From the NCBI GenBank assembly GCA_003171065.1, contig PMXQ01000148.1:1-39437 (forward strand): a stretch of 39,437 bases of DNA. Direction: 5' to 3'. Each line of letters opens with the position of its first letter. The stretch's first letter is position 1. Made by a program: the position numbers and the translations under genes. The notes beneath the pieces are model-generated. The model did no database searches and had not been told where the DNA came from. It was given only the letters and a program-made list of their open reading frames with translations. The DNA comes from Chloroflexota bacterium (lineage in GTDB: Bacteria > Chloroflexota > Limnocylindria > Limnocylindrales > CSP1-4). Below, in pieces: positions 1-39,437 of this stretch.

Positions 1-807
1 GAAGAGCGCGACAAGGTCCTCAAGAACGAGGACATGGCCGACACGATCCAGTCCTTCCTCGAGCACGAGATAGACGCCCTCGTCGACCGCCACCTGTCGC
101 CCATGGTGTCCGTGAACGATTGGGACTTCGACGGCCTGTCGTCAACCCTGACGAACATGGGGCTGGGCAGCGACGAAACCACGCCCGACGCGTTGGAGGA
201 CATGGGCACCCGCGAAGCCGTCGCCATCAACCTCAAGGACATCGCCGCGGAGCGCCTCGAGGCGAAGGAGAAGGAGATCGGCGAGGACTGGCCTCTTCTC
301 GAACGCCTTGTCCTGCTGCGGACCATCGACTCAATCTGGGTCGAGCACCTGACCGAAGTGGACGCGATGCGCCAGGGCATCGGCCTGCGAGGGTTGGCCC
401 AGGAAGACCCGCTCAACGCCTTCAAGAAGGAAGCCTTCGGCCTCTTCGGTGAGATGAGCACTCTCATCCGGCACCAGGTCGCAACCACCATCTTCCGCGT
501 CTCACTCGTCCGCCAGCCGCCGCCTCCGCCCGAGGGTACCGAGAGCCACGGGACCGAGGAGCCGGTCGGAGCGGCTGCCGGTAGTCCGGCGGGGGCGAGC
601 GCGGAAGCCGGTGCCGGCGCGGTCGGCGGGCGAGCTCTGCCCAGGCCGTTGCCGGCAGGACGACCGGTCGGCGGCTCGAGCTCGAGTGGCGGCGGCGGAA
701 GCGGGGCTGTCCGCCCCGGCTACTCGCCCGCCGGCGTGCGCATGGGCCGCAACGACCGCTGCTGGTGCGGCTCCGGAGTCAAGTACAAGAAGTGCCACGG
801 CCGGTGA
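1..807 (+). CDS. secA: Preprotein translocase ATPase SecA, C-terminal part (5' truncated by window)
   Basis: The frame is open from base 1, so the start lies upstream. SecA is the ATP-driven motor that pushes unfolded preproteins through SecYEG. The visible part covers the end of the helical scaffold/C-terminal helical region (motifs WPLLERLVLLRTIDSIWVEH and MRQGIGLRGLAQEDPLNAFKKE, typical of all SecA proteins), then a roughly 70-residue Pro/Gly/Ala/Ser-rich linker, then a terminal zinc-binding SEC-C motif (CWCGSGVKYKKCH, pattern CxC-x8-CH) that in other bacteria binds SecB or ribosomes. The DEAD motor domains are outside the window. The stop overlaps the start of the next gene (GTGA, 804-807), so the two are probably translationally coupled. 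Confidence 0.97.
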   Translation, partial: EERDKVLKNEDMADTIQSFLEHEIDALVDRHLSPMVSVNDWDFDGLSSTLTNMGLGSDETTPDALEDMGTREAVAINLKDIAAERLEAKEKEIGEDWPLLERLVLLRTIDSIWVEHLTEVDAMRQGIGLRGLAQEDPLNAFKKEAFGLFGEMSTLIRHQVATTIFRVSLVRQPPPPPEGTESHGTEEPVGAAAGSPAGASAEAGAGAVGGRALPRPLPAGRPVGGSSSSGGGGSGAVRPGYSPAGVRMGRNDRCWCGSGVKYKKCHGR

Positions 808-1508
808 CCTGGAAGGCGCGCTTGCGGGATCTGGCGCTCGTGGTACTGGCCTTCGTCATCGGCGCTATCGGGCTCACCGCCTACACCGTCTACCGGGTCT
901 GGGACGTGGGGCAGCAGGACAACCGCCGGCCCGTGGACGCCATCGTCGTCCTCGGCGCGGCCCAGTACAATGGCCGCCCCTCGGCTGTGCTCGCGGCGCG
1001 GCTCGATCACGCCATCGACCTTTACAAGCAAGGCTACGCCCCCTGGTTCGTGGTCACGGGCGGCAAGCAACCCGGCGACCGCGTCACCGAGGCGGCCACG
1101 GAACGCAGCTACGCCGTGGCGCGGGGCGTGCCCGCCTCCGCGATCCTCGCCGAGACGACCGGCGGCACGACTCTCGAGTCCATTCACAACGTCCGCGCCC
1201 TGTTCGACCAGCACGGTCTCCACACCGCCCTCTTCGTCTCGGACCGCACCCACATGCTGCGTGTCCTGCTGATGGCCGCGGACCAGGGGATCGAGGCGTG
1301 GGGCTCGCCAACCACGACCAGCCCGGCGGACAACGACGAGCCAATGCACTTCGACGCTCTCATGCACGAGCTGGGCGCCCTGGGCGAGTACGCATTCCTG
1401 GAAGCCGAGCCGTCGTACGCGCCCGCCGCCCTGTCGGACGGGGCGCCATCGACCACGCCTGTGGCGACCACCGCGCCGAGCCCGTCTTCGAGCCCGGCTT
1501 CGAGCTAG
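804..1508 (+). CDS. DUF218/YdcF-like membrane-anchored protein
   Basis: I start it at GTG 804, which overlaps the secA stop by four bases; this gives a short basic N-terminus followed by one membrane anchor (about residues 6-30) and a DUF218 domain facing outward. Family hallmarks are visible: DAIVVLGAAQYNGRPSAVL near the start of the domain, FVVTGGKQPGD in the middle, the TTLES/N motif (GGTTLESIHNV), and FVSDRTHMLR followed by a short strand and the GS-P-T segment. The family includes SanA/YdcF proteins linked to envelope or cell-wall metabolism, but no reaction is established for this group. The last 35 residues are a low-complexity Ser/Pro/Thr tail. An in-frame ATG at 765 inside secA is possible but would add residues with no family match. 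Confidence 0.85.
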   Translation: MTWKARLRDLALVVLAFVIGAIGLTAYTVYRVWDVGQQDNRRPVDAIVVLGAAQYNGRPSAVLAARLDHAIDLYKQGYAPWFVVTGGKQPGDRVTEAATERSYAVARGVPASAILAETTGGTTLESIHNVRALFDQHGLHTALFVSDRTHMLRVLLMAADQGIEAWGSPTTTSPADNDEPMHFDALMHELGALGEYAFLEAEPSYAPAALSDGAPSTTPVATTAPSPSSSPASS

Positions 1509-1568
1509 ACGGAGCTCCGCCGAGCGCCAGACGGAAGCTTGCGGTTGTCTCTCCGCGCCCCAGCAATG

Positions 1569-1586
1569 GCTGCCCCTTCGGGCGGC
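1569..1586 (+). terminator. Small GC-rich hairpin after the DUF218 gene
   Basis: Seven-base stem GCTGCCC/GGGCGGC around a CTTC loop, 60 bases after the stop. There is no T-run behind it, so it is only a weak candidate for a terminator. Confidence 0.25.
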
Positions 1587-1655
1587 AACTCGAGCCAATC
1601 CGGGCGGCAAACCGCACTATGCGGTGATTTCCAGCCAATCTGATGAATTGACCCC

Positions 1656-1684
1656 TTGGCTGCGCCGAATTGAGCCCGTATACT
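1656..1684 (+). promoter_or_regulatory. Candidate sigma-70 promoter for the Cys-rich gene and prfB
   Basis: TTGGCT (1656-1661), a 17-base spacer, TATACT (1679-1684). It lies in the 258-base gap after the DUF218 gene and about 80 bases before the TTG start at 1767. Strength and position fit, but no experimental support. Confidence 0.5.
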
Positions 1685-1766
1685 CGCCGCGAGACACCCG
1701 TTTCGGTCCCCGTCAGGCCGTAGCGGGAATGTTGAGGGGTTGTGCCGTCACACAACGAGGAGAGAG

Positions 1767-1991
1767 TTGAAGCAGGCAGAGGAAGCGGCGTTCATCGATC
1801 TCATCGCCTGCGAGCGTGACTGCCGGAACTGCAGCTATGCGGCTGCGCTCGACTGTGATGGGAATTGCGGTGTCTGCCCTCACAACATCTACTGCCCCTG
1901 CGTGAACCCCGTAGTCGCCCGGAGCAAGAGCGCGCTGCGTCTCATAGAGCTCCGTCCGATCCTTCTCCAGGACGCTCGAGGCCGGGATTAG
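1767..1991 (+). CDS. Small cysteine-rich protein of unknown function
   Basis: A 74-residue protein if started at TTG 1767, chosen because AGGAGAG sits at 1758-1764; an in-frame TTG at 1740 would add nine residues but has no ribosome binding site. The first 50 residues hold eight cysteines in paired spacing (CERDC, RNC, DCDGNC, GVC, YCPC), which looks like a small metal-binding or disulfide-rich fold; the remainder is a short basic/leucine-rich helix. No signal peptide is visible, so a cytoplasmic zinc or iron-sulfur ligand set is more likely than disulfides. Its stop overlaps the GTG of prfB by one base, and both appear to share the promoter at 1656. I do not recognise the family. Confidence 0.6.
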   Translation: MKQAEEAAFIDLIACERDCRNCSYAAALDCDGNCGVCPHNIYCPCVNPVVARSKSALRLIELRPILLQDARGRD

Positions 1992-3122
1992 TGGAACCGG
2001 CTGAGATCCGCGACCTGGTCCAGAGGATCCAGGCGACCTCGGGGCGTCTTTGACCTTTCGGGCAAGGAAGGGCGCCTAGCCGAGCTGGATGCTGCCGTTG
2101 GCGAGCCCGGCTTCTGGGACGATCAGCGTGTGGCCAAGAAGGTGCTGCGCGAAGCAGAGGGTCTTCGCGAGGAGCTCGAGCTCTGGCGAAACCTGGAATC
2201 GCGCGCCCGCTCCACCATCGAGCTGCTCGAGCTGGCCCAGGAGGAGAACGACCAGAGCGTCCTGGCGGACGTCGACACAGAGGCCCGGCAGCTGGCCGCC
2301 GAATACGGGCGGGCCCGCCGTGAGCTGCTCTTCGGCGGCGAATACGACCAGCGCAACGCCCTGCTGACGATCAGCGCCGGAGCCGGCGGCACCGAAGCCA
2401 CTGACTGGGCCGAGATGCTGCTGCGGATGTACCTGCGCTGGGCCGAGCGCCATCGCTTCGCGACCGAGATCCTCGACCAGACCGAAGGCGAGGAGACCGG
2501 GATCAAGAGCGTCACCGTCGCCGTCGACGGGCGGGCCGCCTACGGCTATCTCAAGGCCGAGCGCGGCGTCCACCGTCTGGTTCGAATCAGCCCCTTCGAT
2601 TCTCAGAAGCGGCGGCACACGACCTTCGCCCTCGTGGAGGTACTCCCGGAAGTCGAGAGCGACGTCGAAGTGGAGATCAACTGGGAAGAGGTCCGCATCG
2701 ACACCTTCCGCGCCACCGGCGCCGGCGGCCAGCACGTCAACAAGACGGACTCGGCCGTGCGTCTGACCCACGTACCCACCGGCATAGTGGCCCAGAGCCA
2801 GAACGAGCGCTCGCAGACCCAGAACAAGGACACTGCCGCCAAGATCCTCCAGGCTCGCCTCCTGGAGCGGGCGGTGGAGGAGCACGAGGCCGAGATCCGC
2901 AAGCTTCGCGGGGAGCACGTCGAGGCGGGTTGGGGCAACCAGATCAGAAGCTACGTCCTCCACCCCTACCAGATGGTGAAGGACCACCGAACAGAAGTGG
3001 AGACGGGCAACACTGCGGCGGTCCTCGACGGCGACCTGGACACGTTCATGCAAGCCGAGCTCGAACGCGAGGCTACCGGAGCCGTCATCGCCGGCAGCCG
3101 GCCCGGGCCGGACGACAGATGA
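1991..3122 (+). CDS. prfB: Peptide chain release factor 2, joined by programmed +1 frameshift
   Basis: RF2 recognises UAA and UGA and triggers peptide release. It is encoded as join(1991..2050, 2052..3122): 20 codons from GTG 1991 end at an in-frame TGA (2051-2053), and skipping T2051 continues in the +1 frame for 356 residues, 376 in total (E. coli RF2 has 365). Residues after the shift are DLSGKEGRLAELD, matching the family. The tripeptide codon-reading motif SPF is at about 200-202 and the catalytic GGQ at 245-247 in the context GAGGQHVNKTDSAVR. The gene starts on the last base of the Cys-rich gene and its stop overlaps the next start (ATGA). Annotating it from an internal ATG would lose the N-terminal domain. 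Confidence 0.95.
2040..2054 (+). promoter_or_regulatory. prfB autoregulatory +1 frameshift site
   Basis: CGGGG, a three-base spacer CGT, then CTT-TGA-C. This is the classic RF2 recoding site: an internal SD-like run pairs with 16S rRNA, peptidyl-tRNA-Leu slips from CTT to TTT, and the ribosome resumes at GAC when RF2 is too scarce to terminate at the slow TGA-C. All three elements are in the standard arrangement. Confidence 0.93.
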
Positions 3123-4144
3123 TCGAAGGGGTCACCTTCCGTCCGCCGCGACCCGAAGAGCTAGCCGACTGCGCGCTCGTCTGGCACGCCTCCGTGAACG
3201 ACTACATGTCGCGCCTGGGCCATCCGCTGCCGCCGCCGGTCCTCGAGCCTGCGATGCGCCTGGGCGAGCATCTCCTGGCCACGGACCCGGGCCACTTTCG
3301 GGTCGCAGTGAAAGCCTCGCCGGGTGGACGGCGCGACCGGATAGTGGGTTTCGGCATCGGGCTGCAGCGAGAGCACGTGTGGTTCCTCTCGCAGCTGTAC
3401 GTGCTGCCGGAGGAGCAGCAACGGGGCATCGGGCGGGCGCTCCTGTCGCTTGTCCTGCCCTCGGCGCCTGAGGCGGGCTCCGCGGACGCCGCGCGGGACG
3501 GCGCGCGGGGCAGCGCGGCGTTCGGCCGCCGGCCGGGTGTTCTGGCGACGTGCACCGACAGCGCTCAGCCGATCTCCAACGCCCTCTACGGCAAGCTCGG
3601 CATCGTCGCCCGGATGCCGGTCTTCAATCTCGTCGGTCGCCCCAGCTCGCCGTCGCGGCTGCCGTCTCTGCCGCAAGGGATCGAAGCCATCGCCCTCGAG
3701 CCGCCCGAGCTGGTATCGCACCGAAACCCGGCGGCACCCGGCAAGTCGGAGCTCCGCCAGACGATCGACGCCATAGACCGCGACGTACTCGGCTACGCCC
3801 ACCAGTCCGACCACGACTTCCTGCGGGTGCAGGGCCGAACGGGCTTCCTCTACCGGACCAGCACCGGTGAGCCTGTCGGCTACGGGTACTCGTCCCAGGT
3901 GGGGCGGTTCGGGCCGGTCGCGCTGCTGGACGAAACCCTGACCGCGCCCGTCATCGGGCACCTCATGAGTGCCATCGAGCCGCGCGGCGCTACCAGCGTG
4001 TGGGTCCCCGGCGCCAACGACCGGGCCATGGTCGCGATGCTGAGAGCCGGCCTCCGAATCGAGGGCTTCCCGGCGATGTTCTGCTGGACCCGCCCCTTCG
4101 CCGCCTTCGAGCGCTACCTCCCGGCCAGCCTGGCGCTGCTGTAG
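3119..4144 (+). CDS. GNAT-family N-acetyltransferase with two GNAT-like halves
   Basis: A 341-residue protein starting at ATG 3119, overlapping the prfB stop (ATGA). The N-terminal half is a canonical GNAT domain: the acetyl-CoA pyrophosphate-binding motif A reads LYVLPEEQQRGIGRALL (Q-x-x-G-x-G/A) near residue 100, followed by an insertion rich in Ala/Gly/Asp. The C-terminal half (from about residue 200) again has GNAT-like strands (TGEPVGYGYSS, then ATSVWVPGANDRAMVAMLRAGLRIEG) but lacks a clear pyrophosphate loop, so it is probably a degenerate second copy, as seen in MshD-type two-domain acetyltransferases. Substrate unknown. Coupling to prfB suggests co-expression, not necessarily a role in translation. 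Confidence 0.85.
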   Translation: MIEGVTFRPPRPEELADCALVWHASVNDYMSRLGHPLPPPVLEPAMRLGEHLLATDPGHFRVAVKASPGGRRDRIVGFGIGLQREHVWFLSQLYVLPEEQQRGIGRALLSLVLPSAPEAGSADAARDGARGSAAFGRRPGVLATCTDSAQPISNALYGKLGIVARMPVFNLVGRPSSPSRLPSLPQGIEAIALEPPELVSHRNPAAPGKSELRQTIDAIDRDVLGYAHQSDHDFLRVQGRTGFLYRTSTGEPVGYGYSSQVGRFGPVALLDETLTAPVIGHLMSAIEPRGATSVWVPGANDRAMVAMLRAGLRIEGFPAMFCWTRPFAAFERYLPASLALL

Positions 4145-4205
4145 CCCGCCGCACCGAGCCATGCCGCCCGCGCGTCGGCGATCTGCCAGGCAACGCCATC
4201 GGTGC

Positions 4206-4211
4206 TAGCCT
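4206..4211 (+). promoter_or_regulatory. Candidate -10 element of a leaderless ftsE transcript
   Basis: TAGCCT lies six bases before the GTG at 4218, with CTGCCA at 4183-4188 as a possible -35 after a 17-base spacer. No SD is visible, so transcription could begin at or next to the start codon. Confidence 0.35.
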
Positions 4212-4217
4212 CGCAAT

Positions 4218-5000
4218 GTGAGCTCCGTACCCTCCGGATCCACGTCCGGCACGCCCGCCCGGCCAGCGGTGGCCAGGCCTCGTCCGACCGACCCCGTGGC
4301 GGACGGCACCCCCGTCATCGCCCTTCGCGGCGTCACCAAGACCTACGCCAACGGCAAGTCCGCGCTGCGTGACGTGAACCTCTCGGTTCCGGAGGGCGAC
4401 TTCGTGTTCCTCGTCGGTCCTTCGGGCGCCGGCAAGTCCACCCTGATCCGCCTCCTCATCCGAGAGGAGCTGCCGACCAGGGGCAAGGTCATGCTCGAAG
4501 GTCGCGACCTGGCCCGACTCAGTCGCCGGGAGGTGCCCAAGATCCGCCGCCGCATCGGCATCGTCTTCCAGGACTTCAAGCTTCTCCCCAACAAGTCCGT
4601 GCGCGACAACGTGGCCTTCGCCCTGGAAGTCACCGGCACGCCTCGGGCACGCATCAAGCCCGCGGTGGAACGCGTCCTGCGCGTCGTGGGTCTCTCCGCG
4701 CAGGCGGACCAGCGGCCCTCCGAGCTCTCAGGCGGCGAGCAGCAGCGCACCGCCATCGCCCGCGCCCTCGTCCACGACCCGCACCTCTTCATCGCCGACG
4801 AACCGACCGGGAACCTCGACCCGCTCATCAGCTGGGAGATAATCCAGCTGCTGCTACGCATCAACGAGATGGGCGTCACGGTCATGATGGCGACCCACAA
4901 CGCCGAGGTAGTCACCGCCCTCCGCAAGAGAGTGGTCGGCCTCGAGGATGGCCGCGTCGTTCGCGACGAGACGGGCGCCGCCTACCACCCGGAGGACTGA
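4218..5000 (+). CDS. ftsE: Cell-division ABC transporter ATP-binding protein FtsE
   Basis: A 260-residue cytoplasmic ATPase that with FtsX controls peptidoglycan hydrolases at the septum rather than moving a substrate. Walker A GPSGAGKST is at 67-75, the Q-loop glutamine in VFQDFKLLPNKSV at 118, signature LSGGEQQRTAIARAL from 170, Walker B LFIADEPTGNLD from 190, and the switch histidine in MATHNAEVV. The sequence KLLPNKSVRDNVAFALEVTG is FtsE-specific. The first 32 residues are a Ser/Pro/Thr-rich extension not found in E. coli FtsE (222 residues); a later start is possible, but no in-frame ATG precedes the ABC core. The stop is directly followed by ftsX. Confidence 0.95.
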   Translation: MSSVPSGSTSGTPARPAVARPRPTDPVADGTPVIALRGVTKTYANGKSALRDVNLSVPEGDFVFLVGPSGAGKSTLIRLLIREELPTRGKVMLEGRDLARLSRREVPKIRRRIGIVFQDFKLLPNKSVRDNVAFALEVTGTPRARIKPAVERVLRVVGLSAQADQRPSELSGGEQQRTAIARALVHDPHLFIADEPTGNLDPLISWEIIQLLLRINEMGVTVMMATHNAEVVTALRKRVVGLEDGRVVRDETGAAYHPED

Positions 5001-5882
5001 GTGATCGCCTTCGTAGCGTTCAGCCTCAACCGAGCCTGGCAGGGGTTCTGGCGCAACTCCCTGATGAGCCTCGCCGCGACCGCCTCGATGGTCCTGATGC
5101 TCACGCTGCTGAGCGGCGTGGTCATCCTGTACTTCGGCCTGAACGCCACGCTCAACTACGTCCAGGGCGAAGTCCAGGTCGTGGCCTACCTCAACGATTC
5201 GGCGACCGCCCAGGACGTCGCGCAACTCAAGGCCCAGCTGCAGGCCATGCCCCAGGTCTCGACCGTCAACTACGTCTCCAAGGACCAGGCCCTCAAGAAC
5301 TTCCAGACGAGCGAACCCGGGGTTGCGAATCTGGTCGATTCCCTGCCGAGCAACCCGCTGCCGGCCTCGTTCGAGATCGGCCTGCGCGACCCCAGCGACT
5401 ACATCGACGTGGCCACCTACCTGCGCGGCCAGGCGGCGGTGGATAGCGTTCAGGACATCGCCAAGACGGTCAGCCAGATGACCTCGGTCATCAACGTCGT
5501 GAGCACCGTAGGGATCGTGGTCCTGGTGATCGTCGGCCTGACGGTGCTGTTCATCATCGTGAACACGATCCGGCTGGCCGTCGTGGCGCGCGCCGAAGAG
5601 ATCGAGATCATGCGCCTTGTCGGCGCATCCGACGCGTTCATACGCTGGCCGTTCGTCTTCGAGGGGGCCTTCGTGGGACTCTTGGGGGCCATCATTACCA
5701 TCGGCCTGTTGCTGCTGGTTCAGGCCCCCGTCGCAAGCCTGCTGTCAAGCTTCTTCAATGTCCTGCCGGTTCAGGCCACCGCGATGGTCGGCCAGAATGT
5801 GGCCCTCATGGTGCTGGGAACGGGCGTCGGGATCGGTTTCGTCGGTTCCTACGTGTCCGTACGCAGTTACTTGAAGCGCTGA
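5001..5882 (+). CDS. ftsX: Cell-division protein FtsX
   Basis: A 293-residue membrane partner of FtsE, starting at GTG 5001 on the base after the ftsE stop. It has the FtsX layout: first membrane helix at about residues 20-45, a large external domain (about 50-165, containing VQVVAYLNDSATAQDV, the ECD fold typical of FtsX), then three C-terminal helices with the conserved cytoplasmic motif RAEEIEIMRLVGASDAFIRWPFVFEG. In Gram-positive-type organisms the external domain activates secreted NlpC/P60 or M23 hydrolases; the protease gene that follows may belong to the same envelope process. Confidence 0.95.
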   Translation: MIAFVAFSLNRAWQGFWRNSLMSLAATASMVLMLTLLSGVVILYFGLNATLNYVQGEVQVVAYLNDSATAQDVAQLKAQLQAMPQVSTVNYVSKDQALKNFQTSEPGVANLVDSLPSNPLPASFEIGLRDPSDYIDVATYLRGQAAVDSVQDIAKTVSQMTSVINVVSTVGIVVLVIVGLTVLFIIVNTIRLAVVARAEEIEIMRLVGASDAFIRWPFVFEGAFVGLLGAIITIGLLLLVQAPVASLLSSFFNVLPVQATAMVGQNVALMVLGTGVGIGFVGSYVSVRSYLKR

Positions 5883-5928
5883 CCCGGCCTCCCGCCCGGC
5901 CTGCACCTAGCTCTCGAGGTTCGATTCC

Positions 5929-7458
5929 ATGCCCGCGCCGAAGAACCCCCTCCATCGCGACCAACCTGATCCGGCAGATCGGCCGGCGACAGGCCCGACG
6001 CCCAGCCCGACGCCAGAGCCGCCATCGACCACGGAGGCCGACCGCGCAACAGCGCCGCCGTCCGACGGTGCAACCGACTCCGAAGCCCGCCGGCCGCGGA
6101 CCTTCGAACCTTCGCGCCTGGGCCTCCTCATCGTGGCCGTCCTCGTCGGCAGCGCTCTGTTCGTCGGCGGCTTCACGCTCGGCGCGCGGGTGGCGACGAC
6201 GCCGGGAACGCCCGCGTCGCAGGAAGCCCAATTCGACCCGTTCTGGGACGTCTACTCGCTGATCCAGAATGAATACGCCGGGTCCCCCAAGCCCTCTACG
6301 GATCAGCTGGTCCAGGCCGCCATCAACGGCATGATGCAGAGCCTCAACGATCCGTGGTCCTACTACCAGGCCCCGTCCGACTTCGAGAGCTCGCTGCTCA
6401 GCGTCGGAGGCCAGGCCCAGGGCATCGGCGTCGAGGTCCAGCTCCAGCCGATCGACCCCAACTCGGGCACCAGCTGTTCGGCGATCGGCAACGGCTGCGA
6501 GCTGGCCGTCGTCCAGCCGATCTGTGGATCGCCCGCCGCGGCGGCCGGCATCCAGGCCGGAGACGTGATCGTGTCGGTCGGCGGCACCGCCCTGGATGGG
6601 CTCACGATCGACCAGGCCACGGCGATGATCAAAGGGCCCAACGACACTTCGGTGACGCTCGGCCTGCTCCGCGGCACCACGACCATCCAGCGTTCGGTCG
6701 TGCGCATGATCTACAACCAGTGCGAGGTCGCCTCAAAGACGCTGGCCAATGGCGCCGTCGGCTACATATCGGTCAGCGGCATCAACGATCCCGCCGCCTC
6801 GCAGTTCGATCTGGCGCTCAAGAATGCTCTCGCGGCAGGACAGCGCAGCTTCATCCTCGACCTCCGCGGCAACGGCGGCGGCTATGTCCCGGACGCGGTG
6901 AAGATCGCGAGCGAGTACATTCCGTCCGGCACGATCCTGTATCAGCAGGATGCGAGCGGCAACCAGACGGAGATCGCGGCAAACCCGGGCGGCCTCGCCA
7001 CCGACCCTTCGGTCAAGCTGGTCGTGCTTGTGGACGGGAACACCGCCTCGGCCGCGGAGATCCTGGCCGGAGCTTTGCAGGCCCGTGGCCGGGCGCCATT
7101 GATCGGCACGAAGACCTACGGTAAGGGCGTCGTGCAGGAGTGGCTGCCTCTCCCCAATAACGATGGCGGCATCCACCTGACGGTGGCCCGCTGGCTCACG
7201 CCCGACAAGGTGTGGATCCAGGGCAAGGGCCTGACGCCGGACGTGGCCGCCACGACCGTCGGGGCTCGGGCGGGCACGGATCCCGTGCTCGACGCGGGCC
7301 TGGTCGCACTGGGCTACCCGCCCGAAACTACGGCTTCGCCCAGCCCGGCCCCAAGCGGGAGCCCCGCGCCGAGTTCTGCGCCCAGCCCGGCGCCGAGCGG
7401 CAGCCCGGCCCCAGGCGGCAGCCCCACGCCCGGCAGTCACACGCCGAGCCCGAGCTGA
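5929..7458 (+). CDS. C-terminal processing protease, S41 family with PDZ domain
   Basis: A 509-residue membrane-anchored serine protease. Order: Pro/Thr-rich cytoplasmic N-terminus (1-60), one membrane helix (about 64-86), helical lead-in (QFDPFWDVYSLIQNEY), PDZ domain (about 155-255, GIGVEV to the substrate groove), S41 catalytic core. The Ser/Lys dyad is visible: Ser374 in NTASAAEILAG and Lys399 in TYGKGVVQEW; the DLRGNGGG loop at 311-318 is the usual oxyanion neighbour. The last 50 residues are a Ser/Pro/Gly repeat tail. CtpA-type proteases trim or degrade envelope proteins, often cell-wall hydrolases, which fits its place behind ftsEX. GAGG at 5916-5919 is the likely ribosome binding site. 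Confidence 0.93.
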   Translation: MPAPKNPLHRDQPDPADRPATGPTPSPTPEPPSTTEADRATAPPSDGATDSEARRPRTFEPSRLGLLIVAVLVGSALFVGGFTLGARVATTPGTPASQEAQFDPFWDVYSLIQNEYAGSPKPSTDQLVQAAINGMMQSLNDPWSYYQAPSDFESSLLSVGGQAQGIGVEVQLQPIDPNSGTSCSAIGNGCELAVVQPICGSPAAAAGIQAGDVIVSVGGTALDGLTIDQATAMIKGPNDTSVTLGLLRGTTTIQRSVVRMIYNQCEVASKTLANGAVGYISVSGINDPAASQFDLALKNALAAGQRSFILDLRGNGGGYVPDAVKIASEYIPSGTILYQQDASGNQTEIAANPGGLATDPSVKLVVLVDGNTASAAEILAGALQARGRAPLIGTKTYGKGVVQEWLPLPNNDGGIHLTVARWLTPDKVWIQGKGLTPDVAATTVGARAGTDPVLDAGLVALGYPPETTASPSPAPSGSPAPSSAPSPAPSGSPAPGGSPTPGSHTPSPS

Positions 7459-7517
7459 TCGTCGAAGCCCGTCAGGTGCGCCCCCGGGCCTCGCCTCGCG
7501 CGCCTGGCGACCCCCTG

Positions 7518-7546
7518 TTGCGCCTTTCGGCCGGCACCGATACCAT
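7518..7546 (+). promoter_or_regulatory. Candidate sigma-70 promoter of the micro-ORF upstream of smpB
   Basis: TTGCGC (7518-7523), a 17-base spacer, TACCAT (7541-7546). Predicted start near 7553, only a few bases before the extended SD at 7557. Confidence 0.45.
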
Positions 7547-7574
7547 GCGCGAGAACGAAAGGAGGTGATGTGCA

Positions 7575-7628
7575 GTGTCAAAGGACTTGCCGACGCGCTG
7601 CACCACCTCGTCAGGAGCTGACGCCTAA
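7575..7628 (+). CDS. Possible 17-residue micro-ORF or leader peptide
   Basis: GTG TCA AAG ... TAA encodes VSKDLPTRCTTSSGADA. Support is the ribosome binding site, not the peptide: GAAAGGAGGTGAT at 7557-7569 is complementary to the whole canonical 3' tail of 16S rRNA, and the spacing from GGAGG to GTG 7575 is nine bases. It has a candidate promoter just upstream and a strong hairpin 35 bases downstream. Other starts in range (ATG 7568, GTG 7570) are too close to the SD. CACCTC at 7604-7609 could pair with the SD core. It may be a real small protein, a leader peptide controlling smpB, or a standby ribosome site. I recognise no family. Confidence 0.4.
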   Translation: MSKDLPTRCTTSSGADA

Positions 7629-7663
7629 GAACAGCCCGTGACGGGTGGTGACATACGCAAACC

Positions 7664-7691
7664 GAATGCCGGTCCTTCGGGGCCGGCATTC
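7664..7691 (+). terminator. 12-bp hairpin with UUCG tetraloop upstream of smpB
   Basis: GAATGCCGGTCC / GGGCCGGCATTC around TTCG: twelve pairs with a single G-U wobble. UUCG loops are exceptionally stable. There is no T-run afterwards, so it may be a GC-type terminator, an attenuator between the micro-ORF and smpB, or an mRNA stability element. Confidence 0.5.
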
Positions 7692-7793
7692 GTGCGTCCC
7701 GCGCCTGATGACGATTTCGACCGCCCCGAGATCGCCCCTTCCGCTACCCTCCGAATGTCCGGCCGACCGGCCGTCAATCCCGAGGAGCCCCAC

Positions 7794-8270
7794 GTGGGCG
7801 AAGAGAAGACCGTCGCCCAAAACCGAAGAGCCCGCCACGAATACTCAATCGAGGATTCGTTCGAGGCCGGCATCGCCCTGACCGGGACCGAGATCAAGTC
7901 GGTTCGGGCCGGCAAGGTGAGCCTGGCCCAGTCATACGCGCGCATCGAGAACGGCGAGGCCTGGCTGGTCGGCGCCAACATCTCGCCCTGGGACACGGGC
8001 AACCGCTACAACCACGACCCCAAGCGGAACCGCAAGCTGCTGGTTCACCGCGACCAGATCGTGGCCTTGCTCTTCAAGACGAAGTCGAAGGGGCTGACGC
8101 TGGTCCCACTCAAGATGTACATCACCGGGCGCGGCCGGGCCAAGCTGGAGATCGGCCTGGCCCGCGGCAAGCAGCTCCACGATCGCCGCCGCGATATCGC
8201 CGAGCGCGACTCCCGCCGCGAAGTGGAGCGGGCCATGGCCGACGCCGACCGCGGCCGCGACCAGCGCTGA
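7794..8270 (+). CDS. smpB: SsrA-binding protein SmpB
   Basis: Binds tmRNA and brings it to stalled ribosomes in trans-translation. With GTG 7794 as start (AGGAG at 7783-7787, good spacing) the protein is 158 residues, the normal family size. Family motifs: N-terminal NRRARHEYSIEDSFEAGIALTG, then SVRAGKVSLAQSYA, WLVGANISPW, the NHDPKRNRKLLVHR helix and the basic C-terminal tail LARGKQLHDRRRDIAERD that enters the mRNA channel. In-frame ATGs at 7638 and 7755 would add residues with no family match and would cover the hairpin. The partner RNA is encoded about 2.6 kb downstream on the same strand. Confidence 0.93.
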   Translation: MGEEKTVAQNRRARHEYSIEDSFEAGIALTGTEIKSVRAGKVSLAQSYARIENGEAWLVGANISPWDTGNRYNHDPKRNRKLLVHRDQIVALLFKTKSKGLTLVPLKMYITGRGRAKLEIGLARGKQLHDRRRDIAERDSRREVERAMADADRGRDQR

Positions 8271-8325
8271 CGGCGTTGACGGCGCTGACGGCGCGGCGCA
8301 TGTGCGCCAGGCAACAGGAGAATCG

Positions 8326-8814
8326 ATGGAGACAGAGACGCCGCACATCACGGGTAGCTATCAGACGTCGATACGCGAGTACATGAGCCACGCCCCGGCC
8401 CTCAACCGGGGGACCAAGTTCTCCATCGGGTTCGGCGTCCTGGCTCTGGCCCTGGCCGTCCTGAGTCTGCCCTACGTGGTTCCGTTCGCCGTCGAGCTGG
8501 CGCTGGCCATCGCCTTGCTGTCCGGCTACTACGCCGTGCCCTTCACCTGGCTGAGCCTCCGGTCCAGAAGAGAGCAGGTGGAGCAGACCGTCGAGATGTT
8601 CGCCGACGATGACGGCCTCCACTTCATTCAGGGGGTCAGGGAGGTCGACGCCCCATGGGAGGAAATCAACCGGCTCCGTGAGAACCGGGACTGCTTCTTC
8701 GTGATGGCGCACCATTCCAGGGTCTACATCCTGCCCAAGCGCGCGTTCGACTCAACCGGGCTCGAAGCCTTTCGGCAGCTGGCCGCTTCCAGGACCAGGC
8801 TCGAGCGCGGCTGA
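8326..8814 (+). CDS. YcxB-like small membrane protein
   Basis: 162 residues from ATG 8326, chosen for the AGGAG at 8317-8321. Two adjacent membrane segments (about residues 32-72) are followed by a soluble C-terminal domain of YcxB type: VEMFADDDGLHFIQGVREVDAPWEEINRLRENRDCFFVMAHHSRVYILPKRAF. In this family the domain resembles a small PH-like fold (WxxI..v.e....f.l......~ilPkr.f); function unknown. The 55 bases between smpB and this gene contain a triple GGCG(T/C)TGAC direct repeat. The stop is 74 bases ahead of the sigma factor start. Confidence 0.75.
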   Translation: METETPHITGSYQTSIREYMSHAPALNRGTKFSIGFGVLALALAVLSLPYVVPFAVELALAIALLSGYYAVPFTWLSLRSRREQVEQTVEMFADDDGLHFIQGVREVDAPWEEINRLRENRDCFFVMAHHSRVYILPKRAFDSTGLEAFRQLAASRTRLERG

Positions 8815-8849
8815 CCCGGAGGGGAGTTTCGTTCGGGATCGGCCGACGG

Positions 8850-8876
8850 GGAACGAATCGCCACCCTCGCTGCGTC
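8850..8876 (+). promoter_or_regulatory. Possible ECF-type promoter before the sigma factor gene
   Basis: GGAAC (8850-8854) and CGTC (8873-8876) separated by 18 bases resemble the -35/-10 pattern of ECF sigma factors and would allow autoregulation. The predicted start would be almost at the ATG, and short motifs like these occur by chance, so support is weak. Confidence 0.2.
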
Positions 8877-8888
8877 ATCATCCCCGAG

Positions 8889-9491
8889 ATGGCTACCCGT
8901 CACGATCTCGTCATCGCAGCCAGAGCCGGAGACGGCGACGCATTCATGGACCTCGTCCGGCTGGAGACGCCCGATGCGTTCCGGTTGAGCCTGGCCATCC
9001 TGCGGCACCACTTCGACGCGGAAGACGCACTCCAGGAAGCATTCACGCGAGCCTGGCGCGAGTTGCCGGGGCTGCGGGACCCAGAGCTCTGGCCAGCCTG
9101 GTTCCGCCGGATCATCGTCTCCTCCGCCATCGACACGGGTCGGCGGAAGAAGGCGCGCCGGATCGTGCCGCTCGGCTACCACGAGCCGCCGCCCACGGCG
9201 GACGGCTCGGCAGGTCTGGCGGCGCGCGACGAGGTCACGCGGGCGATGGGCCATCTCGACGCCAAGGATCGAGCGCTGCTGGCGCTCCGCTTCGGTCACG
9301 ATCTCGAGCTGCCCGACGTGGCGTCCGCGCTCGGCGTCCCTCTAGGGACCGCCAAGTCACGGCTCCACCGCGCCCTGGGTCGCATGCGCAAGGAATTGGA
9401 GAGCGTCGATGAGCTCCAACGACATCGAGGATCTTCTTCGGGAGAGACTGAGTACCGGGTCAAGCCGGCCCCTACCGAGCCCGGGCTTTGA
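8889..9491 (+). CDS. ECF-type RNA polymerase sigma-70 factor
   Basis: 200 residues, two-domain ECF sigma. Region 2 reads HHFDAEDALQEAFTRAWRELPGLRDPELWPAWFRRIIVSSAIDTGRRKKAR (core binding and -10 recognition); region 4 reads ALLALRFGHDLELPDVASALGVPLGTAKSRLHRALGRMRKEL with a clear helix-turn-helix for -35 recognition. Regions 1 and 3 are absent, as in ECF factors. The last 28 residues after RMRKELES are read from DNA that also encodes the start of the next gene in another frame (83-base overlap), a strong sign of coupled translation. The partner encoded downstream is the obvious candidate regulator. Confidence 0.92.
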   Translation: MATRHDLVIAARAGDGDAFMDLVRLETPDAFRLSLAILRHHFDAEDALQEAFTRAWRELPGLRDPELWPAWFRRIIVSSAIDTGRRKKARRIVPLGYHEPPPTADGSAGLAARDEVTRAMGHLDAKDRALLALRFGHDLELPDVASALGVPLGTAKSRLHRALGRMRKELESVDELQRHRGSSSGETEYRVKPAPTEPGL

Positions 9492-10713
9492 GGACCGGGT
9501 CCGGCGATCGCTGACCCCGCGCGGCGCCCGGAGCCGGCGGCGAGCCCACATGCTCGGGGCAATGGTGGCGATGGCGGCCGCCCTCGCCCTGGCGGTGGTC
9601 GTGCTGCCCTCGGTGATCGCCCCCCGTTCGGGCGTAGGTCCCGGCGGCGGGGAGGCGAGTCCACTGGTGACCGGCGAGCCGACCCGTGAGCCAACAGTCG
9701 CGCCCACGGCGACGCCCACGCCCGTACCGCTCGCCCACGCTCAGAAGTGGTTCCTCTCGTTCGATTACCCGGCGAACTGGACACTGACCGACCGGGACAC
9801 CTTCGCCGCCGACAACGGCCTGAGCTCTGCCTCGGCTACCGACGGAAATCCATTGGTGTTTGGGTTCGTCGGCAACGTAGCTGCCAGCGAAGAATGCGCC
9901 GGGAGTACGGGCGGGGGCATTTACACGTGCACGACCAACTGGGCGCTCGCGGAGGGGTCCGTCGCCATTCGGTTCGAGATAGCACCGCGCACGAGTGGCT
10001 CGATTCGGCCGACCTCCATATGGACGGCCAGGCAGGCGGTCAATGGGACCGAAATCCCCGGAGCCGAGGCGCTCACCATTGACGGGCTCCCGGCCCGCTT
10101 TGCCAGGAGCACGTCCGACGTCATCCCCTACAGCACCGAGACAGTCCCGGGCGCAACTGAAGTCCTCTGGTGGGGGCTCCCCAGCCAGCAGCAGTACTCA
10201 TTCGGGTACAGCATCGTGGCCGGCATCAGGGGCCCGAACGACGCCGAATTGGAGGCTCAGGCAGAGGCTCTCGTGGCCGGCATTCATTTCGTCCCGGAGC
10301 CGGTGATGCTGCCGACCGACCCTGCCGCTCTCGCCCAGGCTCGCCAGTCGGCGCTGCTGGCCTTCTTTGCCGATCAGGCGAGCTCCGCCAACGCGGAACA
10401 CGTGCACGCATACGACTGCTTCCCGCGGACCCCGGGGGCCAGCAACCAGACGACGATCATCCAGACGCTGAACGGCTCCGCCCCCATGACGCAGCCACTC
10501 CCAGTGACGTGCCAGACAATGTCGTCGGATCCCAATTCGATGCAGGGCTGGACCGTCACGCTCAAGCAAACATGGCTCGCAGGCAGGGGCTACCCGGCCG
10601 CCGAACTCACCGTCGTCTGCTACACGAGGGGCGACGGCGGCACATGGGGTTGCTCATTCAGCCCGATCAGCATCGTCTACCCGCACGTGGGGAAGTCCAA
10701 GTACGCGGGCTGA
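9409..10713 (+). CDS. Membrane protein, probable anti-sigma factor with large exterior domain
   Basis: 434 residues. A short cytoplasmic N-terminus (1-46, starting SSNDIEDLLRERL), one membrane helix (about 48-70), a Pro/Thr linker and an external domain of about 330 residues with pairs of cysteines. I call it an anti-sigma factor from context only: it starts inside the ECF sigma gene, has a short cytoplasmic helix-forming segment and a single anchor. The HxxxCxxC zinc motif of ZAS-type anti-sigma factors is absent. The external part (VPLAHAQKWFLSFDYPANWTL... resembles the PsbP/ fibronectin-like 'SFDYPANW' segment seen in many secreted domains of high-GC bacteria) may sense an envelope signal. 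Confidence 0.7.
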   Translation: MSSNDIEDLLRERLSTGSSRPLPSPGFEDRVRRSLTPRGARSRRRAHMLGAMVAMAAALALAVVVLPSVIAPRSGVGPGGGEASPLVTGEPTREPTVAPTATPTPVPLAHAQKWFLSFDYPANWTLTDRDTFAADNGLSSASATDGNPLVFGFVGNVAASEECAGSTGGGIYTCTTNWALAEGSVAIRFEIAPRTSGSIRPTSIWTARQAVNGTEIPGAEALTIDGLPARFARSTSDVIPYSTETVPGATEVLWWGLPSQQQYSFGYSIVAGIRGPNDAELEAQAEALVAGIHFVPEPVMLPTDPAALAQARQSALLAFFADQASSANAEHVHAYDCFPRTPGASNQTTIIQTLNGSAPMTQPLPVTCQTMSSDPNSMQGWTVTLKQTWLAGRGYPAAELTVVCYTRGDGGTWGCSFSPISIVYPHVGKSKYAG

Positions 10714-10794
10714 CCGCCATCGGGGCGGCCGCGAGCCGCCACCCGTCGCAGCCGAATTCGGGCGGCGCCCCAGCGCGACGCCGTCCGGCCTGGG

Positions 10795-10822
10795 TTGACC
10801 TGCGCCGGCGGCGCGGTACAAT
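10795..10822 (+). promoter_or_regulatory. Promoter of ssrA
   Basis: TTGACC (10795-10800), 16-base spacer, TACAAT (10817-10822). Predicted transcription start near 10829 leaves a leader of about 23 bases before the mature tmRNA 5' end, to be removed by RNase P. Confidence 0.7.
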
Positions 10823-10851
10823 CCGCGGGCGCTGGTAGCAGCGGCACCTGT

Positions 10852-11221
10852 GGGGATGCGTGGTTTCGACAGGGGCCGGTTACCGGAGAACGCGAGCCGA
10901 GGTGCCGTCAGGCCTCGTTAAACAGGCGGCAAACGAAGTAACTGGCAACAACCAGTCTGCTTTCGCCCTCGCTGCTTAGGCAGTAAGGTGAACGTGGAAG
11001 CAGCCTCACCTCCGTGGGCTGTGGAAGCGTCATTGAGCGGAGGTGCGATTCCGGGTAGCGTCGCGTAGCCGGATTCAAAGCCCGCAAGGGAACGTGACTG
11101 GAGCGCTCGGCAGGCTGCCGATGGTCGGCCGGGCGATCGACGACAAATCATCGGACACGCTCGTAGTGGTCTCCGGCGAAGGTTTCTGGACGGGGAGTTC
11201 GACTCTCCCCCATCTCCACCA
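10852..11221 (+). ncRNA. ssrA: Transfer-messenger RNA
   Basis: tmRNA frees ribosomes stalled on broken mRNA and adds a degradation tag. The 5' end GGGGATGCGTGGTTTCGACA is the family signature; the 3' end GAGTTCGACTCTCCCCCATCTCCACCA supplies the T-arm and an encoded CCA. The acceptor stem pairs GGGGATG with CATCTCC (one G-U). The resume codon is GCA at 10929 and the tag ORF reads ANEVTGNNQSAFALAA, ending at TAG 10977-10979; the ALAA end is the ClpXP/ClpAP degron. Length is about 370 nt. It is single-piece, not permuted. Confidence 0.97.
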
Positions 11222-11273
11222 TTTCTTTGCCCGCGACCGTGGGGCTTCCAGCCGACCGCCGGACACCGAAACG

Positions 11274-11308
11274 CCAGGCCACGGACGGGACCGGGCCTGG
11301 GGTCCGTG
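11274..11308 (+). terminator. Possible ssrA terminator region
   Basis: Two mutually exclusive hairpins: CCAGGCC/GGCCTGG (11274-11280 with 11294-11300) and CACGGAC/GTCCGTG (11280-11286 with 11302-11308). No T-run. It lies between convergent transcripts (ssrA and the minus-strand gene at 11417). Confidence 0.3.
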
Positions 11309-11416
11309 ACGTCGGGCGGTCGATCGCTCGACGGGTAGGGGCTGCGCGCCCATGGGCACGCCCGAGGACACGCCCGAAACTGCGCTCGAAGACGAGCCTC
11401 TCGCCCTGCTGCGGTG

Positions 11417-11926
11417 TTACTTGACGAGAGTCTTGGCGACCTCCGGGTCGAGGTTGGCGAGGTAGCGCTCGGCGCGCTGCTGCACGATGTCCTTGGCCGC
11501 CTCCGCAGCCGCTCGCTCCTTGTTCGCGATGACTACGCCCTGCAATCCGAGGGCTATGCCGAAGAAGGCGCCGCCCAGGCCGGCGATCGCGATCACGATC
11601 ATGCCCAGGAAGGCTGTCGGGTCGGTAAGACTCTTGATGTTAATCAAGATCAGCCACAGCGCGATCAGAATCGTCGCGAAACCGGCGACCACGACGATCA
11701 GGCCGTAAACGACCGCCAGGTATTCGCGAGGAGCGGGCGCAACCGGCGCAGCGGGAGTGGCCACCACTGTGGCCGGGACCATGACCGAGTTACCGGAGAG
11801 GCTGGGAGCGGGAGCGGCTACCGGAGCCATGGGCGTGGCTGCGGGAGCGGCGCTGGCGGCGGCAGTGCGCCGTCGGGTGCCACGGCCGGTGGTGGAACGG
11901 CCCGTGGTGGGTGCGGGACCTGCCAT
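11417..11926 (-). CDS. Small two-helix membrane protein with Ala/Pro-rich N-terminus
   Basis: 169 residues from ATG 11926, supported by GGAGGTG a few bases upstream on this strand; a longer frame upstream has no ribosome site. The first 75 residues are low-complexity Ala/Pro/Thr/Arg. Two membrane helices follow (EYLAVVYGLIVVVAGFATILIALWLILI and FLGMIVIAIAGLGGAFFGIALGLQGVVI) with a short polar hairpin NIKSLTDPTA, then a charged helix (NKERAAAEAAKDIVQQRAERYLANLDPEVAKTLVK). I do not recognise the family. Confidence 0.65.
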   Translation of the reverse strand: MAGPAPTTGRSTTGRGTRRRTAAASAAPAATPMAPVAAPAPSLSGNSVMVPATVVATPAAPVAPAPREYLAVVYGLIVVVAGFATILIALWLILINIKSLTDPTAFLGMIVIAIAGLGGAFFGIALGLQGVVIANKERAAAEAAKDIVQQRAERYLANLDPEVAKTLVK

Positions 11927-12249
11927 TTGTTTCACCTCCCCCGCCGGCGAAGCGGTCCATCCCCGGGCCGGGGCTGGTTTCAGCAGTGACCGGCGTAGGG
12001 CGAGTATGGTCTGGTCGCCCGCCGGGATCAAACCCTTGTGTGTTAAGTTCGGGTTGTCAATCCACGCCGTTAAGCCACCCGATCGATCGGCCGAATCCAT
12101 GCTCGGATCGGGCCGGGCTGGAGCGTGAAGGCACCGCTATCCCATCGATTCGGGGGCTATACGGCATCTGGCGGACCCCCCAATCGCTGCGCCCTGCTAA
12201 TCTTGGCGAGCAGGGAGTCGAATCTGCTCTTCCACTGCCGGAAGTGGTG
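11927..12249. other. Intergenic region between divergent genes
   Basis: 323 bases between the small membrane protein (minus) and the J-domain gene (plus). It holds a candidate minus-strand promoter at 12003-12031. TAATCT near 12197 could be a -10 for the J-domain gene. No RNA gene or repeat is visible. Confidence 0.5.
12003..12031 (-). promoter_or_regulatory. Candidate promoter for the small membrane protein
   Basis: On the minus strand: TTGATC (12031-12026), 17-base spacer, CATACT (12008-12003). About 77 bases upstream of the ATG at 11926. Confidence 0.35.
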
Positions 12250-12588
12250 ATGACCTCAACCCTGGCGCTGTCTACGCTCGATCACTATCGGACGTTCGGA
12301 CTCGATCCCTCGGCCGGATTCGAGGCTGTTCAGGGCGCCTACCGAATCCTCGTCCGCCATCTCCACCCGGACGTCAACCCCGCCACGAGCGACGCGATGA
12401 GCCGGGCGAACGTCGCCTTCGAGGCGTTACGGTCGACCGAACAGCCCACTTTCACAGCCGACTTCACGCTCGATCCCACGCCCGTGCTGCGCCGGGCTCT
12501 TTCGGGCTCGGATCCGCTGTCGCGTTACCGCGAGGCGGCTTCGACATCGGTCAGCCAGCTCGGCCAGCTGGTCGATGTCTTCGCCTGA
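12250..12588 (+). CDS. Short J-domain (DnaJ-like) protein
   Basis: 112 residues from ATG 12250. Residues 8-65 form a J-domain: LDHYRTFGLDPSAGFEAVQGAYRILVRHLHPDVNPATSDAMSRANVAFEAL, with the HPD tripeptide that stimulates DnaK ATPase activity. There is no Gly/Phe region, zinc finger or client-binding domain, so it is a class-C-like co-chaperone with an unknown client. The C-terminal 45 residues have no recognised fold. It overlaps the DUF998 gene by 14 bases, so the two are probably co-translated; recruitment of DnaK near that membrane protein is possible but speculative. Confidence 0.8.
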   Translation: MTSTLALSTLDHYRTFGLDPSAGFEAVQGAYRILVRHLHPDVNPATSDAMSRANVAFEALRSTEQPTFTADFTLDPTPVLRRALSGSDPLSRYREAASTSVSQLGQLVDVFA

Positions 12589-13297
12589 AACGAGGGGCGG
12601 GGGAGCGGACAAGGCGGCCCGGGCCGCAGGCGGACGTAGCGATCCCTTCGACGTGTCGCCGCGCACCGCGGGAGTTCTGGGCCTGGGCGCCTCGGCGGTG
12701 ATCCTGCTCGGCGCGCTCGTCACGGCAATCCCCTACGTCGGGTACGCGGGCGAGGGTTACTCACCGCTCAACCACTTCATCTCCGAGCTGGGCGAGACGG
12801 GTCGGTCGCAGCTGGCTCCCGTATTCAACGCCGGGATCGTGCTAGGCGGCATCGGCCTGGGCCTGTTCCTGCTGCTCCTGTCGCGTCGCCTGACGGGCCG
12901 CTACCGGCCCGCGCTCATGCTGGCGGGAAGCGTGGCCGGCACCTCCGGTACGCTCGTCGGCATCTTCCCGATGGACACCCACGCCGTTCATCGCCTGGTT
13001 TCGGGCGTCTTCTTCTGCACCGGCTGGATCGTGGTAGCCGTCTTCAGCGTCTGGCTCGCCCGGCACCGGCGGTCGGGCTTCCCTCGCTGGCTCCTTGTCC
13101 CGGGTGCGATTTCGGTCGCGATCTTCTTCGCCTTCCTGGCGGTCTATTCGACTTACCGACCGATCGACCCGGACGCCCACATCGTCGAGCGCGGCGCCGT
13201 GTGGACGGTACCGCTGCTCGAATGGGCGTCGCTGCTGAGCCTGCTGGCCTGGTTCGTTTGCGTCTCGCTCGTCCTGGTACGCCAGAGGGCCGATTAG
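12575..13297 (+). CDS. DUF998 family integral membrane protein
   Basis: 240 residues. After a Gly/Arg-rich cytoplasmic N-terminus there are about six membrane helices. The family signature is the conserved loop after helix 1, YSPLNHFISELGETG, followed by the NAGIVLGGIGLGLFLL helix and the external GIFPMDTHAVHRLVSGVFF segment. Function is unknown; no enzymatic motif is visible. Its start lies inside the J-domain gene. It ends 230 bases before the MFS gene; that gap shows no ORF. Confidence 0.8.
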   Translation: MSSPETRGGGADKAARAAGGRSDPFDVSPRTAGVLGLGASAVILLGALVTAIPYVGYAGEGYSPLNHFISELGETGRSQLAPVFNAGIVLGGIGLGLFLLLLSRRLTGRYRPALMLAGSVAGTSGTLVGIFPMDTHAVHRLVSGVFFCTGWIVVAVFSVWLARHRRSGFPRWLLVPGAISVAIFFAFLAVYSTYRPIDPDAHIVERGAVWTVPLLEWASLLSLLAWFVCVSLVLVRQRAD

Positions 13298-13430
13298 CAG
13301 ACCCTCAGTGGAGCAACTCGCCGGCGGGTGTCAGGCGCAGCCCACATCGAGGAGATCGAAAGCGACCCTGCCGGCCTGCCCCGCGCCGCGTGGAGTCTCG
13401 TTCCTCTTGACCCGCTGCTCAAGCCCGCCC

Positions 13431-13446
13431 CCGCTGTCCCCAGCGG
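13431..13446 (+). terminator. Short hairpin after the DUF998 gene
   Basis: CCGCTG-TCCC-CAGCGG, a perfect six-base stem without a T-run. Weak candidate for a terminator. Confidence 0.2.
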
Positions 13447-13514
13447 CAAATCGTCGGGGGCGAGTCTTCAGACGCTCAGCCCCACCGCGTCGTGTCGGCT
13501 CGGCTGGGCTCGCC

Positions 13515-13520
13515 TATCCT
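13515..13520 (+). promoter_or_regulatory. Candidate -10 element of a leaderless MFS transcript
   Basis: TATCCT seven bases before ATG 13528 and no SD. The -35 is not evident. Confidence 0.3.
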
Positions 13521-13527
13521 TCGCGCC

Positions 13528-14856
13528 ATGTCCCTGAAGCGTTCCACCCGACGCGAGCGACTGCGCGGCCTGCTGGTCGATCTTGAGCCGGTCAGGCGCG
13601 ACCGCGACTTCCGGATGATCTGGCTGGGCCAGCTCGTGAGCGGCGTCGGCCGGCAGGTCACCGTCGTCGTCCTGCCGCTCGAGCTGTGGAATCTGACGAA
13701 GAACCCCCTAGCGATCGGCCTCCTGGCGATCATCCAGCTCCTTCCGATTCTCGTCTTCGCCCTGGGCGGCGGCGCTGTCGCCGACGCCGTCGACCGGCGC
13801 AAGCTGCTGTTCGTCACTCAGGTGTGCCTGGCAGCGACCAGCGCCATGCTGGCCTTCCTGGCGTTCCTGCCCGCCCCGCCGCTGTGGGGCTTCTACGCTG
13901 TCGCCTTCGTGGCGGCCGGGATCGGCGCCGTGGACCAGCCCACGCGCTCGTCCGCGATCCCGAGGCTCGTCCCCCGAGAGCGGCTCCAGGCCGCGATTGC
14001 CGTCAACTCGCTCAGCGCCCAGACCGTTTCCGTCGTGGGGCCGGTCTTCGGCGGCATCCTCGTAGCGCTGGCCGGAGCGGCCTGGGCTTTCTCCTTCGAC
14101 GTGGCCACGTTCATGGCCTCGATCGTGGCGGTTCTGCTGATCGCCCCGATCCCACCTCACCCCGAAGCCCCACGCCCGAGTCTCCGCTCCGTTGCCGAGG
14201 GGCTCCGCTTCGCCCGGTCACACAAGGTCGTGCTGGCCACCTTCGTGATCGACCTCGACGCGATGATCTTCGGCATGCCGAGCTCGCTCTTCCCGCAACT
14301 TGCCCTGACGGTCTTCAACGTCGGCACGGCGGGTTACGGGCTGCTGACCGCGGCGCCGGCGCTGGGCGCGCTCGTGGGCTCGGCGCTGACCGGCTGGACG
14401 AGCCACGCTCACCACCCCGGGCGAGGAGTGGCGGTGTCCGTGGCCGGCTGGGGCGCCGCGATCGTCGCCTTCGGCCTCCTGGCGGCGAGCTTTCCGCTGG
14501 CGCTCCTGTGCCTGGCCGTGGCAGGCGGCGCGGACGTCATCAGCGCGGTGTTGCGCTCCTCGATCGTCCAGCTCGAGACGCCGGACCCGCTGCGCGGCCG
14601 CCTGATGTCGATCCACACGCTGGTGGTCACGAGCGGTCCGCGCCTGGGTGACGCGGAGGCGGCGGCCGTGGCCGCAATCGCCGGGCCGCAGTTCTCGGTG
14701 GTCTCCGGCGGCGTCCTCTGCCTGGTCGGCCTGGCCGCGGTCCTGCGGCTCTTCCCGCAGCTGTTGGGCTACGAGGTGGGACGCGGCGATCGCGCCCCGG
14801 CCACCGCCGGGCCTGCGGCCGCCGGGTCCACGGCCGCCGAGGCCGCGCCCGAATAG
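13528..14856 (+). CDS. MFS transporter, EntS/Bcr-like efflux type
   Basis: 442 residues from ATG 13528; the in-frame GTG at 13492 is an alternative. About 11-12 hydrophobic helices. The N-terminal segment DRDFRMIWLGQLVSGVGRQVTVVVLPLELWNLTKNPLAIGLLAIIQLLP and the loop GGAVADAVDRRKLLFVTQ (MFS motif A, G-x3-D-x3-R/K) match the DHA3/enterobactin-exporter group (MFS_3). The mid-protein IGAVDQPTRSSAIPRLVPRERLQAAIAVNS motif is also typical. Export of a small molecule or siderophore is likely, but the substrate cannot be deduced. A strong hairpin follows immediately. Confidence 0.88.
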   Translation: MSLKRSTRRERLRGLLVDLEPVRRDRDFRMIWLGQLVSGVGRQVTVVVLPLELWNLTKNPLAIGLLAIIQLLPILVFALGGGAVADAVDRRKLLFVTQVCLAATSAMLAFLAFLPAPPLWGFYAVAFVAAGIGAVDQPTRSSAIPRLVPRERLQAAIAVNSLSAQTVSVVGPVFGGILVALAGAAWAFSFDVATFMASIVAVLLIAPIPPHPEAPRPSLRSVAEGLRFARSHKVVLATFVIDLDAMIFGMPSSLFPQLALTVFNVGTAGYGLLTAAPALGALVGSALTGWTSHAHHPGRGVAVSVAGWGAAIVAFGLLAASFPLALLCLAVAGGADVISAVLRSSIVQLETPDPLRGRLMSIHTLVVTSGPRLGDAEAAAVAAIAGPQFSVVSGGVLCLVGLAAVLRLFPQLLGYEVGRGDRAPATAGPAAAGSTAAEAAPE

Positions 14857-14885
14857 AAGAGCCGGCGCTGGTCGCGCCGGCTCTT
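14857..14885. terminator. Bidirectional terminator hairpin between convergent genes
   Basis: AAGAGCCGGCGC / GCGCCGGCTCTT, a perfect 12-base inverted repeat around TGGTC. It begins on the base after the MFS stop and lies 23 bases past the end of the convergent VanW gene, so it can serve both; A and T ends of the stem supply short U/A runs. Confidence 0.75.
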
Positions 14886-14907
14886 GCCGGGTCTGAGTGA
14901 GGACCGC

Positions 14908-17196
14908 TTACTTGCGGAGGAGGCGCCGCCGCCGCAAGACCGGCACCATCAAGACCAGCAGCGGGAGAAGGGTCAGCGGGAGAAGGCCCGCGGGCGCGGG
15001 CGCGGGCGTGGGCGCCTTCGTCGGCGCGGCCGTGGGCGTAGGCGCGCCCGTCGTAGCGGTGGGCGGCGGCGTGGCCGGTCCCGGAGTCGGCGTCGGCGTC
15101 TTCGACGGCGGAGGCGTGCCCTTGTAGGCCAGCAGGCCGTTGACAACCCCGTACTTGGAGTACCACGTGTCGGAGTGGATGACGGCGCCGGTCGAGTCCT
15201 TGACCGTTCGGGTCACGACGGTGTTGAAGCCGTTCGTTGGGTACTCGAAGCGGTAGGGGCTCTTTTCGCCGGGCGGCAGGGCGGCAACGTATTCCGTGGT
15301 GTCCGTCGCCTTGACTATGCTGGTCTTGACGGGCACCTTCGGCGAGAAGGTCGTGGTGCGCCCGTTCGGCAGGCTCCACAGCTGTACCCAGATGTTCCTC
15401 TTCGATGAGCCGCCGGTAGTGAAGGCCTTGATCACGATCGGGTACGGGGTGTCGTTGGTCCAGCGCAGGTTCCAGGTCGTGCTGCCGTTCGAGTAGACCG
15501 TCGCGTCCAGACCAACGGGGTAGCGGTCGATGTAGTAGAAGTGCGCGTGCCGCTCGTCGATCTCCAGGCCCGCCCGGGCCGCGGCGTTGAACATGGTCGT
15601 GGATGCTGAGCAGATGCCACCGCCGACGGCGCCGGTGTGGTTGCTCTGCCCGTTCAGGATGACGCCGCCCATCTTCCAGCCGGTGGACAGGCTGATCGTA
15701 CCCATCCGCTGCAGGAAGTTGAACTGCGCGCCGGGGGCCACCACGTCCCCGTTCAGAAGGGTGGCCGGGAGGTTGATGTTCACGCCGTTGCCGTTGGACT
15801 CACTCGGAAAGTAGGTGACGTGCCAATCGCCGATGATCACAAAGCCCTTGAGCGTGGGGTTGTCGGCGAGGGTCGGCTGGGTCACGTTCACGACGAGCGC
15901 CACGGTGGTGCTCGTATTCGCGGTGTCCGTTGCGAGATCGTCCAGGTAAGCCTCGACGGCCTGCGCAGTGCCATCCACGTCGAGATCGAGGCCGGCCGTG
16001 CCTCCGGCCACGCCGGTTGGGTTACCACCGGTGTAGGTGATTTTCGGCTCGACCGCGGCGACGTTGACGTCCGCGGCCATAGTGCTGACGTAGGTCTTGA
16101 CCAGCACCGGATTGATCACCGGGCCAAAGGTTCCATCACTTCGGTCGCCGAAGATGATCCAGCTGCGGACGGTGGCCGCGTCGATCGTCCAGGTCTTGGC
16201 GTTGTACGTCAGGGTGACGTCGGCCGACATCTTGTTGGCGCTGTCGATGGCCGCCTGGGCATCCGCGTCGGTCACGTTGGGCTGGACGGTGATGAACTTG
16301 CCACCGACCTGGACCTGGCTTGGGGCATCGGCGTTGGCCAGCTGGTCGATCAGCCCGGTGGCGATGGTGGTCTCGTCGATGCCGCGCCCGGCGATGCCCG
16401 GCACTACCGTGAAGTTCGAGCCGCTGACGGAGACGCTGGCATCCGTGGGCGGGTCCTGAGTTGAGCCCGTGATCTGGTGGAGCTTGGTTTCGAGGGCCAG
16501 CGGATCCAGCTTGACGATCACCGGGATCTCGACGCCACCTGCGAAGGTGCGGATCGCCGACGTGACGCTGGTAATCGGATTGTCGCCGTGTCCGACTGAC
16601 AGGGCCGCATCCGCCATGGCGGCCGAGTCGGGGGCTCGTCCGGCGTCGGCGTAGGTGAGCGTGCCGGTCCCATTCGGCGTGGTGATGGTGGCCTGGCCCT
16701 GCCCAAGGGACGCATACGCGGAGTCGATGGCGCTGATCGCCTCGTCACGGGTGAGCCCGGAGACATCCACCGTTCCGGCGTGAACGCCGGGCATGATCTT
16801 GCCGTCGTAACTCTGCGCAACCCCGAGGACGGCGACGGTGGCGAGGATGAGAGCGCCGAACACCCCGATGGCGAACCCGACCACGAATCGCACCGTGGCC
16901 GTGGTCATCCCGGAACGCGGCCTGGACGCCGAGCGAGACTTGACGCGCCTGGCCGCCACAACCCCGGCCTTCTCCATGGCGGCCGACCCGTTTGAGCCGT
17001 TACCCGACCTACTGGTGGTCGGCAATGTCGCGGCGGTACCGCGGATCGACTGTCCGGCCGGAGCGGAGCGAACCGTGGATGCTGTCTTGCGCACCGGCGT
17101 GCCGGATTCGTCCCACCAGCCCGGGCCGTCCCAGCCCTGAGGCTGCGACGCACTCGGCTTGGCTTGATCTCTTGGCTCGCGGGTGTCCCAGGTCAT
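14908..17196 (-). CDS. VanW-family envelope protein with peptidoglycan-binding-like repeats
   Basis: 762 residues from ATG 17196 (AAGGAAC as SD). Order: polar cytoplasmic region rich in Ser/Arg (1-98), membrane anchor (about 102-126), two copies of the PG_binding_4/YoaR-like domain (about 130-290 and 300-450; each contains the DAxxAIDSA helix), VanW domain (about 455-600; LKGFVIIGDWHVTYFPSES, PGAQFNFLQRMG, AVGGGICSASTTMFNAAARAGLEI, FYYIDRYPVGLDATVY), a beta domain, a Pro/Thr repeat stretch and a second hydrophobic segment with an Arg/Lys end. That C-terminus looks like a wall or membrane stop-anchor but has no LPxTG. The family is linked to vancomycin-resistance loci but has no proven reaction; VanW resembles L,D-transpeptidase-associated architecture. 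Confidence 0.85.
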   Translation of the reverse strand: MTWDTREPRDQAKPSASQPQGWDGPGWWDESGTPVRKTASTVRSAPAGQSIRGTAATLPTTSRSGNGSNGSAAMEKAGVVAARRVKSRSASRPRSGMTTATVRFVVGFAIGVFGALILATVAVLGVAQSYDGKIMPGVHAGTVDVSGLTRDEAISAIDSAYASLGQGQATITTPNGTGTLTYADAGRAPDSAAMADAALSVGHGDNPITSVTSAIRTFAGGVEIPVIVKLDPLALETKLHQITGSTQDPPTDASVSVSGSNFTVVPGIAGRGIDETTIATGLIDQLANADAPSQVQVGGKFITVQPNVTDADAQAAIDSANKMSADVTLTYNAKTWTIDAATVRSWIIFGDRSDGTFGPVINPVLVKTYVSTMAADVNVAAVEPKITYTGGNPTGVAGGTAGLDLDVDGTAQAVEAYLDDLATDTANTSTTVALVVNVTQPTLADNPTLKGFVIIGDWHVTYFPSESNGNGVNINLPATLLNGDVVAPGAQFNFLQRMGTISLSTGWKMGGVILNGQSNHTGAVGGGICSASTTMFNAAARAGLEIDERHAHFYYIDRYPVGLDATVYSNGSTTWNLRWTNDTPYPIVIKAFTTGGSSKRNIWVQLWSLPNGRTTTFSPKVPVKTSIVKATDTTEYVAALPPGEKSPYRFEYPTNGFNTVVTRTVKDSTGAVIHSDTWYSKYGVVNGLLAYKGTPPPSKTPTPTPGPATPPPTATTGAPTPTAAPTKAPTPAPAPAGLLPLTLLPLLVLMVPVLRRRRLLRK

Positions 17197-17304
17197 AATC
17201 GTTCCTTCTGTCGCGCCGATAGGTTCGTGGTGGGGGCGGCGCTGGACGGCAGGGGCTGGCTAGACCGGGAGATCACGCCCGGCCGCGCGATAGACGCACA
17301 ACCT

Positions 17305-17321
17305 GGCGTCACCGTGACGCC
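17305..17321. promoter_or_regulatory. 17-bp perfect palindrome, candidate operator
   Basis: GGCGTCAC-C-GTGACGCC, 8-base arms around one base, 109 bases upstream of the VanW start codon. TATCAT on the minus strand (17335-17330) lies just upstream and could be the -10, which would place the palindrome over the first transcribed bases. It fits the shape of a dimeric repressor site. Confidence 0.4.
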
Positions 17322-17437
17322 GTCTCCTACATGATAATTGAGTGCGCCGATATCGTTTGCCACTCCCCAGAGAGGGAGGGACGCGCTCTGGGCCCTGGCC
17401 AACGATGGTCGCCCGTCGCTTCCTGGGGGCGGATCGG

Positions 17438-18577
17438 CTACAGCTCTCGCGGAAGCACCACCACGCGGCGATTGGGTTCTTCACCGATTGACTGCGTCGC
17501 CACTTTGTCGTGGTCGCGCAGGGCGAGATGGATCCAGCGCCTTTCGAGAGCCGGCATCGGCTCGAGCTGGAGCATCTTGCCCGTTTCCAGTACGCGCTCG
17601 GCAGCGCGATTGGCCAGGTCGCGGAGCTGGCGCTCGCGGCGGCCGCGGTAGTCCTCCACGTCGACGAGGATTCGCGTCCACTCGCCGACCTTCTTGGAGA
17701 GCAGCAGGTTCACGAGGTGCTGCAGGGCGGAGAGGCGCTCGCCCTTGCGCCCGATGAGCGCGCCGAGCGATTCCTTCTCAGTACCCTCGCCAACGACGTT
17801 GAGGCGGTTCGTCTCGCCGGCCTTGATCTCCACGCGGACGTGGAAATCGAGCTGGGCCATGAGATGCTCGAGGATCTCCTTGGCCGCGGCCATCGCCTCG
17901 GGCGTGACCTCGGCGGATTCGGGCCGCTCGATTGGCGGGGCGACGCGCGCGGCGGCGACCTCCTCAAGCTCCTTGGCGGTCAGCGCGGCCTGCGGTGCGG
18001 GTCGGCCATCCGGGCGCGGGGCACGCGCGCCGCCGTCGGGGCGGCGGCCACGGTCGCGGTCGAATTGCCCGCCGCCGGGTCCACGATCCGGACGACCGCC
18101 GTCGTCGGGGCGGGGCGATCCACCGCGCATCGGAGCGCCTTCGGGGCGGGCTGGCCGCGGGCCGCGATCTCGATCGAGGCCACCCGGAGCGCGATCACCG
18201 CCACGGTCGCGATCGAAACCGCCACGGTCACCGCCACGGTCACCGCCACGGTCGCCCCACGCAGGACGACTGCCACGGTCGAAGCCGCGGTCGCGATCGT
18301 GATGAGGGCGATCCTCGCGGTCCCGGGCGGGCGGGGGCGGCAGCGGAACCTGGGCCGCGGCCTCGCGCTTGGGGGCGGAGCCACCAAGCGCGGATCGGGG
18401 TGCTGCAAGGACGCGGGCCGGCTCGGCGCCCATGCCGAGCACACCGCGGCTGCCGGGCGTCAGGATCTCGAAGTCGAGCTCGTTGAGGTCCACACCGAAT
18501 TCGTCGCGAGCCGCACGGAGGGCCTCCTCAGGAGTCTTGCCGGTGAACTCGCGGTATGCGTCTCGGAAGCTACTCAT
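17438..18577 (-). CDS. khpB: RNA-binding protein KhpB (Jag/SpoIIIJ-associated)
   Basis: 379 residues from the ATG one base after the yidC stop (TGA-C-ATG). Jag_N domain at 1-50 (SSFRDAYREFTGKTPEEALRAARDEFGVD), then a disordered Arg/Asp/Gly/Pro stretch at about 82-195 containing GGDR repeats, then KH domain (about 230-310, GRKG loop at 276-279) and R3H domain (about 312-379, R346-WI-H350 core). The protein binds RNA, usually together with KhpA, and affects cell division and elongation. The insertion between Jag_N and KH is much longer than in Firmicutes homologues (about 200 residues in total there). Last gene of the rpmH operon. Confidence 0.93.
   Translation of the reverse strand: MSSFRDAYREFTGKTPEEALRAARDEFGVDLNELDFEILTPGSRGVLGMGAEPARVLAAPRSALGGSAPKREAAAQVPLPPPPARDREDRPHHDRDRGFDRGSRPAWGDRGGDRGGDRGGFDRDRGGDRAPGGLDRDRGPRPARPEGAPMRGGSPRPDDGGRPDRGPGGGQFDRDRGRRPDGGARAPRPDGRPAPQAALTAKELEEVAAARVAPPIERPESAEVTPEAMAAAKEILEHLMAQLDFHVRVEIKAGETNRLNVVGEGTEKESLGALIGRKGERLSALQHLVNLLLSKKVGEWTRILVDVEDYRGRRERQLRDLANRAAERVLETGKMLQLEPMPALERRWIHLALRDHDKVATQSIGEEPNRRVVVLPREL
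18219..18254. repeat. Three 12-bp tandem repeats in khpB
   Basis: Unit CCGCCACGGTCA on the plus strand, three copies (last base of the third differs). Encodes GGDR units in the disordered part of KhpB; less exact RD/RG copies flank it. Confidence 0.8.
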
Positions 18578-18578
18578 G

Positions 18579-19835
18579 TCAGCGTCGTCTCCCTCGCCGG
18601 CTCTGGTGCCGGTGCGTATTGGGCCGAACCGTTGAGGCCGCCGATGCCCACCGCTCCTCCGGCTTGTACCGGGTTGCAGCCAGCGACTTGCCTGCGTTCG
18701 CTGGCTCGGGCATGGTGACCGGGAACCTTGGTGTGTAGTTTTGCGCGAAGCCCGGGGTCCGTCCAAAGAGCGGGAACAGCGCGCCCCATCCGACGATCAG
18801 GAACTGCTGCACGATCGAGAACAGTGAAGTGACGATCCAGTAGATGAACAGACCGGCGGGGAGGATCCCGCCGTATAGGATCGAAATAAGAGGCATGAAG
18901 ATCATCATGCTGCGCTGGGTGCTGGCCGAGGGATCGTTCTCGGCATTGGGCGGCATCATCATCCGGCTCTGAACCATCTGCAGCGCCGCAGCGGCGAGGG
19001 CCAGGAGGCTCACCCCGAGAGCCCACCCGTTGATGCCGAGTGGCAGGTTGAAGAGGACCTGCTCCTTGCCCATGTCGATGCCCGCAACGACGGTGTTGAT
19101 GCACGGCAGGGCCTTGTCCAGGACGCCGTTCACGTAGTGGGCCGGGTTCGGGCAGGTAAGTGGCACGACCTTCTGATTGAAGACGGTCAGCATCGCGCTC
19201 GGGTCGAAGTTGGTCAGTCCGATGCGGATGACCGAGTACATGGGGATGAGCATCCCCATCTGCAGCAGGCTCGGGAGGCAGCCGGAGGTCGGACTGACGC
19301 CTCGCTCCTTGTAGAACTCCTGCTGGGCCTGATACACGGCCTGGCGATCGCCCTTGTAGCGGCGCTGGAGCTCCTTTTGCAGGCTCTTGAGCTCGGGCTG
19401 AAGACGCTGCATGCGCTGCTGGGAGGCGAGCTGGCGGGCCGACAGCTTGACCGTCGCGAACCGGATGATCAGGGTCAGGATCACGATCGCGATCAGGACG
19501 TTGCCGGTGAGCACGTACAGCCAGGTCAGCAGGATGAAGAGGGCCTGGAAGACGGGCGTGAAGAGCCAGCTGAGGAAGCTGAACGGGTCGGTGGGTGAGC
19601 TAGCTGCCAGGGGCAGGGGCACTGGCGTGGGGCTGGGCGACGGAGAGGTCGCGGGCAACCCGCTGGTTCCAGGCGAAGCGATCGCCGCGGCGGCAGCGCC
19701 GGCGGACGGTCCCGAGCTGGAACTGGCCGTGCCCACGTCGGCGCACGCCACTACGGCGAGCGCGACGAGCACGACGAAGAGCCCGAGCACGAGCCAGCGC
19801 GCCCGGGACATGGACATGCGCTTTCGAGAGCTCAT
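18579..19835 (-). CDS. yidC: Membrane protein insertase YidC (lipoprotein-type)
   Basis: 418 residues from ATG 19835, directly after the yidD stop (TAG-C-ATG). Inserts and folds membrane proteins alone or with SecYEG. N-terminal signal of lipoprotein type: hydrophobic 14-29 ending VVAC with Cys31 as lipid site, as in Gram-positive YidC/OxaA; then a Ser/Pro-rich spacer and the YidC core with five helices (FSFLSWLFTPVFQALFILLTWLYVLTGN, conserved ...AIVILTLIIRFATVKLSARQLASQQRMQRLQPELKSLQKEL...). The large beta-domain of Gram-negative YidC is missing, although a 30-residue loop with two cysteines (LTCPNPAHYVNGVLDKALPCINT) is inserted. C-terminal tail is basic. Confidence 0.94.
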   Translation of the reverse strand: MSSRKRMSMSRARWLVLGLFVVLVALAVVACADVGTASSSSGPSAGAAAAAIASPGTSGLPATSPSPSPTPVPLPLAASSPTDPFSFLSWLFTPVFQALFILLTWLYVLTGNVLIAIVILTLIIRFATVKLSARQLASQQRMQRLQPELKSLQKELQRRYKGDRQAVYQAQQEFYKERGVSPTSGCLPSLLQMGMLIPMYSVIRIGLTNFDPSAMLTVFNQKVVPLTCPNPAHYVNGVLDKALPCINTVVAGIDMGKEQVLFNLPLGINGWALGVSLLALAAAALQMVQSRMMMPPNAENDPSASTQRSMMIFMPLISILYGGILPAGLFIYWIVTSLFSIVQQFLIVGWGALFPLFGRTPGFAQNYTPRFPVTMPEPANAGKSLAATRYKPEERWASAASTVRPNTHRHQSRRGRRR

Positions 19836-19836
19836 G

Positions 19837-20043
19837 CTAGCGAACTGGGTCGTAGCCACCGCGACTCCACGGGTGGCAGCGAGCGATTCGACGCATTCCC
19901 ATCCAGCTCCCTCGAAGCAAACCGTACTTGGCGATAGCCTGCTCGGTGTAGACCGAACAGGTCGGCTCATAGCGACAGACCGACGGGCGCCATGCGAAGA
20001 GGCGGCGGTAGAGCCTGATAAGCCCGATGCCGACCGTTTTCAC
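19837..20043 (-). CDS. yidD: Membrane protein insertion efficiency factor YidD
   Basis: 68 residues from GTG 20043, overlapping the rnpA stop (GTGA). Full family motif set: [53 protein letters not shown] with three conserved cysteines. An amphipathic peripheral membrane protein that assists YidC-dependent insertion; its place between rnpA and yidC is the usual one. Confidence 0.95.
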
Positions 20044-20375
20044 GTGACGGTCCGCCCTCCGAGAACGCCTCCCCGGCGGAGGAGACTGTGCAGGGCCCCC
20101 GTCAACGCTTGATAGTCTGCTGCGATGACGGGCTGTCGGGCGATGATCAGAACGTCCCAGCCGGGCCGGAACGAGGGCGCCATCACCCTTAGCGCCTCAC
20201 GGAATCGCCGGCGCACTCGGTTCCGGACGACCGCTCCGCCGAGCTTGCGTCCAGTCGAGAACCCGAAGCGCGTCTCCTCGAGGTCATTCCGGCGGATTCG
20301 GACGACGAGCAGGGGATTGGACCTGACCGATCCTTGACCCTGCAGTGCGGCGAAGTCCTCCGGGCTGGAGAGCAT
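20040..20375 (-). CDS. rnpA: Ribonuclease P protein component
   Basis: 111 residues from ATG 20375 (GTG 20378 directly before it is equally possible). Protein subunit of RNase P, which trims the 5' leader of tRNA precursors and tmRNA. Visible motifs: [13 protein letters not shown] near the start, [28 protein letters not shown] with the RNR signature, [29 protein letters not shown]. No SD is seen; the start lies 36 bases after the rpmH stop. An in-frame ATG far upstream at 20567 would run through rpmH and is rejected. Confidence 0.92.
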
Positions 20376-20410
20376 CACCAGCCGCGGCGAGTTGTGGCCG
20401 CGGTCCGCCG

Positions 20411-20545
20411 TCAGACCGTGAGCTTCTTGCGGCCGTGGGCGCGGCGTGCGGCCAGCACGCGACGTCCCCCGGTGGTTTTCATCCGGGCGCGGAAGCCGTG
20501 CTCTTTTGCGCGATGCCGCTTCTTGGGCTGATAGGTCTGCTTCAT
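20411..20545 (-). CDS. rpmH: 50S ribosomal protein L34
   Basis: 44 residues: [20 protein letters not shown], then [22 protein letters not shown], the standard L34 sequence and length. First gene of the minus-strand operon rpmH-rnpA-yidD-yidC-khpB, downstream of a consensus promoter about 100 bases away. Confidence 0.97.
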
Positions 20546-20648
20546 CGGACGGCGGGTGTCTCTCCATTCGGCCTCGGGGTCAGGATACCCCGAAAGGCAC
20601 GCGAACGCGCCTGGCGCCACAAGAGCGCTTCAGCGCGTCTGCCGGCGG

Positions 20649-20678
20649 ATTATATGAACGTGACCTACAGAGTGTCAA
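20649..20678 (-). promoter_or_regulatory. Consensus sigma-70 promoter of the rpmH operon
   Basis: On the minus strand TTGACA (20678-20673), 18-base spacer, TATAAT (20654-20649): both hexamers perfect. This is the strongest promoter seen in the window, as expected for a ribosomal protein operon. Confidence 0.85.
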
Positions 20679-20731
20679 ACGATGAGGCCACGCCGGCACC
20701 CGTCGGGTCGCCGGGAAGGGTCTGTCGCCCG

Positions 20732-20748
20732 ATACTCCCCGGGAGTAT
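20732..20748. promoter_or_regulatory. 17-bp palindrome between rpmH and dnaA
   Basis: ATACTCC-CCG-GGAGTAT; perfect 7-base arms. It lies 54 bases upstream of the rpmH -35 and 24 bases before the candidate dnaA -35, so it could be an operator for either. Its protein partner is unknown. Confidence 0.35.
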
Positions 20749-20771
20749 GCGATTCGGATCGCGCCGAAACC

Positions 20772-20801
20772 TTGCCGCGGCCGCCGGGGCGGTGCTATTC
20801 T
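20772..20801 (+). promoter_or_regulatory. Weak candidate promoter of dnaA
   Basis: TTGCCG, 18-base spacer, TATTCT. About 175 bases upstream of ATG 20985. Only a moderate match. Confidence 0.3.
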
Positions 20802-20984
20802 TCGGCGGCCCGCGGCGCCAGACAACCCCAGGGCCACGGCCCGGAGGGACCGTGAGGACCGGCAGACTGCTCCGGAGGAGAGCCTGATCGGTCGACCTCA
20901 CGGCGCCGGAAGGTGAAAGCGGAAGCGGGCGTCCGTCACGATTCTGGCTATCCATCTCCGTCTCTTGGGACTAAGCCTGCCTCG

Positions 20985-22382
20985 ATGGACGCAAAGCAAG
21001 TCTGGCGCGCAGCACTCGGAGAGCTTCAGGTCTCGCTGTCTCCGGCGAACTTCGAAACCTGGCTCCGCGACACGGTGCTCGTCGACGTAGACGACAACCA
21101 CTTCAGGATCGCGGTTCCCAACGGCTTCGCCAAGGACTGGCTGGAGACGCGTTACCGATCCCTGATCTCCCAGACGCTGGCCCGCATCGTCGGCTACAGC
21201 GTCCAGGTCGAGTTCGTCGTTCGCCCGGCTGGTGAAACGCCCGGCGCAACCGTGGGTAGCGGCTCGAACGGCGCAACCGTGGGTAGCGGCTCGACGCCGG
21301 CTTTGTCGCAGCCTGTCCGGGTCGAGGCCACGCGCGTTGGCGCGCCCGAGGGGGCCGCCAGCAACATCAACGCGCGGTATACCTTCTCCAACTTCATCGT
21401 CGGGTCGGCGAACCGCCTGGCCCACGCAGCCAGCCTCTCGGTCGCGGAGCGGCCCGGCCACGCCTACAACCCGCTGTTCCTGTACGGCGGCGTGGGCCTG
21501 GGCAAGACCCACCTGATGCACGCCATCGGCAACGCGGTGATTGCCCGCTACCCGCGCAAGCGCGTCGTGTACGCGACCAGCGAGAAATTCACCAACGAGT
21601 TCATCACCAGCATCCAGCAGGGCAAGATCGACGAATTCCGGGCGCGTTATCGCCGGATCGACCTCCTCCTCATCGACGACATCCAGTTCATCGCGGACAA
21701 GGAGCGGACCCAGGAGGAGTTCTTCCACACGTTCAATGCCATCCACGAGGACGGCAAGCAGATCGTGCTGTCGTCGGATCGGCCGCCCAAGGCGATCCTG
21801 ACGCTGGAGGAGCGGCTCCGCAGTCGCTTCGAATGGGGCCTCATCGCGGACCTGACCGCGCCGGACCTGGAGACCCGCATCGCCATCCTTCGGGCCAAGG
21901 CTGAGGAACAGGCCGTCCCGGTTAGTTCGGACGTGCTCGAGTTCATCGCCCGTAAGGTTGTCAGCAACATCCGCGAGCTCGAAGGCGCCCTCAATCGGAT
22001 CGTGGCCTACGCCAGCATGGGTGCCGTGCCGATCACGATCGAGCTGGCCCAGGCAGTCCTGTCGAACGTTCTCTACAACCCGAAGAAGCGCCAGGTCACG
22101 CCCGAGCGGATCACTCGTGCGGTGTCCGAGTACTACGGCGTCCAGATCGACGCTCTCAAGGGCCAGAAGCGCGACAAGGCGATCGTGGTCCCGCGCCAGA
22201 TCGCGATGTTCCTGATGCGCGAGGAGACGGACGTCTCGCTGCTACGCATCGGAGCCGAACTTGGCGGCCGGGACCATTCCACGGTCCTGCACGCCTGCGA
22301 CAAGATCAATCGCGAGATGGGCATCAACGACGAGCTGCGGCGAGAGCTGGCCGCGGTCCGGGAACTCATCTACGCCGAATAA
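20985..22382 (+). CDS. dnaA: Chromosomal replication initiator protein DnaA
   Basis: 465 residues from ATG 20985; the start gives the usual DAKQVWRAALGELQVSLSPANFETWL domain I. Domain II (about 83-128) is a flexible linker with a duplicated GATVGSGS unit. Domain III AAA+ core: Walker A GGVGLGKTH at 168-176, Walker B LLLIDDIQFIADKERTQEEFF, sensor motifs and the arginine finger region RLRSRFEWGL. Domain IV ends with the DNA-binding signature LLRIGAELGGRDHSTVLHACDKI. It binds DnaA boxes at oriC and melts DNA; boxes are visible just downstream. Confidence 0.97.
   Translation: MDAKQVWRAALGELQVSLSPANFETWLRDTVLVDVDDNHFRIAVPNGFAKDWLETRYRSLISQTLARIVGYSVQVEFVVRPAGETPGATVGSGSNGATVGSGSTPALSQPVRVEATRVGAPEGAASNINARYTFSNFIVGSANRLAHAASLSVAERPGHAYNPLFLYGGVGLGKTHLMHAIGNAVIARYPRKRVVYATSEKFTNEFITSIQQGKIDEFRARYRRIDLLLIDDIQFIADKERTQEEFFHTFNAIHEDGKQIVLSSDRPPKAILTLEERLRSRFEWGLIADLTAPDLETRIAILRAKAEEQAVPVSSDVLEFIARKVVSNIRELEGALNRIVAYASMGAVPITIELAQAVLSNVLYNPKKRQVTPERITRAVSEYYGVQIDALKGQKRDKAIVVPRQIAMFLMREETDVSLLRIGAELGGRDHSTVLHACDKINREMGINDELRRELAAVRELIYAE
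21243..21296 (+). repeat. 27-bp tandem duplication in dnaA domain II
   Basis: Two copies of a 27-base unit beginning GGCGCAACCGTGGGTAGCGG, 25 of 27 bases identical, encoding GATVGSGSN/GATVGSGST. A recent in-frame duplication in the linker domain. Confidence 0.85.
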
Positions 22383-22899
22383 GGCCAACGTTCGGGCGGG
22401 CGATCTCGTTGTTGCTCTCTGTAGTGCTCGCTCACGCGCGTCCAAGCGCGCTCACTCGCCTCCGCGGGAGCGCCTGGGGCTCACCTCGCCGGAACGTCGG
22501 CATGGTTGTTCGAGCGGTCCAGCCGGCTCGCAACGTGGATAACTTGGCCAAAACCGTGGATATCCGCCGTCGGGCGTGGAGAAACCCAGCGTTTATTGCG
22601 GACGTCGAAGTGGCTTGATCACCGCCCCAGGAGACGAGCACGGACCATCAGCCCAATCTCTCCACCGCACCGCAATACAGTCATCCCCAATTCGACGCAG
22701 TCCATTCACCATCCCAGAGGACCCTTCCACCGCCGACCTGAGCGTGACCACGCAGCCAATGCACATCCTCCACACCATGATGACGGTGATGACGGGATGA
22801 GAAGATAGATGGACAATCAACCAAGAGTAGGATCCCGCTGCTCGTCACCCAGCTACCCGATCAGCCCGTCATGTCCGACCTCAGGGGAGTGAAGCCGAA
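22383..22899. other. Candidate replication origin oriC (dnaA-dnaN intergenic)
   Basis: 517 bases without a gene. Three DnaA boxes in the same orientation (reverse of TTATCCACA type): CGTGGATAA 22534-22542, CGTGGATAT 22555-22563, CGTGGAGAA 22575-22583, spaced 21 and 20 bases, i.e. on one face of the helix. The first two carry C rather than T at the first position of the reverse box, suggesting a local consensus TTATCCACG. The 200 bases after them (22620-22830) are visibly less GC-rich and may hold the unwinding element. Location between dnaA and dnaN is the most common for bacterial origins. Confidence 0.75.
22534..22583 (-). promoter_or_regulatory. DnaA-box cluster
   Basis: Three boxes at 22534, 22555 and 22575 as described for oriC. 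They could also mediate autoregulation of the region. Confidence 0.7.
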
Positions 22900-24018
22900 G
22901 TGAAACTCTCGGTCATGCAGGAGAACCTGGCTCGAGGTCTCCAGGTCGTCAGCCGCGCCGTGCCAACGCGGAGCACCCTGCCCGTGCTGAACAATGTCCT
23001 TCTTCGAACTGAGGACGGCGGCCTGAAGCTGACCGCCACCAACCTTGAGATCGGGATGACCTACTGGGTGCCCGGCAAGATCGAGGTTGGTGGGACAACC
23101 ACAGCGCCGGCCAGGCTTCTCACTGACATCGTCGCCGGATTACCAGCCAACGAGCGAGTCGACCTTGAGCTCCAGGCTCAGGAGACGCTGTACATCCACG
23201 CCGGGCGGTTCGAGACGCGCGTCAAGGGGATCGATGCCGAGGAGTTCCCGGCGATCCCCACCGCCGGAGAGAAGCCGACCACCCGGATCGCCCAGAACGT
23301 CCTGCGCAAGGCACTTACTGAAGTGACCTTCGCTGCGGCGACCGACGAGGCGAGACCGATCCTGACGGGCGTTCTGGCTCGTTTCGAGGGCACACAACTC
23401 ACCCTGGCGGCGGCCGACAACTACCGGATCGCAGTCAAGACAATCACTCTTCTCGACCCCGTCGAGGAGACGAGCATCGTCATCCCGGCCCACTCGCTCG
23501 ATGCCCTGGGCCGGGTTCTGTCGGAAACCGATGACCCGGTCAGCGTCGTGCTCTCGCCGAGCCGCAACCAGATCCTGTTCCATGTCGAAGGGATCGATCT
23601 GGTGAGCCGTCTGATCGACGGGCAGTTCCCCAATTACCAGCAGGTGCTGCCGAAGAGCCATACCACGACCGCGACGGTCGACCGCGACCAGCTCCTCAAG
23701 GCGGTTCGTCTGGCCGGCCTCATCGCCTTCTCGTCGGCCAATATCGTCAAGCTCCACATCGGCAAGGAAGCGGCGACGGGCCTGACGGTGAGCGCCGCAG
23801 CCGACATCGGCGACAACCACAGCGAGGTCGAGGCCCAGGTCGAGGGTGACGGCACCACGATCGCCTTCAACGCCAAGTACCTGGTCGACGTCCTGGCGAA
23901 CGTCCCGGCCGAGCAGTTCTCGATCGAGCTGAACGGGCCTCTCTCGCCCGGTGTCTTCCGGCCGGTCGACGACGCGGACTACGTCCACATCGTCATGCCC
24001 GTCAAGACGACCTCTTAG
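22900..24018 (+). CDS. dnaN: DNA polymerase III beta subunit (sliding clamp)
   Basis: 372 residues from GTG 22900 with AGGGGAG upstream. Forms the ring-shaped dimer that tethers DNA polymerase. Typical start KLSVMQENLARGLQVVSRAVPTRSTLPVLNNVLL, middle domain with TEVTFAAATDEARPILTGVLARFEG, and the C-terminal end FRPVDDADYVHIVMPV (the usual Y-h-h-MP-h-R/K end). Length is normal. It is followed after 24 bases by recF. Confidence 0.97.
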   Translation: MKLSVMQENLARGLQVVSRAVPTRSTLPVLNNVLLRTEDGGLKLTATNLEIGMTYWVPGKIEVGGTTTAPARLLTDIVAGLPANERVDLELQAQETLYIHAGRFETRVKGIDAEEFPAIPTAGEKPTTRIAQNVLRKALTEVTFAAATDEARPILTGVLARFEGTQLTLAAADNYRIAVKTITLLDPVEETSIVIPAHSLDALGRVLSETDDPVSVVLSPSRNQILFHVEGIDLVSRLIDGQFPNYQQVLPKSHTTTATVDRDQLLKAVRLAGLIAFSSANIVKLHIGKEAATGLTVSAAADIGDNHSEVEAQVEGDGTTIAFNAKYLVDVLANVPAEQFSIELNGPLSPGVFRPVDDADYVHIVMPVKTTS

Positions 24019-24042
24019 GAGCGGCAGATCCCCAAGGACCGC

Positions 24043-25269
24043 GTGGTCGCGCCTCGGTCGAGGCCGCCGACGCTGCTTCGCTCTCTTGCTCTCCGGAATC
24101 TCCGGGGCTACGCCTCGCTGGACCTGACACTGGGCCCCGGGCCACAGCTCATCTGGGGCCCGAACGCGGCCGGGAAGACGACCCTGCTCGAGGCCATCGT
24201 GCTGCTGGCGTTGGGCCGCTCCCATCGAACCGGCGCTGATGCCGAGCTGATCCGCTGGGGGACCGACTTTCTGCGGGTCGAGGGGGTGGTGGGGGTCATG
24301 GAGGCGACCGGGGCGCCCGAGGCCGAATCCCCTGAGGCCGAATCCAGGGCGACGGGGGTCGCGCTCGAGGGTTCCCCGCCAGCAGGGGTCGCGCTGGACG
24401 TCACCTTCCAGGCCGGCGGCCGCAAGCAGATCCAGGTGAACGGCGTCCCTCGCCGCCCCGCGGCCCTGGCCGAGCACCTGCGGACCGTTCTCTTCGCCCC
24501 CGAGGACATGCTCCTCGTCGTCGGCCCGCCGACCCTGCGGCGGACGGTGCTCGACCAGCTCGCAGGGCCGCACGATCCGATGTACGGGTCGCATCTCTCC
24601 ACGTATACCCGCGCCCTATCCCAGCGCAACAGCCTGCTCCGGCAGATCCGCGACGGCGAAGCGGACCGCGCCCAGCTGCGCTACTGGGACGAGCCGTTCC
24701 TGGCCTCGGGCGCGGCCATAGTGGTGGCTCGGCTGCGCCTTCTGGAGTTGCTCACAGCGCCTCTGGCGGCCGCTCACCGCGAGATCGCCCCGGCAGAGGA
24801 GCCGTTGTCGCTGGCCTACGCCACAAACGCGCCGCTGCTCCCCGGGGAGTCGCCACGGGACGCGCTGGCCCGCCGGCTGGACGAGACGGCCGAGAAGGAG
24901 GCGTGGAACGGAACGACGCTCGTGGGTCCGCACCGGGACGACCTGGTCTTTCGCATTGGCGCCCGCGACCTCACCACATTCGCCTCGCGCGGCCAGCAGC
25001 GGACGGCCATCCTGGCCCTCAAGCTGGCCGAGCTGGACCTTCTCACAGTTCTCGACGGCCGACCTCCGCTGCTCCTGCTCGACGATGTCTTCAGCGAGCT
25101 GGACCCGCTGCGCCGCGGCCACCTGGTCCGGCGCATCGCCGATCTGCCCCAGGCGCTGGTCACGACGACCGTGCCGGACGATCTGGACCCGGATCTGCGG
25201 CGGCGGGCGTGCGCCTGGCGGGTGGTCGCGGACGTCGAGGGTACGCGGGTCGAGGAGGGCGGGGCTTGA
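24043..25269 (+). CDS. recF: DNA replication and repair protein RecF
   Basis: 408 residues from GTG 24043 (AAGGA upstream). SMC-like ATPase that helps load RecA at gaps. Motifs: LRSLALRNLRGYASLDLTLGPG, Walker A GPNAAGKTT at 39-47, signature region FASRGQQRTAILALKLAE, Walker B LLLLDDVFSELD near 345. About residues 87-120 hold a low-complexity insertion made of repeated EAES and GVAL units between two core strands, which seems to be a local expansion. The stop overlaps a possible TTG start of the next gene (TTGA). Confidence 0.95.
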   Translation: MVAPRSRPPTLLRSLALRNLRGYASLDLTLGPGPQLIWGPNAAGKTTLLEAIVLLALGRSHRTGADAELIRWGTDFLRVEGVVGVMEATGAPEAESPEAESRATGVALEGSPPAGVALDVTFQAGGRKQIQVNGVPRRPAALAEHLRTVLFAPEDMLLVVGPPTLRRTVLDQLAGPHDPMYGSHLSTYTRALSQRNSLLRQIRDGEADRAQLRYWDEPFLASGAAIVVARLRLLELLTAPLAAAHREIAPAEEPLSLAYATNAPLLPGESPRDALARRLDETAEKEAWNGTTLVGPHRDDLVFRIGARDLTTFASRGQQRTAILALKLAELDLLTVLDGRPPLLLLDDVFSELDPLRRGHLVRRIADLPQALVTTTVPDDLDPDLRRRACAWRVVADVEGTRVEEGGA

Positions 25270-25319
25270 GCGGGCAGCGCGGTGACCGGGGCGAGGGCGG
25301 CCGGTCCGAGCGTCGGGGC

Positions 25320-25613
25320 ATGGAGCGACTGGGCGACCTGCTGCCCGACGCGGCCCGCCAGCTCGGCCTCGAAGACGAGCTGGAGCTTGCCGCGGCCATG
25401 ACCGCCTGGCAGAGGATCGTGACCGAACGAATCCCGCCTGCGGTCGGAGCCTGCCGGATCGTGGCCCTGTCACAGGGCGTGGCCACGGTCGAAGTCGACG
25501 AGCCGATCGTGGCTCAGGAACTGCGACTCCGGGCCCCGGAGCTGGTGGCCGCGCTGCGGTCGGCCGTGAGGAGCCCCGTGCGCCAGCTTCGCATCGCGGT
25601 GAGGCACGTATAA
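25320..25613 (+). CDS. dciA: DUF721 protein, DciA-like
   Basis: 97 residues from ATG 25320; TTG 25266, overlapping the recF stop, would add 18 Gly/Arg-rich residues and is a real alternative. The sequence GDLLPDAARQLGLEDELELAAAMTAWQRIVTERIPPAV...VEVDEPIVAQELRLRAPELVAALRSAV matches DUF721, in which the W..iVg...... core and the LR...P.Ll..Ln motif are conserved. DciA supports loading of the replicative helicase DnaB in bacteria lacking DnaC/DnaI; the place after dnaA-dnaN-recF is the typical one. Confidence 0.85.
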   Translation: MERLGDLLPDAARQLGLEDELELAAAMTAWQRIVTERIPPAVGACRIVALSQGVATVEVDEPIVAQELRLRAPELVAALRSAVRSPVRQLRIAVRHV

Positions 25614-25614
25614 T
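25588..25614 (+). promoter_or_regulatory. Candidate promoter overlapping the dciA stop
   Basis: Perfect -10 TATAAT at 25609-25614 includes the dciA TAA. A weak TTCGCA 15 bases upstream is the best -35. It would drive the pseudo-PP2C gene with a leader of about 43 bases. Confidence 0.4.
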
Positions 25615-25663
25615 CGCCAACTGCTGATCCCGGACAGATTCACAGCCGCCGCTAGCAGTCGTC

Positions 25664-27961
25664 ATGACCGTCCGCCTTCAAATGAAGCTTGGCCTCGTGG
25701 CCGAGTCGCAAAGACCGCCCGACTCACCAGACACGGTCCTGGTCGTGGAGCCCAGCATCGGGTCGACGACCCGGACCAAGGGCAACCTCTACCTAGTCGT
25801 AACGGGCGAGGGTGGGGGTGAGCTTCGTTCTGCGACGAACATGGTCGCCGAGCGCGTCCGGCACGAGTACTACTACGATGAGTCGGCCGGAATCACCGTC
25901 TGCCTCAAGAAGGCCATCAGGGCGGCGAACCGCGAGCTACGCGTCACGGAGCGGCTGGTCGCCAGGCAGGGCGAGGGCGGCCCAATCGGAATCGCGCTGG
26001 CCGTGGTTCGGAGCAACGAGCTGTACGTTGCGACCGTGGGACCGGCCGAGGCCTATCTGGTCCGTGAGGCCAGGCTGCTGACTCTGCCCGCGCCCAACCC
26101 GGCCAGCGGACTACCGTGCGAAGACGGCACTGATCCCGAGGTCTGGCACGGCGACCTCCTCGCCGGCGACAGCATCATCCTCATCTGTCCCAACGCCACC
26201 CGCCGGATCGGCCTGGCGCCGATCCAGGACGCCGTTATCCAGCTCCATCCCCAGGTCGCGATCGACCAGATCCACCGCCAGCTGGCCGGCGGAGGACTCG
26301 GCGTGGCCGGTGGTGACGGCATGCTCGCCCTCGAGGCGGACGAGGTGCCGGTCACCCAGAAGAACCAGCCCCTGAAGCCGGTTTGGCCGAGCGACTCGCT
26401 GGCCGGGGTGCCGGAGCACTCGCCGATCCCGATGGCCGACTCGGTCAGCGAGAGCGTGTCGACGGTCCAGCACACGGCCAAGCAGGTCCAACGCACGGCG
26501 GACGGCATGCTCCGCCACAGCGTCTACGGTCTCTTCGACCGGATGCCGCGGCGGCCCGTCCAGCGCGTTCGAGTCACCCCGATCGCCGTCCAGCGCGAGC
26601 GCCAGCGCCGCGTCGCGAGCGCCGTCGTGGGCCTGCTGCTCGTCCTGACGGTCGTGGGCGCCTCGCTCTGGTACCTGGCCGGGACTCGCCACGAGCTGAA
26701 CATCGACCAGCAGAACCGCGACCAGGCCGCCTATTTGCAGGCGCAGAGCGATTGGTTCGCGGTCGCCGGCAATGGCCGGAACCTCCTGGTAAGCGATCCA
26801 TCGACCGCCAAGACGTATCTGGAAGATGCGTACAGGAACCTGCAGATCGCCAAGGAAAGCTACTCCAGCGACGCTCTGGCCGGACTCACCAATGAGATCG
26901 TCGGCGATCTCAACATCTATTACCACGTCAATGTGATCGTCCCGCAGGTCGTCCTCTCATTCGGGAGCGACACGCTGACGGGGCTCGTGCTTGGTCCGGA
27001 CGACGGGGCGTACGTCATCGACCAGACCGACGGAACCGTCTACCGGGTCGATCTGCGCACGCGAGGCAAGGTCGCGGTAGCAGTCGAGGGCGAGCAGCCG
27101 GCGGCCGTGCTGACCGCAGGCATCGCCGTGGGCTCGCCCCGTTTGCTGGCCACTGGCGGCCAGGACGTGCTGATCCTCGACGACGCCAACAACCTGTGGC
27201 GCTGGCGGCCCGCGGCCGGGGCGGCGATCGGGCAGGGCACGCTGGCCCAGGTCCTCGTGCAGGACTCTGGAACATGGGGCTCGAACGTCCGGGCGATGGC
27301 GACCTTCTTGACCAGCTACGACCTGGGCCAGTACTCCCTCTACGTCGTGGTTCCGTCGGCCGGCCAGGTTCTGAAGTATCCGGAGGCGGCCGACGGCACC
27401 GGCTACTACGCTCAGTCCAGGGCGAACTACCTGAACGGCCAGGACCTGAGCGTGTCCCAGGTGGACGACATGTACATCGACGGCAGCGTCTACCTGGCCG
27501 ACGACGGAGTGATCGAGCGGTTCGACTCCGGCACGGAGATTCGGAATTGGACGGCCGACCCGCCGGGCGACGCCATCATGCGGCCCGCGGCTCCCTTCTA
27601 CACGAGGATTTCCGCCGACAACGACAACGCTGACCAGGGCAACCTCTACGCCTACGACGGTGTCGGCCGGCGGATCGTCTCGGTCGCGAAGATCAACGGG
27701 GCGTACGTGCAGGAATTCGTCCTTCCGGGCAACTCGGCCTACTTCTCCACTCTGCAGGCGATGTTCGTTCGGACCGGTCCGAACAGTTCGAACCCGACGC
27801 TCTACTGGATCGAAAGCGGCAATCTGATGAGCGCTCCGCTTGGGACCGGGCCGGCGGCCAGCCCCTCGCCGAGCGGCATGCCGTCGCCCTCGCCGAGCGG
27901 CATGCCGTCGCCCTCGCCGAGCGGCACGCCGGTGCCGACGCCGTCGCCCAAGAAGCGCTGA
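25664..27961 (+). CDS. Degenerate PP2C-like domain, membrane anchor and beta-propeller-like exterior
   Basis: 765 residues. Residues 1-235 follow the PP2C/SpoIIE strand order, but the metal-binding aspartates are gone: the ADGMGG loop is VTGEGGG (46-52), GDSR is GPAE (126-129), the SDG loop after hydrophobic strand IILIC is PNAT (176-179). Then a Ser/Thr-rich juxtamembrane stretch, basic segment, single membrane helix (about 316-338), coiled lead-in (HELNIDQQNRDQAAYLQAQSDW), and from about 410 to 725 repeated 4-stranded segments (LTGLVLGPDDGAYVIDQTDGTVYRVDLRTRGKV, PRLLATGGQDVLILDDANNLWRWRP) of propeller type. C-terminal Ser/Pro repeat tail. Possibly a sensor coupling an external ligand to cytoplasmic signalling, without phosphatase activity. 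Domain order is inferred by eye. Confidence 0.7.
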   Translation: MTVRLQMKLGLVAESQRPPDSPDTVLVVEPSIGSTTRTKGNLYLVVTGEGGGELRSATNMVAERVRHEYYYDESAGITVCLKKAIRAANRELRVTERLVARQGEGGPIGIALAVVRSNELYVATVGPAEAYLVREARLLTLPAPNPASGLPCEDGTDPEVWHGDLLAGDSIILICPNATRRIGLAPIQDAVIQLHPQVAIDQIHRQLAGGGLGVAGGDGMLALEADEVPVTQKNQPLKPVWPSDSLAGVPEHSPIPMADSVSESVSTVQHTAKQVQRTADGMLRHSVYGLFDRMPRRPVQRVRVTPIAVQRERQRRVASAVVGLLLVLTVVGASLWYLAGTRHELNIDQQNRDQAAYLQAQSDWFAVAGNGRNLLVSDPSTAKTYLEDAYRNLQIAKESYSSDALAGLTNEIVGDLNIYYHVNVIVPQVVLSFGSDTLTGLVLGPDDGAYVIDQTDGTVYRVDLRTRGKVAVAVEGEQPAAVLTAGIAVGSPRLLATGGQDVLILDDANNLWRWRPAAGAAIGQGTLAQVLVQDSGTWGSNVRAMATFLTSYDLGQYSLYVVVPSAGQVLKYPEAADGTGYYAQSRANYLNGQDLSVSQVDDMYIDGSVYLADDGVIERFDSGTEIRNWTADPPGDAIMRPAAPFYTRISADNDNADQGNLYAYDGVGRRIVSVAKINGAYVQEFVLPGNSAYFSTLQAMFVRTGPNSSNPTLYWIESGNLMSAPLGTGPAASPSPSGMPSPSPSGMPSPSPSGTPVPTPSPKKR
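27863..27934 (+). repeat. Three 24-bp tandem repeats
   Basis: Unit beginning CCCTCGCCGAGCGGCATGCC; first two copies essentially identical, third diverged. Encodes SPSPSGMP units in the C-terminal tail of the pseudo-PP2C protein. Confidence 0.85.
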
Positions 27962-28016
27962 GAGGCCGCGTCGCAGGCGAGACTCCGGGCCTGGCGCGAG
28001 GGCGGACGGGTAGTGG

Positions 28017-28022
28017 GATAAT
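28017..28022 (+). promoter_or_regulatory. Candidate -10 element of a leaderless DUF151 transcript
   Basis: GATAAT six bases before ATG 28029; no SD and no clear -35. Confidence 0.35.
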
Positions 28023-28028
28023 CCGGCC

Positions 28029-28541
28029 ATGGCAGACTCGCTTGTCGAGGTCGTCGTGGAGAGCGTCCGAGTCCACATGCTTTCCAGCCAGCACGTCGTA
28101 CTCCTCAAGGAGACTGAGCGGGATCGCTATCTGCCGATCTGGATCGGCCCGTGGGAGGCCAACGCCATCGCCACGCGGCTGCAGGGCGTGACTCCCGAGC
28201 GGCCGCTGACCCACGACCTCTTCGTCGCCACCCTGACCGCCCTTGGAGCGAAGCTCCGGCGGGTGATCATCTCCAGCCTGGCAGAGGAGACGTACCACGC
28301 CACGCTCGAGGTGGAGCTGGACGGCCAGACCTTCGAGGTGGACGCCCGACCGTCGGATTCGCTCGCCCTCGCGGTTCGGACCGGAATCCGGATCTTCGCC
28401 TCGGAGGCGGTCCTGGACAAGGCCGGCGTCGAGCCGGACACGCACGTCGACGAGAAGCTCGAGGTCTTCCGCGAGTTCGTCAACTCGCTGGACGTCGATC
28501 TCGAGGAAGGCCACCGCGAGGGTCCGGGCACCACGGAGTAG
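28029..28541 (+). CDS. Bifunctional nuclease family (DUF151/BFN) protein
   Basis: 170 residues. Core DUF151 sequence: VVVESVRVHMLSSQHVVLLKE, RYLPIWIGPWEANAIATRLQG, RPLTHDLFVATLTALGA, YHATLEVELDGQTFEVDARPSDSLALAVRTGIRIFASEAVLDKAG. Plant and bacterial members have been reported to have RNase/DNase activity; the in vivo role is unclear. A short acidic C-terminal tail (LDVDLEEGHREG) replaces the UVR domain found in some relatives. Convergent with the GT2 gene, 48 bases apart. Confidence 0.9.
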   Translation: MADSLVEVVVESVRVHMLSSQHVVLLKETERDRYLPIWIGPWEANAIATRLQGVTPERPLTHDLFVATLTALGAKLRRVIISSLAEETYHATLEVELDGQTFEVDARPSDSLALAVRTGIRIFASEAVLDKAGVEPDTHVDEKLEVFREFVNSLDVDLEEGHREGPGTTE

Positions 28542-28589
28542 TCTCCGGGGGCGCCGACGCCGCGCGCGCCGCGGCAGGGTCGGCCGCCT

Positions 28590-29393
28590 CTAGCCGAGCA
28601 TCGCCTCGCCACGGCGCATGCCCTTCGAACGTCCCAGCCACAGGCGGAGTCGCAGCGACCAGAAGTCGCGCACCGCCCGGAAGACCACGCTGGGCTTCGC
28701 GCCCGTTGGCGAACCGGCCGTCCGCGGATAGTGGGGCACGCCGACCTCGGCGATGCGGCGGCCTTCGAAGCGCAGCTTGATCAGCAGCTCGGCGGTGAAG
28801 AAGGCGCCGCCCGAGGATACCCTGACCGGCTCGAGGGCCTGGCGTTTGAAGAGCTTGCAGGCGCAGTCGATGTCGTGGACGCGGACACCGAAGAAGATTC
28901 GGTTCGAGAGGCGGTAGACGCGGGCATACCAGCGCCGGATCGGGGGGTCGGCGCGCTGAAGGCGGAAGCCCACCACGACGTCCGGAGAGTCGGGCGCGGC
29001 CATCCGCTCCGTCAGGCGGCCGACGTCGATCACCCTGAACTGCCGGTCGCCGTCGATGAAGGCGATCAGGTCGTAGCGCGCGGCTCGGAAGCCGGATCGA
29101 AGCGCGGCCCCGTAGCCCAGGTTGGTGGGGTGATGGACGACACGGAAGACGTCCGGATGGCGCTTCGCCAGGTCGTCGGCGATGGCCGGCGTCCGGTCCT
29201 TCGAGCCGTCATCGACCGCGATCACCTCGAACCTGGCCGCCAACGAGGGCAGCGTCGCCAGCGCCTCGTCTACCAGCGCCTCGAGGTTGGCTTCCTCGTT
29301 GTGGGCAGGAAAGAAGAACGACAGCTCGGTGACCCGGTTGCCGGGCTCCCCGGCAGACGCTCCTGGGTTGTCCATTCGATCAGGTTCGCGCAT
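28590..29393 (-). CDS. GT2 glycosyltransferase, polyprenyl-phosphate-sugar synthase-like
   Basis: 267 residues from ATG 29393, five bases after the stop of the preceding gene. GT-A fold family 2: ELSFFFPAHNEEANLEALVDEAL, VIAVDDGSKDRTPAIAD, LGYGAALRSGFRAARYDLIAFIDGDRQF (DxD-type DGD that binds the metal and nucleotide sugar), and the DPM1-like VHDIDCACKLFKRQ. There is no C-terminal membrane domain, so it resembles soluble/peripheral DPM1 or Ppm1 enzymes that move mannose or glucose onto a polyprenyl phosphate. Such a product would be the donor for the GT-C enzymes encoded beside it. Last gene of the minus operon 33056-28590. Confidence 0.85.
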   Translation of the reverse strand: MREPDRMDNPGASAGEPGNRVTELSFFFPAHNEEANLEALVDEALATLPSLAARFEVIAVDDGSKDRTPAIADDLAKRHPDVFRVVHHPTNLGYGAALRSGFRAARYDLIAFIDGDRQFRVIDVGRLTERMAAPDSPDVVVGFRLQRADPPIRRWYARVYRLSNRIFFGVRVHDIDCACKLFKRQALEPVRVSSGGAFFTAELLIKLRFEGRRIAEVGVPHYPRTAGSPTGAKPSVVFRAVRDFWSLRLRLWLGRSKGMRRGEAMLG

Positions 29394-29398
29394 CGGCT

Positions 29399-31219
29399 TC
29401 ACTTTCGGGCAGTGACCTTGTTGAGAACGTAGGGCTTGCACGGATCTATGACGTAGCGGGTACACAGGGCCGGAATGCCGTCGCCCGTGACCGGATCGCC
29501 GGCATCCGTCCGGATGGTGTAAACGGGCCTCTTGCCAAGGTACTTGTCGAACACGTCCGTGACTTGCTCGACCGTGACGCCGTTCAGGACCCGGTCGCTG
29601 TCATCCACGATCAGGACGTCGGGTCGCAAGCCCTCGACCCGCTGGCCGTACCAGAGGGTCGTAGAGGCCGACCACCAGCTCACGATGACAGCGTTGGCCG
29701 CCACGCCGCCCTGGTCCGGGGGAGCCAGAACGCTCTGCATCCAGGTCGCGTCCTGAGTCTGGTCGGCCTCGCTGACGGCGCCGGGTTCCGATCCGGCCAG
29801 CGCTTGACGCGCGGGCACGACGGCCACGCTCGCGGCCACCAGGACGACGGCAGCGACGATCTCGGCCACCAGGAGCGCTCGACGATTCCAGCCCTCGCCG
29901 TCCCGGGACGAGGTCGGGCGAGGAGCGTCAGCCGAGGGCGCGGCTCCGGCCGTTGCCGGCGGAGCAAGGCTGGGCCCGAGTTTCTTCCGGGCGATCGCCA
30001 CCAGCCATATCCCGAGCCGGAGAACGTCCGCCAGCCCGAGCCCGGCGTAGATGAAGGCTACGAAGAGGGGCACGAGGAAGTACCGGTCGAGCTCCGCATT
30101 GGCATACGAGACGGCGAAGTCGGCCGTCACGGCCGCCGCAAGAATGCTCAGCAAGACGAAACGCGGCCGGCGCGCCAGGCTGGTGCCCAGGCCGATGACG
30201 GCGAGGTAGCCCAGCGCCCCGAGCCAGCCTGCGAGCAGGTCTATCACCGCGGCGTACTTGGCCGGCAGGTCGCCCGACGGGTCGATGAGGCTGCCTCCGA
30301 ACTGCTGAGCCAGAACGACATACTGGAAGCCGGCCCACGTGTCCGGATGCCCGTACACGAGCGGCGCTCCCATCGCCGCCCGGATGGGCAGCTCCAGGTA
30401 CAGGATGACGATCGTCACGGCCAGGACGGCGGCGCAGCGGAGGATCAGCCGCCACTGCAGAACGATGCGCGGCGCCACGGCCAGCACAAAGAGGGCGATC
30501 GCCGGCGGCAGCAGCCACGACAGGCCGTGGTTGGCGAAGGCCACCCCGTAGACGAAGGCAGCGGCCACGAGCCAGCGGTCGGCTGTGCGGCGTCTCTCCT
30601 GGTCGTGGCCCGTCCGCCGACGCTCCCACACGAGCAAGAGGAGGAAGAGCAGCGCCACGAGCGCGAGGTGGAGCATGTGGTAGTCGGCGTGGGTGGCGAT
30701 CTGCCAGAGGAGCGGCGTGGACGTGACGCTGTAGCCATCCGGGAACCCGACCTGCGCCGGCGACAGAGTGGGCATGATCAGGAACAGCAGCCCAGAGGCC
30801 AGGGCGACCCAGCGCATGCTCGTCAGCATCTGGACGATGGCCACCAGTCCCGCCACTGCCCCTGCCGCCAGGATCGCGTTGAGCAGGTTCATACGGTAGG
30901 CCGGGTCGCCGAACGGCAGCAGATGGGAGGCAATGAATCCGAGGATCACGTAGGCCGGATAGCCCGTGGGGTGACCGGTGCCGAGCACCGGCGCGACGGT
31001 CTGGAACTCGGCCGTATCCCAGGCCAGAACGCCGGGCGCCAGGGTGGGAATGACGAGCCAGAGCGTCGCCACGGCTCCAACCAGCGGCGCGAAGGCCGCC
31101 GCCGCCAGAGCGCGATTCAGGCCGGCGCGCGCAAGGCGCTGCCGGATCGCTTCGGTTCGGCGGGAAGGCGCGGTCGCCTCCGGGGAGCTATCGGTCCGCG
31201 GCAGATCGTCACCAGCCAA
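29399..31219 (-). CDS. DUF2723 (TMEM260-like) membrane glycosyltransferase
   Basis: 606 residues from TTG 31219, overlapping the upstream gene by 11 bases. Polytopic, about 12 helices. After helix 1 the acidic motif APGVLAWDTAEFQTVAPVLGTGHPTGYPAYV is diagnostic for DUF2723; the eukaryotic member TMEM260 is a protein O-mannosyltransferase, so a GT-C role with a lipid-linked sugar is likely here. A Pro/Ala/Ser-rich cytoplasmic loop precedes the last helix, followed by an external C-terminal domain (about residues 480-606, DQTQDATWMQSVLAPPDQGG...ALCTRYVIDPCKPYV). Middle gene of the operon. Confidence 0.85.
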   Translation of the reverse strand: MAGDDLPRTDSSPEATAPSRRTEAIRQRLARAGLNRALAAAAFAPLVGAVATLWLVIPTLAPGVLAWDTAEFQTVAPVLGTGHPTGYPAYVILGFIASHLLPFGDPAYRMNLLNAILAAGAVAGLVAIVQMLTSMRWVALASGLLFLIMPTLSPAQVGFPDGYSVTSTPLLWQIATHADYHMLHLALVALLFLLLLVWERRRTGHDQERRRTADRWLVAAAFVYGVAFANHGLSWLLPPAIALFVLAVAPRIVLQWRLILRCAAVLAVTIVILYLELPIRAAMGAPLVYGHPDTWAGFQYVVLAQQFGGSLIDPSGDLPAKYAAVIDLLAGWLGALGYLAVIGLGTSLARRPRFVLLSILAAAVTADFAVSYANAELDRYFLVPLFVAFIYAGLGLADVLRLGIWLVAIARKKLGPSLAPPATAGAAPSADAPRPTSSRDGEGWNRRALLVAEIVAAVVLVAASVAVVPARQALAGSEPGAVSEADQTQDATWMQSVLAPPDQGGVAANAVIVSWWSASTTLWYGQRVEGLRPDVLIVDDSDRVLNGVTVEQVTDVFDKYLGKRPVYTIRTDAGDPVTGDGIPALCTRYVIDPCKPYVLNKVTARK

Positions 31220-33056
31220 GCATCACTCCCCAGACGGTGCCCCACAGGTTGATCGCGATCGAAGCGGCCACGAACGGCACCAGCACCCACCAGTAGCGGC
31301 CGAGGCGGTTCGCGCCGAGCGCGACCAGCAAGATGGCGAACGGAGCGAAGTCGTTGCTGAAACGGTAGCCGAACTGAACCCAGCCCTGGCTGAAGTGCAT
31401 GAGGTTGACGAAGGCAATCGCCACGACGGCGATGGCGGCGCCCACGGTTACGCGGTCGAGCCTGCGCCAGAGGGCCGGGATGAAGGCCAGCGGGGCGAGC
31501 AGATAGGCCGGGCTGGTCAGGATGACGCTGTTGCCGACCCAGTTCGGGACTGCGATCGGGCAGGACTTGTCGAACAGCCCGCGCGCCGCGCCGCCCTGGC
31601 AGAGCTGATCCGCCGGCCAGGGATACTGGTTGGGCATGATCAGGGGCGTGTTGAACAGCATGATCATCAGGTTCTGCGGCACGTAGCGCAGGTCCTCGAT
31701 CGACCAGTCCGCATGGTAGTTGAGGAAGGTGTATCCGAGCTCCTGCTGGTACAGGTAGTCGTACACGGGGTTGAAGAGGTGACCCGTTTCCGCGTACGTG
31801 TAGACGAGCAGCGCGACGAGCGGCACCGCCGCTCCGGCGCCGGCCAGGAGTCCGCGCCGCAGCCAGTTGCCACCGCCGCCCACCAGGAGCAGGAACGGGA
31901 AGCCGAAGACGATCGTCAGCCGCGCCGTGCAGGCGAGGCCGAAGAGAAGCCCGGCGGCCACCTGGCGTGACTCCGGCCGGGCCATCGTGTCCGAGAAGGC
32001 GGCCAGCGCGCGATCCATCGACTGGGGTCGAACGCGGGCCATGACCACCAGCACGACGACCAGCACCAGGACCGCTGCGTCCGCGAGTGCCAGCGCCCCC
32101 GGGTCCTGGGCTCCGAGCACCAGAGCCGCGGGCACGCCGCCGACGACGGCGACGACGGCGATGAGCGGCACCAGAACGCCGCGGCCGGACACGGCGAGGG
32201 CCAGAATGGCGGCCCCGATCGCCAGGACAACGCCCACGCCGGCGACGGTGGCTGCTGCCGTACCGGCTCCGGCCAACCTGAAGAGCAGCTCGCCGAGCAC
32301 ACCAAGCACGACGACCGTCACTGCCGAGCGCCACCAGCCGGGCCACGCCGCACGCCGGGCCGCGGCGAGATCATCTGCGAGGGGCTGCGGCTCGGCGGCC
32401 TCGCGGTCGGCGGAGAGCGCGAAAGCAATCGCCGCCAGCAGACAGCCGACGGCGACTATGTGGGCCCAGAACCAGGTGCTTCCTATGGCGGCCGCGTACC
32501 AGAGGACCGTGCCCAGGCCCAGGAACAAGGTGGTCAGCCGGCGCACCTCCTGTCGGATCGGCAGGTAGCCCAGCATCCAATAGGCAATCCCAACATCCAC
32601 GGCGGCGAAGATCGTGGCCAGCAGCTGCTCGTTGGTGAACAGGTGCCAGAAGGCGACGAACGGCAGCAGGACCAGCGCCGGGAGCGGCGGGAACGGCAGG
32701 TTGCCGCGGTTGGTGTCGTTGCCGTCGGCGTCGAGGATCGGCTGGAAGTCCTGATACCAGGAATCGCCCGGCGAGGTCGCCGACGGCGCCACATGGGTCG
32801 CGATCGAGGTCTGGCCGTCCAGCCACGCCTGGGCCTGCCAGACGAAATGACTGTACGGGTTCTGGCGGTTTGGGTTCGTGAAGACGAACACGATCAGGCA
32901 CAGGACGATGAGGGCGATGCCCCAGACGAAGGGCGCCAGGCGGACCTTCCCGTCTTGGGCGTCGGAGCCGCCGGGATGCAGATCGTCCGCCGGCTCGGCG
33001 GCGGGCGTGGCCGGTCCGCCGTCCCCAGGCGTGGCCTGGGTTATACTCCGCTGCAC
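31209..33056 (-). CDS. Polytopic membrane protein, GT-C glycosyltransferase-like
   Basis: 615 residues from GTG 33056. First helix at about 43-60, then an external loop FTNPNRQNPYSHFVWQAQAWLDGQTSI...NRGNLPFPPLPALVLLPFVAFWHLF; this helix-loop-helix with a proline-rich return is the GT-C pattern, as is LLFGLACTARLTIVFGFPFLLL in the middle. About 14 helices in all; a central stretch (about residues 235-340) of pure Ala/Val/Leu/Gly helices looks like an inserted bundle. External loops near the C-terminus include NPVYDYLYQQELGY and FGYRFSNDFAPF. No acceptor or donor can be named. First gene of the minus operon; its start codon is 29 bases from that of the divergent giant gene. Confidence 0.7.
   Translation of the reverse strand: MQRSITQATPGDGGPATPAAEPADDLHPGGSDAQDGKVRLAPFVWGIALIVLCLIVFVFTNPNRQNPYSHFVWQAQAWLDGQTSIATHVAPSATSPGDSWYQDFQPILDADGNDTNRGNLPFPPLPALVLLPFVAFWHLFTNEQLLATIFAAVDVGIAYWMLGYLPIRQEVRRLTTLFLGLGTVLWYAAAIGSTWFWAHIVAVGCLLAAIAFALSADREAAEPQPLADDLAAARRAAWPGWWRSAVTVVVLGVLGELLFRLAGAGTAAATVAGVGVVLAIGAAILALAVSGRGVLVPLIAVVAVVGGVPAALVLGAQDPGALALADAAVLVLVVVLVVMARVRPQSMDRALAAFSDTMARPESRQVAAGLLFGLACTARLTIVFGFPFLLLVGGGGNWLRRGLLAGAGAAVPLVALLVYTYAETGHLFNPVYDYLYQQELGYTFLNYHADWSIEDLRYVPQNLMIMLFNTPLIMPNQYPWPADQLCQGGAARGLFDKSCPIAVPNWVGNSVILTSPAYLLAPLAFIPALWRRLDRVTVGAAIAVVAIAFVNLMHFSQGWVQFGYRFSNDFAPFAILLVALGANRLGRYWWVLVPFVAASIAINLWGTVWGVMLGW
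33042..33047 (+). promoter_or_regulatory. Candidate -10 of the giant gene
   Basis: TATACT, 44 bases before TTG 33086 and inside the first codons of the divergent gene. No clear -35. Confidence 0.35.
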
Positions 33057-33085
33057 TTCAGCGCTCGTCCAGGAGGCCGTTTCGG

Positions 33086-36000
33086 TTGGCAGGCCCGAGC
33101 ACGCGAGAGGCCAGCCCGCGGGGGAACGCGGCGGCGGGAACGAACGGTGTCGAAACCTCTGTTCTCGCCATCGTCGTCCTTCTCCTCCTGGGTCTGACCC
33201 TCCGACTCATCATCGCATACGTTCTACTTCCCGGGTCGGGCTTCCCCAACGATCTCGGCTCGTTTCGGGGTTGGAGCAGCCAGCTCGTAGCGCAGGGCCC
33301 CGTGGGGTTCTACGACAGGGCCGGCTTCCTGGACTATCCCCCCGTCTACCTGCTCTTCCTGTGGGTCCAGGGCCTGATCTTCTCGCCGTTCGGCGGCATC
33401 GATGACCAGTCGATCAAGCTGATCCCGATCTTCACGGACCTGGCCCTGGCCTGGGTCGTCTTCGTCACGGCGCATGAGCTGGGTGCATCGCGGTGGCGGT
33501 CCGTGGGCGCGGCCGCGATCGTCCTGTTCAACCCCATCACCTGGTTCAACAGCGCGATCTGGGGCCAGGCCGACGTCGTCGGCGCCTTCTTCATGCTGCT
33601 GGGCCTGAGGGAGCTGCTGCGGGATCGGCGCGAGCTCGCCGCGGTATTCGCCGTGGTGGCCGCCATGACCAAGATGCAGCTGGGAATCCTCGGCGTCCTC
33701 GTCGGCTTCGTGATCCTCCGCCGGTCGCTGGCTCCGCGCGAGGGGCGGCCCGATCCCGAGCGCGTCCTGACGTCCATGGCGTCGGGATTGGCCACGGGCG
33801 CCCTGGTCTGCCTGCCATTCACGGGCCTCGATTTCGTCGGCCTCGCCGCGCGCCTGACCACGCCTCAAGGCCTTCTGGCGCTGCCCGCGGGCTTGATCGC
33901 CGGCCTGGGCGTCTACTTGCTGGTCCGGCGCTCCGACCTCGTTTCGGCCGCGACCCGAGAGCTCGCAGCCGCGGCAGCCGGCGCGGCCACGGTCGTTGGC
34001 TTCGCCGCGATGGCTTTCGGCTCGATCGCCAGCCACATCATCAACACGTTCGGCGAGTACCCGTACCTGACTCTCAACGCCTACAACCCCTGGGCCCTGG
34101 TGGGCACCGGGACCGGCGGCGCCATGGATCAGACCCTGGGCTGGATCCACGATGTCCTGGTGTACGCCAACGGCGCCGCCCAACCGTACTTCAGCGTCGG
34201 GCCGTTCTCGACCCATGTCGTGATCGCCATGGCGGTCACCGTTCTCGTGCTCGTCGCGGTCGCCGCCGTCGCCTGGGCACGTGCCAGGGCGACGGATCCG
34301 GGAGCGGAACAGGTCCAGGCGTACGCGGCTGCCGCTGCGGCGCCCGCAACCGATCAGCTCGAATCGGAGGCCCCGGCGTCCGAGGCGGCCCCGTCGGCGT
34401 CCGGATCCCGCAAGCCCGCCTTCTCGCTGCCGTCCGAGCTGCGCTCGCTCGCGGTGGGATGCCTTGTCGTGGTGGGCGCGATCGTCTGCCTCCTCGCCGG
34501 CCAGCTCAGCGGCGGGCTTCCGGCCTGGGTCGTCGGCGACGGCTTCCTGGTGGCCATCATGGTCGGCGTAGGCGCCTGGGCGGCCTGGCGCGACGACCGC
34601 CTTTCGATCGCGGTCGCGCTCGCGATCCTGGCCATCGCCTTCTTCGTCGTCCCGACCCGGGCGCACGAGCGCTATCTGTTCCCGTTCTTCGCCGTGGGCG
34701 CGATCCTGCTGGCCGTGTCGTGGCGCTGGAGCGTCGCGTACGTGGTGCTGGCCGTGGTCAACGCCGCGAACCTGCTGGCCGTCCTTGTCGAATACCAGGG
34801 CATCCCCGGCGTGCAGGGTGCCAATGGGACGGCCGGCCCGATCTCGGGGCTGCTGGGCGATTGGGGCAACTTCCTCAAGACCGCCGAGTGGGCCGGGGTA
34901 ATCTGGCCGATCGCGCTTTCGGGGGTCGTCACCGGCCTCGCCCTGCTGTGGGCCATGGCGCAGATGCGACCCCGGGCCGTCGCGGTGCTGGCCTGGGAGG
35001 CCGAAAGGGCAGGGCGCGAGCCCGAGCATTTGTGGTCCCTGACACACATGTGGCCGGAGTCTGGCCAGGTGCCGGTATGGGCAGCGGAAAGGGCGGGCCG
35101 CCGACCCGAGCCCCGGCCCGAGCCCGAGGTCGAACCGGCCGCCGCGGGGACCCTCGCGGGCCGCGAGATGGCGGTGTCGGACGAGACAGCCGGCGACGAG
35201 ACAGCCGGCGACGAGACAGCCGGCGACGTCTACGACGACTATGAGAGCTACGACTCGGCATCCGGCGAGCAGCCGGAGTTTGTCCCCGGCTTCGTGATGT
35301 CGGCCTGGCGATGGCTCAACCGCTCGGGGACGATGCCGGATCGTTCGGCCGCTCTCTCAACCGAGCCCAAAGGCCACTTCGACAAGCTCGACCTCTGGGT
35401 CGTCGTGGCCGTCGTCATCGTGATTCTCTCGATGCGCGTCTATCGCCTCGACGAACCGTCCCAGATGTACTTCGACGAGGTCTACCACGCCCGCACCGCC
35501 ACGGAGTTCCTGCAGGACTGGCAGTACGGCATCCGCCACGACATCTATGAGTGGACTCACCCGATGCTGGCCAAGTACGCCATCGCCGGCGGCCTGGCCG
35601 TCTTCTCGGACGACAAGGTCACGGCCACGAGCAGCCTCGGTGTGCCGGTGATGGATGCGGTCGTGCAGCCGCGGATCGCGCCCGACAGCGCCGACTCCGG
35701 GACCGGCCCCACCGATCCCCGCTCCAACGCCGACGCGCGACTCGGCGATCGCCTGTACGTCGCCACGGGCACGGAGGTGATCGCGTACGACCTCCAGACG
35801 CGAGCGGTGGAGGCGACGTACCAGATTCCCGGAGCATCCGCGCTCTCCATCGCGGGCGACACGGGCGACCTCTTCGTCGGCACCTCGGACGGGCGGATCT
35901 GGCGGATCGACATGTTCCAGCTCGACGACGTCCGCCTCGGCGCGGCGAGCAAGCCCGCGCCGGCGGTCGAGCTGTCGACCCAGACGGGCTTTCCGATCGT

Positions 36001-39000
36001 CAAGATCTACGCCGACTCGCCGCCCCTGATCCTGGCCGTCGACACGACCGGAACGATCGTGTCGCTTGATGGCACGGGCAAGATCCTGGCCCGCGAAGTG
36101 GTGGATGGCGCCGCCGATTTCGCACCGCTGACTTCTACCGCGACAGTGGTCGTACGGACCCCGACCTCGAGCCCGACTGCGACCGTGTCGGCGGAAGCCA
36201 ACGCCATTGCCGCGGCGCTGAAGATATCGTCGGACGACGTTGCGGCGGCGCTGAGCTCGCCGGCGAACTCGGGTCTCGACACGGTCCTGGACCTGGGCAC
36301 GCTCTCGCAGGACCAGATAGCCGCTCTCCAGACACTCATCGACGCCGGCCAGCTGCCGGACATCGCCATCAGGTCAGATGACCCGCAGGTGGTGGTCGCG
36401 TACGCCAGCGGCGTCGGCATCATGGACGTGCGTGACCTCGCCGTGACCTCGCCCATCAGCACGAATCAGCCGGCAACCTCGATCGCGATCGACCCCGCGG
36501 CCCGTTCTGCTTGTGTGAACCCCCCCCTCCCGGAATGGTTCGTCGCCACGGGCGCCTCGATCCTCCTGGTCGACGTGAACGACGCGGGGACCGCGACGAT
36601 CGCGCAGGATCCTTGTCAGCAGCTCAGTGTGATGCCCGGCTTGATCACCAAGGTCGTCTTTGACGGCTCGACCCAGGACGCCTCTGCTCTCGGGAGAACT
36701 CCCGACGGGTCGGGCTGGACGGTCTATGCGATCGAAAGCAACGGCAACACCGTCTTCTCGGATGCGAAGCTGCCGTTCGATCCGGTCGCCATCGGGGTGG
36801 ACGCGACCCCGGACCTGCCCAACACCGACCGCCAGGACCTCCTCGCCTTCGCTCCCAACGGCGACATGGCCCAGGTCGACATCGGCCAGTTCGCCTTCGC
36901 CTGGCGCATCGTCGGGGTCCTCTTCGGAGCGCTCATGGCGGTCTGCCTCTACCTGCTGGCGCGGCTCCTCTTCCGCCGCCGCTCGGTCGGCCTGCTGGTG
37001 GCCCTCTTCTCGTGCGTGGACGGGATGTTCTTCGCCCAGTCGCGCATCGCCATGAACGACACATACGTCGGCGGCTTCCTGTTACTGGCATATCTTCTGT
37101 TTGCATACATCTGGCTCGGCGCGAAGAACGATCGCCGGTCATGGCTGGCTTTCTGGATCGGCATGCCGCTGGTGGGGCTGGTGCTGGGCCTGGCCCTGGC
37201 CTCCAAGTGGGTAGCCCTGTACGCCATCGCGAGCATCGGCATCCTGATCTTCATCCGATCGGCGCTGGGACGGCTCCTCACCATCCTGGGTCTGGTCGCG
37301 GGGACGGGCATCCTCGGCTGGAACGCGATCGCGGAGATGCAGACCCTGCCGGGAACGGGGAACGTCGCCGCGCTCCTGCTCATCCTCGGCCTGGGCCTGG
37401 CGGTCCTGGTGGGCGGCGTGTGGTACGCCATGGTGCGGGCTCGGACGACGCCCGACAAGGTGCTCTTCGTGGCGGTCGCGGTCCTGATCAGCCTGCCGAT
37501 CTTCTACTGGGGCATGAAGTTCTATCCCGCGCCCGACCAGAACGGCGGCCCGGACTACACGTTCTTCTTGATCATGCTCGTGGCGACCGCGATCGCCGCC
37601 GCCGTGAACGCCTACCACCCGATCGCCTGGAGCAAGCAGGAGTTCTGGTTCGCGGTCTTCGCCCCGCTCGGGATCGGCCTGGTGGCCGGCGTCGGTTGGC
37701 TGATAGTGGGCGTGCTCGACTTCGTGCCCTTGCAGGGCATCCTGGCCTATGTCGCCTCGCGGGGCATCGTGGGCGGCATCGCCGCCGTCCCCGCCATCGC
37801 CTTCGTCTTCTGGCTCGCCGGCAAGCTCGGCTTCGGGCCGCTGGCCGACCCGCCGTCGGCGGAGAATCCTTCGTCCTTCGCCGGACCGCCATCGCCGGCG
37901 CCCCAGGGCTGGCTGCGCCTGGGCTCCGGCTTCGGTCTGCCGGCGGCCTGGATGGCGGTTTGCCTCATGATCCTGCCGCTGGCCGTCTACATCGCCGTCT
38001 ACGTCCCGTGGGCGGTGCCCTGGCAGCAGGAGACACCCGCCAGCGGCCGGCTGCCGATCCTGATGTGCTGGAACACGGATCCCGCAACGGGGGCGTGTAC
38101 GAACGCCTGGCCGGTGGGCCACACCGGTCAGACGCTGATGCAGCTGACCGAGCAGATGTATGCCTACCACAATGATCTGCGCGCCACGCACGCCGCCAGC
38201 TCGCCGTGGTGGGCCTGGCCCCTGGACCTGAAGCCCGTCTGGTTCGAGAGCGTCAGCTACGGCCCGGACGTTGGCTCATGGATCCACGATGGCGGCAACC
38301 CGGTGCTGTGGTGGCTGGCCATCCCGGGCATGGCCTTCGTCTGCTGGCAGGCCTTCAAACGACGAAGCCTGGGGCTGGCGCTGATAGCAATCGCCTTCTT
38401 CTGGCAATGGCTGTCCTGGGCCCGCATCGACCGGGCTGCGTTCCAGTATCACTTCTACACGGCCCTCCCGTTCTTCCTGTTAGGCCTGGCGTATTTCCTG
38501 GCCGAACTGTGGCACGGGCCGTCCCGCCGGACATGGCTGCTCGCCCGCATCGCCGCCGTCGCGGCGGCGATGGTTCCGGCTGCCCTGTGGATAGCGAAGT
38601 ACCCGTTGTGCAGTCTCGCCCGCGTAGATGCATCGAACTACTTCGGTAACACCGCCTGCGGTTCTGTTACGGGTACGCTCACGGTCGAGGCGCGCATCTT
38701 CCTGATCGCGCTGGTTCTCGTGGGCGCACTGGCCGTGCTCGCCCTGACGCTGATCCGCCTCGAGCGCTGCCCTCCCGAGGAGAGCGAAGATGATCGAAGC
38801 TGGATCTTCCAGCTGATCCTCCCTGTTGCCGTGGCCGGAGCCTTGATCCTCTGGCTTGGTGCCAACGGTCCGCGCGAAGTGATCTTCCAGGCTGCCCTGC
38901 CGCCCGACCTGCTGGCGCTCATCATGGCGGTGCTGGGCGTGTGCCTGGGCATCCTCGCGATCACCGCCCGCGACTCGCGCCGCCTGATGTTTGGGATCTG

Positions 39001-39437
39001 CATCTTCGCGGTGGTGACGTTTGCCGCGCTGTATCCGGACCTGTCCGCCCTGCCCGTGCCGAACCTGTTGCTCAACGTCTACGACGCCATCCTGCCGACC
39101 TGGTTCTACGGCTTCCAGTTCGCGGACAACATGCAACAGTCGCAGAGCGTGGCCTTCATCAGCAGCGCCTCGGTCCTGGTTTCGCTGGCGGCGCTGGCCG
39201 TCGCACTGATGGCGGGCTACGCGGCCTGGGTGCAGCGCGTCGTCGCCGGGTACCGCCGCCACCAGTTGCTGATCGCCGGTCTGGGCGAGGGGGATGCCGC
39301 CGGGGGCGAATCCGCAGACGAGCCGGCGGCCGGAGCGGCAGACAAGCCGGTAGACAAGCCGGTAGACGGACCTGCGGGCGGCGCGGCAGACAAGCCGGCA
39401 GACGGGGCGGCAGACGGGGCGGCAGACGGAACTGCGG
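33086..39437 (+). CDS. Giant fused GT-C glycosyltransferase / GT39 protein O-mannosyltransferase with inserted propeller-like domain (3' truncated by window)
   Basis: At least 2,117 residues from TTG 33086 (AGGAGG at 33071-33076, nine-base spacing); no stop before the window end. Module 1 (1-about 665): GT-C with Asp56 after helix 1, DYPP at 83-86 and RAHERYLFPF at 525-534, as in ALG6/GT87-like enzymes. Linker (about 670-765): acidic, with DETAG repeats. Module 2: PMT/GT39, with FDEVYHARTATEFLQDW (Asp797-Glu798), EWTHPMLAKY (822-831), QSRIAMNDTY (1318-1327), LGLALASKWVALYA, and the C-terminal SSPWWAWPLDLKPVWF. Between the HP motif and FAWRIVGVLFG (1271-) lies an insertion of about 430 residues with propeller-like repeats (DRLYVATGTEVIAYDLQT, GDLFVGTSDGRIWRIDMF). 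PMTs pass mannose from a polyprenyl phosphate to Ser/Thr of exported proteins. The end is a repetitive Ala/Asp/Lys/Pro tail. Confidence 0.88.
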   Translation, partial: MAGPSTREASPRGNAAAGTNGVETSVLAIVVLLLLGLTLRLIIAYVLLPGSGFPNDLGSFRGWSSQLVAQGPVGFYDRAGFLDYPPVYLLFLWVQGLIFSPFGGIDDQSIKLIPIFTDLALAWVVFVTAHELGASRWRSVGAAAIVLFNPITWFNSAIWGQADVVGAFFMLLGLRELLRDRRELAAVFAVVAAMTKMQLGILGVLVGFVILRRSLAPREGRPDPERVLTSMASGLATGALVCLPFTGLDFVGLAARLTTPQGLLALPAGLIAGLGVYLLVRRSDLVSAATRELAAAAAGAATVVGFAAMAFGSIASHIINTFGEYPYLTLNAYNPWALVGTGTGGAMDQTLGWIHDVLVYANGAAQPYFSVGPFSTHVVIAMAVTVLVLVAVAAVAWARARATDPGAEQVQAYAAAAAAPATDQLESEAPASEAAPSASGSRKPAFSLPSELRSLAVGCLVVVGAIVCLLAGQLSGGLPAWVVGDGFLVAIMVGVGAWAAWRDDRLSIAVALAILAIAFFVVPTRAHERYLFPFFAVGAILLAVSWRWSVAYVVLAVVNAANLLAVLVEYQGIPGVQGANGTAGPISGLLGDWGNFLKTAEWAGVIWPIALSGVVTGLALLWAMAQMRPRAVAVLAWEAERAGREPEHLWSLTHMWPESGQVPVWAAERAGRRPEPRPEPEVEPAAAGTLAGREMAVSDETAGDETAGDETAGDVYDDYESYDSASGEQPEFVPGFVMSAWRWLNRSGTMPDRSAALSTEPKGHFDKLDLWVVVAVVIVILSMRVYRLDEPSQMYFDEVYHARTATEFLQDWQYGIRHDIYEWTHPMLAKYAIAGGLAVFSDDKVTATSSLGVPVMDAVVQPRIAPDSADSGTGPTDPRSNADARLGDRLYVATGTEVIAYDLQTRAVEATYQIPGASALSIAGDTGDLFVGTSDGRIWRIDMFQLDDVRLGAASKPAPAVELSTQTGFPIVKIYADSPPLILAVDTTGTIVSLDGTGKILAREVVDGAADFAPLTSTATVVVRTPTSSPTATVSAEANAIAAALKISSDDVAAALSSPANSGLDTVLDLGTLSQDQIAALQTLIDAGQLPDIAIRSDDPQVVVAYASGVGIMDVRDLAVTSPISTNQPATSIAIDPAARSACVNPPLPEWFVATGASILLVDVNDAGTATIAQDPCQQLSVMPGLITKVVFDGSTQDASALGRTPDGSGWTVYAIESNGNTVFSDAKLPFDPVAIGVDATPDLPNTDRQDLLAFAPNGDMAQVDIGQFAFAWRIVGVLFGALMAVCLYLLARLLFRRRSVGLLVALFSCVDGMFFAQSRIAMNDTYVGGFLLLAYLLFAYIWLGAKNDRRSWLAFWIGMPLVGLVLGLALASKWVALYAIASIGILIFIRSALGRLLTILGLVAGTGILGWNAIAEMQTLPGTGNVAALLLILGLGLAVLVGGVWYAMVRARTTPDKVLFVAVAVLISLPIFYWGMKFYPAPDQNGGPDYTFFLIMLVATAIAAAVNAYHPIAWSKQEFWFAVFAPLGIGLVAGVGWLIVGVLDFVPLQGILAYVASRGIVGGIAAVPAIAFVFWLAGKLGFGPLADPPSAENPSSFAGPPSPAPQGWLRLGSGFGLPAAWMAVCLMILPLAVYIAVYVPWAVPWQQETPASGRLPILMCWNTDPATGACTNAWPVGHTGQTLMQLTEQMYAYHNDLRATHAASSPWWAWPLDLKPVWFESVSYGPDVGSWIHDGGNPVLWWLAIPGMAFVCWQAFKRRSLGLALIAIAFFWQWLSWARIDRAAFQYHFYTALPFFLLGLAYFLAELWHGPSRRTWLLARIAAVAAAMVPAALWIAKYPLCSLARVDASNYFGNTACGSVTGTLTVEARIFLIALVLVGALAVLALTLIRLERCPPEESEDDRSWIFQLILPVAVAGALILWLGANGPREVIFQAALPPDLLALIMAVLGVCLGILAITARDSRRLMFGICIFAVVTFAALYPDLSALPVPNLLLNVYDAILPTWFYGFQFADNMQQSQSVAFISSASVLVSLAALAVALMAGYAAWVQRVVAGYRRHQLLIAGLGEGDAAGGESADEPAAGAADKPVDKPVDGPAGGAADKPADGAADGAADGTA
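35180..35224 (+). repeat. Three 15-bp perfect tandem repeats
   Basis: Unit GACGAGACAGCCGGC, three exact copies, encoding DETAG x3 in the acidic linker between the two transferase modules of the giant gene. Confidence 0.95.
39313..39437 (+). repeat. Degenerate short repeats at the end of the giant gene
   Basis: 12- to 15-base units of the type GCAGACAAGCCG, GTAGACAAGCCG and GCAGACGGGGCG encode ADKP, VDKP and ADGA blocks. The array continues past the window end. Confidence 0.8.

Follow-up and report, generated by a model that had tools for sequence, protein, structure and literature searches.

The question raised by this locus is whether a single long reading frame joins two different membrane glycosyltransferases of the GT-C type and what such a fused protein might do. 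The window (the whole stretch of 39,437 nucleotides analysed here) is the entire contig, and the 3' end of the gene is absent from it. The preliminary description had claimed at least 2,117 codons without a stop behind a strong Shine-Dalgarno sequence, and we recovered exactly such a frame on the forward strand (33086-39436, 2,117 codons), which runs off the 3' end of the contig (Table 1). The motifs it had listed were all found in the translation, both for the first module (D56, DYPP 83-86, RAHERYLFPF 525-534) and for the second (FDEVYHA 796-802, HPML 825-828, SRIAMND 1319-1325, WAWPLDLKPV 1709-1718). In four same-genus relatives the gene ends after a low-complexity tail. When the codons were compared with those of three relatives, third positions held most of the differences in the two halves and in the propeller described below; the linker, compared with the closest relative, shows no third-position excess (8, 11 and 10 differences at positions 1, 2 and 3).

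Table 1. Coordinates of the fused gene, its parts and the adjoining genes (aa, residue numbers of the fused protein)
Feature	Positions	Strand	Remarks
GT2 resembling polyprenyl-phosphate sugar synthases, divergent	28590..29465	-	PF00535 4.2e-30; 47/49 loci
TMEM260-like protein O-mannosyltransferase, divergent	29399..31219	-	PF11028 7.3e-26, 91.5 bits vs 24.2 cut-off; 44/49 loci
615-aa hydrophobic protein, divergent, weakly glycosyltransferase-like	31209..33056	-	NF047440 1.5e-4, far below cut-off; 47/49 loci
Shine-Dalgarno AGGAGG	33071..33076	+	9 bases upstream of TTG start at 33086
Fused gene, 2,117 codons	33086..39437	+	open at contig end
First half, ALG6/ALG3/GT87-type GT-C glycosyltransferase, aa 18-655	33137..35050	+	
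D56, first half	33251..33253	+	63/63; remaining sequence gapped at a contig edge
RAHERY motif, aa 525-530	34658..34675	+	R525, H527, E528, R529 in 64/64; Y530 invariant in the same 64
Linker, fast-evolving, aa 656-744	35051..35317	+	acidic stretch and 3-fold 15-base repeat
Helix 1 and beginning of loop 1 of PMT half, aa 745-838	35318..35599	+	aligns with Pmt1/Pmt4; weak taken alone
Asp797-Glu798, predicted catalytic, PMT DE motif	35474..35479	+	64/64; lines up with FDEV in yeast Pmt1 and Pmt4
Predicted beta-propeller in external loop 1 of PMT half, aa 839-1269	35600..36892	+	
Three-helix insert in propeller, aa 1034-1086	36185..36343	+	model helices 290-342
Remainder of PMT half, aa 1270-1905	36893..38800	+	Pfam PMT PF02366 7.7e-12; PMT_4TMC 1.4e-6, below cut-off
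Arg1320-x4-Asp1325, counterpart of second catalytic Asp of PMTs	37043..37060	+	64/64; aligned with Pmt1/Pmt4 R and D
Arg1783-x2-Phe1786, candidate counterpart of PMT R-x2-Y/F	38432..38443	+	64/64; paired by eye
Extra C-terminal hydrophobic segments and onset of low-complexity tail	38801..39436	+	hydropathy; tails of relatives

In a sample of 301 genomes of the phylum, parts of both halves were found in one frame in 37 of the 38 genomes of the class, and in the remaining genome the contigs break off between the halves. Of the genomes outside the class, 30 matched one half and 40 the other, and among the matches listed these half-matches lay only in frames of ordinary length (473-846 codons), which fits the earlier statement that PMTs stand alone with 450-900 residues. 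Within the genus, 9 of 20 relatives align over nearly the full length in one piece (55-60% identity), and the others match in several pieces, mostly within frames of 2,170-2,251 codons; in four of them (G002, G004, G010, G013) the gene lies in broken or contig-cut frames. Since near-full-length matches occur in nine relatives and most of the other frames are of similar size, the long frame is not a product of chance. Fused loci were found in five families of the class, and the fusion is also kept in genomes of 1.1-1.2 Mb. A scan of named genomes yielded the fusion at 74 of 80 loci, these being the 80 that best match the fused query among 277 relatives, a ranking that favours fusions; all 80 are titled Chloroflexi, Chloroflexota or Limnocylindrales (one Limnocylindrales, one CSP1-4). 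Of 151 genomes of the class searched at 1e-15, four gave no match (G099, G110, G124, G143; completeness 59-83%). The fusion extends across this class, whose members are uncultured bacteria from soil and water. Trees built from each half agree in their main family groups (f3+f5, f4, f1+f2), which is the pattern expected of one old fusion. Second copies occur in long frames in two genomes (2,616 codons at G024:C7; 3,001 codons at G096:C67), and a viral scan gave one weak match to the first half (L153, 33%). In the literature, as covered by titles and abstract starts from full-text searching with subscription journals mostly outside, we found no report of this fusion.

The preliminary description had named a sequencing error hiding a stop and restart between 34,950 and 35,350 as a possible source of the long frame. 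Single loci resemble what two separate genes would give: at L129 the halves lie in two overlapping frames with the switch inside the linker, and L086 and L083 carry frame breaks elsewhere than in the linker. However, the recurrence of one frame with parts of both halves in the class genomes, the named-genome loci and the five families leaves practically no probability for a joining artefact, and we rejected it on the ground that the same fusion appears in independent assemblies. Frames longer than 2,300 codons, seen in some relatives, raised the idea of a third, N-terminal module, which we also rejected; at L059 and L061 the added stretch overlies the opposite-strand 615-aa gene and was therefore taken as an antisense open frame.

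The second half is related to the GT39 PMTs, as had been proposed, and this assignment is carried by the PF02366 match, the DE and R-x4-D motifs and the alignment with Pmt1 and Pmt4. The PF02366 score (45.7 bits, cut-off 22.7) lies above the cut-off, as it does in all 10 scanned relatives with a PMT half, and the family profile matches yeast Pmt4 at 9.8e-6 and Pmt1 at 1.6e-4. For PMT_4TMC (PF16192), the window protein reached 28.4 bits and stayed below the cut-off of 32.4, which nine of the 10 scanned relatives exceeded (exception L057, 27 bits). The NCBIfam equivalog NF058602 scored 23.8 of 800 bits and missed its cut-off, so the PMT half does not count as an equivalog of the bacterial PMT behind that model. 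Residues matching D797, E798, R1320, D1325, R1783 and F1786 were tested in the M. tuberculosis PMT, and roles of the second catalytic Asp and of the R-x2-Y/F pair are reported in the same source (PMC12331936).

When the PMT half was compared with known structures, propeller chains filled the matches listed. The long insert in its external loop 1 is predicted to fold as a beta-propeller, and the three-helix insert within it gave a weak match to the N-terminal region of a PBP (4ovd, E=7.9e-5). The propeller, the class-wide spread and the donor-synthase-like and TMEM260-like neighbours had not been part of the preliminary description.

For the first half, a predicted GT-C fold with an Asp in the first external loop places it in the GT-C superfamily. 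Its predicted fold resembles ALG6, ALG3, GPI-MT I and PimE, in agreement with the ALG6/GT87-like assignment made earlier. The Pfam GT87 profile PF09594 scored 25.9 bits (cut-off 25). Among 64 family members, PF09594 matched 31 and PF03155 matched 28 at E<=0.01, and the 87% identical L057 matched neither. A sequence search of solved structures gave one match at chance level (E 0.8). A profile comparison detected no relationship between the halves (hhalign probability 2.7%), and a recent internal duplication of one GT-C enzyme was rejected at this level. PimE uses polyprenyl-phosphate mannose as donor. Titles of structure entries give dolichyl-phosphate sugars as donors of ALG6, ALG3 and GPI-MT I.

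Two alternative readings concern the first half. ALG3, ALG6, GPI-MT I and PimE act on lipid-linked substrates, and the first half could likewise act on a lipid-linked oligosaccharide or glycolipid while the PMT half acts on proteins, the fusion tying only their expression or place. We consider this possible but unlikely: PimE reportedly extends protein O-mannose too (PMC7053730), and conservation of the fusion in nearly all sampled class genomes, including some of 1.1-1.2 Mb, suggests more than co-expression. The first half might instead mainly take the place of the partner subunit found in PMT dimers such as Pmt1-Pmt2 or the Pmt4 homodimer, stabilising the PMT half while itself transferring little sugar; we judge this improbable.

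Upstream of the fused gene lie three divergent genes, and the complete set was present at 44 of the 49 loci with 6 kb of upstream sequence. Compared with known structures, the GT2 neighbour is about equally close to ArnC (8e-12) and to dolichol-phosphate-mannose synthase (5mlz, 1.9e-10), and no curated equivalog model for a polyprenyl-phosphate mannose synthase was reached, all 17 NCBIfam models listed for it staying below cut-off. The balance between these two structures, together with the missed PMT equivalog, would suit two active halves that transfer a sugar other than mannose from a polyprenyl-phosphate hexose or pentose, in a two-step O-glycosylation of other chemistry. There is little chance of this in our view, as mannose is the sugar favoured both by the matches to PMT profiles and by the adjacent TMEM260-like gene.

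In the mechanism that we infer, one chain in the cytoplasmic membrane would carry two glycosyltransferase heads, each with an outward-facing active site. From a polyprenyl-phosphate carrier the PMT half would transfer a sugar, in all likelihood mannose, to Ser/Thr of proteins under export, and the ALG6/GT87-type half would then add one or more further sugars to the first, likewise from a polyprenyl-phosphate donor. The propeller, beside the PMT Asp-Glu in the chain, probably serves to hold the acceptor protein or to let it in, and the adjoining GT2 would supply the donor. That one polypeptide may thus start and extend O-glycans on exported proteins is a reading to which we attach even confidence. 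Stepwise glycan building on one exported protein, which the preliminary description had suggested, gains weight because in mycobacteria a PMT begins O-glycans and PimE reportedly extends the same glycans (PMC7053730, PMC12331936). A more complete version remains tentative and is on balance doubtful: the PMT half may prime, the propeller may hold and pass on the acceptor and the ALG6-type half may extend it to a multi-sugar glycan, with a single origin that predates the division of the class into families and with retention ever since, even at about 1 Mb. If this holds, the protein would be a fused counterpart of mycobacterial PMT plus PimE and, as a PMT, would carry its substrate-binding domain in a novel position.

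The locus joins in one chain two kinds of enzyme reported to act consecutively on bacterial O-mannosyl proteins, and whether the extender acts on the initiator's own protein becomes directly testable through point mutations in one gene. With a large propeller next to a GT-C catalytic site, the protein would offer a new arrangement for studying acceptor choice by PMTs, and a class-wide fusion retained in genomes of about 1 Mb suggests that glycosylation of surface proteins is a core function in this class.

With the GT39 PMTs (MtPMT, yeast Pmt1, Pmt2 and Pmt4) the protein shares the DE of loop 1, R-x4-D, R-x2-F, the PMT Pfam domain and, with the score limits given above, the C-terminal four-helix region, but here the PMT is fused behind a second GT-C enzyme and carries extra hydrophobic segments. 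Its loop 1 holds a predicted propeller of about 430 residues, whereas that of Pmt4 has about 30. Eukaryotic PMTs carry a MIR beta-trefoil, which sits in another loop; the role proposed for the propeller is comparable to that of the MIR domain. Among known propellers the closest is the YncE type; YncE is a separate protein, whereas the propeller here lies inside the catalytic loop of a membrane enzyme. The TMEM260-like O-mannosyltransferases (PF11028) are represented by the adjoining gene, separate from the fused chain. Yeast ALG6 and ALG3, which are ER enzymes acting on dolichol-linked oligosaccharide, stand alone, whereas their counterpart here is a module of the fused chain. PimE, a member of the GT87 family, is a separate protein in mycobacteria, and the corresponding N-terminal module is nearer in fold to ALG6 and ALG3. 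Mycobacterial PMT and PimE are thus two proteins, and here their counterparts form one chain.

The preliminary description had claimed one uninterrupted frame of at least 2,117 codons preceded by a Shine-Dalgarno sequence, and this claim was borne out. The gene starts with TTG, AGGAGG is located nine bases before it, and the 2,117 codons are stop-free and run off the contig end; the window is the entire contig C93 of an assembly of 3.02 Mb that is 88% complete. The missing 3' end is probably short, since in four same-genus relatives the frame stops after a low-complexity tail. When the gene was compared with three relatives, the codon differences in both halves and in the propeller were found mainly at third positions. 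The linker is fast-evolving, and the third-position bias is absent against the closest relative.

Coordinates of the fused gene and of associated features
Feature	Location	Strand	Remark
Fused reading frame	window 33086-39436	+	
Linker, tandem repeat	window 35183-35227		in frame, three copies of GAGACAGCCGGCGAC
Propeller insert, three helices	window 36185-36343		resemble penicillin-binding protein N-terminal region (4ovd, 7.9e-5)
PMT half, additional hydrophobic segments	window 37373-37810		aa about 1430-1575; the flanking segments lie about 10-35 residues apart in families f3 and f5
dnaA, dnaN, recF (replication-origin genes)	window 20913-25269		upstream of cluster; recF nearby in many relatives
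765-aa protein	window 25664-27961	+	weak PP2C-like match; Ser/Pro/Thr-rich C-terminal tail
Second fused copy, G024 (family f1)	L043 3736-11583	-	
Second fused copy, G045 (family f4)	L169 7947-12641	+	
Distant first-half relative	L153 5001-5657		viral-collection contig; 33%, E=4e-13

The same fusion was found in related genomes, as the preliminary description had proposed to check. A first search matched the fused protein somewhere in 41 of 41 genomes (its own and 40 relatives), and in 9 of 20 same-genus relatives a single match spans almost the full protein; the other 11 match in pieces, and in four of the same genus (G002, G004, G010, G013) the frames are broken or contig-cut. The scan of named genomes kept the best 80 loci of 277 relatives, all Chloroflexi or Chloroflexota records (one titled Limnocylindrales, one CSP1-4), and at least part of both halves shares one frame in 74 of them; this list favours fusions, because loci were ordered by how well they match the fused query. 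Two of the 74 (L083, L086) were included although their frame breaks further downstream. Contig ends truncate four of the remaining six (L079, L087, L144, L147), L085 is a PMT half with a different N-terminus, and L129 shows two overlapping frames that switch in the linker.

A less biased count came from a phylum sample of 301 genomes. Here, the first half was matched in 68 genomes, 38 in the class Limnocylindria and 30 outside; the PMT half was matched in 78, comprising those 38 and another 40 from outside the class. Of the 38 class genomes, 37 have parts of both halves in a single frame (the contig-cut G027 and G056 were checked separately), and in the 38th (G088) the first half reaches one contig end while the PMT half begins at another. 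Among the matches listed outside the class, first-half frames comprise 389-935 codons and PMT-half frames 473-846. In other class families, 15 of 15 loci (from 14 of 18 genomes searched) are fused, and 272-349 residues separate the first PMT segment from the second. A larger class sample gave matches at 1e-15 in 147 of 151 genomes, the other four being 59-83% complete.

Two midpoint-rooted trees, one of 41 PMT halves and one of 39 first halves, recovered the groups f3+f5, f4 and f1+f2; the placement of f2 differs between them. Halves that stand alone (L050-L054) are nested within the fused sequences; of these, L050, L051 and L052 are PMT halves with propeller, lying in the genus among fused ones. 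We read this pattern as a single ancient fusion that was followed by splits or duplications. The two second copies group together in both trees, apart from the main copies of their genomes.

Three divergent genes adjoin the fusion. One encodes a hydrophobic protein of 615 aa, another a TMEM260-like O-mannosyltransferase (scoring 91.5 bits, with the cut-off at 24.2), and the third a GT2 that is close to polyprenyl-phosphate sugar synthases but exceeds the cut-off of no curated equivalog model. Among the 49 of the 80 loci that have a first half and 6 kb or more of upstream sequence, all three occupy that place in 44 and the GT2 in 47; L136 and L151 have none of the three. Of these three genes, only the GT2 adjoins the fusion at six f2 loci (L044-L049). 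The 765-aa protein is present in 47 of the 49, and its Ser/Pro/Thr-rich C-terminal tail is of the kind modified by O-mannosyltransferases. dnaN and recF precede the cluster in the window and in many relatives, in the window together with dnaA.

As best reading, one chain would perform initiation and extension; we infer activities, sidedness, sugar, order and acceptor alike. The PMT part would initiate and the ALG6/PimE-like part extend, the propeller adjoining the catalytic Asp would hold or admit the acceptor, and the neighbouring GT2 is a likely donor synthase. In the main rival reading, the substrate of the first half is a lipid-linked glycan. Each part is of a known kind, and the titles and abstract openings from full-text literature searches held no report of the combination or of a propeller at that place. 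For initiation and extension, mycobacteria offer the comparison: the M. tuberculosis PMT puts the first mannose on exported proteins, and PimE is reported to add further sugars in M. smegmatis (PMC7053730; PMC12331936). In mycobacteria PMT and PimE are separate proteins; here a PMT and an ALG6/PimE-like enzyme lie within one chain, with the likely donor synthase adjoining.
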